A stretch of 64,000 nt of DNA from Quercus robur (Eukaryota; Streptophyta; Magnoliopsida; Fagales; Fagaceae): positions 94,504,862-94,568,861 of the forward strand of contig NC_065535.1 of NCBI RefSeq assembly GCF_932294415.1, given 5' to 3'. The position numbers and the translations under genes were made by a program. This document shows, in pieces, positions 1-64,000 of this stretch; the stretch's first letter is position 1, and every line of letters begins with the position of its first letter. The notes below the pieces were generated by a model. That model was not told the origin of the DNA. It was given only the letters and a program-made list of their open reading frames with translations, and did not search any database.

Positions 1-600
1 AGTTCATATTTTGTAATCGTGACCAAGTTGAGAAATTCATAAATGATATATTATTGCTTACCCAAATTAGCCACAGGAATGTGGTTAAATTATTAGGCTG
101 TTGTCTAGAAACAAAAAATGCCTTTGTTAGTTTATGAATTCATCTCGAACTAGACTCTTTTCGATTAGATTCATGATAGAAGCTTGTCATCCTCACTTTC
201 ATGGGAAAAATGTTTGAATATTATAATGGAAATTGCTAGAGCACTTGCATATTTGTATTTTAAAACTTCTATGCCAATTATACACAAAGACATCAAAACT
301 GCCTGATCAATTCACCTTCTGAATCATTCAGCACTGATGATAGCACTAGTGGTTTTGCCAATATAACTTTTGAGTGATGGAATGATGGGTGATAATTGGT
401 GGTGAATGGAACTCTATTTATGACATTATTTTTGAAAGTGTTATAGGTTGTTTCGTCTTGTTATGATTCCTTCTTCTTTTTTTCTTTTTTTTTTAAAAAA
501 AAAAAATTAGTAAGTTGCCCATAAAACATGTCACTTATAGATGTTCCCAAAACAACGGGATTCGTTGGAACATTAAAAGGGACGAGGCTAAACCTTTTCA
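1..600 (+). pseudogene. Left arm of inverted WAK-kinase duplication
   Basis: The plus strand reads, with stops, as the catalytic-loop side of a wall-associated kinase (a MEIARALAYLY-like helix, then IIHKDIKTA at about 230-305). It then continues as near-mirror sequence of 1010-1990. Compared with the right arm, the kinase body is missing: the join at about 300 corresponds to loss of the bases equivalent to 1223-1699, and both ends of the lost part carry the 4-base string GCAA. From 510 to 580 the arm also contains, in reverse, a relic of exon 2 of the bromodomain-transposase gene. It cannot make a kinase; a hairpin transcript with 1010-1990 is possible. Confidence 0.7.
510..600 (-). pseudogene. 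Second, reversed relic of the same exon 2
   Basis: The minus strand reads FNVPTNPVVLGTSISD, matching the second half of bromodomain-gene exon 2. The first half (GACGAGGCTAAA, 581-592) is present in the opposite orientation, so a segment of about 13 bases has flipped between flanking AAAAGG and CCTTTT. Confidence 0.6.
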
Positions 601-904
601 CCTTTAACTGATCACTCTTGCCACTGCCGTTTATGTTTCTATCTTTAATTTCCATTTATTTTTTGGGTGTGTTTGTTCTTTTACTTTAGGCCATTTTTGG
701 GTCTTTGAGTAGTTTCATGTAAAATAAAGTAAAAGCTGATGTTCTTTGGGGAAAAAGGTTTGCTTTTGTATGTGGGTTTTTTGTATTATATATGTACATT
801 GTTCTAAAGTAGTAAGTTTTGTGATTGTAGATATAAAAGTAGTCATGAAGAAAGGAGGTAAAAGGTTTTCTGCTTCTATGTATCTCCATCATTGCCTCAT
901 CTAA

Positions 905-1012
905 GCCTGTTGATAATTATTAAGGTTATGAAAATGGACGAGGCTAAACCTTTCAATGTTCCAGCGGATCCTGCTACTTTGGGAACATCTGTAAGTGACA
1001 CGTTTTGTAGGC
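905..1012 (+). pseudogene. Relic of exon 2 of bromodomain-transposase gene
   Basis: The stretch encodes KVMKMDEAKPFNVPADPA and continues through the GT donor region, almost base-for-base as in exon 2 of the genes at 18780-18857 and 57369-57446. No other exon of that gene is near it. It lies in the spacer and start of the right arm of the WAK inverted duplication. A reversed counterpart is at 510-600, so the fragment was already joined to WAK sequence before the inversion-duplication. Confidence 0.75.
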
Positions 1013-1990
1013 AACTTACTAGTTGAATTAAGAGGAAAAAAGAAAAAAGTGGAATCATAACAAGATGAAGCAGCCTATAACACTTTCAAATAAAATGTCA
1101 TAAATAGAGTTCTATTCACCACCAATTATCACCCATCAGTCCATCACTCAAAAGTTATATTGGCAAAACCACTAGTGCTATCATCAATGTTGAATGATTC
1201 AATAGGTGAACTGATCAAGCAATTAGTTTCGTTTGTATGAACATTAACATTTCTCGCGAAAACCAAATCCTTAGCTTTATTGCCACTTCCTTCATAGAGG
1301 GTCTATCATCGCCTTTCATGTTCAACCACCATTTTGCTAGATTAGAAACTTCCTTTAGGTGCTCAATATTGCCCTCATTGACAATATGCTTAGCAAGAAT
1401 TTGAAGGAGGTGATCCTTATTTACAGTAGAAACAAAGTTCATAGCTAGATTTTGATCACTCTCAGGCATATCAAAACAAAGTGTCATCTTACTCGTGAGT
1501 AACTCTACAACAATAACACCAAAGCTATAGACATCACTTTTTTCTGTTAGTTGGCCAGTATAAAAGTATTTCGGGTCAATATAACCTAGTGTTCCTTCCA
1601 CCAAAATGATAAATTGTGTTTGATCAAGAGGAACCAGCTTGGAAGCTCCAAAGTCAGACAATTTTGTTGTGAAATTGTCATCTAACAGTATATTTGCAAT
1701 TTTGATGTCTCTGTGTATAATTGGCATAGAAGTTTCAAAATACAAATATGCAAGTACTCTAGCAATTTCCATTATAATGTTCAAACGTTTTTCCCATGAA
1801 AGTGAGGATGACAAGCTTCTATCATGAATCTGGTAGAAAAGAGTCTAGTTCGAGATGAATTCTTAAACTAATAAGGGCACTTTTGTTTCTAGACAACAAC
1901 ATAATAATTTAACCACATTCCTATGGCTAATTTGGGTAAGCACTATTATCTCAATTATGAATTTCTCAACTTGGCCACGATCACAAAATG
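1012..1990 (-). repeat. Right arm of the WAK inverted duplication
   Basis: Read in reverse, this arm matches 1-560 over the kinase N-lobe, the catalytic loop and the region after the kinase stop, apart from the kinase body missing on the left. Arms of about 600 and 980 bases flank a spacer of roughly 300-400 bases. Confidence 0.75.
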
Positions 1991-3712
1991 TGGAATTTTA
2001 ATGGCCACTACTCTATTATTGGGTAACACTCCTTTATAAACTTTTTTAGAGCTTCCTTGGGCAAGGACATTACTGTCATCATACTTGTTGGTGGCCTTTA
2101 GGAGTTCTTTCACCTTAAAAATTTTAACTGTCTTGACATATCCTCCATAGTTAGTTAGTTGTTATTGTAAGAGTAAGCCACTTTTTTGTTCAAAGAATTT
2201 CTCTTTGAGCTTGATGTGCTTTCTTCTTTTTAGTACCCAATATATAATAGAACCTTCCAAAAGTAGTACTAGAATGCCAACATTGGTACCTATACAAGGT
2301 CAAACATGCATTTTCACCTAAAATTGATTAATGACTTAGAATTTGAAAGTGTCAATTATCTTCTCAATAGTTAACGTGTCACTCAAATTTTAAGGATTTT
2401 TTTTCTAATGAATTGATGATATGGCAATACCTGAATCCTTCATTATAAAATGAAGGATTTATAAACTTTAGAGGATCTTGATCCATTAAATAAGAGTATA
2501 ACTTTTTATTACCCTTTATCAATAGAAGAAATTGAAATTTTCGATTAGATATATTGTAAGTAATGGAGAGAAGAGAGAAATACAAATCATTTGAATCAAC
2601 AATTAATTAATATATACTTACTTAGTACAATAATAAAAGTTTTGAATTGGCTGACTAAATAACTGCAACAAGTACCCTTTTTCATCCCATCACCTTCGTA
2701 CCCCTTGGGATAAGAGCATTTAAATTCTCCAAGAAAGTTATGGCATATTTTGTTGCAGGGTTTTAAAACTTCACACTCATTAATATCTAAAACATAATAG
2801 AATCTTAATGAGCAACAACTACTATGAACATGTAATAAACCAGATATGTATATTAGTACCTTGGCAACCATGAAGGAGATATGGATTCCTTTGAAAGCCA
2901 GAGGCGCACTTGCAATGATATCCGAGACTGTTGGTGGCATTGTAACACTCACTATGCATTGTCTAACATTCATAGCTTGTCAATTGTTTTTGGGCATCAT
3001 GGCATGTATGATTACCAACTGCCTAATCAACCACCATCGGAAGAGTATTCCTTGTACCTCTAAAATCTAAAGAGGAAAAGTTGTATGCCTTTTCCTTCAC
3101 TATAAAAGCATAATTACATGGATTGAAGGCTGCTAGTTCCCTGGAGGGTGCCCCCATGTTATTAACAACTACATAAAACTACAATAAACATTCTGGGATA
3201 GAAGTCTGGCAACAGTCTAAGCTAGAGCAAGACCCGTTTTTCACCATGTCAATGCTGTCACAAGATGACAAGCATGCAACATCATCAGTTGGTTGTCTTT
3301 TTATATGAATATATGTATCCATAGCGTTACTACCGATTCTTATAAACTTGTCCTTCGTCAGTGAGATTGGAAACTTTGATGAGAACGTGAGAGTCTGAGA
3401 AACGTTTTGGTTAGTCCTTTTGGAGCAATCATGCTTTACAAATGTGGATACTCTTAGCTCACCGTCCAAGGATATGGAAAGTACATTTGCATTCCTTGCA
3501 TTACAACTACTAGAAAGAAGTGGCTTTGAAGTCCTCAAAGAATTGGAACAAATGACGAGAAATGACTTATTGAGGTAGCAACCCTCCCTTGTTCCAAAAG
3601 GGTAGGGGATGGTTAATGACCCATAGCTGCGTATGTAGCTAGAATCAGGCTGAAATGCTATTGCTACTGCTACTTCGGCAGCTAAGTTTACCAACAGAAG
3701 TAGCAAAACCAT
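1205..3712 (-). pseudogene. Wall-associated receptor kinase-like pseudogene
   Basis: In life, WAK-like proteins are plasma-membrane receptor kinases that bind pectin or cell-wall fragments. The ATG at 3712 starts a signal peptide (MVLLLLLVNLAAEV), followed by the GUB_WAK pectin-binding region with its SLTIPYPFGTREGCYL motif. An in-frame stop lies near 3180. The rest of the extracellular part follows with further stops (YHCKCASGFQRNPY near 2900), then a calcium-binding EGF exon (DINECEVLKPCNKICHNF, about 2690-2790). A membrane segment and juxtamembrane region lie at about 2140-2300, and the kinase domain runs to about 1205. Kinase motifs HRDIKIANILLD, DFGASK and GTLGYIDPKY are preserved (1300-1740), but the glycine loop is degraded and several stops and frame changes lie at 1850-2170. 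All domains are in order, so this is a decayed full gene, not a processed copy. Confidence 0.85.
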
Positions 3713-3724
3713 GTTTTGAAGGAG

Positions 3725-3890
3725 GAAAAGAAATGTGAGAGAGAAAGACTTAGAGAGAGGAGAGATTAGCAATTTGATGGATGAAAAGAAATGTGAGAGA
3801 GAAAGACTTAGAGTGAAGAGAGATTAGCAATTTGAAGGATGAAAATAAATGTGTGAGAGAGAGAGAGACTAAGAGAGACTTAGCAAACCC
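3725..3890. repeat. Approximately 60-bp tandem duplication, purine-rich
   Basis: A unit of about 60 bases (GAAATGTGAGAGAGAAAGAC and onward to TTAGCAATTTGATGGATGAA) occurs twice in a row, with a partial third. On the minus strand it is the CT-rich leader just upstream of the WAK pseudogene ATG at 3712. Confidence 0.7.
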
Positions 3891-4057
3891 TTCTATTTGA
3901 ACTAGTGAACTGGAGGAGTTTCTTTTAAAGGTTGGAAAGAGGAGTTCATGTCAGTCCCTTATTTTTCTACATGCCTTTTGAAAGGCAGCAATATGCTCTG
4001 AGGATGGTCAATAAATAAATTTACAAATTCTAATACTTAATCACTTTCTCATTTGAG

Positions 4058-4300
4058 AGCATTCACATCAATCCGTATATAATAGAAAAATGCATAGAAT
4101 TTATACAATTTTGCCTAAAAATAACCTACATTGATCAGTTTGTGTATGATTGTATAAATTTACAAATTTGCTACAATAACCATGTAAATTTACAAGTTTG
4201 CTACAGTTACTGTGTAAATTTACAAGTTTGCTACAGTTACTGTGTAAATTTACATTGATACTATTCATTTTGCATTTAGTTTTTTATTCTTTCTTTACAT
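4058..4300. repeat. MITE-type end with 30-bp tandem repeat
   Basis: AGAGCATTCACATCAATCC at about 4058 resembles, in reverse, the end at about 46970-46990 and the ends of the element at 13790-14827. From 4151 to 4257 a 30-base unit (TGTAAATTTACAAGTTTGCT and following) repeats about three times; the last two units are identical. Confidence 0.55.
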
Positions 4301-5290
4301 ATCTTGAACATAAAGAAAGAAAGTAAATGATCTTGTGTGTGAAGAAAAATGAACAATTAAAAAAAAAAAATCAAGAAAATTTGATATTTTAATGAATTGT
4401 AGTGTAAAATAAATGATGTGAGATGAGGTGTTTTGAAAATGTTTTATTCTAACGTGCCCTTTGCTTAAGGGCAAATTTTCAAAATTATCTTATTTCATAA
4501 TTAAAATTCATAATTTTTAATTAAAGTTTATTTTAAAATATTTAGTGTGAATTTTGCATATTATTATTTGTATTTTTTCAATGGGTTATTGAGAGATTTG
4601 TTGTTGTAAGTGTTTTGTTGCAAATGTTTTGGTTCTTGATAATTTTTTTTTTTTTGTTCTGAATTTATTAGTTATTTTTTTACTAACCTTGATTAAACTT
4701 TTGTAAATAAATTCTTATAAAAATTTAGAATATTTCATTACTAATATGAATAAAAGGGGGTGAGTATTAATTTTTTCAAAGGTCAACGAAGGAGAGTTTT
4801 TTCTCCCTTCAAGTTTAGGGTAGAGTATTATTCCCCTAAACCTTAAGGAAGGGAAGTGTAATTACCCCACTAATTTAAATCTATAACATTTGAAAAAATA
4901 TATAATTTTTAAATTTTGGATGGGTTGGACCCATGGGTTTGAACTTATTTTTTTTAAATCGATCATTAAGTTAACCAATACAATTTCTTCTTAAAAAAAT
5001 TAACCAATACAAACTATTTGAAGGGCATCAAATGGACACAAATAACTTGACATGACATTGAAATTTAATGACAAAATAAATTAAGGCTTTATTTTTTATT
5101 TATTTAGAGATAATGGTAAAATAGTAAGTAAAAAAAGGATAGTGCCTCGTTTACAGAATTTTAGAAGTTTAGTTACGTGTGGAGAAGGTATTAAGCACCC
5201 CACAACGTCTATACAAAAGGATAGTACCTCGTTTCGAATTTAATCTTAATATCTCACCATTTAAACAACAACTAAGATATTTGACATTTG
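4300..5290. other. AT-rich DNA, nothing recognised
   Basis: No coding signal on either strand. The stretch holds homopolymer runs and low-complexity AT DNA only. Confidence 0.6.
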
Positions 5291-5329
5291 ATTTTAAAAA
5301 GAATGATATGCATGTCCATGTGAAATGAA

Positions 5330-5540
5330 ACAATGATCAAATTTATCATAGGGTGACATGTGAGCAATAAATGACATGTATAATCTATCCTAAGATGGCA
5401 TATGAGAAATGACAAGGATCTATCCTAATACGGCATGTGAAAAATGGCATGCATCTATCCTAGGATGACATGTGAGAATGACATGCAATCTATACTAGGA
5501 TGACATGTGAATGCATGACAATCTAAATGCATGGGCATGT
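5330..5540. repeat. Degenerate 40-50 bp tandem repeats
   Basis: The phrase ATCTATCCTAGGATGACATG followed by TGAGAATGACATG recurs four to five times with changes. It has minisatellite-like structure and no ORF. Confidence 0.6.
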
Positions 5541-5779
5541 GAGCAATTTATTTTATAAAATATTTACTAAGTATATGATAGCATGGCATACACTAGGAGT
5601 GTAAATTGTGTAAGGAATTAAGTATAGCTAACCTCGTTCCAAAGCATAGCATACCAAATGCAATCTTTGCAATTAATTTTTTCAAAGCATTTATCTCATG
5701 CAAAAAGACACAAAGAAATAACAAGAAAGTTTTAAATTCCTATAAAGTGTGAAACAAAGTCATTAGACAAATTTATTAT

Positions 5780-6120
5780 TTTTAAAGGAAGGTCTTTCTA
5801 TTCTTTGGCAAAGCAAGGATTAAAAATGAATTTTTGGAATTTTTGAGGTCTAATTGTGATTTCAAAAAGTTCAAGGTCGAAATATAATTTTGGAAAGTTT
5901 CAGGTCTTCGTGAATTTGGAAAAATTTTGGGGTCAAATTGTAATTCAAAAAATATTTGGGGTTGAAAATGTATTTTGGAAAAGCTTTGGGTCAAAAGCTT
6001 AATTTTATAAAAAGGATTTGGGGTTGAAAGTTTAAGTTTGGAAAGTTTTGGGGTTAAAATTTTAATTTTATGAAAGTTACAAAGTGAAAATGTAATTTGA
6101 AAAAGGTTTGGCTTGTGGAT
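5780..6120. repeat. Degenerate short tandem repeats with GGGGT(C/T)AAA core
   Basis: Units of about 30-45 bases combining TTTGGGGT(C/T)AAA with a TAATTTTGGAAAG-like part recur about eight times. The open minus-strand frame here (FQPQIF / FDPKIF) is only the translation of this repeat, so it is not called as a gene. Confidence 0.5.
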
Positions 6121-7650
6121 CCGGGTTGGGCCCTTGTGTTGGAATGGATTTAAAAAGGAGCTTAATTTTTGGGCTTGGGTTGACCATGATTTTATAAAAA
6201 GCTGGTGGGCTTGTGTGTGAGTTTTTTTTTTTTTTTTTTTTTTTATGAGAGTGAGATTTTTAAAATTGGGTCTGGGTGAAGCTAAATTTTAATGTGGGCT
6301 AGAGCTTAGAGGCATTCGGGTTGGGCCTAAAGGAGAGGATTGGCTTGGGATTTTTAGTGGAGTGGGCTTAAATGATTTTTAGTTTTAGATGTTAGCTAAA
6401 CCAAATGGGTCCAACCCGGTCCAAACCCAAACTCCACTCCAAGTATTAAAAGAAATCTCTATGGACCAATCACAGAACGCCACCTCACCATCTCTTCTCT
6501 TAATCCTTCTCTTTCTATTTCTGTCTTAAACCCAAATCAGATAAAGCCTTAGGCCTCTCTCCCTCACCCGATCTCTCCATCTCTGAATCAAACCCACCAC
6601 CTCCAAAGAAAGGATTTTGATTTGGTTTTAGGGGTGTGAGAAAAGAAAGGATTTCAAAAGGTTGGATTTTTGGCTTGGGTGTGGCTATGTTTTTGATTTA
6701 GAATTTTGGGGCTTCGGCTTTCTATGGCTGGATGTGTGTGCTGTGTTCACTGCTTGGCCGTGTGGTGTGTGTATGTTTGTTTTATGTATTGCTTGTAACC
6801 CGAGTTGTGTGTGTAAAAAATGGTAGCTTGTATGCTCTGTGTCTTGTGAACATGTGCAGAGATACATAAAAATGCAGTAGGTAAAAAACATAGGCAAAAT
6901 TAACAAGCATTTGAGAAGAAAATAGATATTACCCATTTTGTTTGAGTCCTTCCTTTGCTCTAGGTTTCTGCTTTGTGATGTTTAGCTTTTCTCCTTTTTG
7001 CTCTGCTCTATTTCCTCATAGTTTGTGCTCATTTGATAGCTGAAAAAAAATCACAAATTGATAAAAATTAACAAAAATGAGGTTTGTTTAAAAATCAACA
7101 AAAATCAGCAAAAATTGATAAAAATCAATAAAAATAAAAAAATCATAGTTTGTGCTCATTAAAACCATGCAATCCATTAATTCAGGGCTAAAGCTTCTAT
7201 CGAAATTAACAGATTGCACACCCTTAGAGTACTCACTGCGAAATTAACCCAACGAGATCGTCGGAGTTGCCGCCGATCTACCTTAGAGTTGCCGTTATTA
7301 TCGTCTGATCCACCGCCATTAACTTCGCCGCCGTTTTCGTCGGATCTCCTCGCCTCCGTGTGTGAGAGTGTGTGGGTTTGGGATATGAGAGAGACAGAGA
7401 GTTGTGGTTATGGTGGTAGTGAAAAGTGGTGTCGAGTAAAGGGCTGATAATGAATTAAAAGACCATGCCACACCGCTCAATTAAATTTTGGTGTACATCA
7501 TTGGGCAGAGGCAGTGAGTTGAGGAAGGATGGAGAGACTTGAAAGAAAAAGAATAAAAAATATTATTTAAATAAAATAATGTATATAATAGATGGACTTA
7601 CATGAGTATTTTGTAAAATAATAGTGTAAAATAAAAAAATAAAAAGTAAA
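6120..7650. other. Intergenic; MITE-like scraps, no gene
   Basis: Contains a T tract at 6221-6244, TG-rich text and a GC-richer patch at 7240-7350. The 7560-7640 text resembles, in reverse, 44990-45040, so it is probably the inner end of a MITE family also seen elsewhere in the window. No coding exon is supported. Confidence 0.45.
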
Positions 7651-7653
7651 TTT

Positions 7654-7845
7654 TTATGTATAAAATAGACCGAAAAATTTAGAAAGATTGATGCTGATGC
7701 GCTTAGAATCCCTTGTTCCAAAAGGATAAGGGATGGTTAGAAACCCACAGCTGCAGCTGGAATCGGGTTGAGATGTTGCTGCAGCTAAAAATATCAACAG
7801 AAGTAGGAGTAGGTTTTGTTGAAAAAGTATTCCAAGCAAAACCAT
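7654..7845 (-). pseudogene. WAK-like N-terminal fragment
   Basis: The ATG at 7845 gives a signal peptide rich in leucine, then SQPDSSCSCGFLTIPYPFGT, the start of a GUB_WAK domain like that of the pseudogene at 1205-3712. The frame then runs into unrelated sequence and stops. No EGF, membrane or kinase part is found nearby. It is a truncated scrap. Confidence 0.75.
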
Positions 7846-8544
7846 GGTTTTAAAAAAAGTTTGAGGGAAGAAGGAATAGTTTGAGAGAGAAAGAGTAAAA
7901 AAAAAAAAAAAAAAAGGAGAAATTAGCAAAGAAATGAATCAAATTCAGAATGTTTCTCTCTTTGTGGAAACCCTTCTGCTTTTATAAGCACGGGGAGATA
8001 AGACCGTGTCAGTACGGCAAGGTAATGATGTCGAAATTTTCCATTTTGAGAAAGTTACAAATCCACGGCGTGAATGTGGGTGGGCTGCTTCATCAAATGT
8101 TCCAGGTTGATTTATCTATCAATTATCAGTCTTTAGTCTTTATCTCCCGTATCTATCTATTGCGTATAGGGGTGTTTTATATGGTGGACTATGACGTATA
8201 GGGCTTCTTTTTTATTTTCTGTTTGGCTACTAGTACTTACTAAGCAGAACGTACATGAATTGGTCACATTGATTTTACAGTAATGGTGGGCCAAGTGAAT
8301 ATTTACATCAAAAGACTGAGTCACTGAGACATCCAACAGAACACCACAAGGGAATAATTAAAGTGCAAAAAGATGATAAAGAGAAAAGCTAATCTTAATG
8401 ACAAACCTCAAATCAAGAGAATGATGGATTAATTAACTGAAAGCTCACTAAAAGATAACAGATAAAGTTTGAAAAAAAAAAAAAAAAAAAAAAAAGAAGG
8501 AAGGAGAAGAAGAAAGAAAGAGGTAAATTTGACAGAGTGCAAAC

Positions 8545-9639
8545 CTTGGAGGAAAACAAGGGGTGACATAGTCATAAATATCTCCGAGCTCTTCTCCAAT
8601 CTGAATGTCAAAAAAGAAACAACCAACATTATGAATGAAACAAAAATCTAAATCAGGTTTTTTTACAGGCTCATAATAGTAATTGAATAACGCAACCATT
8701 ATTTCTAATGTTACCTAAGCTAATGCACAGATTACTGTCAGAATAAAAGATACTTAACATTTCAATTTTTATATAACAGAGCAACCATTAAAAGAAGGTT
8801 TTTACCTCTGTTAGAAGTTTGTTAAATCGTCCTTCAACAGTCTTCCTTATTTGCTCATAACATTTATTGTTATTAATATTATAGCCTTTTTTTTTTACCT
8901 TCAATTTCTGCTGTGTTAGATTTTTTGAAGAACAAAACTATAACAGTTTGTGATATAATGCATTATGTGCAGGGGCGGAGCCAGAAATTTTAGTTTGGGG
9001 GGGCCAAGTTTGTTAATATATTTGTTAATCAAGACAAACCTCTACACACATATATAAAAATTAATTTACTAAGAGAATTTATTATCTCCTAAATTTTAAT
9101 GAGCATACAAAAGTCATGTATTTCTTCTATTAGACATGTACAAAAATTTATCATTTTTTACATAGTTCAATTTGTTAAACCTCTTAAATTATATGATTTT
9201 AATATAATTTCTCTTTCTTTTAAGAGCAACATTGAAATGACTCAAAATTTGGGAGGGCCAACTTCAATTTTTACATGCTACATTTTTTTAAATATAAATA
9301 ATATAAATACTATAAAATAATTTTTTAAAACTTTGGGGGGGCCTTGCCCCCCACCCTTGTGTGTGGCTCCGCCACTGATTATGTGTGTGCACTTTAAAAA
9401 ATAAGGTTGTGATATACAGTTTAAGAAAGCTTCTATGACAGATTATACACAATATGAATATAAGCAACTGTGACTTGAAATCAAAATCAAACTTCAAGGT
9501 GAAAGAAAGTAACTGAAATAGAAAATTAATTCAAAATATTTACTTGGCAGTTCTACGAGGATTTGCAATTGATGCCAGTGCACCAACACTCTCGGCCTCA
9601 GCAAGTTGTTGATCAAGGATTTCTTGCATTTCAACAACC
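8545..9639 (-). pseudogene. SEC6: SEC6 exocyst subunit gene fragment (three exons)
   Basis: SEC6 is a subunit of the exocyst, which tethers secretory vesicles at the plasma membrane. Three blocks match it from memory of plant SEC6. They are 9544-9639 (VVEMQEILDQQLAEAESVGA and ANPRRTAK), about 8806-8941 ([10 protein letters not shown], then [19 protein letters not shown]) and 8545-8600 ([19 protein letters not shown]). Each has plausible AG acceptors and GT donors. The short exon expected between the last two was not found, the frame between the first two does not join cleanly, and the rest of the gene is absent. A hAT-type MITE sits in the intron between the first two blocks. It is a transposed or decayed fragment, not a working gene. 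Confidence 0.75.
8970..9377. mobile_element. hAT-type MITE (408 bp)
   Basis: Terminal inverted repeats CAGGGGCGGAGCCA and CAGTGGCGGAGCCA (right end read in reverse) differ at one base in 14. The 8-base target duplication ATTATGTG is perfect (8962-8969 and 9378-9385). Eight-base duplications and CAGxGGCGGA-like ends are typical of hAT elements. No transposase inside, so non-autonomous. Confidence 0.9.
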
Positions 9640-9649
9640 CTAGAAGGGA

Positions 9650-10014
9650 TGGAAACAGAAGAGGAAGATGATTATTCACTACAAGACTAGCACAAAAGTA
9701 AAATGAACCAAAATGACCTAAATAAAAAAATAAAAGATAAAAAAAAAAAAAAAATCCCACCATCCAAATTCTAATTTCTTTATTCTACTTTGGGACGTCC
9801 CAAAACGTCCTCTTTGAAAAATCAATAAATAGGGGTCAGTTTAATTTGTCCATCATTCATAACTCATAACCCATAACCTATTAGATCACAACCAAAACTA
9901 GTAAGAGCAAGCAAAAGAAAGGGAAGAACCCCCTGGAACTGCATGCAGCCGGCCACCGTCTCTCTCTTTTGTAGATCTCATTTTTCTTCTTTGAGTATGC
10001 TCACTGCTTCTCTC

Positions 10015-10056
<42 letters not shown>

Positions 10057-10335
10057 CCCCCCCAACCCATAGATCTTGATACAAATCACCCAAACCAAAG
10101 AAAGAAATAAGCACCGATATAAAGAGATGAAGAAAAAAGAAAGAACCGCCGGAAGAAGAGACGAAAAAAAAAAAAGAAAAAAAAAAGAAAGAAATTAAAG
10201 AAGCAGTTGTGAAGAAGAAAGAAAAAAAAATTTGTTAACCAAAAAAAAAAAAAAAAAAAGAAGAAAAAAAAGCTGAGAAAAAGAAACAGAGAAATTTGAA
10301 GAGGAAAGGTAGTGTGAGGTTAAGGAAGAAAGAAG
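9650..10335. other. Low-complexity intergenic DNA, (CT)n microsatellite
   Basis: A (TC)n run at about 10019-10053 is followed by a C9 run and then purine-rich A/G text to 10330. The open frames here only translate simple repeats. Confidence 0.6.
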
Positions 10336-10339
10336 ATAA

Positions 10340-11654
10340 GGAGCTGTTTGGTTTTTTGAAAATAATTACTCATTACTTATCACTCAATTTTCGTCACTCA
10401 TTACTTATCATTCATCACTTATCATTCATCACTTATCACTTATCACTTATCACTTAAAATACTCAAATTTCCTAAACCCACCGATTTGGCACACTATTTT
10501 TAGCTTCTCATCACTCAATTTTTTTTTTTACTTTTTGTAGGACTCATACCTAAGTACCATGTCATAAGTTCTATTAGCCTACCCGCCTCACCCTCACTAT
10601 TTTCATTTCATTTTCTTCCCCTTCAGTCACCATTGTCTTGTTACTCTCCCAACACAAATCCGAACCTAGCTAAGATAGAAGACATCGCCGATCTCCTCTG
10701 ACGTGAAGTGGCGACGCTGATCTCCCACCTTCTCAACCCACCGTCACCAAGGCTTGATTTTTCATAGATCCCTTAAGTTTTATTGGTGAAATTTGTAAAT
10801 ATTGTTTGTGGGTATTGTTTTGTTTGAAAATTTTGGTTCTTGATTTTTTTTATGGGTCTGAGACTGACATAACAGTGCTGATAGTGGAAATGGAGAAGAA
10901 AAACAGCAATACCCACTCATCACCCATAACTCTGTTTGGTGCTAATCTATGTGTGTATCGGTTTGGTGTTTGTAATCTTTGAATGAGTTTGGTGCTTGTA
11001 ATTTGTGGGTATATGGATGGGTTTGGTACTTGTAATCTGTGGGTATATGGGTTTCTTTTGTATGGGTTTGGTGCTTGTAATTTCCTCTTTCATTCATTGA
11101 TTTTCCAATTCCGTGAAAAGAAAAAAGAAAAAAATTGCAACTAAACCTAGAAATCAACGTGAAAAAAAAAAAAAGAAAAAAAAAAAGAAAAAGAAAAAGG
11201 GAACCTAAGCCTAGAAACCCAATGAAAAGGAATGGAAAAAAAAAATTGCAAACAAACCCAAAAACTAACGTGAAAAGGAAAGAAAAGAAGAAAAAAGAAG
11301 AAGAAGAAGAAGAGAATGGAGAAAGTTGTGTCCTAGACCCAGCGTGAAAGACAAAAAAAAAGAAAAAGAAAAGAAGATAACGCGTGTTGGAGAGAGCAAA
11401 AGGTCTGACGGTGGGTCCTCAATGTGTGTATTTACAAAAATGCCATCATAACTCTATTTCTATAAATTGAAAATATCTAAAATGTATTTTTAATTTCCAT
11501 AACTTATCACTCAAAAATCAGAGAATTGAGTAATGGAAACAAAAACTAGAAATAATGTCAAACACACTTCTTAACCGTGAGACCCACATATTTTGAGATA
11601 TGGGTGATGAAAACAGAGTTATAGATGATGGAAACACAAAAACCAAATAGCCCC
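10340..11654. mobile_element. Harbinger-like non-autonomous element with TAA duplication
   Basis: The ends GGAGCTGTTTGGTTTTT (left) and GGGGCTATTTGGTTTTT (right, reversed) are inverted repeats flanked by TAA at 10337-10339 and 11655-11657. A three-base TAA target duplication is typical of PIF/Harbinger and Tourist elements. CACTTATCACTTATCA-type repeats lie next to the left end (10365-10460), with a related patch near the right end (11490-11530). No transposase frame is present. Confidence 0.6.
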
Positions 11655-11659
11655 TAAAG

Positions 11660-12145
11660 AGTCGTTGGCTAGTGGGTGCTTGTTGATGGGACATGACACA
11701 AAGTGAAGTGACGGCTCCAATAATTTTTTTAAGGTGGTTTAAGAAGTATAAATTACATCATCTAATAGAAAAAGAAATTCATATATTAACAACAATAACC
11801 AAAAAACAAGCAAATACATAAAATTTTATAATTTCGTTCTATGCGTTTTTATATTTTAAAATCATTATATAATAATCTCATTATCAAAGTTACAAGTAAC
11901 ATCTCTTTTAATGTACGTTGTTCTAAGTTAAAGTTAACATGAATTCACTTAGAAGATGAAGATAAATCTTAGGTACGTGGTTTTCTTATTAAATATTTAT
12001 CCATAATATTAATAAAATAATAAACAATAAACTATAATTTCATTTGAAGTATTATTTCTTAATACAATAAAGGTATTAATTATTGTTGTTTAGTTGCTTC
12101 ATTATTTTTCTTTAGAAATATTATTTGGTAATACAATAAAGGTAT
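11660..12145. other. AT-rich DNA, nothing recognised
   Basis: No gene or element termini seen. Confidence 0.5.
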
Positions 12146-12147
12146 TT

Positions 12148-12385
12148 GTGGGAGGACTTTCGTCTCGGCTCCCAATCAGGTATTGTTTGCTTTGGGATGT
12201 GTTTTTGATCACACACACTATGGTACACCTTTTCTTAGGCCAAAGGCTTATAAGGCAAGGGTAGGAGGCGTTTCTCCCCGATGTGGGATTGAGCAAATTC
12301 ATGCGGGAAGGATGTAGGTTGATACTTGCCCATCCCAAAGCGAACAATACCTGATTGAAGGTCGAGATGAAAGTCCTCCCATAAA
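12148..12385. repeat. Foldback element with approximately 52-bp inverted arms
   Basis: 12149-12199 (GTGGGAGGACTTTCGTCTC, then AATCAGGTATTGTTTGCTTT) matches the reverse of 12332-12380 with a handful of mismatches, around a loop of about 130 bases. The DNA could fold into a long stem. Family not recognised; no clear target duplication seen. Confidence 0.6.
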
Positions 12386-12586
12386 AAGGCGCTTTTGAGG
12401 GTAGTGCCCATCAAAGGTATTGTCCACTTTGGGTGGCAGTCTTTGAGATACGTCTGACCGCACGGCTTTGTTACCCTGAAGGGCATGCCTCCCCACTACA
12501 GGATACCCCGAACAGCAAAATAAAGCGAATAACTCATAAGCAACTGTGCAACAAATTAGAAAATGGTCCACTGTTGCAATAACAAT

Positions 12587-12645
12587 AGCGATACCTCTTT
12601 TTTTTTTTTTTTTTTTTTTGAGAAAAAATTAGCAATACCTCTTTT
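12587..12645 (-). mobile_element. Tail-only LINE-type insertion
   Basis: A T tract plus GAGAAAAAATT (12602-12630) lies between AGCGATACCTCTTTT (12587-12601) and AGCAATACCTCTTTT (12631-12645), a 15-base duplication with one mismatch. On the minus strand this is a few 3' bases with TTCTC and a poly(A) tail, as left by extreme 5' truncation during target-primed reverse transcription. Confidence 0.55.
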
Positions 12646-12821
12646 AATTACATTATGCCCCCATCATGATCTTCCCCAAAGCCATTTTCCCTAAGAAAAA
12701 AACAACTTCCTTAGAAACCTTTGTACACCTTACACTCTTCCATGAAAATCGCATTTCATTGGTGGTTGACTAGTAGTCGTGCAAATTCTGGGTATCTCCC
12801 ATTCCTGTTTTTGCATGGCAT

Positions 12822-13000
12822 CTTCTTTTTTTTTTTTTTCTTTTTTAATAAGTAAAGAAATTTTATTGATAAAAAAGAAAGGAAGCCCTTGTTTACTAGG
12901 GTGTACTTGGGGAGCAGAACGATCAAGTTTTCAAATTACAATTCTCAAGCAAATCTAAAAAGTTAGAATAGGAAAGAGATTTAATCTCAAGGATGTACCA
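12822..13000 (-). mobile_element. Possible LINE 3' end with poly(A)
   Basis: On the minus strand the text ends ATCAATAAAATTTCTTTACT TATT followed by an A-rich tail (12823-12848), the form of many plant L1 3' ends. No reverse transcriptase segment is present; the inner limit is uncertain. Confidence 0.35.
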
Positions 13001-13785
13001 TTCACAATTCTTGAAACATCATTTATCCCATTTTCACGTGGCATTATAGATGGTCTAATACCCATTAAAAGAAAAAGATATGTAGGGTGCACAGCCTATT
13101 ACATTTAAAGCCGATGAGGCCATGACTCACAAGAGGGTGCATTTAACAAAGGAAAAAGGTTTTACTTCAGAGTCTAAATATATTTAGAGGCTTGGACTTT
13201 AACCATTAATAGAAAGATGACATGTGTACCATTATGAATGCACATGACTCACTTAGTCAATTGGGTTAATTGAATTATATGTATGATAAGGATTAATATC
13301 ATTTTTCTATCGATGATTGAAGTCAGACAATGTCCTTTAAGAAATATTAAAACCTGGTCAAAAAGTCAAAATCCCAAATGTTAAATCCGGGGTTTGTTGG
13401 CTTTTTTAGATTTTGTTTATGTTGTCATGGCGGTGTTATCCTCTCAAGTAGATTGGTACGTAATTTTAAATTGGTCTATATCTTTAAATTATTTTCTATA
13501 ATTTTTCTATTACCTTTCAAAACAAAACGCAAATGTCATTCTTTGAAGGGGATTGACACCTAATTTTCAATTGGTATATCATTTTGTATTATTTTCTATT
13601 TTTTTTTAAAATCATCTATTATTCTTTTTTTTAAAAAGCACATCATTTTGTTTGGAAAAAAAAAATTGTAATACCAAATTAACCCCACAAAACTAGTCTA
13701 GGAAGAATGAGAGGAAAGAAAGAAAGAAAGTTAAAACAAAATCCAAAAATAATATACAAGATTATACCATATAAGAAGATAAAGA
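13000..13785. other. Intergenic, nothing recognised
   Basis: AT-rich with short homopolymers. No supported exon on either strand. Confidence 0.5.
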
Positions 13786-13789
13786 CTAA

Positions 13790-14107
13790 GAGCATTTGCA
13801 GCAATGTAGCTATGTTGCTATATATTAGCTATTCAAACACCAAAATGATGCTTTAGTAGTGGAACTAAATCTATTTTTTTAGCTCCATTGCTATAGTGCA
13901 CATCTATATATAGATGTGCACTATAGCTTAGAGCTAAAAAAAAAAAAAAAAAAAATTTAATCCCTGCCCTCGATTAAAATATTACCTCTCTCAACTCTCA
14001 CCTCTCTCTCAACTTCCTTTCACCGCTACCAGCCCACCCCCACATTGTCGACCTACGCCACTGGCTCACACCGCAAACCCTGCTACCAACTTATCTTGCC
14101 CTTACTT

Positions 14108-14156
<49 letters not shown>

Positions 14157-14702
14157 CTATGGGTTGTGGTTGTGTGGGTAGATCGATGTCGGTGGGTGGC
14201 TGGGTTCGTCGGCATCAGTGGGTGGCTCGGGTGGGTTTCGTGGTGGTGGGTGTGGGTGTTGCCACCAATCAGCCTTAGACCCACGCCGCCATCCACCTCA
14301 GGCCCACGCCGTCGATCGAAGTGCTTGCTCGTGGATATTGGGTATCTGACTGGGAAACCCATGGAGCTCGCCGACCCACCCCTTCTGCCGACCCAGCTCG
14401 CCGACATTATGCTTGGTGATTTTTTATTTTGTTTGTGATTGGTGATTTTGTTTGGTCTGGGTTGAAGAAAAAGATTGGAGATTTGAGTTTTTTATTTTTT
14501 TTTTATTTTTTTATTTTGCCTGCTGTGAACTGGTGGTGGTGGTGGGTGTGGTTGTGGCTGATGGTAGAGGTGGTTGTAATTGGTGCTGTGGATGTTTTTT
14601 GGTAGTGAGATATATTATTTTATTGTAGCGGTTATATTATTTTATTGTGATATTTATATTATTTTATTATATTAAAAGTTAAAATAAATCTAATGTTTCA
14701 AC

Positions 14703-14753
<51 letters not shown>

Positions 14754-14827
14754 TAAAATAGATAAATTAACTTTTGATGTAACTAATTAGATAAAGTAAA
14801 TTTTTTACGCTACTGCTGTTGATACTC
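13790..14827. mobile_element. Harbinger-like element with TAA duplication
   Basis: Left end GAGCATTTGCAGCAATG and right end (reversed) GAGTATCAACAGCAGTA form imperfect inverted repeats flanked by TAA at 13787-13789 and 14828-14830. Inside are a 38-base perfect palindrome, a T tract of about 40 bases (14110-14151) and a (TA) tract (14707-14750). Open frames at 14100-14440 only translate the T tract and GC-rich text. Confidence 0.55.
13890..13927. repeat. 38-bp perfect palindrome
   Basis: GCTATAGTGCACATCTATA is followed directly by its exact reverse complement, with no spacer (centre between 13908 and 13909). It can extrude as a cruciform. Confidence 0.95.
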
Positions 14828-15515
14828 TAAAGAATAAACAAAAGTTTGTGGGCTGCAACAAAAAAGAACAGACGAAAAACAATGAAATGATCGTCAGAAG
14901 AAGAATCCCAAACGCAACTTTAACTCCAACTGTTGTCCGGTGCCTTATTTAACACCATGATTGTACGGTGCCTTAATAGACTTGTCCTTACCTTCACTTT
15001 TCAAGCTTCATCATATGGTCACGTGAAGCAAAGTATTTTATTATATTTTATATTTAGCAATTAGCACTACAACAGCATACAAAGTACAATCAACACTAAT
15101 ACTGATGTCAGCTTTGTTTGGATACAATGGAGGTAAGAGGAGAAAATAAATGAATAATAGAAAGGAATCCAGAAAGAAAAGAACAGAAATTTTTCGTTTG
15201 GTTTGCAATATGGAAGGAAATGAAAAAAAAAAATTTATTACTTTTATGTCTATATAAATGTGAAACATGCATAAAGTTATGGACAAATATGTAATTTTAT
15301 ATCATATTATATTATTTATGTAGGTTCCAATTTTTAAAAAACCATTCTCCTTTCAAATCTGGCCAAATTGGGTGTATTACAAATATGTAGGCTTGAGAAT
15401 GGGTTTTTCCTTATTGTTATTTGCCATGCAAACCAATGACAACATTTCCTATCATTTCTCTTCTCTTCTTCTGTCTTTCAGCGTTTTCAAACACACAGTA
15501 AAACTCAGTTGAATA

Positions 15516-15790
15516 CCAACATTCAGGCGACCTAGTTGGTAAAATACCGGGTCAACAAGTCTTGGAATTTGGGTTCAAGCCTTAAATAATTAGTCGTGTT
15601 TGTACTCCTTATATCCCATTTCTATCGCAAATGGTGGACTTAAAAAATAAGCGAGTTTCTCACATAGACCGAGAGTATGGGGTCTTGCTCGAGAGCAGAT
15701 ATGATGCTACTATGGTCTCACTCAGATAGGAAAGCCACACTGATCATCTCCCTCTACCCATTTTTTTTCACCAAAAAAAAAAAAAAAAAA
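15516..15790 (+). mobile_element. tRNA-derived SINE (copy A)
   Basis: Polymerase III boxes are visible: A-box GACCTAGTTGG near 15530 and B-box GGGTTCAAGCC near 15572. The element ends in an A tract. The target duplication is ACTCAGTTGAATA on the left and ACTCAGCTGAATA on the right (one mismatch). The same insertion is in copy B, so it predates the duplication. Confidence 0.75.
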
Positions 15791-16632
15791 ACTCAGCTGA
15801 ATATGTGTGGTTGTGATGAGTTGCGGTGTGGTTGAGATGAGTGGCGGTGTATTTTGAGGTTAAAAATGTGGATAAAAATATATATTTAATTGAAATAGTG
15901 ATGTAGTATTAAGGTTGATGTATAACTATAAAAAAACATAAATAGCTAAATTATTTTTAAAAAAAATAAAGTTTCTCTAATTAGTTTAATTAAAAATTTG
16001 AAGAAACTAACGTGAATGCTCCAAGTTCTAACTAATTACTTCCCTTAAACCTTTCTAAGTATATTCAATTGGCTGATATTTAAATTTAAAAATAAATTAT
16101 ACCAATGGCACACCCACTACACAGCACTTAGGCCATAGTTGGTATAATAAATGAAAATTACATTAAGAATAGAAATCTATATTAGTATAGATAAATTACA
16201 CCTATTTATATGTTTGGTTGTAAAAAAAATTACATTAATCTATATTAGTATAAATAAATTATAACTATTTATATGTTTGGTTGTAAAATTGAAATAATAC
16301 TCTTTATTGTATTCCACAAATTATAAATATTTTACTTAAACAATTATATTTAAACTTGTTGTGTGACTCAATTATCTTAAAATTAAATACTTTTGAAATT
16401 ATTTATGAGATTTTTTTGTTGATATATCATTTGTTAGTGTTTCTTTACAATGTAGTTGTGTTACTTTAACTCTTGTTAGTGTTGCAAAAGAGAATGAGGC
16501 GATCATTGTTTGGTTAGAAAAATATCTTTTTTTTTTTTTTTTCTTTCTCATTGTATAATATGATGCAGAATAAATAAAGTCTACTATGACTTTTACTATA
16601 AAAAAAAAAAATTACGTTATTGTCTATATTTC

Positions 16633-16845
16633 GAGTTTGTTTGGATATCGTTTATTGCTGAAAACTGAAAATTGAAAACACTATAGCAAAATAACTTTTA
16701 AATGTGTAAATAGTGTTGTGGGACCCAGTTTTAAAGTTTTTAATACTGAAAAAAGTACTTGCGGGTCCTATGAATAGTGCACGAGGCCCACTATTTAAAC
16801 ACAAAACATAGGAAAACACATTTTTCATGCGTTCCAAACGCACAC
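16633..16845. mobile_element. MITE present only in copy A
   Basis: Imperfect inverted ends (GAGTTTGTTTGGATATCG and reversed GTGTGCGTTTGGAACGC) are flanked by TTC at 16630-16632 and 16846-16848. The matching place in copy B (54603-54605) holds a single TTC and no element, giving a natural empty site. Confidence 0.7.
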
Positions 16846-17404
16846 TTCAAATCAACACACGTAGCAATTTCTAAAAACTCATATAACAAAAAAAACATCT
16901 TCGCATCTTGAGTGCATATTTATATATATTGATGATTTTTTGAAAATTTTTATTATGTGAATAAATAAAATTTGTGATTTAGAAAATGAATTCTACTGTA
17001 CATAATAGTAAACCAATATTGAAAAAAGTTTATCGAAAATTGAAAAAGTTTTAATTTATTAATGTATGTCCCATCAGACCCTTAGAAAATATATTAATTT
17101 TAAAACTATTATGCACTTTAAAGTTTGTGACATTCAATAATAGCATGTCACATGTCAGTAATTTTGTAGTAGCAAAACCATGGTGATTGGCGGGAAGACA
17201 AACATCTCTACAAATGGAAGTTGAAGAGAGACTGACATGCAAGAAGTAGAAGACACGACATGAAATCACATCTCATATACATGCACCTCTACCGCACGGT
17301 TAACGAAGAAGCCATTTTACCAGCTCTGTACTAATTATCATGCACATCAATCATCATCATCGGACCATTCGCTTGTCTGTCTCTTCACATTTCAAAGCCT
17401 TAAA

Positions 17405-17499
17405 TACCCCCCAAAACCTCAAACCTTCCAAGCACCTCTTCCTCTTTCAAGTATTTGCATCACCAAGGTCTCTCTGAGTTAAGAGTTTTGTGCATAAGG
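17405..17499 (+). promoter_or_regulatory. Core promoter and leader exon of bromodomain gene A
   Basis: A TATA-like CTTAAATACC at about 17400 precedes a short CT-rich leader. The leader runs to a GT donor at 17499 (ATAAG|GTATGATC), which implies a 5' leader intron of about 500 bases before the ATG at 18037. The same arrangement is kept in copy B (donor near 56000). Confidence 0.45.
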
Positions 17500-18036
17500 T
17501 ATGATCTTTTGCCTATTTATGAATTTAATGACACAATTTCACAATTTTTTTTTTGTTTTTAGAACTATTGAGGTGATTGATTATAATTAGTAACTATAAA
17601 AGTAGTGTCAATCACTTGAAATTAAGTGATGTTGTACTAGTCATAATTTGCCATCTCATCAACAAGTTGTCAAAAAAGTAGTAAATTTTGTTTTGCTTGT
17701 AGCATCATATGGTGATTGAACCGGCTCTAAAGAAGTTGAAATGTGACATAGGGATACATTTTATTCAGTAATATATTCAAAGCTCAATTTTCAACTTCTT
17801 TTGTTTATGGTTGCTGCACTTGATTTTCTGTTGCTTATGAAAGCTCATGAAGTTTTTTTTTTTTTTTCGCCTATCTGTAGTGCAGAAATCTAGAGCTCAT
17901 TTTTTGTTGCTTGTGAAATCTCATAAATTTTTGCTTCTAGTTCAGTAATTTAAGCTCTTTTTTCTTTCTTCCTTTTTTTGGTGTGTGGGTGTGGCCTAAC
18001 AAATATTTGTATGTGAAGCATCTTTGTGGATAGAAC

Positions 18037-21000
18037 ATGAAACGCAGGCGTATGTTTAGAAAGAACGGTACCAAGACAAAAAGGCCCTCTGTAGTTGCCG
18101 AGAACAAAGAAGCATGTGAGAAATTTGATGATGAAAATCCTGAAGATAATGATGAATTTGATAGGGATTGTGAGGGCAGAGGCGATGAAGAAATTGACAC
18201 TGAAATGGATGGTGGTGCATTTTCCTCTAATTATCCAACTGGGAGCGACAGCAATTGGTCATGTAGCTCTGAAGATATGACTTCTGAATATAGTAGTTAT
18301 GAGTCTTCGGATGAGTCAATGGAGAGGCCAGTGCAGAAATTGGTTAATTGGCCTAGTAAAGGGAAGCTAAAGAGGGTGAAATTGTCCAGGAAAAGTGATT
18401 ACTCGCAGCCTAAGTCTTCAAGGGGCTTGGTATCTTCAAGTGGATACAATAAAGAGAGAAAGTCGATCCATGAGGATCCTCGATATAATGAGCAAGAATT
18501 ATGTGCTGCCTTAATGGTATGATGGAAATTTTTGTAATGCGTTTCTGTTTAAAAAATTTATTAGGTAGTGTATTTGATTAGTAGTTTGATTGATATATTT
18601 GTTGCTTTTCATGTAAATAATTTTAGAAAAAGAAAATTTTTTCTTGAAAAGATAGAAATTTTTTGTAGAATGATAACCTAACAAAGCCTATGGTTGCTAT
18701 TTCTAATTTTTTATTTTTTATTTTTTTTTATATGCTTAGTTAGACTTTGTTGTTGTTGTTTCCAATTGTTTATTTCTAGGTGATTATCAAGGTTATGAAA
18801 ATGGACGAGGCTAAACCTTTTAATGTTCCAGCGGATCCGGCTGCTTTGGAAACATCTGTAAGTGACACGTTTTGTAAGTATATTTTTCAGCATGCATAGA
18901 TGGTGCTAAGGGACAATGCTTCAGTCTGCCCTTAAGTAAGGAGGAAATTGCAGGATAGACAATTAAATTATTCATCTCTTTGTATTGTAAGATATAGAGG
19001 TTAATTAGGCCTTACACCTGAATATGCATCTGTCTTTGAACTCTGGTGCCGAAGATATAATGTAGCCAAGAAAATAGGAGCCCTTGTCGATTTTTAATCA
19101 CTCATCACTAGCTATTCATCCTTGATGAATTTGAAGTGGATTATTTCTTCTAAATTTTGATTCAATAACAAATGAGGGCAATGCATTTGTTTGTTTATTC
19201 CCTTCTTAAAGATCTACAAGTTCTGTGTGTAGCTTGTTATCCCATCTCCCTTTTTCAGCCTTTTGTAACTGTCATGTATTAAAAAGAAAGTCTTTTTGTA
19301 ACTATCATGTAATTGGAAGAAAAGAGTATATTCTTAACTAAATCTCATGGTTTTTAAAATTTCATTATGCTGCCTGAAGTCATAAAGTATCGTATACAGT
19401 AACTTAGAAATTATTTTATCAAGTACCATATGTTTTCATGTCCTAATCCTTATTTCCTATTCTTCTTTTTTTGGTTGGGTGGTTGGAACCAGGATTACGT
19501 CAATGTCATAGATACACCAATGGATTTTGGAACAATATACAGCAATCTTCAAAATGGTTTGAAGTATTTGAATTCTGAGGATGTATATAAGGATGTACAA
19601 CTCATTTGGAGACATTGGTGCAAGTATAATTACAAGGGTGATTATGTTTTGGAACTTATGACAAGTGTGAAGAAGAAATTCATGAAGCACTGGATAGCAG
19701 CTAATTTGTACTGTGAACCAACTCAAAAGACCAATGGTAAGAGTTTCATGTTTATGCTATTTCTCATTTATGTACACTTTTCACTTGACTTTACCAGTTT
19801 TTGCTAGTTCTCATTAATGCATTTGATTCTTTTGACTATACTAATTTTTAGAAGTTCACATCTTAGCTGATTTCTTTGTAAATAATTATAATCTTAAGTG
19901 TTGTGTGTGTGTGATTGTTGATACATAAAGGATCACCATGAATTTCGAAACATGTATATGAATCATGAGCATTCCATTATTTAGATATCTATTTTGTATC
20001 TGTTAATGGTATTGGGATCCATTCTTTGGTAGGACATTCACTACCTCCTATGCGGTATGACACAAGGCGCAAAAAATATGTGGCTAAGTATCCGGAGGGC
20101 CACATGATTGGCGGACCCAACCAGTCCCAGCCCCAATTGATCAAAAATGAACCATGTCACTCGCAGAAGCTGCAACAAAGCATTAGCCAACCACAGGCCT
20201 CCCAACCACAGGCTGGCAGTGATATCGGTAGCATAGGTATGCGATGCACTTAATTCTTCATATCAGGGATGATTGTTTCTTTAAGCTTTCAATCTATGTA
20301 ATATGTTATTAATTATATATAGATTAATGCTTTATCTCTTCAAAATTGATATTACAACTCCTATGACAGTATCAATCTGCATATTCGTTATACTTTTGCT
20401 GACACAGGCCCTTACTTCGGGCCATGGTAACCAGTATCATAACTACATACTCCGATCTTGTTTTTGTCAGTTGCTTTATGAAAGATACTGTTTTGTCTGT
20501 TGCATTTGGCATTGTGAGATTCTTATTGACATTATATACGTATTTCTGTTGTAACTGTTACTGATTGGTCTTTTTTTCACTCTTGTAGCAAACTCACCAC
20601 CTCATGCAGGCTATACAAATGATTGTGCAGGTGAGTTACATGTCAAATATAAATCCTCTTCAATGCCAGTTGAATATAAATTATATGTAACTTTTCAGTC
20701 ATACATTTGGGTTATGTGTTCGTCTCCAATTTCAATATTAAGATATCTATTTTGAAATTTTTATTGATTGGCTTTTTATCCATTGTAGGACAATCTCACT
20801 TACCACCTCATAGGGATCATGGCTTGAGGAGAAAAAATTACATGCTGAATCATCCGGTGGGTCCGATGATTAACAAACACAGCCAGCCTAAGCCACAGCA
20901 GCCCATACTAAGTTTCAACCAGTCATATCATTTACAGCAGCCGCAGCAGACGACTTGCCAAGCCCAGCCCTCCCATCCTCAGGCTGACACTGGAGGTATG

Positions 21001-23721
21001 CTAGATGATAAATCCTTTAACTTGCTATCTGTTTAGTATTTAACATACTAATATTTATGTTGTATAAACTTATTCATTATAGTTTCTTATTTTAGTACTA
21101 TTTTATCTTTATCTGCTTATTTATCTATCCAAGGAACAAGTTGATCTATGAAGCATCTAATTAAAATTTTCCAAACAGCATTATAGGTATCTTGTTTTCA
21201 TTTCCACTTGGTTATGTTACTTAAAATGTCTGCTAGTTTATACAACCAGGATTTAAGACAGACTTGAATATATGTAAACAATGAGGACCTGGCTCTCATT
21301 ATATAGGAGTTAATTTTGTAGCTAATATTGATATTTCCTTACTATTTTATGTAGGACAATCACCTGCAAACTCTGTCATGGGGTGCAGTAATTATAAGTC
21401 AAGTTGTCCATCAGGTCCTGTGATCAACAATCCTGGTCCACAGCAGCAGATTCAGGAGGCCCCAGAATGCCACAACCAACCATGCAAGTCAGTGTGCAAG
21501 CCTAGGAAAAAGAGGTGTCGAGGCCCTGCACGATGCCGCTTCTTGTGTGACTTGTCTGATGGTGAGCGAATAGATGTTTCAATCAACAGATTTGGGCAGC
21601 CCATTGGCCGTGAGGCTGCCAAGCTCAGCAGTTTCATGGGTACCATAGCACGGAATGGCTACATTGCACCCCTTACTTATGTCAGCTGGAAGGCTGTACC
21701 TTATGCAGCCAAAGAGGATATGTGGCAGATTGTCCAGGTACTACCAAAAAGTTTTTCTTTTTTAAGTAAATGAAACTTACATACAGTTCCTTAGGTTTTC
21801 AGAAGGAAATGTACCTAAGTTATACCAATAAGTTTTAGTCCTAAACCATCTCAAAAAGAGTATCCAATTTATAAGATAGCTCAGGCATATATAAGTTCAT
21901 TTTGCTGTGTTATGTAATTGAATGCTTTCCTTTTGTGCTATAGTCAAGGTTCAACATTGATCCGAAGGGGAAAAGTTGGGTCATTAAGTCTCTTGCAACA
22001 AAATGGAGGAGCTTTAAGTCCTTAGTAAAGGCTAAATATGAGCAACTAAGGCACCGTGATAGTAGGGTCCTTCCGCATCAATGGCCGATCCTCATATCCC
22101 ACTGGAACTCTGAAAGGGAAAAGGTATATTCTACATGCTGGCCAAAGGTTTTTTTTTTGTTTGTTTACTTGTTTGTTTGTTTGGTTTGTTTTGTATTGTT
22201 TTGGTGGTCTGAATGCTTGGCCCAAGACTGACATTCACATTTTGAGATGTGAGTTAAACATTCCATTAATATTTTACTCTACTTTCCAGATGAAATTTGG
22301 AAATGTGATAATTTATAGATCAAACTTTGTAGGTGCGAACTGCTATAAATAAGGCTTGCCGTGCAAAGATGAAGGATGTGCATACTTTAGGGAGGAAGAG
22401 CTATGCAAGGTTACGTGAGGAGGAGGTAACTTATATTTTTGTAAATTTTTATTGGTTCTGTGTGGTCTATATTTTTTTACATTCATCCATAATGTACTAT
22501 AACTTGTTCTCTATGTGAGGTCAGAGGGAGAAGCGGCCAAATGGGGAGGAGCCAAATAGGGATGAGATGTATATATTAACCCACACACATAAAGATGGGA
22601 AACCTGTTAATGAGGAAGCAGCAGCCAAAATTGTATGTTTTATTTACTTTTTAAAGTAACTTTAGCCTCATGTGGTATTATTTTTTGTGTAAACCGTTAA
22701 TTGTATAACACCTAGCCTCCTGTAGTATTGTTTTTTGAGCAAACCATTAATTGAATAACACATGGGGGTTTTGTATATTTTCCCAAGTGTAATTTTCAAG
22801 GTGATTTATAATCTGAACTCTTGAATCTTCTCCATGCCAGTCAAAGCTCCGTGAACTAGCATCTCAGCAACCAAAGACCTCAAATGACCGGGATGATATC
22901 TTCTTTAAAGTCATGGGACAAGAAAAACCTGGATACGTGCGCACATATGGCTTGGTACCAAACCCCTCTGATGTATTGGGCTCAACATCTAGCCTTACAG
23001 AGGCCAAGATGGTAGCTACTGCAGAGATGAGTAAGATGGTGGAGAAAATGGAGGCCATGGAGCAAAGATACACTTGCATGGAAGCACAGATAACTAAGAT
23101 GACATCATACATGGAAAGATTCCTCAAGAAGCAAGTAAGATGACATGCTTTGGATGTTAAGACTCTGATTTTGAATATTAGTGATTGCAATTGTGTTAGT
23201 AAATGAGATTTACTGTACAAGTTCATTAAATATGACTTTAAGAACTTGAAGAACGAATCAATCTGTAGTCTGTACATTCTGAAAATGTGTTCTAGACTTC
23301 TAGTTCAATTTTGTGACACTGTGAGGAATGAATCAATCTATACATTCTGAAATGTGGCCTCTCATGCCTGTAAATCTGTACCGATTTGCTGATTGTTGAC
23401 TTAATGATGGGTAGTGTATAAGGACATTATTTTTTTTTAAAGCTTCATACTTGTTTCTTGCATTTTTGCTCAAGTATTCTTAGTGGTTTGATGTATCAAT
23501 TTCATGAAAGATGGCTAACTGTCTAACATTGTTTATGTTTTGAAGCAATTAAAGATGTGACTTGGTCGTCTACTAACCTGTTTCATTATACATTAGCTTT
23601 GCTAGTTATTCACTTGTGCGGTTATGCCACTAACCAAAATCTTAACTGTACAGATCCTAATTCAGTTTCTTTTACGTTCTCATTCTGTTTGCAGGATGAG
23701 CAGAGTGGCAGTGATGGTTGA
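18037..23721 (+). CDS. Bromodomain and En/Spm-type transposase-domain fusion protein, copy A
   Basis: Likely a nuclear protein that pairs an acetyl-lysine reader with a transposase-derived DNA-binding domain. Twelve exons join in frame with GT-AG junctions: 18037-18516, 18780-18857, 19493-19736, 20033-20236, 20589-20630, 20789-20995, 21355-21737, 21944-22123, 22333-22425, 22525-22632, 22841-23134, 23695-23721 (779 aa). Residues 1-150 are a basic start (MKRRRMFRKNGTKTKRPS) and an acidic, Ser-rich stretch. About 150-265 are a bromodomain (DYVNVIDTPMDFGTIYSNL, then CKYNYKGDYVLELM with the acetyl-lysine-binding Asn). About 270-440 are Pro/Gln-rich exons including a 42-base microexon. About 450-700 match Transposase_24 (PF03004; GERIDVSINRFGQPIGREAA, then SHWNSEREKV). 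A coiled coil follows (KMVEKMEAMEQRYTCMEAQI). No catalytic DDE set is seen. It is open throughout, which suggests selection; function is inferred. Confidence 0.85.
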
Positions 23722-24417
23722 AACAAATGGAGCCATTTAGCAAGAACTGTCTTATTGAATTGATTGGAACTTACTGGATTTTGTTGATAATAATGCTTGA
23801 GTTGTAAACAAGTTTCATTAATATGGTTTTCTTTTAAGATTATGATCAGAATGTAATGAATAAGGTCCATATATAGACTTCATAACTGTCAATGCTGCAC
23901 AGATAATTCATTCGAATTTTTATATGTAGTAGCTTTTAATTTTATTTGAGTCTCCTTTGAAAGGATATCTTTTCTCTGATATTTACGACCCTGGTGACAG
24001 TATTTAAATTTTTTTTGTTTTCGTTTTACGTTCTTTTTTTTTATAGCAAAATATTTTTAATCAGACAACTATTTTTAGCAATTCCAACCCTTGTTGAAAA
24101 ATATTTAAGCAACATCATGTCTAAATAGTTTTACTAAAATATATGAAAATTTAAGAAGCACGATATTATTTGGGAAAAAATAAAAAATAAAAAGGGGTGT
24201 ACATTTTTTTAGTTTCTTTTTCCTTTGTTTTTTTCTTAAGTTTTTTATACTTACTAAGACACGACCACTCTCCAATTTCAACACAAAATTATATTCCTAA
24301 TGTTATTAGCAAAATTAATTCTTCAAATAATCTAAGAAGAAACATTATCTTAGGTATTCTTCAACAGCCTTTCCTCAACTTTGTGATTAGTTATTGGTTT
24401 TTGGGCTTGATGCATCT

Positions 24418-24910
24418 TAGTTCATGTGTATGGAGTTTATTAATTATGCGTGCAGGCCAAATATTGATTTTTTTAGTATGTAATAAGTTTATATCCCTTT
24501 ATGAGTTAGGGTTTAATGTAAATGTCATAATCATAGTTTTTTTTTTTTTTTTCTCTTGTTTATTTATTTATTTATTATTATTATTATTATTATTTTATAG
24601 ATAGTTATAAGAGGAATGAAGATTTAAACCCTAGATGTCTCCATTGGAAATACTAAAAAATGTCAATTAGTTGAGTTACAAAATTCAACTAATTGACACT
24701 TAGTTCATGTGTATGGGGTTTATTAATTATGCGTGCGGGTCAAATATTGATTTTTTTACTATGGAATAAGTTTATATCCCTTTATGAGTTAGGGTTTAAT
24801 GTAAATGTCATAAACGTAGGGTTTTTTCTCTCTCTTCTTTTTTGATAATTTGATATGGATATTTAAACCCCAAATGTCTCCATTAGAAACACTAGAAAAT
24901 GTCAATTAGC
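24418..24910. repeat. Tandem 250-bp units with hairpin (copy A, about two units)
   Basis: A unit starting TTAGTTCATGTGTATGG recurs at 24418 and 24702. It ends in an inverted repeat around TCAATTAGTTGAGTT / CAACTAATTGACA (24662-24702). The same unit occurs three times in copy B. A GGTTTAAACCC box inside (reversed SINE-like B-box) suggests a SINE origin. Confidence 0.6.
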
Positions 24911-25339
24911 TAGTTACTCTTAGCAAATACAAGGGTTAATCCTTGCTCTCACTCTATTAATTAGTTAGTCTTACCATTAGACCTAGTATCTTCCATGTTG
25001 CACAACTTTTCTTTGCAGCCAAAGACAAGTACAAATCATTTATTAATTTTAAGGGTAGCTTCAAACTAAATAGCTAGTTTCAAAATTTAAAGGTTTAATT
25101 TGTAGCAATGTTAAGCTCCAATCTTTAATTTGAAACTTTTGAAACTATAAACTTTAATTTGAAATCACCCTTATAACATGCCCCATTAAGTTTCCAACAA
25201 TATTAAGTCGCGGACATACAAAGTAAACTAAATATTACATTCCTTGGTATCGAAATTACAGTGAAATTATTTTGTGCATTAATTTGATGTGCATCTTCCT
25301 CTAACATATAGGTCAATACTACATATGTGATTCCTATAC

Positions 25340-25555
25340 ATATATGAACTATATTTATATGAGAGGAACATGTAATATACCATGTATACGTGAATATTAG
25401 ATTAGTTTTTCCTAATTATATTAAACATTGGTACTAGAAGCTGCATACATGCCAAATGAGACCTATATTTATGTGAGAGGAATATATAAAATACCATCAA
25501 TGTATACAGGTTTATTAGATTAGTTATTCCTAATTAGAATTAACATTGCCCTTTG
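25340..25555. repeat. Approximately 115-bp diverged tandem duplication
   Basis: TATATTTATATGAGAGGAAC at about 25350 and TATATTTATGTGAGAGGAAT at about 25465 start two matching blocks, both ending in TAAACATTG or TTAACATTG. Lies upstream of the cysteine-rich peptide gene. Confidence 0.65.
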
Positions 25556-26087
25556 GCATATATATATATATATATATATATGGAGCTTCTAGTACTTGGA
25601 AGCTCCACTAGAAGCACTATAAATGCCAAATGGCAAAGTCTTAATGTGTGTATGAGAGAGAGAGTGAGAATAAATGAGCTCATTTATTCTTTAATTAATT
25701 AAATCCCATGTATTTAGAAATTATTTAATGAGACATATTCATTATATTTCATAATAATTAAATCTCATTTATTATTATATACATACACACACATATATAT
25801 ATTTTTAACATGTAGCGTTTTTCCTATGATGATTGTTCTTTATTATCAAGGTAAAATACAATCGATTTTTTGTATAAGGGGAGTTTAAACCTGAAATCTC
25901 TTATCTAATAACAAAAGACTAATTGGAACCCACAAATCTCATTTGTTTTTCTGTTGATTCACCTTGGCAAAATTGGTATTTCATATTAGATAGGAATTTT
26001 CTACTTGTCATATTATATATAGAGATTAGATTTGTCAACTTTACATATACCAACTTTACTTATATATGGCATAAATTAGCATTTGCT

Positions 26088-26097
26088 TATATATAGC
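26088..26097 (+). promoter_or_regulatory. TATA box of cysteine-rich peptide gene
   Basis: TTATATATAG lies about 60 bases upstream of the ATG at 26152, a fitting distance for a leader of about 30 bases. Confidence 0.55.
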
Positions 26098-26151
26098 GAG
26101 ATTTTTGAGGTTGAAATCTGCATAACATTGAGGTACATTTTCTTATTCAAG

Positions 26152-26930
26152 ATGAAGTGCTTTTCATCTTTCGCTTTGCTTTTGGTGTTTTTCTTAGTTT
26201 TTTTAAGTAGCAATACGATCCTCGCCTCCTCTCGTTTTGGTAAGCATAGTTCCTTCTAATTTTGAAGTTCGGGTGTGTATATTTTATATTCTATATATGA
26301 TTATTAATAACTCAAAATGTAGAAAATAGACCTAATATTCAAACAATTAAGAAAGAAAATGTTCTAACTATAAACATGCAATAGTTTTAATTTATGTGAT
26401 TCACTTCATTATCATCAAGTCAAGTTAGACCCATAATACAACACCGATTTTTTCTTAGAATGTGCTTTTATCCTCTACTTATTGGATGATTGTTAAATTA
26501 ACTAAATGGTCTAATACAAAGCCTACATATATAAATCTCCATTTGCTAAGTCTGGAGTTATTTGAAAACATGGGTGTACTACATATCTAACTAGGTTAAA
26601 TACTAGTGTACTCTAGTCGCTGCAATTTTGAACTGAAATCATAACTTGATATCAGTGCAAAAAGAATTCGCGTGTACAATTGTGTGCAACAACTAGTATG
26701 AAATAAACATTGTTCATCTAACTAATGGATTTTTTTTTCCTTTCTACTTGGTTTTGAAAACAGGTCGTGAGTTGTACAACTATGAAGAATGTGACCTAAC
26801 CATCGTTCCTTGGAGGCAGTGTAACAAGGAGACATGCAACGTGTGCTGCGAAGAACACTTCGCACAAGGTCAAAATGCTCGTTGCATTGCACAACCTCAT
26901 GGCCATTTTACTTGCTGCTGCGATCTTTGA
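26152..26930 (+). CDS. Defensin-like secreted cysteine-rich peptide
   Basis: Exon 1 is 26152-26239 and exon 2 is 26764-26930 (84 aa), joined by GT-AG. The intron splits a Gly codon just after the signal peptide, as is usual for plant defensin-like genes. The start MKCFSSFALLLVFFLVFLSS is a clear secretion signal. The remaining part of about 55 residues has nine cysteines in the order C-x9-C-x4-C-x2-CC-x12-C-x8-CCC. Such peptides are exported and act in defence or in cell signalling; which applies here cannot be told. The odd cysteine number and the closing CCC depart from the classic eight-cysteine defensin pattern. A Ty3 retrotransposon starts ten bases after the stop, so the native 3' untranslated region and poly(A) signal are displaced. 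Confidence 0.8.
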
Positions 26931-26934
26931 AATG

Positions 26935-26939
26935 AATAT
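26935..26939. repeat. Target site duplication of Ty3 element (left)
   Basis: AATAT here and at 37072-37076, directly outside the two LTRs. Confidence 0.95.
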
Positions 26940-27519
26940 TGATGAGGATAAAATTAGGTAGACAAAAGTGACGGTACAGGCTTGACAAGGGTGACGAGAT
27001 GGTCTTGCCGTCAGCATTCCTTCAAGGCTGACGGGGACCTGAAGTAAAAGAACTCCACATAAAGCCGAACATCCTGAAGTTGACGGGATAAACATAGATT
27101 GACGGGATAACATAAACTGATGGCGTCAGTCTATGGAATGTTTGATCTGCACGTTTACATGTATAAGTAAATAACTTGCTCCCCACGTTTCATGAAATCT
27201 AAGGACTCCTATATGGAAAGAATCCCGTAAAATACGCCTAAGAAGACTCCTATAAGGAAAAGACTTCTACTCCAAGGAAAAGAGGGGCAGCCCTCGCTAC
27301 TATAAAAACCCAAGCACCCTCACAAACCAAGGTACGCATAATTTACCCTCTCTAGCACTCTAGAGCAGTAAGAATAATTCTAACTTGACCTTCGGAGGGT
27401 GTTTGGCCGGTACCACACCGGTACTCCCCACTAGGTTATTCCTTTTCGTTGTGCAGGTGCCATTTGCGATCGTACGAGGAACGTGTGACTCACTGGTGGT
27501 ATTATTTCCGGCATCATCA
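26940..27519 (+). repeat. 5' LTR
   Basis: TGATGA...TCATCA ends. TATAAAAACC at 27301-27310 is the probable core promoter. Several TGACGG and TTGAC motifs lie in the first 200 bases. Confidence 0.95.
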
Positions 27520-27521
27520 GT

Positions 27522-27539
27522 TGGCGCCGTCTGTTGGAA
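27522..27539 (+). promoter_or_regulatory. Primer-binding site
   Basis: TGGCGCCGTC starts two bases after the LTR. The first nine bases fit the 3' end of tRNA-Asp, a primer used by many plant Ty3 elements; complementarity fades after that. Confidence 0.6.
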
Positions 27540-27579
27540 ACGTTTTAGCACATTTTCGCTTCCCAGACAGAAGAGTTAC

Positions 27580-30500
27580 ATGGTACTCACTCGCTCAATG
27601 GCGACCACCAACGACGTTCAAGAAGAAGAAGCCCCTACGACCGCGCTTGAAAGACAGTTGAGGACACTCGCCGCCGCCGTGGAGCGCCTCACCAAACAAA
27701 ACCACGACCTAGAAGAGCAACTAAGACAAAAAAATGTAGCGCCCAACAACCATGGAGCAGATCAAGAAGGAACCAGCGCCGACAAAAGAAACCAGGAAGG
27801 ACCCCAGGCCAGCAACGCCCCGAGCAAACCAGAACGACAAAACACAAGCATCCCCTCCCTCGCAGAAACCACTCCGCCGCTTGTTATCGCAGAGATGCAA
27901 GCCATGAAGGAACAAATGGAGGTTATGATGAATGCTCTCAAGGGACGAGTATCAAGCGACCTTGACGACCTTGTCAACCGAACTGACTCGCCATTCACCG
28001 CCACCGTCAACACCTACCCTTTACCAAGTAAGTTCCGCATGCCACAGATAGACAGTTATGACGGGGTCAAGGACCCACTGGACCACCTGGAGACTTTCAA
28101 GACCCTAATGCACCTTCAAGGAGTTGCGGATGCCATCATGTGTAGGGCCTTCCCTACAACGCTGATGGACGCAGCAAGAATTTGGTTCAGCCGACTGACG
28201 CCAAACTCCATCAGCACCTTCAAAGAGCTCAGCGCTCAGTTTACCGCACACTTCATTGGAGGCCATCGATACAAGAAGTCTACGGCTTGCTTGATGAGTA
28301 TGAAGCAGCGAGAAGATGAAACTTTAAGAGCCTACATCTCCCGCTTCAACAAACAAGCACTCTCGATCGACGAAGCCGACGATAAGATACTTGTTGCGGC
28401 ATTCACGAATGGCTTGAAGAAGGGTAAGTTTTTGTTTTCCCTATACAAAAACGACCCAAAAACCATGTCGGAAGTACTTTATCGCGCCACAAAGTATATG
28501 AACGCTGAAGATGCGTTGTTAGCTCGAGAAGAGAGGCCCAGGAAAAGAGAAAGGCAGGAAGACAATCGACAGGACCAAGGCCGAAAGAAGGCAAGAACAG
28601 GAGACCGAAGGGACGAAAGGCGCCCTAAGCCCCTAGGGGGAAGGTTCACGAGCTTCACTCTGCTAACAGCCCCGATAGATCAAGTCCTTATGCAAATTAA
28701 GGACGAAGAGGCTCTGACATTCCCGGGAAAACTGAAAAGCGACCCCAAAAAAGGTTCCCGGGATAAGTATTGCCAATTCCACCGCGACCACGGCCACGAC
28801 ACAGCTGATTGCTATGACCTCAAGCAGCAGATTGAAGCCCTTATCAGACAAGGAAAGCTGCAGAGATTCGTTAGCAAGGAGAAAACGGATCCCCCCGAAC
28901 AAGACCAACGTCCCCGACGGGACAATGAGCGTCCGAGGCCCCCGATCGGAGATATAAGGATGATCGTAGGAGGAACGGCTGCCACCGGGTCATCCAAGAA
29001 GGCCCGCAAGACCTATCTTCGGATGGTACAAAATGTTCAGCTGACGGGAGTCGTACCAAAGATAGCACGGAGAGAGGGTCCCATAATCGGATTCTCGGAA
29101 GAAGACGCGCAACGCCTTCACCATCCACATGACGACGCACTCGTCGTCAGCTTGCGTGTAGGAGATTACAATATGCACCGGGTGCTGATCGACAATGGCA
29201 GTTCAGCAGATATCTTGTACTACACAGCATTCCAGCAGATGAGGATCGACAAGGAGCGACTGATCCCAACAAATGCCCCGCTTGTTGGCTTCGGCGGGAG
29301 CCGAGTATTCCCACTGGGCGCGGTCACATTATCCGTAATTGTAGGTGATTACCCTCAACAGATAGCGAGGGACGTGACATTCTTGGTAGTTGATTGCTCG
29401 TCAGCCTACAACGCTATCCTCGAGAGACCCACGCTCAACTCATGGAAGGCGGTAACCTCCACCTACCACCTGATGATAAAGTTCCCAACTGACTACGGAG
29501 TAGGGGAGCTGCGCGGGAGTCAGATGGCCGCGCGCGAATGCTACATAGCCATGATGGAAATGGAGGATCAGGTTCAGGCTTTAAGCATAGAAGAGCACCG
29601 GACGGTAACGGAGCCGGTTGAGAAGTTAGAAGAGATACCCCTTGACAGTTCCGATCCTGGCCGGACGACCAAAATTGGAACGCTCGCTAACCCCACGGTC
29701 CATCAGGAGCTCATAACCTTCCTCAGACGCAATCAAGACGTATTCGCATGGGGTCATGAAGATATGCCGGGAATAGATTCTTCAGTCATGGTGCACAGGT
29801 TGAATGTGTCGCCCGCCTTTCTGCCTATCAGACAAAAGAAGAGGGTGTTTGCCCCCGAGCGAGACCGAGCCATAGCAGAGGAAGTCAGAAAGCTACAGGA
29901 AGCGAGCTTCATTAGGGAAGTATACTATCCCTACTGGTTAGCAAATGTAGTAATGGTCAAAAAAGCGAGCGGGAAATGGCGGATGTGTGTGGACTTCATC
30001 GACCTTAACAAGGCCTGCCCCAAGGATAGCTACCCCTTCCCGAGGGTTGACGTCCTAGTAGACTCTACAGCCCGACACCAGTTGCTGAGCTTCATGGACG
30101 CTTTCTCGGGGTACAACCAAATCCGAATGCACGAAGCCGACCAGGAGAAAACGTCGTTCGTGACCAGCCAAGGCCTCTTCTGTTACAAGGTCATGCCCTT
30201 CGGCCTGAAGAACGCAGGCGCAACGTACCAAAGGCTCATGAACAAAATGTTCGCGCAACAGATTGGGAGGAATGTCCAGGTCTACGTAGACGACATGCTA
30301 GTCAAAAGCCGAAGGGAGGAAGATCATCTAGGAGATCTCAAAGAAACATTCGACACACTTCGCTCCTACAACATGAAGCTCAATCCGGGGAAATGTGCCT
30401 TTGGAGTGACGGCAGGAAAATTCTTGGGATTCATGGTATCTCAAAGGGGAATCGAGGCAAACTCGGATAAGATCCGGGCCATTATGGATATGGCACCACC

Positions 30501-32814
30501 AAGAAATGTGAAGGAGGTGCAAAGCCTCAATGGAAAGATAGCGGCGCTGAATAGGTTCATGTCAAGGGCGACGGACAAATGCTTGCCCTTCTTCCGAACA
30601 TTAAAGAAATCCTTCGAGTGGACTGACGAATGCCAGCAAGCCTTCGAAGAATTGAAGGCTTACCTCTCCTCCCCACCATTGCTAAGCCCGTCGCAGCCAG
30701 GAGAAGAACTTTTCCTCTATCTAGCCGTCTCCCCCGCAGTCGTTAGCGCGGCCTTGGTCAGAGAAGAAGAGAAAGTGCAAAAACCCGTGTACTACGCAAG
30801 CCGAGCACTTCACGGTGCCGAAGAAAGATACCCGCCCATGGAGAAACTTGCCTTCGCATTAGTTACGGCAGCCTGTAAACTCAAACCATACTTCCAAGCT
30901 CATACTGTAAACGTCCTGACTGACAAGCCCTTACGATGGGCAATGAGCAGCCCCGAGGTCGCGGGACGATTGGCGCTATGGGCTATAGAGCTGAGCGAAT
31001 TTGACATTCAGTATCGCCCGCGGACCGCCATCAAGGGACAGATCGTCGCCGACTTTATAGCTGAGTTCACTCATGACGAAGACAAGGGGGCAGCAGAGTC
31101 CCCTCAATGGAGCATATATACGGACGGATCGTCCAACAGGCAAGTCGCAGGGGCCGGCATTGTGCTACTATCGCCCGAAGGAGACACCATCGAATGTATG
31201 GTCCGTCTCGACTTCCCTGCCACCAACAATGAATCGGAGTATGAGGCTCTAATAGCGGGGCTTGACCTCGCCAAAGTAGCAGGAGTCGCGAGGGTAGTCA
31301 TCTACTGCGATTCACAGGTCATCACTAACCAAATAAACGGAGACTACGATTGCAAGGGCGAAAAGATGAAAAGGTACCTTGATGAAGTAAGGACGAGGGT
31401 GGGTGACCTAGAAGCCAAAGTCGTCCAGATTCCCAGAGAAGAAAACGAGAGAGCCGACCGTCTCGCGAAGGCCGCTTCAGCTGAACAAATGGTCATCCCT
31501 GGTAATGTACTCTCTTTCGTACAGCTTTCCCCGCTAATAGATCTCAGCAACATGCAGGAAATATGCTCCGAAAGTAGCTGGACAGCGCCGTTAGTTTCGT
31601 ACCTAAAAAACGGGGTCTTACCAGATGAGAAGGAAGCCGCAAGGAAACTTACAGTCCAGGCGGCGAGGTTCGTCCTGATAAAAGACGTCCTGTATAAAAG
31701 AGGTTTCTCCCGACCATATCTGAGATGCTTGGGTACGGAAGAGGCAGACTACGTCATGAGAGAAGTACATGAAGGAATCTGCGGAAACCACTCAGGGTCT
31801 AGATCGTTGGTACACAAGCTTGTGCGAGCAGGGTATTATTGGCCCACCATGCAGAAGGACGCCAAAGCCTATGTCAGGGCCTGCGACAAATGCCAAAGGT
31901 TCAGCAATATTATTAGACAACCAACCGAAGAGCTGACCCCGATAACAGCCCCATGGCCGTTCGCACAGTGGGGGTTAGATATTATGGGACCATTCCCTAC
32001 AGCCGTACGACAGCTAAAATTCCTGGTAGTAGGCATCGACTATTTCACAAAATGGGTGGAAGCTGAAGCTTTGGCAACGATTACAGAAAAGAACGTGCGG
32101 AGCTTTGTCTGGAGATGTATCATATGCAGGTTTGGCATTCCTAGAGTCTTTGTCTCGGACAACGGGAGACAATTCGACAACAACCCCTTCCGGGATTTTT
32201 GCTCACAGTTAGGAATAAAGAACCACTACTCCTCCCCCGCCCACCCTCAAGCTAATGGACAGGTCGAAGTCACGAACCGATCCTTGCTCAAGATTATCAA
32301 GACTCGGCTCGAGGGGGCAAAGGGTATATGGCCCGAAGAATTGCCAAGTATACTATGGGCATACAGGACGACGGCAAGAACACCCACGGGAGAGACACCG
32401 TTCCGACTGACGTATGGGGGCGAAGCAGTTATCCCAGCCGAAGTTGGACTCACAAGCTACAGGGTGCACAACCATGATGAGAACAAAAACGACAAGGCTA
32501 TGCGACTACAGCTCGACCTAGTGGACGAGATCAGAGCAACAGCAGAACAAAGGCTCGCTAGGTACCAGGACCGCATGGCCAAACACTACAACTCTCGAGT
32601 CCGACATAGAGACTTCCAAGTTGGAGACCTTGTTCTTAGAAAGGTCATGGGTGCCGCTAGGGACCCTACTCAAGGGAAACTCGGCCCCAATTGGGAAGGA
32701 CCTTACCGAGTTACATCGTGGCAGAGAAAAGGTACTTACCACCTAGAGACATTGGAAGGACAGAAGCTACCACACCCATGGAACGCCGAACACCTATGGA
32801 AGTATTACCAATAG
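27580..32814 (+). CDS. Ty3 gag-pol polyprotein
   Basis: One frame of 1744 aa from the first in-frame ATG after the primer site (MVLTRSMATTNDV); the frame is open further upstream but only inside the LTR. Order: a coiled-coil start; Gag capsid-like domain at about 150-230 (RMPQIDSYDGVKDPLDHLE); zinc-knuckle-like YCQFHRDHGHDTADC at about 395; aspartic protease with DNGSS at about 538. Reverse transcriptase follows at about 790-960 with YVDD at 902-905. The first RNase H has lost its first Asp (LYLAVS instead of the usual DAS). A second, archaeal-type RNase H at about 1176-1303 has YTDGSS, ESEYEAL, YCDSQV and ERADRLAK. Integrase carries an HHCC finger (HEGICGNHSG, CDKCQR) and DDE core (WGLDIMG, SDNGRQF, NGQVEVTNR). 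No chromodomain, stop or frameshift. It makes the particle and integrates new copies. Confidence 0.95.
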   Translation: MVLTRSMATTNDVQEEEAPTTALERQLRTLAAAVERLTKQNHDLEEQLRQKNVAPNNHGADQEGTSADKRNQEGPQASNAPSKPERQNTSIPSLAETTPPLVIAEMQAMKEQMEVMMNALKGRVSSDLDDLVNRTDSPFTATVNTYPLPSKFRMPQIDSYDGVKDPLDHLETFKTLMHLQGVADAIMCRAFPTTLMDAARIWFSRLTPNSISTFKELSAQFTAHFIGGHRYKKSTACLMSMKQREDETLRAYISRFNKQALSIDEADDKILVAAFTNGLKKGKFLFSLYKNDPKTMSEVLYRATKYMNAEDALLAREERPRKRERQEDNRQDQGRKKARTGDRRDERRPKPLGGRFTSFTLLTAPIDQVLMQIKDEEALTFPGKLKSDPKKGSRDKYCQFHRDHGHDTADCYDLKQQIEALIRQGKLQRFVSKEKTDPPEQDQRPRRDNERPRPPIGDIRMIVGGTAATGSSKKARKTYLRMVQNVQLTGVVPKIARREGPIIGFSEEDAQRLHHPHDDALVVSLRVGDYNMHRVLIDNGSSADILYYTAFQQMRIDKERLIPTNAPLVGFGGSRVFPLGAVTLSVIVGDYPQQIARDVTFLVVDCSSAYNAILERPTLNSWKAVTSTYHLMIKFPTDYGVGELRGSQMAARECYIAMMEMEDQVQALSIEEHRTVTEPVEKLEEIPLDSSDPGRTTKIGTLANPTVHQELITFLRRNQDVFAWGHEDMPGIDSSVMVHRLNVSPAFLPIRQKKRVFAPERDRAIAEEVRKLQEASFIREVYYPYWLANVVMVKKASGKWRMCVDFIDLNKACPKDSYPFPRVDVLVDSTARHQLLSFMDAFSGYNQIRMHEADQEKTSFVTSQGLFCYKVMPFGLKNAGATYQRLMNKMFAQQIGRNVQVYVDDMLVKSRREEDHLGDLKETFDTLRSYNMKLNPGKCAFGVTAGKFLGFMVSQRGIEANSDKIRAIMDMAPPRNVKEVQSLNGKIAALNRFMSRATDKCLPFFRTLKKSFEWTDECQQAFEELKAYLSSPPLLSPSQPGEELFLYLAVSPAVVSAALVREEEKVQKPVYYASRALHGAEERYPPMEKLAFALVTAACKLKPYFQAHTVNVLTDKPLRWAMSSPEVAGRLALWAIELSEFDIQYRPRTAIKGQIVADFIAEFTHDEDKGAAESPQWSIYTDGSSNRQVAGAGIVLLSPEGDTIECMVRLDFPATNNESEYEALIAGLDLAKVAGVARVVIYCDSQVITNQINGDYDCKGEKMKRYLDEVRTRVGDLEAKVVQIPREENERADRLAKAASAEQMVIPGNVLSFVQLSPLIDLSNMQEICSESSWTAPLVSYLKNGVLPDEKEAARKLTVQAARFVLIKDVLYKRGFSRPYLRCLGTEEADYVMREVHEGICGNHSGSRSLVHKLVRAGYYWPTMQKDAKAYVRACDKCQRFSNIIRQPTEELTPITAPWPFAQWGLDIMGPFPTAVRQLKFLVVGIDYFTKWVEAEALATITEKNVRSFVWRCIICRFGIPRVFVSDNGRQFDNNPFRDFCSQLGIKNHYSSPAHPQANGQVEVTNRSLLKIIKTRLEGAKGIWPEELPSILWAYRTTARTPTGETPFRLTYGGEAVIPAEVGLTSYRVHNHDENKNDKAMRLQLDLVDEIRATAEQRLARYQDRMAKHYNSRVRHRDFQVGDLVLRKVMGAARDPTQGKLGPNWEGPYRVTSWQRKGTYHLETLEGQKLPHPWNAEHLWKYYQ

Positions 32815-33059
32815 GAGCAACAACATGAAGACCGACCTATTTTTTTTTATTCCAGCAAACTTTAGTTTTACTCCTCGGATTTATCATTTACTTTAGTTTT
32901 TTCTTTTTTTGCAACAAATACTTTTTAGCCCGAAGGGCAGGATTCGGTTTTAATTACTTTTATTTAAATGCATGACAATAAGAGGAGTTTATTCAGAAAT
33001 TGCTGGAGTATTTATTCTTTCTACGGTCCACTAATTTCACATCCTAAGACGGCTAAGTC

Positions 33060-33640
33060 CATAACACAAGGTCCTAAAAAACTGACGGACCAAAAAGGTG
33101 TCAAAAGACATCAAGGCCAAGGCCGAAAATCTGACGGTCAGAAAAAGCTAAAAGCTAAAAAGCTGACGGTCCAATAAGATGGTGCAACCATCATATGGAC
33201 AAGGTCCTCAAAACTGACAGACCAACAAAGATGTCAAAGACATCAACGCCTAAAAACTGACGGACCAAAAAGATGTCAAAAGACATCAAGGCCAAGGCTG
33301 AGAAGCTGACGGTACGAAAAGGCTAAAAGCTAAAAAGCTGACGGTCCAATAAGATGGAGCAACCATCATATGGACAAGGTCCTCAAAACTGACGAACCGA
33401 CAAAGATGTCAAAAGACATCAACGCCTAAAAACTGACGGACCAAAAAGGTGATAAGACATCAAGGCCAAGGCCGAGAAAATGACGGTCCGAAAAGGCTAA
33501 AGCTAAAAAAAAAAAAAAAAAAAAAAAAACTAACGGTCAGAAGAGATTGACGACTTTAAAAAGGTGCGACCAACCAAGAGCTGTAAACCGACGGTCATAA
33601 AGCTGACGGGGTTTTCAACAGTTCAAAGAACTGACGTATT
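33060..33640. repeat. Approximately 175-bp tandem repeats with CTGACGG motifs
   Basis: Units starting ACTGACGGACCAAAAAGG at 33081, 33256 and 33432 give about two and a half copies. Eight exact CTGACGG and several one-base variants lie here. An A24 tract interrupts the third unit (33506-33529). Non-coding in both directions. Confidence 0.8.
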
Positions 33641-33847
33641 CCAAGCAGACGAGAATTTTTACCAAAATTTCGTCTAAAACAAAGAGAGATAAAAGCTACG
33701 GAAATGAAATACATGTGCAACTGTACATAAACGAAAAGGGCACTTAAACATGGTTTAAAACTACAACTGTTTAAAACTACAACTGTTTAAAAATTACAAC
33801 TGTTTTCCAAAAAATTTAAAAAGCAACTGTTTTGTACATAGCTACAA

Positions 33848-36051
33848 TTAAGCAGTAGGAACGTCAGCAGGGTCGCCGTCAGCCTGATGGTCTTCAACAT
33901 CCACGATCACGGCTGGAGAATCAGAAGCTGTAGGATTAGCAGCAGGCTGTGCCAGGACTACACTGCCGTCATGCTCCGGAGTAGGGTCGGGCTGAGGAGA
34001 GCCGTCGTCTCCATCATCCATTGTAATCCCAGACAAGTCCAGCTCCGGGAAGGCCGACGCGACCTGTCGAAGGCAATCATCAAACCCAGTGCCGTAATAC
34101 TGAGCACATGAGTCGATAAAAGACTGCGACGCTTTGAAGTCTCTAATCGCGTCAGTCTCCGCCGTCTGTAACTTCTCCCCCAGAGCCGTCACCTCTCCTT
34201 GGAGCTTGTCATTCTGGCCACTGACCGCCGTCAATTTTTCCTTAACCTCCTGCAGCTCCTGGTTAAGGATACGGACGGCTTCCTTGTACTGGGCCTGCTG
34301 ATTCAACAGGTTCGTGTTGTGGCTACGAACTCGGCTGACGACCCCCTCCTTCGCCACACAACGGTCACGAAGGGCCTTGACACGAACCAAGGCCTAAAAG
34401 AACATATCCGTCAGTCTAAAAGTATACCAAAACAAGATAAGGCATGTTCAACCCAAAAATGTGAGAAACTTACCCTGGAGAGATCGAAGAGGGCCGACGC
34501 CCCTAAATCCTCCGTCCCCACCTGGTCACAGGGCTCCACGTCCGTCGGTTTTATCAGAGATTCAACCTCCCCGACGGCATATTCCTTATAGGTTAGGAGA
34601 CGGCACGGACCCTCGTTGACGGGACCAGTGGAAGTCATCACCCCCTTTCCCGCGCCATGGCTAGGCTTCGGAGGGGACTTTTCCTTCAATGGTTCGTTTG
34701 CAGGAGTGACGGCAGTCTTTTTTGATAGACGGCCGTCACTCCCGTCGAGTTTCCTCTTCGCCACTTTGGCGACGGCCTTGGGGGTTGACGAGGCTTCCCC
34801 CCCTGCCTCCTTAGCCTTCCTCTCTTCCTTCTGACGAGCTGCGGCGGCCCGTATCCTTTGCTTCACGGATTCCATCTCTACAACACAAGAAAGACTGTTG
34901 GGGAAAGGGACGGAAAAATTAAACTGACGGGAAAATAAAAGTCTACTCACGTCGGCACGCAAACTCTTCCAGCCTACGAGCTTCCGCTGACGGATCTGGA
35001 CCCCCACAGTATAAGTGAAGGGTGTCAAGAGTGATCAAATCCCTGCACTTACGGTCTTCCAAAGGGATTTCTAGAATCCGTTGGATGAACTCCTCCTGCT
35101 CGTCAGTTATGTGCGGACGGGTATAAGCTGAAAGAAATAAGAAGTGTTAGTACCGTCGCCTCAAAAAACACACGAGCCTCATAGTTGACGGGATTAACCT
35201 GAATCCCTGACAAAGGCCCAAGTGTTGTCAAAATAACCGCGGGGTATCGTCGCCCACTCCTCCTGACGGCAAACCCAATCCGTACCTTCAACAAAAAAAT
35301 ACCTACTCTTCCAGTTCCTATTTGAGTCTGGCATATCTGACACTAGCCGTAGCCCTTTCTCCCGGGCATTAAAGTGATATGTCCCCTTAGATGAGGCGAT
35401 GTGGTGAGGCCTATAACAATAAAAGAATTCTCCTAGTGTAAGCTGACGGTGTCCTCCACTAAGATTGCCCCATAGGATTTCAGCTCCTATAAAAGTCCTC
35501 CAGGCGTTTGGGGCAACCTGGGTGACGGATATTCCAAGGAAGTCAGCAAGTTGACGGTGTAGAGCCGTCAACGGTAACCTCAGGCCCGCAGCAAACATGG
35601 CATCATACATGCCGACGTCAGCTGTCCTCCCGGAGTAACACCTCTCACCCTCTCTAGGGAGACGGATGGGTATGTGGTCTGAGATTTGATAACGAACCCG
35701 TAACTCCCTAAAAACTTTACCACTCATCCCAGGAAAAAATTTGTTGACGGCCCAATCCTCAGGAAGAATGAAGGGACGGTTATCTACGGGACCCTCCGAG
35801 GTTCCTTCACTGGATCTCTCATCCCCGTCACTATCCTCTCCGTCAACATCCATTCCATCCCCGTCGTTTTCATCCCCTCTTCCCTCATCCTCATCTCCCT
35901 CAACAAAACTCTCATCGCCGTTAGGAGATTGGGCTGACGACTCTCTCTCTGACGGGAGGGAGAAGTCTGACTCGTTTCCAGAACCAAAGGTTTTGTCGTA
36001 GCCCGCTCCTTCGCAGACTGGCGACTCGTCACAAGACGCGTTACTTGACAT
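33848..36051 (-). CDS. Antisense extra gene of the Ty3 element, Transposase_28-like
   Basis: Four coding exons on the strand opposite to pol splice in frame with GT-AG: 36051-35199, 35127-34951, 34877-34474, 34393-33848 (659 aa). Residues 1-90 are acidic and Ser-rich. About 110-285 resemble the plant domain Transposase_28, 'putative gypsy type transposon' (PF04195): MYDAMFAAGLRLPLTALHRQ, then APNAWRTFIGAEILWG. Exon 3 is basic (KQRIRAAAARQKEERKAKEA). Exon 4 starts with a coiled coil of about 70 residues and ends acidic. Its own TATA box and a leader intron (36060-36162) lie upstream. Extra ORFs, some antisense, are known in Tat-group elements; their role is unknown. The coding pattern is intact, so it is probably still used by the element. 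Confidence 0.8.
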
Positions 36052-36059
36052 CTGACTAC

Positions 36060-36162
36060 CTACAAGTGACGGGTTGAAACTAAGTACCTAGGCTGACGGC
36101 CTCACTAATGAGGCAAAAATAAAAAAGAAAAAGAAGGAAGGGGAGAGAAAATGAAAACTTAC
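36060..36162 (-). other. Leader intron of the antisense gene
   Basis: On the minus strand CCG|GTAAGT at 36162 is a strong donor and CACTTGTAG ending at 36060 a good acceptor, eight bases before the ATG. Confidence 0.55.
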
Positions 36163-36302
36163 CGGTATGGAGGCCTTCTGGATGACTCTAAAGACAGCAA
36201 CGGATAAGCCGACGGAAGTGAAGCTGACGAAAGTTGGGCGACGGTCTTTCTCTTCACAAGATCAGCAAGGTTGAAATAGTGAAAAATGAGGGGAAAGTGC
36301 TG

Positions 36303-36312
36303 TTTATATATG
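36303..36312 (-). promoter_or_regulatory. TATA box of the antisense gene
   Basis: CATATATAAAC on the minus strand, about 140 bases upstream of the leader-intron donor. It lies inside the element, outside the 3' LTR, so the antisense gene need not borrow an LTR promoter. Confidence 0.5.
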
Positions 36313-36473
36313 GAAAAAATGGCGCGGAAGACGAAGCGACGTCTCGTCAGAAGCAGAGCCAATAGGAACGAGCCACCTGTCCAAGGCATTAAATGCACAG
36401 ATCCACACGAACGATATCCCTGCCTCTTTTGAAAACAAACTCCATAACCCGTCAGTATATAGTCTGACGGAGG

Positions 36474-36491
36474 TATGGAGTAGGGGGCAAG
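36474..36491 (+). promoter_or_regulatory. Polypurine tract
   Basis: GGAGTAGGGGGCAAG directly before the 3' LTR, the expected plus-strand primer. Confidence 0.7.
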
Positions 36492-37071
36492 TGATGAGGA
36501 TAAAATTAGGTAGACAAAAGTGACGGTACAGGCTTGACAAGGGTGACGAGATGGTCTTGCCGTCAGCATTCCTTCAAGGCTGACAGGGACCTGAAGTAAA
36601 AGAATTCCACATAAAGCCGAACATCCTGAAGTTGACGGGATAAACATAGATTGACGGGATAACATAAACTGACGGCGTCAGTCTATGGAATGTTTGATCT
36701 GCACATTTACATGTATAAGTAAATAACTTGCTCCCCACGTTTCATGAAACCTAAGGACTCCTATATGGAAAGAATCCCGTAAAATACGCCCAAGAAGACT
36801 CCTATAAGGAAAAGACTTCTACTCCAAGGAAAAGAGGGGTAGCCCTCGCTACTATAAAAACCCAAGCACCCTCACAAACCAAGGTACGCATAATTTACCC
36901 TCTCTAGCACTCTAGAGCAGTGAGAATAATTCTAACTTGACTTTCGGAGGGTGTTTGGCCGGTACCACACCGGTACTCCCCGCTAGGTTATTCCTTTTCG
37001 TTGTGCAGGTGCCATTTGCGATCGTACGAGGAACGTGTGACTCACTGGTGGTATTATTTCTGGCATCATCA
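36492..37071 (+). repeat. 3' LTR
   Basis: Same length and ends as the 5' LTR, with eleven transitions between them by eye. It is followed by the AATAT duplication at 37072-37076. Confidence 0.95.
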
Positions 37072-37259
37072 AATATCATGCAAAAAACAAGTTCATATGA
37101 ATAAAAGAAATCAAACAAGTTGTATTTGTTTGTGAGCTGAGAATTTATTGATGACAAAACCCCGGCCCCACTTAAAAGAGAAAGATTCTAAAATTATTAT
37201 AAATTTTATTAGAAAAAATTTACAACTGATGTTGCAAGAATATGATTGGCATCACTTAA

Positions 37260-37799
37260 GGCTTCGTTTGGGAGTTTATAAGGGAATGGTAAGGAATGAT
37301 CATAAGGGAATAGAAATAAATGGAATGTATTTTAGCAAAAGAAATGATTGAAAAAGAAAGGAATGGAATGAAATGTAATTAAGTAACCTTGTCTAGATGT
37401 TTTAAAATAAAAGAACGAAATTGAATGAAAATAAATGGAATTGAGTAACCTTATTTGGGAGTAACATAGAGAGAAATGAATGGAATCATTTTATGACAAT
37501 TTTATTATTAGACCCTGCTTTAAAATAAATGTTTGAATATATAGGGGTATTTTAGGATTTTTAGTAAAAAATTCATTAAATCTAATTTCATTCCCTCTAA
37601 TTCCTCCTAATTTTGGAGGGAATGAAAATTTGAGGTTTTAAGGGAATAGAGAGGAATGAGAATTCCTTCCTATCTATTCAATTCCCTCCCACTTAAACTT
37701 CTCATTAAAACTCCCAAATAAGATAAGGGAAGAATATTCTAAAATGATTCTTTTCATTCATTTCCATTTCCATTACATTACCTCCTCCCAAACAAGAGC
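37260..37799. mobile_element. Harbinger/Tourist-like MITE (540 bp)
   Basis: Ends GGCTTCGTTTGGGAG (left) and GCTCTTGTTTGGGAG (right, reversed), flanked by TAA at 37257-37259 and 37800-37802. Interior rich in GGAATG(A/G) repeats; no coding potential. Confidence 0.65.
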
Positions 37800-39440
37800 T
37801 AAATAAAATAATAAATTATGGTTTGAATTACTTTTTTTGAAATTGGTGATACGACAGTTTGTAAAGTTTATACAGTAAAATTTGTAGTATTTCATCCCTA
37901 GCATGAATCAATTCTCTTGGAACAATTAGGGATGACAAAAAATTCCCGACCTGCAGATACCTAACCTGACCCAACCCTAATGGGGCAGGTTTTACCTTAC
38001 TCGTGAAATAATAGGGGTGGGTATGGGTTTTAAAATCCCAACCCATAGCAAATTCGGGTCGGGTGCGGGAATTAGTCATACCCACCCCGAACTCGACCCG
38101 TATTCTTATAATATTATTAAAAAAACCGTAACTATATATACCCTATTTTCGATTTTGCAAACCCTAATCCTAACTTCTTCTCTCCTTCACCTTTAGTGAG
38201 TTCAGCTGCCTCCCTTATGGCAACCACCCTCTCACAGCCTCGCAACCTCATTCAGCCTCACGGTCATGCTCAATTGCTCCCTCCTCCCTGTGTCTCCACC
38301 TCATTCTCCATCTTTTTTTTTTTTTTTGGGGGGGGGGGGGGGGGGGGAGGGGTGGGGGTTCATTTCCTCTCTCATTGCCAAAGCTGTGAATCTCAAGGTT
38401 TTACTTATTTTATTTTATTTTATTTATTTTTTATAATTTCATTAATGAATGTATATTATTTACAATTTAGTTCATTGTTAAATGTGAGTTTGTGTTTGTG
38501 ATTTTTGTTTTTGTGTTTGTGATTTTGAAAAGGAAATTCATAAATCTAAAATTATTGTATGAGAAATCAGGAAAACATATTTTTGCTTTTTGCTTTTTTT
38601 TTTATTATTTTTTATTTTTTTTAATTTTTAGATTGGATCATGGATTAGGGCTTTTATATTGGGCCCTAAAGGGACATGATGGGTTGGGGCCTGCGGGACC
38701 CATGGAGACTCGTGTATGGGGGCAAAAAAACCCGTTTGGTAAACAGGGCAAGTTTGGGTAACGAGGACTGGGTGGCAGGTAGCAGGTTGGGTTCGAGAAT
38801 AAAGAAACTCGCCCTAAACCCAAACCCAAACCCAAACCCAAACCGTTGCCATTTCTAGGAGCAATGCTCCCTTCTCTTATATAAATAATTGATCCTATTG
38901 TAATTTTAATCCAACATTATGTGAGAGAACAGTTAATTGCTCCATGAGTACTAAAAAATTAGTCACTGAAAAAGACTAAATTTTTTCATTTGTCTTTGTC
39001 TTGGTAATGTGGATAGAGATCCGTGACTCCAATTTTATGGAAAGTTTAAAAATTTTCGTATAATAATTTAGAAAATTGCAATAGAAATGAAAAGGGAAGC
39101 TTGTGATGATGAGTTTTAGATCTTTTACCATGGGCTTGATTGAGCCTTGCTATGAAACATACCAAAGTGATAACTTTCAAATTCAAATAAATAAAGGTTC
39201 GAAAGAAAGCCAAAAAAATTTAGGATGAGTGCAGGGACTCAATGGATGGAAGTTGTTTTAACAAATGGGTCGACTTCCTTATGTTATTAAATTAAAGTAA
39301 TCCAACTATCAAAACTACTAAGAGGGAGAAGGATAAGCCTATATACACACATATATGTATTGAGGTTTTTCTTTGTTTTTGCTTAATAAAAATTTACTTT
39401 TATTTAAACATGATCATAGTTGCAATTAATCATTAAAGAA
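37800..39440. other. Low-complexity intergenic DNA with G20 tract
   Basis: Holds GGGTCGGGT-type text (37920-38100), a T15-G20 junction at 38313-38347, and CCCAAA repeated about five times (38816-38842). No exon supported. Confidence 0.5.
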
Positions 39441-39445
39441 TTAAT

Positions 39446-40330
39446 TGTGAAGGGTGTTTATTTGTTTAGACCCCTTAAACTAGATTGTTTAACCTAATTA
39501 ATTAACCAAGTTGATTATTAGGTTTATTATTCAGATCTAGGTTAAACAAGCATATATCATATCATGCACAAATACAAAAAAGTAAATAACACACGATATA
39601 ATGACCCAGAAAACCGATGAAACTAACCGTTTCAAGGTAAAAACCTGGGGATGATTTGACCTAACTATCCTTAAGGTAAAGTAAATCCACTATAAGAGAA
39701 TTGAAGTTTTTACAATTAGATTTAACCCTAAATCTATTGCTACCTCCAGTAGTAACTTACTGACACAACCACATGCAAATTCTAAATCCATAGACTCCTT
39801 CTCTTCTTGGATCTTGCTTGTGACTTTGAGATCCCACTCAAAGGTTTCAGATCACCTTCAGTAGCGATCTTGATGCAACAATTATGTTCTACCAATGCTT
39901 GATTGTAGATCTAGCTCTGGTAGATTCTTGTGTAGTTAAAAGGTACAAAACTTCTCAAATCTCACAAAGAATAACACACAAGTCTTCCAAAAAAAATGAA
40001 AAATGTAGCTAGGGTTTCTCTTTTATATGTGGAGAAGTTGGAATGAAACCCTAAGCGTTTTCGCAAGCTTGGACCTGGTTTAAAAATTCTGCAGAATTTT
40101 GTTCCTGTGATTTTCGATCAGTTAAGTCTAATTCTTGATTGGTCGAGCAAGGCAGAAACTCACTTCCCTTTTCTGCAGTCAGCTGGACTTGAAACTTTGA
40201 AACAAACACTTTTAAGCATTGCCTAACACCTAGACTTGACATATTTTGTTCTCGATTTGCCAATACAGTAAAAATATGATTCTAAACATTTAAACCTAAA
40301 TCTTTAGAGCCTAACAAAGGGAAGTGGGTT
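39446..40330 (-). mobile_element. Probable LTR remnant
   Basis: The layout resembles the minus-oriented solo LTR at 45800-46906: GGGTGTTTATTTGTTTAGACCCC, then ACACACGATATAATGACCC, then several hundred bases without frames. Ends and a target duplication could not be fixed, so this is tentative. Confidence 0.3.
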
Positions 40331-40344
40331 AAATTATAACTTAT

Positions 40345-41110
40345 ATACAGCCCCACGAAGTTTCTAATTACACCAAGGAGTGGACATACTAAGCAAACTA
40401 AATTAAAGTTGGTAATTAGCCGAAATTGGGGTCTAAGCCATTGCTTTTCAATCAATATAAGAGCTTGTTATACTTTTTTGGATTCATTTTCTTATGTGAT
40501 ATGTGACCCCATTGTTATGTAAAAAGTTATGTGTGATCGTACGCATAATTATGGTGCTTTATCTTTCTTTCTTTTTTTTTCTTTTTTTTTTTTAATTTTT
40601 TTATAAGATTGAAATTCTACTCTAATTTAATCTAAGTGTATACCTGTGCGAAATTACCTCTTGAAAACTATAAACTTTGGCATTTGCCACCCTTCTCCCT
40701 AACTCCACAAGAGCTTTATATTTGTGAAGTGACCATAACTGTGTGCTTCTAAGATTACATGTAATTATATTTTTAGAGAATTAGCAAAATCAAGCTAAAA
40801 TATTCCAAAAGAGGTTAAGAAGGATTGAGATTGAAAATGTCATTCTACTTGATAAATGGGTTGAAACAAATCTTTTGGTGGATAGATATAAAGAGGAGAA
40901 TATGTCAAGCAAGCACTGTGATCGGTGTCACTTCAAAAAATAATTAAATAAATATATGAATTACCTTTCAATGACTAGTAACACATTATCAGTTTGTAAG
41001 TTTAATATAGTTAAAAAAAATTAGTATCTCTACCATCACTCATATAAATTAAGTAGAATTGAGAGTCTAGCAATGTACCATTTGGCATATTTGGAGCTTC
41101 CCGTACTTTG
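40345..41110. repeat. Diverged, collinear partial copy of 25180-25620
   Basis: Anchors occur in the same order: GCCCCA(C/T)xAAGTTTC at 25185 and 40350, then TTTGGCATAT next to GGAGCTTC at 25555-25590 and 41075-41090. The part at 40769-40912 recurs at 63838-63990. It looks like another decayed copy of the flank that carries the peptide gene, without the gene itself. Confidence 0.45.
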
Positions 41111-41890
41111 ACATTGACAAGTAGCAAATTTTTCAAGAGTGATGCTAATATGATAATATATACTTTGCCACTTGCCGTATTTGGAGGTTCCAGTGCTTGA
41201 CAAGTAGCTGTTCCGTCATTGGTGACTGTTCCGTCATTGGATATTCCTGCAAATTGACAAAGTACACAAAATTTCCCCGATAAGAATGGATAGAACAGCT
41301 GATTAATTCTAAAATGCCATCTTTTTTTTAGCAAAGGTTCTACATGCAACTGGAAACTGAAGAATTAAAAATGGAACTATCAAGCAAAGTTCCATGCTTT
41401 TATATAAAACTTCCTTAGTAAAGAATGAGGAACAAAGGGAGAAAATTTTCTTTCTACACATGTATGTTTAAGGGTTTCAGATGTTTTCGGGTCAAGTATC
41501 TAGCTAGATATGGTATTACCACACAAGTGCCAAATTAATCAACCGCAATATTTTTTAAGAATGCATATAAAATTATGCTTTTCTTAAAGGAACAACCTAA
41601 TATAAATTCCGTATGATTTATTATAGAACTTAACTGAGCTTGTTAATCTTTGGACCTTGAATTTCATTAAAAAAAATTTAAATGATCAATTTTAGTTCTC
41701 TATAATAAGTTATTAATTTTAATTAAAATATATTTTTTGAGGGAAAGTTTCTAAATTATTATAATATTCTATATAAATAAGTTGCATAGGGTTTTAAAAC
41801 TCAATTGACACTTTTTGGTATTTCCATTTGAGACATTCAGAATTCAAACCCCTACTCTAATTATGTATTAACAAAATATAGTCATTTCAC
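41110..41890. other. Intergenic; short open frame of unknown meaning
   Basis: A minus-strand frame of up to 112 codons (41011-41349) contains GTVTNDGTATCQALEPPNTA. A TATA-like TTATATAAAAG lies upstream at about 41400 on the same strand. I recognise no family; part of the frame overlaps the repeated flank, so it is not called as a gene. Confidence 0.3.
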
Positions 41891-42020
41891 TAGTAGAAGT
41901 TCTTGTGGGGTGGGAGAGATAAGAGGCGAGGTTCAAGTCTCTAGAAAAGAGTTTCACGCACATGCACTTAGATTAGGCAAAAGTAGAATTTCTATCTTAG
42001 ATAAAAAAAAAAACAAAAGA
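41890..42020 (+). mobile_element. Possible SINE
   Basis: GAGGTTCAAGTCTC (41928-41941) fits a polymerase III B-box and the text ends in an A tract at 42002. No clear A-box or target duplication. Confidence 0.35.
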
Positions 42021-42070
42021 AAAAAAAATTAAGCCAATGGATGCTATAAACATGTAATCTTTGTTGGTTA

Positions 42071-43172
42071 TGTAAGGTTGAATTTAATCAACCATGTGTT
42101 GGCTTTATTCCGTGACAAATTTGCTTGTAATACAGCACTTAGAAACCCTGTATTTAGGTGAGAATCATGTAAGGGTAGTGTGTGAGAGAGTGTGAAGAAA
42201 TGCTCAAGACAGTGCAGTGAAGCAGAGACTCGCGGCTAGGACTCGCGGGAGGCTCGTGGCTTGCAAGCCGCCAAAAGTTACACACGCGCAGAGCATGCAA
42301 AGGAGCTGAACAGTCATGCCAGCTGGAGCACTGCAGGACAAAAATCCAGACTGGCCATTCAGCTAGCTCGCGGCTTGAACTCGCGACTCAGTCAAGTCGC
42401 GAGGTCAAGTCGCCAGCCAGCCCTGTTTTGGAAAAATTGACTCTTTGCATTCCATTCTCACACCAGTATAAATTCCTCTCATTCCCACAAAATATGTGTG
42501 GCTATTCAGAAAGAAAAACCCTAAGAGAGGTTTCTTCAAAACACCCACCCAATTAGAGAGAGCTACTCATTCTTAGAGAGAAATCTTTGTAGTCTCTTCT
42601 CATTCCCTCTCTCATTGTCATACCTATTGAGAGGAGATTTCTATCCAAACACTACCCACACCCATTTAGAGTGTTGAGTGTTTTTGGAGCTTTGGGAAGC
42701 ATTGGAAGATGCCAAGGATGGCGGATGCTATGGTATAGTAGCGGAATCCGGTAAGCTAGAAAAGAAAAAGGTTCGGCGCAACCTCGTTGGAGCAAGAAGC
42801 TTGGAGGGCTTAGGTACATCGGGTAGATTAGGCTTGGAGGGTCTATTGCTGTTCATGTATCCCAACTACATTTTCTAGTGGATTATTGACCACTTGGAGG
42901 GCGGCGGAGAGGTTTTACGCCGAGGGCTTCGGTTTCCTCTTCGATAACACATCGTGTGTTGTCCTTGTGTTTGCATCTCTCTTCCCTTTATCTTTGCCTT
43001 TTGTTTTCTACTGTGGATGTGATTTATATTTGGCTTAGATTGATTTCCAATTCTGTTTTTAGCTTATGTTCATTTTCCGCACACTTGTTGTTTGTCATAA
43101 AGCTTGAATTGGTTATTTTGTATTTGGGGGTCTAAACGTTCAAGGGTGTTTTTACACATATTTGAACTTTCA
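42071..43172 (+). mobile_element. Solo LTR 1 (1,102 bp)
   Basis: TGTAAGG start, TTTCA end, perfect target duplication GGTTA at 42066-42070 and 43173-43177, and no internal element. A 66-codon frame inside (LEALEDAKDGGCYG-like) recurs in solo LTR 2 and is LTR sequence, not a gene. The left half contains (T)CGCGA(G)-rich inverted text. Confidence 0.9.
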
Positions 43173-43179
43173 GGTTAAA

Positions 43180-44980
43180 TGATCAAATAAATGCAATTCA
43201 ATTTAAGATCACATTTAGGAATTTTTTTACATACCTCAATAATCTTCTCTCTCTCTCGTCCTTCTTCATATTGTCGTAATGTGTGTCTCTCTTTCCTCCT
43301 TATTATCTCTCATTTGAATCTTACGAGGGAGAAAGGGAAAGATGGGTGTGTTCCCTTCATGGACGTAACAGAGAGAGTTGCCATTTTTTTGGGAGGTTAG
43401 GGACAACTCTTGTGAGAAGTATATAAATTTATATTATTCATTATATTTTATTGGTAAATTACACAAATCTTTCTTGAAATTTTAGGAAATGACACTTCAT
43501 TCTAAATGGATATAATTTTCTCGAGATTTGAGGAAATTATCACATTAGTCCTTCCATTAATAATAACTAGTGTGTAATCTCGTGCATATGCACGGATACA
43601 TTTAAAAACAATCACAATTACATATATATATAATTTAGAATCTTATCTAGACTTTTCTATTTTTGCATTCAATAATTTACTTGCCATAAAAATTAAAAAA
43701 TTAGATGGAACACATACGCAAAATTGAACTCCAATTAAAATTCAATTTAGAATCTAATTGAATTTAGACTCTTTAATTTTTGCATCTAATAATTCACTTG
43801 ACACACAAATTTAAAAATTAGATGAGACACGTAGTGCAAAATTAGACTCTAGTTTAGAATTTAATTGGATTTTCTCTTAGCTTTGGCTGTTAATAAATAT
43901 ATGACTTATAAACTTGAATTGTTTTTAGTTATACAAAAAAAAAGGCTCATAAATATAAAATCATTCAAAAATTATATTTTTTATGGTTTACTTATATTGG
44001 GCTCCTCGTTTTTTACACTAAATTAACTCATTTGACACAAAAATTAAAAAAACTTAGATTAGATGGGACATATTTCACAAAATTAAACTCTTCATCTGTC
44101 TCTCTCTCAAACGGTAACACAATCAAAACACAAACACAATCTAAAATCAGAATAGAAACAACAGATCAAGAACATGGAAAAATACAAATTTAATTAGAAC
44201 AACAAATCTAAAATCAAAACAAAAACAACAGATCAAGAGCATGAAAGCCTATCTAAGCTCCACTGTAACAACAAAGTGAATCAGAACAAGAAAAGAAGGA
44301 AGAAAAGAAGAAGAAGAAGAAGAAGAAGAAGAAGATAGACGAAGGCCATGTCAGCTGTGTGTGTGTGTGTGTGAAGTGAGCTGAAGAGGAAAGAAAATAG
44401 AAGTCAAAAGATCATGCTAGAGAGTGTTCTAGAATCAAGTAGAAATAGAAAAAGTAAAAAAAGAGAGAGCTAGAGAATGAAAGAGAGAGTCTGGAATGAA
44501 CTAGAAAAAGAAAAAGAAGAGTAGATAGAGATAGGAGTGGGATACGTGTGTGGTGGAGAATAAACCAAGAGAAAAAAAAAAAAAAACCGTATGGATGAAA
44601 TTAAGAAAGGAAAAATAATATAAAAAAATAAGAAATGGCAATTAAGAAATGCTACCATAATATTTTCACAATAAATTTTAAGTAATAGATTGTTATTAGC
44701 TAATATTGGTAAATAAAAAAATAATTTCAGCGGTGGGTTCAAATTAGAACTAGTAACAACTTTCCACATAAGATTTTGATGTGATTCTTGTGAAAGTATT
44801 GTGAAAAATGTTGTGAATATAACACTTTTCATTGAAAAATATAATTGTTGGGAATGAATATAGGAAGAATAAACGATGATCAAAAAAAGAATAAAGAATG
44901 AATGAAGAAATAATATTTAAATGAGATGGAGAAAAGGATAGAAAATTTGTTGGAAAGTATATTTGAAAAAATAGGTAGGT
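43180..44980. repeat. Diverged 115-bp repeats and microsatellites
   Basis: A unit with AAAAATTAGATGxxACAC followed by CAAAATT occurs near 43690, 43800 and 44050. Next come (AAG)n at 44304-44336, (GT)n at 44358-44373 and purine-rich text. The frame at 44470-44883 is not recognised and is AT-rich; no gene called. Confidence 0.5.
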
Positions 44981-45041
44981 AAAAGCTAAATGTCACCTAC
45001 ATCAGTTTATCTATTATACACACTATTTTCTTTAAATAATC

Positions 45042-45082
<41 letters not shown>

Positions 45083-45323
45083 AAACCTTACTAGTCAAAC
45101 CCACTTTCTCACTTTTCTTTTCTAAACACTATTCTCTCTCTCTCTCTCACATGGTGAATTTTCTTTCTTTATCTTCTTTGTCTCATCTTTCTTCACTGGT
45201 CAATATTTCTTCTTTCGCCCATTTCTTCACTGGAAAACTCCATAAACAAACCAAAAATCTTCACTTCAACATAAACCCATGTCAATCTAAGTCCATTTGG
45301 GTTGGATTTGGCGATGGCAGCAA

Positions 45324-45410
45324 GGCAGATGCGGCGGCGGCAGCAGCAGCAAGGCAGATGCGGCGGCGGCAGCAGCAGCAAGGCAGATGCGGCGGCGGCA
45401 GCAGCAGCAA
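45324..45410. repeat. 29-bp GC-rich minisatellite, three units
   Basis: Units begin GGCAGATGCGGCGG at 45324, 45353 and 45382; a diverged fourth begins at 45411. Because 29 is not a multiple of three, one open frame reads successive units as Ala-, Arg/Gln- and Gly/Ser-rich runs. Confidence 0.9.
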
Positions 45411-45799
45411 GGTAGATCTGGTGGTAGATTTGACTGATTTCTGTTGGGTTTTTCATGTGAGTTTCTGTTAGATTTTTCTTATAGGTTTTCCATTGGATTT
45501 AGTTTTTATTGATTTTGGTTTGGATCTGGAATGGGTTTTTCGGCGGGTTTGGGTTGTGGTGGTGATAGTTAGGTTGTGCTGAGTTGGTGGTTGGAAAATT
45601 GTCTTCTTCTTCTTTGCTGAGTTGTTATGACCGTTGGGAAAGAGAGGGAACCCGAATGAGGTGGAGAGTCAGACCAGAGAGAAAAAGAGAGAGGTGGAGA
45701 GAGAAAAAAATAATAAAATACTAAATGCAAGAGCTATATGCACGGTTACTGTAGCAAATGTGCAAATATGCACACTTTTAGAAGCACTGATGTGGAGCA

Positions 45800-46906
45800 T
45801 GAAAGTTCAAATATGTGTATAAACACCCTTGAACGTTTAGACCCCCAAATTACAACTTAACCAATTCAGGCATTATGTCAAATAACAAGTGTGCGGAAAA
45901 TTAACATAAGCTATAATATGGAATTGGAATAAACTATCTAAGCCAAATTAAAATCATAACCCATAGCAGAAAATAAAAGGCAAAGATAAAGGGAAGAGAG
46001 ATGCAAACACAAGGACAACACACGATATGTTATCGAAGAGGAAACCGAAGCCCTCGGCGTAAAACCTCTCCGCCGCCCTCCAATCGGTCAATAATCCACT
46101 AGAAAATGTAGTTGGGATACATGAACAGCAATAGACCCTCCAAGCTTAATCTACCCGATGTACCTAAGCCCTCCAAGCTTCTTGCTCCAACGAGATTGCG
46201 CCGAACCTTTTTCTTTTCTAGCTTACCGGATTCTACTACTAGACCATAGCATCCGCCATTCTTAGCATCTTCCAATGCTTCCCAAAACTCCAAGAACACT
46301 CAACACTCTAAATGGGTGTGGGTAGTGTTTGGATAGAAATCTCCTCTCAATAGGTATGACAATGAGAGAGGGAATGAGAAGAGACTACAAAGGTTTCTCT
46401 CTAAGAATGAGTAGCTCTCTCTAATTGGGTGGGTGTTTTGAAGAAACCTCTCTTAGGATTTTTCTTTCTGAATAGCCACACATATTTTGTGGGAATGAGG
46501 GGTATTTATACTGGTGTGAGAAAAGAATGCAAAGAGTCAGTTTTTCCAAAACAAGGTTGGCTAGCAACTTGACCTCGCGACTTAACTGAGTCGCGAGTTC
46601 AAGTCGCGAGCTAGCTAAATGGCCAGTCTGGAATTTTGTCCTGTAGTGCTCCAGTTGACATGACTGTTCAGCTCCCCTGCATGCTCTGCACGTGTGCAAC
46701 CTTTGGCGGCTTGCAAGCCACGAGCTTCCCGTGAGATCAAGCCGCGAGTCTCTGCTTCACTACACAGTCTTGAGCATTTCTTCACACTCTCTCACACACT
46801 ACCCTTACATGATTCCCACCTAAATATAGGGTTTCTAAGTGCTGTATTACAAGCAAATTTGTCACGGAATAAAGCCAACACATGGTTGATTAAATTCAAC
46901 CTTACA
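45800..46906 (-). mobile_element. Solo LTR 2 (1,107 bp), same family, opposite strand
   Basis: Reverse copy of the LTR at 42071-43172, with the perfect target duplication GAGCA at 45795-45799 and 46907-46911. It is nested in a MITE-like element. Confidence 0.9.
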
Positions 46907-47132
46907 GAGCATTATTGAGACAAAATGTGTACAATTTGTGTCTTTTTCTATTATGCAAGACGTTGCATCCACTGATGTGAATGCTCTTAGGATTTATCGG
47001 GTGGAAATGTGGAAGATGACATGGCATAATCTGAACTATTTATTTTTAAAGAACAATAAAGACTAAAGGAACTTTATGTGATAGAGTATTGTAAGAATTC
47101 TAGTCCTTATTGAGAATACAACATATTTTATT

Positions 47133-47640
47133 CACTACAAGAAAAATGCCTATTAGCAACCAAGAATTTTTTACGAACCCAAAAAGCCCTCTCAAAAAAT
47201 CTTATTTGCGATGGCAAAATAAAGCCCTCGCAAATAGTTGGTAAAATGTGAAATATTTGTGACCAATAAGAAAAGCTATCGCAATTATGTGTTATAACCA
47301 TCACAAATACTAATATTTTGGAGAGAAATTTTCCCTCCATATTATTTGTGAGGGACAATTAAAAATCTCTCACAAAAAGTGTATTATTTGTGACAGTTAA
47401 AAAAAAGCCGTCACTAATACTAAATTATTTGTGAGGGATAGGATCGACCTTCACAAATAATCATTAAAATGTCAAAATTTTTGGAGGGAAATGTTCCCAC
47501 CAAATTATTTCCAAGGGACAATAAAAATCCTCTGCAAAAAGTTTATTTTTTGTGTGAGTTAAAAATATGCCCTTCCTAACACTAAATTATTTACAAGGGC
47601 CACGATCGACCTTCGCAAAAAATCATTAAAATATTAATTT
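47133..47640. mobile_element. CACTA (En/Spm) transposon terminus with subterminal repeats
   Basis: CACTACAAGAAAAATGCC at 47133 is the standard end of plant CACTA elements. The next 500 bases hold repeated TTATTTGTGAGGG-like words and their reverse (CCTTCACAAATAA), like the subterminal binding sites of such elements. No matching CTTGTAGTG end is in the window, so the element is truncated or its other end is lost. Confidence 0.7.
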
Positions 47641-47920
47641 TTTTTAGAGATAAAAGTTATTCTAAAATTCCAAGAAAAATAAAAAGAAACGTATAAACAT
47701 ATAGCACTTTGTATTCTTTAGATGAATCTTTTGTTTATAGTCTAAAAAAAAACCTTTTATATATATCCTATATAAGAAAGGTTTGTCCTTTTTCTAAACA
47801 ATTGTACCCATAAAAAAATGATAACACTTTCAACTTCAAAATGGTAGCCTAAAATTCAAGAATTTCAGTCTTTTGTACTCTCTCTCTCTCTCTTAAAAGT
47901 GAATAAAAATTTTTTCCCAT

Positions 47921-50247
47921 TAAAATAATGCATAAAAGATGAGTCTATAGATTTAACGGTAAATTACATCCGATTGGCATGAAAATTGGCATGCATGTTA
48001 AGACCATATAGAATATGTAATCCAACAGTTGGATTTTAAAAATATGAATTCAATGATAAGTTATCGGATGATGTAACATGTTTTAGAGTTACATCACGTG
48101 TAACTTGAACCCAACTCTATATTTCTTAATTTGATTTGAATTTTGACAAATTTACCGTTAGATTACATTATCTTCATATATTTTTCATGCTTATAAAATT
48201 TTAAGGTGATCAAATATTAATTGCCATGTCATCAATCAATTGTTTAAATTCAAGCTTTTATAGTTTAAAATAATGCATAAAAGATGAGTTTATAGATCAA
48301 ATGGTAAATTACATCCGATTGGTATGAAAATTGGCATGCATGTTAAGACCATATAGAACATGTAATCCAACGGTTGGATTTTGAAAAATATGAATTCAAT
48401 AATAAGTTATTGGGTGGTTTAACATTTTTTAGAGTTGCATTAAGTGTAATTGAAACCCAACCCTGTATTTCTTAATTCGATGTTAATTTTGATAAATCTA
48501 CTGTTATATTACATTATCTTCATATATTTTTCATGCTTACAAAATTTCAACGTGATCAAAGATTAATAACCCTGTCATCAACTAATTGTTTAAATTCAAG
48601 TTTTTGTAGTTTAAAATAATGCATAAAAGATGAGTTTATAGATCAAATGGTAAATTATATCCGATTGGCATGAAAATTGGCATGCATGTTAAGACCATAT
48701 AGAACATGTAATCCAACGGTTGGATTTTCAAAATATAAATTCAATAATAAGTTATCGGGTGGTGTAACATTTTTTTGAGTTACGTTAGGCGTAACTTGAA
48801 CCCAACCTTGTATTTCTTAATTCGATGTGAATTATGACAAATTTACCGTTAGATTACATTATCTTCATATATTTTTCATGCTTATAAAATTTCAAGGTGA
48901 TCAAATATTAATTGTCATGTCATCAATCAATTGTTTAAATTCAAGATTTTGTAGTTTAAAATAATGCATAAAAGATGAGTTTATAGATCAAATAGTAAAT
49001 TACATCCGATTGACACGAAAATTGGCATGCATGTTAAGACCATATAGAACATGTAATCCAACGGTTGGATTTTCAAAATATGAATTCAATAATAAGTTAT
49101 TGGGTGGTGTAACATTTTTTTGAGTTACGTTAGGCGTAACTTGAACCCAACCTTGTATTTCTTAATTCGATGTGAATTGTGACAAATTTACCGTTAGATT
49201 ACATTATCTTCATATATTTTTCATGCTTATAAAATTTCAAGGTGATCAAATATTAATTGTCATGTCATCAATCAATTGTTTAAATTCAAGATTTTGTAGT
49301 TTAAAATAATGCATAAAAGATGAGTTAATAGATCAAACGGTAAATTACATCCGATTGGCATGACAATTGGCATACATGTTAAGACCATATAGAACATGTA
49401 ATCCAATGGTTGGATTTTCAAAATATGAATTCAATAATAAGTTACTAGGTGGTGTAACATTTTTTAGAGTTGCATCAGGTGTAACTTGAACCCAAGCCTG
49501 TATTTCTTAATTTGATGTGAATTTTGAAAAATCTACCATTAGATGACATTATCTTCATATATTTTTCATGCTTACAAAATTTCAAGGTGATCAAAGATTA
49601 GTAGCCATATCATTAATCAATTATTTAAATTCAAGTTTTTGTAGATTAAAATAATGCATAAAAGATGAGTTTATAAATCAAATGGTAAATTACATCCGAT
49701 TGGCATGAAAATTGACATGCATGTTAAGACCATATAGAACATGTAATCCAACGGTTGGATTTTTAAAATATGAATATGATAATAAGTTATCGGGTGGTGT
49801 AACATTTTTTTGAGTTACGTTAGGCGCAATTTGAACCCAACCCTGTATTTCTTAATTCGATGTGAATTGTGATAAATTTACCGTTAGATTACATTATCTT
49901 CATATATTTTTCGTGCTTATAAAATTTCAAGGTGATCAAATATTAATTGTCATGTTATCAATCAATTGTTTAAATTCAAGATTTTGTAGTTTAAAATAAT
50001 GCATAAAAGATGAGTTTATAGATCAAATGGTAAATTAGATCCGATTGACATGAAAATTGGCATGCATGTTAAGACCATATAGAACATGTAATCCAACGGT
50101 TGGATTTTCAAAATATGAATTCAATAATAAGTTATTGGGTGGTGTAACATTTTTTAGAGTTACATCAGGTGTAACTTGAACCCAACCTTATATTTCTTAA
50201 TTCGATGTGAATTTTGACAAATCTACTGTTAGATTACATTTTCTTCA
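47921..50247. repeat. 345-bp satellite array, about 6.7 units
   Basis: TAAAATAATGCATAAAAGAT starts units at 47921, 48266, 48612, 48957, 49302, 49647 and 49992, a spacing of 345-346 bases. Units are very similar and each carries AATCCAACGGTTGGATT, a near-perfect palindrome (changed in one unit). No ORF. Confidence 0.95.
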
Positions 50248-50249
50248 TA

Positions 50250-50690
50250 CATTTCTACATTTTCTTCAACATTGTGAGACAAAGGGAGAGAGGTGATGTT
50301 ATCTTTAATGCTTGGCTTGTCTGAATTCGGAACCATCGAACAATCTGACTTCGACAAAGATGAGGAGGTTGAAATATGGTCATTTCAACAGCGTCACACA
50401 CTTTAATAATATAGGAACGTGGAATACACGAGGTTTCTATACAAATCCAATCGTTTGATGCTTTAGACATCAAACTGAAACGCAACTCTCATTTGATGCT
50501 TTAGACATCAGACATGATTATGCCATCTAGCTGAAACGCAACACTAGGTACATCTCCAGTTCAAGAATTGGATCAAGGTAATATCTAAGCCTAAAGCACC
50601 ACGCTGACAGGGAGTGTGGCAAACATGAGGGGTGTATTGTGCAGCTTTAGATCGTGCTCAATGAAGTGTGTGACATAGGCTGTCATAAAC
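50250..50690. other. Short unique stretch, unrecognised
   Basis: Includes TTTGATGCTTTAGACATCA in two copies (50455-50510) and a 76-codon minus-strand frame without recognisable features. Confidence 0.4.
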
Positions 50691-50743
50691 TAATTTCATT
50701 TTTTTCTTTTTTTCTTTTTTTTTTGAGAAGAACTAATTTCATT
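50688..50743 (-). mobile_element. Second tail-only LINE-type insertion
   Basis: AACTAATTTCATT at 50688-50700 is repeated exactly at 50731-50743 around a T-rich tract ending GAGAAG. Same TTCTC-poly(A) form as at 12587-12645. Confidence 0.6.
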
Positions 50744-51189
50744 ATTTGAATAGTATGGAAAGTAAGAATTCTAACTGAAATGCAGCAAATAGAAAGATTA
50801 CTAAATCATATGCAAACTCATACAATGAAGCAGAGGCATAAGCAATACAAAACAAGTCAAGATTGTTCAAGGACAGTCAGGAAATAAACAGCATATAATC
50901 TTTGCCTTGAGTATTTCAAAACAAACAGAACTGAATAGTCAAAAAGTTACAAACTAAAGATCCCATGCCAACTACCATCAACTAGACATGCCTCCATCCG
51001 CCAGAATGCAAATTAAATTTGGGAGCAAACTATCATATGCCATGATATCCATCTATTAAAGAATTAAGCAAAACTGGACGAATTATTGTTATTACATTTT
51101 CTAAGTTCCCTAGCAAAATAAACTGTAGAAAAGTAGACATATACTTCGCAAGTTTCGTTCTTTGTCCCTTAAACGGCTGCCACCAATGC

Positions 51190-52850
51190 TCTTCAAAGTG
51201 CCAATCTTTTGAGCGGGAAAAAGTTCTTTAGTCCAGCTTCACGGAGGAGAACAAGTAATGCACAAACCAGAATGATGAAAGGAACCCAACTGTGCCAGTT
51301 GCCAGCATGATTGCTACAACCATGAAGAGCGAATACCCCAAGTAAAGAGTGGCAGAGACAGGTCCACTCAAACTCTTTACATCAAATACAAGATAGTTTA
51401 TGGAGTACAAGAAGATGTATATGGCGACAGAACCAGAAGCAAAGAATGACTTCCACCACCATTTCCAGTCCTCCACACAGAGATGCATATATGTTAGAAC
51501 CAACGACACTTCAGCACACACCACCACAAGAAGGATCATAGCAATAAAGAGGAATCCAAAGACATAGTATACACGGCCCATCCAAATGCTAGACATGATC
51601 AAGAATAGCTCAATGAAAAGGGTACCGAAAGGGAGGGTACCAACACCAAGAACAAGCAGCCAGGATGGGTATTTCTGAGCTGGGATTTCACGAGGAATCT
51701 GGTTGGTTCTAACAGGGTATTCAATATGAGGTGCTTTTGCCCCAAAGTATCCACCAATTAAGGTCAGGGGAACAGAGATGCAGAACCAGAGCAGAAGCAG
51801 AATAACAAACAGAGAGAATGGAATGGCCCCTGTGCTGTGACTTCCCCACAAAAGGAAATTCAAAGTGGTGAGGATCAAAAAGGCTATACCAGGGAAGAAA
51901 CAAGCAGCCTTCCATGAGACCGAAGCCCATCCTTTGGAATCACCACAGCCAATAGTCCTCCAGAGACGAACAGCGACATAACCAGCTGCAATACCAAGTA
52001 TCATATAGATAAAAAGCATACCTGTAATAAGTGTTCCACGTGAAGCCGGTGACATGAATCCAAGAGCTGCAAACAATATCCATTCCAAGAATCTGAACCC
52101 CATCTCCAACCATGATACACAAAAGGGAGGCATTGTTTGGGGCACGGAATACATCCCCCACACCACAACAAGCTTCCACCCAGATAATTCCTCATTCATC
52201 TGTGCTTGTGCCTCCTTGTCAAGTTCCTCATAACGGGTCAGATCCCGCCTAACAGTCCTCAAGAAGATGACTAGCACAATACCAGCAAGGAATGTGATCA
52301 CCATTAGGGAATTCAAAATCGAGAGAACCAATGGACTTTAGCTCCCTCCATCTTCAAATAAGCATCCCATCGTGATGGCCACTTGATGTCACTCTCCTCA
52401 AATTCAACCTCGTAGGTAAAGACAATCGGCTGCCCTTGCTTGATCGGCATTGACAGTTGACACGGTGTTTGGATCACATTTCAATTTATTTGGGAACTTA
52501 TCATACGGTTTCAACTTGTTCACTGAATCAGCATTAATCATTACACTACAAGGCACAACCTCGAACCCAACAACCATGTATTCAGGCGGACCCGAATCCC
52601 TTTTGGCAACATTTGGGATCACCTCAGCTGCATCACCGGTCCCCATTACACCCGCCACGTTTGTCTCCTCATACTTATGAACAAGCACTTTAAACTTCAA
52701 ATGGTTATATATATAGTACACATCCTGAATATTAACCCGACCGGATACCCCATCCACCGCAAAACATAATAATCCTCCTTCGAGGTATACTGAATTGCAG
52801 GCAAGTTATCGAGAAGCAAATTAAACTGATACACCTCATCAATTCTTTTA
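51190..52850 (-). pseudogene. TM9SF/EMP70 (nonaspanin) pseudogene
   Basis: Nonaspanins are nine-pass membrane proteins of Golgi and endosomes. Without introns, the minus strand reads from RIDEVYQFNLLLDNLPAIQY (about 52850) through [36 protein letters not shown] and the membrane region. The end is FVHYLFSSVKLD, a KxD Golgi-retention tail (stop at 51228). Reading needs at least four frame changes, near 52720, 52420, 52315 and around 52165. The last is restored near 52065, leaving about 30 residues out of frame (GDVFRAPNNASLLCIMVGDG is in the other frame). Roughly the first 130 residues are missing. Loss of the 5' end with no introns fits a processed copy; an intronless parent is the alternative. 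Confidence 0.85.
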
Positions 52851-53124
52851 GTCAAGAAAATAATAATAATAATAAAGGCAACTTGAAGAAGTATGTGCAC
52901 ATGTATGGGCATTTTTGTCAATAAAAAAAAAATTATTCTTGTTCAGTTTTCTCTTCATTTTGGAGAGAAAACATTTTGATAGGTCAGAGGAGAAAATACC
53001 TGAGTCTCATCATTTATTTTCCTTCATTCTTACCCAACCAAACACACTCCAAAAAAGTTTTCTCTCCTATTTTCTCTCCAAAGTTTTCCATCCACCTTAT
53101 TTCACCTCCAAACAAACCCTAATT
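52850..53124. other. Junction between TM9SF pseudogene and copy B
   Basis: An (AAT)n run, then CT-rich text. Copy B homology starts at about 53124. No gene. Confidence 0.5.
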
Positions 53125-53559
53125 CTGATGTTTTGTTTGGATACAAAGGAGGGAAGAGAAGAGAAAGTAAATGAATAATAGAAAGGAACAGAGAAAGAAA
53201 AGAACAGAATTCTTTTGTTTGGTTTGCAATAAGGAAAGAAATGAAAAGAAAATTATGTTTTTTTTTTTTAATACTTTTATGTCCATATAAATGTGAAAGA
53301 TGTATAAAATTATGGACAAATATGTAATTTTATATCATATTATATTATTTATGTGGGTTCCAGTTTTTTAAAAACCATTCTCCTTTCAAATTTGCCCAAA
53401 TTGGGCGGATTGCAAATATGTGGGCTCGGGAATGGGTTTATGCCTTATTGTTATCTACCATGCTAACCAAACAGAGGAAAGGACAACATTTCCTATCATT
53501 TCTCTTTTCTTCCTTTCTCTTCCAGCGTTTCCAAACACACTGTAAAACTCAGCTGAATA

Positions 53560-53827
53560 CCAACATTCAGGTGACCTAGTTGGTAAAATACTGGGTCAAA
53601 AAGTCTCAGAATTTGGGTTCAAGTTTCAAATAATTAGTTATGTGTTTGTACTCCTTATATCCCATTTCCATCCCAAACAGTGGACCTAAAACATTAGTGA
53701 GTTTCTCACATAGACCGAGAGTATGGGGTCTTACCTAGGAGCAAATATGATGCTACTATGGTCTCACACAGGTAGGAAACTCACACTGGTTGCCTCCCTC
53801 TACCCTTTTTTTTCTAATAAAAAAAAA
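53560..53827 (+). mobile_element. tRNA-derived SINE (copy B)
   Basis: Same insertion as at 15516-15790, here with a perfect ACTCAGCTGAATA duplication (53547-53559 and 53828-53840). B-box GGGTTCAAGTT has drifted from consensus. Confidence 0.75.
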
Positions 53828-54682
53828 CTCAGCTGAATATGTGTGGTTGTGATGAGTTGTGGTGTGGTTGAGATGAGTGGCGGTGTATTTTAGGGTTAAA
53901 AATGTGGATAAAAAATATATTTAATTGAAATAGTGATGTAGTATTGAAGCTGATGTATAACTATAAAAAACAAAAATAGCTAAATTAAAAAAAAAATGGA
54001 GTTTCTCTAATTAGTTTAATTAAAAATTTGAAGAAACTAACATGAATGCTCCAAATTCTAACTAATTACTTCACTTAAACCTTTCTAAGTATATTCAATC
54101 GGCTGATATTTAAATTTAAAAATAAATTATACCAAAGGCACACCCACTACACAACACTTAGGCCACAGTTGGTATAATAAATGAAAATTACATTAAGAAT
54201 AGAAATCTATATTAGTGTAAATAAATTATACCTATTTATATGTTTGGCGGTAAAACTGAAATAATATTCTATATTGTATTTCACAAATTATATACTTTTA
54301 AATATTTTACTTAAACAATTATATTTAAACTTGTTGTGTGACTCAATTATCTTAAAATGAAATACCTTTGAAATTATTTGTGAGATTTTTTGTTGATATA
54401 TCATTTGTTAGTGTTTCTTTACAATAAAAGTGTGTTACTTTAGCTTTTGTTAGTGTTGCAAAATATAATGAGACGATCATTGTTTGATTAGAAGAATGTC
54501 TCTCTTTTTTCTTTTTCATTGTATAACATGATGTTGGATAAATAAAGTTTACTATGATTTTTACTAAAAATAAAAAAATTAAAATATAGTTATTGTCTAT
54601 TTTTCAAATCAACACACATCAATTTCTAAAATCTCATAAAAAAAAGAAGAAGCATTTTTGCATCTGGAGTGTATATATATAT

Positions 54683-55479
54683 TGTAAGGACCCGATTTGA
54701 GTCCCTAGTCCAAAAGATAGATAGACTTAGGCCCAAAAAGTCCAAAACAATGAATTTATAGAGAGTGGGTTGGAAAACTGGACTTTAATGAATCAGACAA
54801 CCACTAAAATGGATTCAGATGACAAGAGAATGAAGATAGACAAGTTTACAATGAAAAAAATCGTCCTCGGCACAGTCCAAGGAAATTAGTTCTTATATAT
54901 TTCTCTCAAGTTTGGTTACAAATGCAATTCCTGATTCCTACAGTCTTTTTCTCTTAATTTCTCGATCCCCTTCTCTCAATGCCTCTTTCCTCTTTTATAC
55001 TCTCTTCCCCCATCATCTTTTCTCTCCACGGGTAGGCCAGGTGGTTGGTGTTGATACTTGTCCCATCAGCACCTTCTTGAAGTCTTTGTGTAGAAGCTGT
55101 AAAGCTGAAAACCACTGTTCAGGTATCACTTCCACATTAATGCGGTCAGAGAGTTAGCTATAGAGTATTTAATGCGGTGGTAGCAGCTTTCCCTTGAGAT
55201 ATTCCATGTCCTTTTGGATATTTATCCACATTAGTGGAATCGTCCGGGACGTTGCTCCTAGTGTCAGACCATACCTTCTGACCTCGACCTTACTCAGCCG
55301 AGGAAGTATTCGTCCTCGGACCGTCTTCTTAGTTGATCATGATCAGACTTCAGCTATTCACTTACCAATATGGACTCTTATAAAGGTGTTTACCCATCTT
55401 CGAACTACTTAATGTCCTTAGATTGGGCCCCTGGCCCGATATACTTTACAGTTACGTACTCCCGGGCCTATCACCCCCA
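54683..55479 (+). mobile_element. Solo LTR 3 (797 bp), only in copy B
   Basis: Begins TGTAAGGACCCGATTTGAG and ends CACCCCCA. Flanked by TATAT on both sides, inside a TA-rich tract, so the duplication is weak evidence alone. Copy A has an uninterrupted TATATATTGATGAT-like site near 16925, which shows the insertion directly. Confidence 0.8.
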
Positions 55480-56040
55480 TATATATATATATATATATAT
55501 GATGATGATGATGATTTTTTTTAAGTTTTTATTACGTGAATAAATAAATTTGTGATTTAGAAAATATATTAATTTTAAAACTATTATGCACTTTAAAGTT
55601 TGTGACATTCAATAATAGCACGTCACATGTCAGTATGTGACACCATGGGTTATCAGCTTTGTAGTAGCAAAACCATGGTGATTGGCGGGAAGACAAATTA
55701 ACAGCTCTACAAATGGAAGTTGAAGAGAGAGTGACATGCAAGAAGTTGAAGACACGACATGAAATCACATCACATATACATGCACCTCTACCGCACGGTT
55801 AACGAAGAAGCCATTTTACCAGGTCTGTACTAATTATCATGCTCATCAATCATCATCATCGGACCATTCGCATGTCTGTCTCTTCACATTTCAAAACCTT
55901 AAATACCCCCCCAAGACCTCAAACTTTCCAATTAAGCACCTCTTCCAATTTCATGTATTTACACCACCAAGGTCTCTAAGTTGAGAGTTTTGTGCATTAG
56001 GTATGATCTTTTGTCTATTTATTAATTTAATGACACAAAG

Positions 56041-56226
56041 TTTCACAAATTTTTTTAGCTTTTAGAACTATTGAGGTGATTGATTGTAATTAATAACTAT
56101 AAAAGTTAGTAGTGTCAATCACAAGAAATTAAGTTTCACAAATTTTTTTAGCTTTTAGAACTATTGAGGTGTCTGATTGTAATTAGTAACTATAAAAGTT
56201 AGTAGTGTCAATCACATGAAATTAAG
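56041..56226. repeat. 93-bp tandem duplication in leader intron of gene B
   Basis: TTTCACAAATTTTTTTAGCT begins at 56041 and 56134. Copy A has one unit. Confidence 0.9.
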
Positions 56227-56633
56227 TGATGTTGCATTAGTCATAATTTGCCATTTCAACAAGATGTCAAAAAAGTTGTAAATATTTTTTTGCTTGTGGC
56301 ATTATATGGTGATTGAATCGGCTCTAAAGAAGTTGAAATGTGACATAGGGATACATTTTATTCAGTAATATATTCAAAGCTCAATTTTCAACTTCTTTTG
56401 TTTATGGTTACTGCACTTGATTTTTTGTTGCTTATGAAAGCTCATGAAGTTTTTTTTTTTTTTTGCCTATCTGTAGTGCAGAATTCTAAAGCTCATTTTT
56501 TGTTGCTTGTGAAAGCTCGTAAACTTTTGCTTCTAGTTCAGTAAATTAAGCTCTTTTTTCTTTCTTCCTTTTTTTGGGTATGTGGGTGGGGCCTAACTAA
56601 TATTTGTATGTGAAGCATCTTTGTGGATAGAAC

Positions 56634-59600
56634 ATGAAACGCAGGCGTATGGTTAGAAAGAACGGTACCAAGTCAAAAAGGCCCTCTGTTGTTGCCGAGA
56701 ACAAAGAAGCATTTGAGAAATTTGATGATGAAAATCCTGAAGATAATGATGAATTTGATAAGGATTGTGATGGCAGAGGCGATGAAGAATTTGACACTGA
56801 AATGGATGGTGGTGCATTTTCATCTAATTATTCAACTGGGAGCCACAGCAATTGGTCATGTAGCTCTGAAGATATGAGTTCTGAATATAGTAGTTATGAG
56901 TCATCGGATGAGTCAATGGAGAGGGCAGTGCAGAAATTGGTTAATTGGCCTAGTAAAGGGAAGCTAAAGAGGGTGAAATTGTCAAGGAAAAGTGATTACT
57001 CGCAGCCTAAGTCTTCAAGGGGCATGGTATCTTCAAGTGGATACAAAAAAGAGAGAAAGTCGATCCATGAGGATCCTCGATATAATGAGCAAGAATTATG
57101 TGCTGCCTTAATGGTATGTTGGAAATTTTTGTAATGCGTTTCTGTTTAAAAATTTTATTAGGTAGTATATTTGATTAGTAGTTTGATTGAAAGATTTGTT
57201 GCTTTTCATGTAAATAATTTTAGAAAAAGAAAATTTTTTCTTGAAAAGATAGAAATTTTTTGTAGAATGATAACCTAACAAAGCCTATGGTTGCTATTTC
57301 TAAATTTTTATTTTTTTGATATGCTTAGTTAGACTTTGTTCTTGTTGTTTCCAATTGTTTAATTCTAGGTGATTATCAAGGTTATGAAAATGGACGAGGC
57401 TAAACCTTTCAATGTTCCAGCGGATCCGGCTGCTTTGGGAACATCTGTAAGTGACACGTTTTGTAAGTATATTTTTTGGCATGCATAGATGGTGCTAAGG
57501 AACAATGCTTCAGTCTGCCCTTAAGTAAGGAGGAAATTCCAGGATAGACAATTAAATTATTCATCTCTTTGTATTGTAAGATATAGAGGTTAATTAGGCC
57601 TTACACCTGAATATGCATCTATCTTTGAACTCTGGTGCCAAAGATATAATGTAGCCAAGAAAATAGGAGCTCTTGTTGATTTTTAATCACTCATCACTAG
57701 CTATTCATCTTTGATGAATTTGAAGTGGATTATTTCTTCTAAAGTTTGATTCAATAACATATGAGGGCAATGCATTTGTTTGTTTATTCCCTTCTTAAAG
57801 ATCTACAAGTTCTGTGTGTAGCTTGTTATCCCATCTCCCTTTGTCAGCCTTTTGTAACTGTCATGTATTAAAAAGAAAGAGTCTTTTTGTAACTATCATG
57901 TAATTGGAAGAAAAGAGTATATTCTTAACTAAATCTCATGGTTTTTAAAATTTCATTATGCTGCCTGAAGTCATAAAGTATCGTATACTAACTTAGAAAT
58001 TATTTTATCAAGTACCATATGTTTTCATGTCCTAATCCTTATTTCCTATTCTTCTTTTTTTGGTTTGGTGGTTGGAACCAGGATTACGTCAATGTCATAG
58101 ATACACCAATGGATTTTGGAACAATATACAGCAATCTTCAAAATGGTATGAAGTATTTGAATTCTGAGGATGTATATAAGGACGTACAACTCATTTGGAG
58201 ACATTGGTGCAAGAATAATTACAAGGGTGATTATGTTTTGGAACTTATGACAAGTGTGAAGAAGATTTTCATGACGCACTGGATAGCAGCTAATTTGTAC
58301 TGTGAACCAACTCAAAAGACCAATGGTAAGAGTTTCATGTTTATGCTATTTCTCATTTATGTACACTTTTCACTTGACTTTACCAGTTTTTGCTAGTTCT
58401 CATTAATGCATTTGATTCTTTTGACTATACTAATTTTTAGAAGTTCACATCTTAGTTGATTTCTTTGTAAAAAATTATAATCTTAAGTGTTGTGTGTGTG
58501 TGATTGTTGATACATAAAGGATCACCTTGAATTTTGAAACATGTATATGAATCATGAGCATTCCATTATTTAGATATCTATTTTGTATCTGTCAATGGTA
58601 TTGGGTTCCATTCTTTGGTAGGACATTCACTACCTCCTATGCGGTATGACACAAGGCGCAAAAAATATGTGGCTAAGTATCCGGAGGGCCACATGATTGG
58701 CGAACCCAACCAGTCCCAGCCCCAATTGATCAAAAACGAACCATGTCTCTCACAGAAGCTGCAACAAAGCATTAGCCAACCACAGGCTGGCAGTGATATT
58801 GGTAGCATAGGTATGCGATGCACTTAATTCTTCATATCAGGGATGATTGTTTCTTTAAGCTTTCAATCTATGTAATATGTTATTAATTATATATAGATTA
58901 ATGCTTTATCTCTTCAAAATTGATATTACAACTCCTATGTCAGTATCAATCTGCATATTCGTTATACTTTTGCTGACACAGGCCCTCAATTTGGGCCATG
59001 GTAACCATTATCGTAACCACATACTCATCTATCTTGTTTTTGTCAGCTGCTTTATGAAAGAAACTGTTTTGACTGTGACATTGTGATATTCTTATTGACA
59101 TTATATACGTATTTCAGTTGTAACTGTTACTGATTGGTCTTTTTTTCACTCTTGAAGCAAACTCACCACCTCATGCAGGCTATACAAATGATAGTGCAGG
59201 TGAGTTACATGTCAAATATAAATCCTCTTCAATGCCAGTTGAATATAAATTATATATAACTTTTCAGTCATACATTTGGATTATGTGTTCGTCTCCAATT
59301 TCAATATCAAGATATCTATTTTGAAATTTTTATTGATTGGCTTTTTATCCTTTGTAGGACAATCTCACTTACCACCTCATAGGGATCATGGCTTAAGGAG
59401 AAAAAATTACATGCTGAATCGTCCAGTGGTTCCAATGATCAACAAACACAGCCAGCCTAAGCCACAGCAGCCCATACTAAGTTTCAACCAGTCATATCAT
59501 TTACAGCAGCCGCAGCAGATGACTAGCCAAGCCCAGCCCTCCCATCCTCAGGCTGGCACTGCAGGTATGCCAGATGATAAATCCTTTAACTTGCTATCTG

Positions 59601-62526
59601 TTTAGTATTTAACATACTAATATTTATGTTGTATAAACTTATTCATTATAGTTTCTTATTTTAGTACTATTTTATCTTTATCTTCTTATTTATCTGTCCA
59701 AGGAACAAGTTGATCTATGAAGCATCTAATTAAAATTTTCCAAACAGCATTATAGGTATCTTGTTTTCATTTCCACTTGGTTATGTTACTTATAATGTCT
59801 GCTAGTTTATACAACCAGGATTTAAGACAGACTTGAATATATGTAAACAATGAGGACCTGGTTCTCATTATATAGGAGTTTATTTTGTAGCTAAAATTGA
59901 TATTTCCCTACTATTTTATGTAGGACAATCACCTACAAACTCTGTCATGGGGTGCAGTAATTATAAGTCAAGTTGTCCATCAGGTCCTGTGATCAACAAT
60001 CCTGGTCCACAGCAGCAGATTCAGGAGGTCCCAGAATGCCACAACAACCAACCATGCAAGTCAGTGTGCAAGCCTAGGAAAAAAAGGTGTCGAGGCCCTT
60101 CAAGATGCCGCTTCTTGTGGGACTTGTTTGATGGTGAGCGAATAGATGTTTCTATCAACAGATTTGGGCAGCCCATTGGCCGTGAGGCTGCCAAGCTCAG
60201 CAGTTTCATGGGTACCATAGCACGGAATGGCTACATTGCACCCCTTACTTATGTCAGCTGGAGGGCTGTACCGGATGCAGCCAAAGAGGATATGTGGCAG
60301 ATCGTCCAGGTACTACCAAAAAGTTTTTTCTTTTTTAACTGAAACTTACATACAATTCCTTAGGTTTTCAGAAGGAAATGTACCTATGTTTCACCAATAA
60401 GCATTAGTCCAAAACCATCTCAAAAAGAGTATCCAACTTATAAGATAGCTCAGGCATATAAAAGTTCATTTTGCTGTGTTATGTAATTGAATGCTTTCCT
60501 TTTGTGCTACAGTCAAGGTTCAACATTGATCCGAAGGGGAAAAGTTGGGTCTTGAAGTCTCTTGCAACAAAATGGAGGTGCTTTAAGTCCAAAGTAAAGG
60601 CTAAACATGAGCAACTAAGGCACCGTGATAGGAGGGTCCTTCCGCATCAATGGCCGATCCTCATATCCCACTGGAACTCTGAAAGGGAAAAGGTATATTC
60701 TACATGCTGGCCAAAGTTTTTTTTTTTTTTTTGGTGGTCTAAATGCTTGGCCCAAGACTGACATTCACATTTTGAGACATGAGTTAAACATTCAATTAAT
60801 CTTTTACTCTACTTTCCAGATGAAATTGGAAATGTGATAATTTATAGATCAAACTTTGTAGGTGCGAACTGCTATAAATAAGGCTTGCCGCGCAAAGATG
60901 AAGGAAATGCATACTTTAGGGAGTAAGAGCTATGCGAGGTTACGTAAGGAGGAGGTAACTTATATTTTTGTAAATTTTTATTGGTGCTGTGTGGTCCGTA
61001 TTTTTTTACATTCATCCATAATGTGCTATAACTTGTTCTCTATATGAGGGCAGAGGAAGAAGAGGCCAAATGGGGAGGAGCCAACTAGGGATGAGGTTTA
61101 TATATTAACCCACACACATAAAGATGGGAAACCTGTTAATGAGGAAGCAGCAGCCAAAATTGTATGTTTTATTTACTTTTTAAAGTAACTTGTATTTTAC
61201 CAATCTAAGTTTTGGCACGAGTTTGACTTTTCTATCTCTGAGTGTTATTCTGCCTGCTTGTGCTTCATTATGTTATGCATTTTGTTAAAATTGCTGTGTG
61301 TTAAGAGGTCTCATCACTCTCCAAGCAACAAGAAATAGGATGAGAGAGAACATATCAGGCTTAACAATAGCAGGCAAAGTGAACATTTTATAAATCAAGT
61401 TAGTCAAAAGGCACAATATCCAAATCACTGGTGATTCAAGTGTAATGGAAAAATTACACAAAACCCCTTAGTGGTTTTCATAAAACATGGAACTCCTGAA
61501 GTTTTGAGTGTAACACTTAGCCTCATGTGGTATTGTTTATTGAGTAAACCGTTAATTGAATGACACATGGGGGTTTTGTATATTTTCCCAAGTGTAATTT
61601 TCAAGGTAATTTATAATCTGAATTCTTATATCTTCTCCATGCTAGTCAAAGCTCCGTGAACTAGCATCTCAGCAACCAAAGACCTCAAATGACCGTGATG
61701 ATATCTTCTTTAAAGTCATGGGACAAGAAAAACCTGGATACGTGCGCACATATGGCTTGGTAGCAAACCCCTCTGATGTATTGGGCTCAACATCTAGCAT
61801 TACAGAGGCCAAGATGATAGCTACTGCAGAGATGAGTAAGATGGTGGAGAAAATGGAGGCCATGGAGCAAAGATACACTTGCATGGAAGCACAGATAACT
61901 AAGATGACATCATACATGGAAAGATTCCTCAAGAAGCAAGTAAGATGACATACTTTGGATGTTAAGACTCTGATTTTGAATATTAGTGAATGCATTTGTG
62001 TTAGTAAATGAGATTTATTGTACAAGTTCATTAAATATGACTTTAAGAACTTGAAGAACGAATCAATCTGTAGTCTGTACATTCTGAAAATGTGTTCTAG
62101 ACTTCTAGTTCAATTTTGTGACACTGTGAGGAATGAATCAATCTATACATTCTGAAATGTGGCCTCTCATGCCTGTAAATCTGTACCGATTTGCTGATTG
62201 TTGACTTAATGATGGGTAGTGTATAGGGACATTATTTTTTTTTAAAGCTTCATACTTGTTTCTTGCATTTTTGCTCAAGTATTCTTAGTGGTTTGATGTA
62301 TCAATTTCATGAAAGATGGTTAACTGTCTAACATTGTTTATGTTTTGAAGCAATTAAAGATGTAACTTGGTCGTCTACTAACCTGTTTCATTATACATTA
62401 GCTTTGCTAGTTATTCACTTGTGCGGTTATGCCACTAACCAAAATCTTTACTGTACAGATCCTAATTCAGTTTCTTTTACATTCTCATTCTGTTTGCAGG
62501 ATGAACAGAATGGCAGTGATGGTTGA
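56634..62526 (+). CDS. Bromodomain and En/Spm-type transposase-domain fusion protein, copy B
   Basis: Paralogue of the gene at 18037-23721, with the same 12 exons: 56634-57113, 57369-57446, 58082-58325, 58622-58810, 59158-59199, 59358-59564, 59924-60309, 60513-60692, 60862-60954, 61054-61161, 61646-61939, 62500-62526 (775 aa). All junctions are GT-AG and all frames stay open. Net length changes are multiples of three (five residues, ASQPQ, lost in exon 4; one Asn gained in exon 7). In the bromodomain the conserved Tyr before the acetyl-lysine-binding Asn is Asn here (CKNNYKGD against CKYNYKGD in copy A). In exon 2, LGTS matches the usual plant form better than LETS in copy A. The Transposase_24 region and coiled coil are preserved. 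It may still bind DNA while reading acetyl marks differently; that is inference. Confidence 0.85.
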
Positions 62527-63244
62527 AACAAATGGAGCCATTTAGCAAGAACTGTCTTATTGAATCGATTGGAACTTACTGGATTTTGTTGATAATAATG
62601 CTTGAGTTGTAAACAAGTTTCATTAATATGGTTTTCTTTTAAGATTATGATCATAATGTAATGAATAAGGTCCATATATAAACTTCATAACTGTCAATGC
62701 TGCACAGATAATTCATTCGAATTTTTATATATAGTAGCCTTTAATTTTATTCAAGTCTCCTTTGAAAGGATATCTTTTCTCAGATATTTACGATTGTCAT
62801 GACAGTATTTAATTTTTTTTTTTCGTTTTACCTTCTTCTTCTTCTTCTTTTCTTTTTTCTTTTTTTTTATATAGCAAAATATTTTTAATCAGACAACTAT
62901 TTTTAGCAATTCCAACCCTTGTTGAAAAATATTTAAGCAACATCATGTCTAAATAGTTTTACTAAAATATATGAAAATTTAAGAAGCACGATATTATTTG
63001 GGAAAAAATAAAAAATATAAAGGGGTGTACATTTTTTTAGTTTCTTTTTCCTATGTTTTTTCTTTTTTCTTAAGTTTTTTATGCTTACTAAGACACGACC
63101 ACTCTCCAATTTCAACACAAAATTCTATTCCTAATGTTATTAGCAACATTAGTTCTTCAAATAATCTAAGAAGAAACATTATCTTAGGTATTCTTCAACA
63201 GCCTTTCCCCAACTTTGTGATTAGTTATTGGTTTTTGGGCTTGA

Positions 63245-63836
63245 TGCATCTTAGTTCATGTGTATGGGGTTTATTAATTATGCGTGCAGGCCAAATATTG
63301 ATTTTTTTTAGTATGGAATAAGTTTATATCCCTTTGTGAGTTAGGGTTTAATGTAAATGTCATAAACATAGGGTTTTTTTTTTTTTTTTCCTCTTTTTTT
63401 TTTGATAATTGGATAGGAGCCGAGGTTTAAACCCCAGATGTTTCCATTTGAAACACTAGAAAGTGTCAATTAGTTGAGTTATAAAACTCAACTAATTGAC
63501 ACTTAGTTCATGTGTATGAAGTTTATTAATTATGCGTGCAGGCCAAATATTAATTTTTTAGTATGGAATAAGTTTATATCCCTTTATGAGTTAGGGTTTA
63601 ATGTAAATGTCATAAACATAGGGTTTTTTTTTTTTTTTTCTCTTCTTTTTTGATAATTGGATAGTTATAAGAGGAGCGGAGGTTTAAACGCCAAATGTTT
63701 ACATTTGAAACACTAGAAAGTGTCAATTAGTTGAGTTATAAAACTCAACTAATTGACACTTAGTTCATGTGTATGGAGTTTATTAATTATGTGTGCGGGC
63801 CAAATATTAATTTTTTAGTATGGAATGAGTTTATAT
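63245..63836. repeat. Tandem 250-bp units with hairpins (copy B, about three units)
   Basis: TTAGTTCATGTGTATG starts units at about 63251, 63504 and 63762. Each full unit ends in an exact 19-base inverted repeat, AGTGTCAATTAGTTGAGTT, around four bases (63466-63507 and 63719-63760). In reverse, CTCAACTAATTGACA and GGGGTTTAAACCTC could be A- and B-boxes of a SINE. Confidence 0.65.
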
Positions 63837-63837
63837 A

Positions 63838-64000
63838 TTTTTAGAGAATTGACAAAATCAAGCTAAAATATTCCAAAAGAGGTTAAGAAGGATTGAGAAT
63901 GAAAATGCCATTCTACTTGATAAATGGGTTGAAACAAATCTTTTGGTGGATGAAACAAATCTTTTGGTGGATAGATATAAAGAGGAAAACATGTCAAACA
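63838..64000. repeat. Repeat of 40769-40912
   Basis: AGAGAATTGACAAAATCAAG and the following 130 bases match 40769-40912 closely, with a 20-base duplication (GAAACAAATCTTTTGGTGGA) added. Runs off the window. Confidence 0.8.

Follow-up and report, generated by a model that had tools for sequence, protein, structure and literature searches.

The window, by which we mean the whole 64,000-nt stretch analysed, carries a gene of twelve coding exons (18037..23721, on the forward (+) strand like all parts of the two copies given below) which joins a bromodomain to the TnpA protein of CACTA (En/Spm) transposons in one open frame, and a second open copy of this gene is present at 56634..62526. Chance can be excluded as the source of this structure, because of the Pfam scores, the introns matching two independent parent genes and the conserved second copy, and the fusion gene as described here was confirmed. 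As a whole, we consider it fairly likely that a duplicated bromodomain gene, probably of BRD5 type, acquired tnpA exons and became a host gene, the product of which may be a chromatin-tethered, dimeric DNA-binding regulator.

Exons 1–6 of copy 1 are located at 18037-18516, 18780-18857, 19493-19736, 20033-20236, 20589-20630 and 20789-20995, and exons 7–12 at 21355-21737, 21944-22123, 22333-22425, 22525-22632, 22841-23134 and 23695-23721. All 11 introns have GT-AG borders, and the coding sequence of 2340 nt contains a single, terminal stop codon, giving a product of 779 aa. The splicing of twelve exons into one in-frame protein had been proposed in a sequence-only reading and held, coordinates included, while the microexon mentioned there is exon 5 (42 nt, phase 1-1). 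A possible short additional exon within intron 4 was inspected by eye and dropped, as it would break the frame. The two halves of the protein are connected by a Gln/Pro-rich linker (20033..21494) made up of exons 4–6 with the first part of exon 7, within which exon 4, exon 6 and the exon 7 start are mutually diverged repeats connected via phase-1 introns (exon 4 versus exon 6, 43.5% identity, 1.4e-12; exon 6 versus exon 7 start, 6.6e-6; exon 4 versus exon 7 start, 0.004). Phase 1 is common to the donor of exon 3 and the acceptors of exons 4–7.

The bromodomain-gene half consists of exons 1–3 (18037..19736) and is the counterpart of exons 1–3 of an unfused neighbouring gene (L043, 2912-4156). 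Its bromodomain (PF00439, residues 164–240, 18789..19654, across exons 2 and 3) was detected by Pfam with an E-value of 7.9e-10 and 39.0 bits, against a curated cut-off of 21.7, and the motifs MDFGTI and CKYNYKGD, by which the domain had first been recognised, were both located in exon 3. The Asn of the bromodomain BC loop binds acetyl-lysine, and the corresponding Asn of CKYNYKGD aligns with the YN of BRD4 and is present in both copies of the fusion gene. The unfused gene occurs as five tandem copies (L039–L043) located 16–390 kb further on, with the five unfused and two fused copies contained within 0.45 Mb of one chromosome. The fusion gene and its neighbour share exons 1–3, the bromodomain and the intron phases (0, 0, 1), and exons 2 and 3 have equal lengths in both (78 and 244 nt); exon 1 has only a weak likeness to its counterpart (dN 0.70, 480 versus 615 nt), with the end position and phase in agreement. 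The two bromodomains formed one clade (100/100) apart from six other bromodomains of the genome, and the other bromodomains listed for the genome have at most 38% identity to the parent type. Where the fusion gene has TnpA, the parent runs on into C-terminal exons of its own, for which no match was found at the fusion locus. The parent is probably of BRD5 type: the unfused neighbour may correspond to BRD5 (AT1G58025 in Arabidopsis), because of its motifs and because of the nearness reported for AtBRD5 to BD1 of BRD2-4 (PMC10030601). BRD5 is described in PMC9170682 as a streptophyte-specific interactor in a subclass of plant SWI/SNF complexes.

The TnpA half (residues 466–779, 21495..23721) runs from KKRCRGP in exon 7 to exon 12 and contains a Pfam match to Transposase_24 (PF03004, residues 590–715, 22073..22966) with an E-value of 3.8e-31 and 108.5 bits, against a cut-off of 28.7. 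It ends in a predicted coiled coil (residues 719–774, exons 11–12, 22976..23703), based on a heptad pattern in which 12/16 a/d positions are hydrophobic, a contrast reached by 19/5000 shuffles; the presence of bromodomain, Transposase_24 region and coiled coil in one protein had been called beforehand, and each was recovered in these searches. Comparison with the TnpA of a resident CACTA element, in which tnpD is located upstream of tnpA, showed 29% identity over the TnpA half (95/329 columns, E 3e-47). The five introns of exons 7–12 are all in phase 0 in both genes (5/5), and introns 7/8, 8/9 and 10/11 interrupt the identical, ungapped aligned codon, with intron 9/10 lying beside a two-residue alignment gap and intron 11/12 beyond the end of the alignment, positions which are consistent with correspondence without being exactly alignable. 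The homologue of exon 7 in the CACTA element likewise starts in phase 1.

The suggested CACTA origin of this half stands, but the description as a transposase domain needs correction, as the captured part is TnpA, a non-catalytic, DNA-binding accessory protein, represented by six tnpA exons with their introns rather than by a single domain. In PMC8195511, PF03004 is used as a marker of tnpA and not of the catalytic tnpD, and TnpA is described as a binder of subterminal repeats. Fusion to a catalytic transposase was rejected, since PF03004 marks tnpA, no Pfam match to Transposase_21 was found in the fusion protein and no tnpD is listed nearby. A retro-copied tnpA was rejected because the tnpA introns are still present, and recent acquisition from a CACTA family that is still living because the closest listed TnpA places have at most 35% identity, falling to 29% over the full TnpA half.

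The second copy, which had been claimed to be open, is so in all 12 exons, with GT-AG at 11/11 introns; its exons 1–6 are located at 56634-57113, 57369-57446, 58082-58325, 58622-58810, 59158-59199 and 59358-59564, and its exons 7–12 at 59924-60309, 60513-60692, 60862-60954, 61054-61161, 61646-61939 and 62500-62526. The two products are identical at 725 of 774 aligned amino acids, and the net length differences of copy 2, whose exon 4 is shorter by 15 nt and whose exon 7 is longer by 3 nt, leave the frame intact. Self-comparison of the window placed copy 1 in the core of a duplicated block (17082..24916, with its partner at 55557-63738), and a further stretch at 15092-16632 is paired with 53115-54605. 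A transposed second copy was rejected, since the duplication extends past the gene on either side.

The interpretation given in the sequence-only reading was borne out in part, and the locus may, as proposed there, be a working host gene. Both copies remain open against the neutral expectation, as simulated neutral evolution of the two copies left them without stop codons and frameshifts with a probability of 0.0006 (0.055 for the absence of stop codons alone), but dN/dS between the copies is 0.56 (bootstrap range 0.35–0.92) and dN is close to intron divergence (0.030 versus 0.029, or 0.037 with intron 10 included). Constraint since the duplication of copy 1 and copy 2 is accordingly weak to moderate, and neutral decay is unlikely. 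The alternative that survives best, though still improbable, is that of a decaying chimera, a chance product that never had a use, or has lost it, and has not yet been broken. It would account for the dN/dS near 0.5 between the copies, for the faster change of the fusion bromodomain than of that of the parent (14 sites versus 3) and for the loss in copy 2 of the Tyr beside the acetyl-lysine Asn (CKNNYKGD), yet it sits poorly with two open copies whose length changes are in frame only, and with the dN/dS of 0.134 between exons 2–3 and the parent (106 codons; the dS of 1.4 approaches saturation, and some of this divergence may predate the fusion). A scan for relatives in prokaryotic contigs (genome_contigs), where a plant orthologue was hardly to be expected, gave 7 pattern matches and no relative. 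We regard the chimeric protein as probably serving the plant and not a transposon.

The sequence-only reading had left undecided whether a host gene captured transposon exons or a transposon captured a bromodomain. We favour the former, as a host bromodomain gene probably acquired tnpA exons, because neither CACTA ends nor tnpD were found beside the fusion gene and because the bromodomain parent is near. Searches for CACTA terminal inverted repeats with a 3-bp target duplication detected none around copy 1 (8–18 and 23.8–34 kb), and no CACTA end pairs were detected around copy 2 in 46–56.6 and 62.6–64 kb, where the right flank amounts to 1.4 kb only. No Transposase_21 was found within the window in the 8 of 26 frames of at least 130 aa that were scanned with Pfam, and the nearest listed tnpD is about 0.9 Mb away on the same contig (150 scored of 292 candidates). 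Genome-wide, a same-strand tnpD match lies no more than 12 kb upstream of 10 of the 29 TnpA-like places, and of the 29 bromodomain matches listed only the two fusion copies have a listed TnpA match nearby. The fusion gene resembles TnpA of CACTA (En/Spm) in its Transposase_24 match, its sequence identity and its corresponding same-phase introns, and is unlike it in having an N-terminal bromodomain, no TIRs or tnpD found, and only two full copies, plus one fragment, among the best candidates listed from 785.7 Mb.

In the opposite direction of capture, a CACTA transposon would have taken up bromodomain exons 1–3 by transduplication and carried a chimeric tnpA, leaving the present locus as an immobile remnant. 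CACTA elements are reported to acquire extra domains and host fragments (PMC8978399, PMC8616336), and the fragment, a partial fusion copy on another contig (C39), means that a piece of the fusion has moved at least once. This fragment, however, has no bromodomain, contains internal gaps and one stop codon, and had no long inverted repeat around it within the 10 kb examined, and the two full copies both lie within a block duplication larger than the gene, close to the bromodomain parent in the manner of tandem duplicates rather than dispersed; together with the missing end pairs and tnpD, this leaves capture by a transposon with a small chance only. Least probable is the presence of two genes, a short bromodomain gene and a separate downstream tnpA-like gene united only by the model, since, although read-through of intron 3 meets a stop soon past the bromodomain and a short form is therefore possible, the frame and splice sites of 12 exons and 11 introns are kept in both copies, the exon 3 donor shares its phase with the acceptors that follow, and a bromodomain gene standing alone here, without the C-terminal exons of the parent, would be a truncated one.

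Relatives of both parents, one of them a close neighbour, have remained in this genome, and the likely steps of fusion can thus be read from it: a tandem duplication, the uptake of transposon exons with their introns, joining through a phase-1 intron and loss of the mobile parts. With acquisition by the host gene as the favoured course, a single-bromodomain gene, duplicated locally, would have gained the 3′ exons of tnpA downstream of its exon 3, as genomic DNA with introns included, and splicing through a phase-1 intron would have joined both halves in frame. Transposon ends and tnpD would not have been retained, as far as searched, and the hybrid, by then a host gene, would later have been duplicated within a block of at least about 8 kb. 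With the coiled coil at its C-terminus, the TnpA half is predicted to form a dimer that binds DNA, and the bromodomain half may dock on acetylated histones through acetyl-lysine binding. Such a regulator could either deliver the chromatin function of the bromodomain to TnpA-type DNA sites, or hold a TnpA-type binder in acetylated chromatin.

Plant host regulators derived from MULE and hAT DNA-binding proteins are well known, and domesticated plant transposase genes include FAR1/FHY3 and MUSTANG, from MULE, and DAYSLEEPER, from hAT, which are conserved across species. Like the fusion gene, these are low-copy genes for a transposon protein without transposon ends; they differ in their MULE or hAT source, as opposed to CACTA, and we know of no bromodomain fusion among them. 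Host-transposase fusion genes are also a known class, combining the DNA-binding part of a transposon and a host domain in one protein, as is the case here. DAYSLEEPER is described in PMC8616336 as lacking the catalytic motif and TIRs, and PMC12062965 gives an F-box joined to a Tc1/mariner HTH as an example of a host-transposase fusion, from which the present gene differs in joining several CACTA tnpA exons to a bromodomain, in a plant. In the portions covered of the open-licence PMC literature, no host regulator derived from CACTA tnpA was found, and none joined to a bromodomain.

More tentatively, and with considerable doubt, we propose that fusion to a BRD5-type bromodomain domesticated a CACTA TnpA, giving a host protein that would recognise TnpA-type sites and connect them with acetylated chromatin or a SWI/SNF remodeller. 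If so, these sites may be CACTA subterminal repeats, and the protein could either restrain CACTA elements for the host or act as a CACTA-built transcription factor. Provided that the gene is expressed and conserved, its product would represent a naturally occurring reader of acetylated chromatin with a transposon-derived address.

Two tRNA-Val calls in the window look like chance matches within repeats.

Splicing of the twelve exons at 18037–23721 (copy 1) gave 779 codons without an internal stop, with GT-AG borders at 11/11 introns, which bears out the gene model proposed in the sequence-only reading. The protein matched the Pfam profiles for a bromodomain (residues 164–240, 7.9e-10) and for Transposase_24 (residues 590–715, 3.8e-31), the two regions named in that reading, and a Myb/SANT-like match at residues 532–579 was under the Pfam cut-off (0.09). 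The proposed coiled coil was supported by a C-terminal heptad pattern at residues 719–774 (12/16 a/d positions hydrophobic, a contrast equalled in 19 of 5000 shuffles), and the proposed microexon is exon 5, of 42 nt. Within the linker, diverged copies of one repeat make up exon 4, exon 6 and the beginning of exon 7 (exons 4 and 6, 1.4e-12; exons 6 and 7, 6.6e-6; exons 4 and 7, 0.004). Exons 4–7 all begin in phase 1, and the stretch 20033–21494 (exons 4–6 with the first part of exon 7) looks like tripled phase-1 exons.

The 785.7 Mb genome (42 contigs; the window at C2:94504862–94568861) was searched in six frames with the fusion protein, giving 62 matches, with 58 of 195 candidates scored, so that the counts are lower bounds. 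Among the matches listed, the full fusion gene was present at two places only, both in the window; the others included at least one fragment on contig C39, a few distant bromodomains, matches to exons 2–3 at at least five places on the fusion's own chromosome (C2:94.584–94.957 Mb; exon 3 at 64–65%), and at least 29 TnpA-like places at 26–35%. For the 29 matches listed in the bromodomain search, comparison by eye with the TnpA-like places listed showed a TnpA match <20 kb away only at the two window copies, the next-closest listed pair being on C6, on opposite strands and ~43 kb apart. The C39 fragment (locus L044, 3668–6114, 2.4 kb) runs from the end of exon 4 to intron 10 with introns present, and is 93–96% identical to the fusion; it has no bromodomain, contains gaps within exons and one in-frame stop, and was taken to derive from the fusion as a broken piece rather than to be its source. 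Among the matches listed genome-wide, the linker exons 4–6 with the first part of exon 7 had none beyond this fragment and both copies.

Comparison of the five C2 places (L039–L043), each taken as a 10 kb stretch, showed copies of one unfused bromodomain gene, located 16–390 kb past copy 2 and ~96–99.9% alike, with four being 99–99.9% identical over the compared stretch. Exons 1–3 end in phases 0, 0 and 1 in the unfused gene and the fusion alike, and exon 2 (78 nt) and exon 3 (244 nt) are equal in length, while exon 1 starts with MKRKRG... in the unfused gene and MKRRR... in the fusion, ends at the corresponding place, and is otherwise weakly alike (615 versus 480 nt, dN 0.70). In tree analysis, a split at 100/100 set the fused and unfused genes together apart from six further bromodomains of the genome. 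Exons 2–3 of copy 1 and L043 (106 codons) differ with a dS of 1.41, which is near saturation, and a dN of 0.19; the ratio of 0.134 points to constraint over a longer history, part of it possibly predating the fusion. Change at 17 outgroup-polarised bromodomain sites was placed on the fusion branch for 14 and on the parent branch for 3 (two-sided sign test, ~0.013). Downstream of exon 3 the parent has its own exons (GAESIQVEDV..., RRRHKNDCLCAICVLKRRRRE... and an acidic stretch, junctions placed by eye), and no match to these was found in the fusion. The frame at the gene start is intact in L043, and a one-base frameshift there is common to L039–L042. The motifs of the unfused gene are presumably those of BRD5. 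The best solved matches of both the fusion and parent bromodomains were BD1 of BRD2–4; together with those motifs and the described closeness of AtBRD5 to this same BD1 (PMC10030601), this leads us to infer that the parent is probably BRD5, described as a streptophyte-specific interactor within a SWI/SNF subclass (PMC9170682). The five tandem copies (C2:94.58–94.96 Mb) are spaced about 87–97 kb apart, an array that reflects either large-scale tandem amplification in the very recent past or expansion during assembly. A separate 94-base piece at 916–1009, with 95–97% identity to fusion exon 2 and its donor site, sits inside a foldback of a wall-associated-kinase-like gene (inverted repeats 5–116/1881–1992, 114–302/1696–1884 and 297–483/1038–1224).

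For the TnpA half, a resident CACTA-type locus (L046, C1:28686500–28696499) carries tnpA with the catalytic gene tnpD on the same strand, 3.5 kb upstream. Its spliced TnpA matched Transposase_24 at 4.1e-29 and the TnpA half of the fusion at 3e-47, with 95/329 columns identical; PF03004 and PF02992 have been used to call tnpA and tnpD, respectively (PMC8195511), and Transposase_24 has been assigned to ORF2 of CACTA elements (PMC8978399). The exon ends (VK|, DAV|, AKK|, EKM| and CNQ| in L046; VQ|, REK|, EEE|, AKI| and KKQ| in the fusion) are in phase 0 in 10/10 cases. Introns 7/8, 8/9 and 10/11 fall at the identical ungapped codon of the protein alignment, intron 9/10 lies at an equal distance past a shared YA, adjoined by a two-residue gap, and intron 11/12, beyond the alignment end, is comparable by phase and position after the coiled coil alone. 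The L046 exon homologous to fusion exon 7 begins in phase 1, and parent exon 3 ends in phase 1; given these borders and those of fusion exons 4–7, the simplest history would be that two already intron-rich genes were joined through a phase-1 intron.

The sequence-only reading had allowed for capture in either direction. For at least 10 of the 29 TnpA-like places, a same-strand tnpD hit was present ≤12 kb upstream, and none was beside the fusion among the hits listed (best 150 of 292 candidates), the closest listed on the contig being ~0.9 Mb off. No CACTA-type end pairs bracketed either copy in the stretches searched (1.4 kb for the right flank of copy 2). Because of the lack of a listed tnpD nearby and of CACTA ends, and the proximity of the unfused genes, the favoured reading is that a local duplicate of the host bromodomain gene gained tnpA exons. 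Had a transposon instead picked up exons 1–3 of the bromodomain gene, it would be expected elsewhere, whereas the unfused genes are 16–390 kb from copy 2, and this direction is disfavoured.

Copy 2 (56634–62526) has all 12 exons open, as previously claimed, and every splice site retained, with net length differences all in frame and 725/774 aligned residues identical to copy 1. Since similarity extends past the gene ends (17082–24916 versus 55557–63738, plus 15092–16632 versus 53115–54605), copy 2 represents a block duplication, not transposition. In favour of function, with intron divergence between the copies as neutral rate (90/3077 sites, 8 indels, intron 10 excluded), 68 substitutions and 6.1 indels were expected, giving P = 0.0006 for no stops or frameshifts and 0.055 for no stops. 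The copies differ with a dN of 0.0297 and a dS of 0.0531 (ratio 0.56, bootstrap 0.35–0.92), and against function, this dN of 0.030 equals the intron divergence of 0.029. Branches resolved with the C39 fragment (330 codons, 209 synonymous and 781 non-synonymous sites) carried 9/14 synonymous/non-synonymous changes for copy 1, 4/10 for copy 2 and 3/9 for C39, and the ratios (~0.42, ~0.67 and ~0.80) are in the expected order, on small numbers that are no proof. In copy 2 the Tyr preceding the binding Asn is gone (CKNNYKGD), and one of the two copies may be in the course of being lost.

The fusion retains the acetyl-lysine Asn of the bromodomain and the TnpA half from the RGP motif through the C-terminal heptads. 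Maize TnpA dimerises via its C-terminal part. TnpA proteins are described as binding subterminal repeats of their own element (PMC8195511). Judged from these retained parts, the fusion protein would most likely be a dimeric DNA binder tethered to acetylated chromatin, with CACTA elements or host promoters as alternative candidate targets. No report of a bromodomain paired with Transposase_24/TnpA was found in the accessible portions of the open-licence PMC literature. In the portions covered, 'transpos' was absent from a review of plant bromodomain proteins (PMC10451976) and occurred once in a survey of Arabidopsis and rice bromodomains, on transposon activity in spruce (PMC10030601); a study of stress phenotypes of transposon-derived genes lacked CACTA and Spm in the main text sections (PMC5715367), and a grapevine survey covered domesticated transposases in its MULE and hAT section and had no 'bromo' (PMC2528002).

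The window also contains a Ty3-type LTR retrotransposon (26940–37071; LTRs 98.1% identical, 1816-aa gag-pol frame), with antisense frames at 33848–36087 between pol and the 3′ LTR, one of them weakly Transposase_28-like, under the cut-off. Further features are an inverted repeat (42071–43016/45961–46906) with 946-nt arms, 95% complementary and 2.9 kb apart, a 345-bp unit in about seven tandem copies at 47920–50254, mostly 89–91% alike in register, and an Endomembrane protein 70 (TM9) gene on the minus strand at 51228–52805, seemingly without its first exons.
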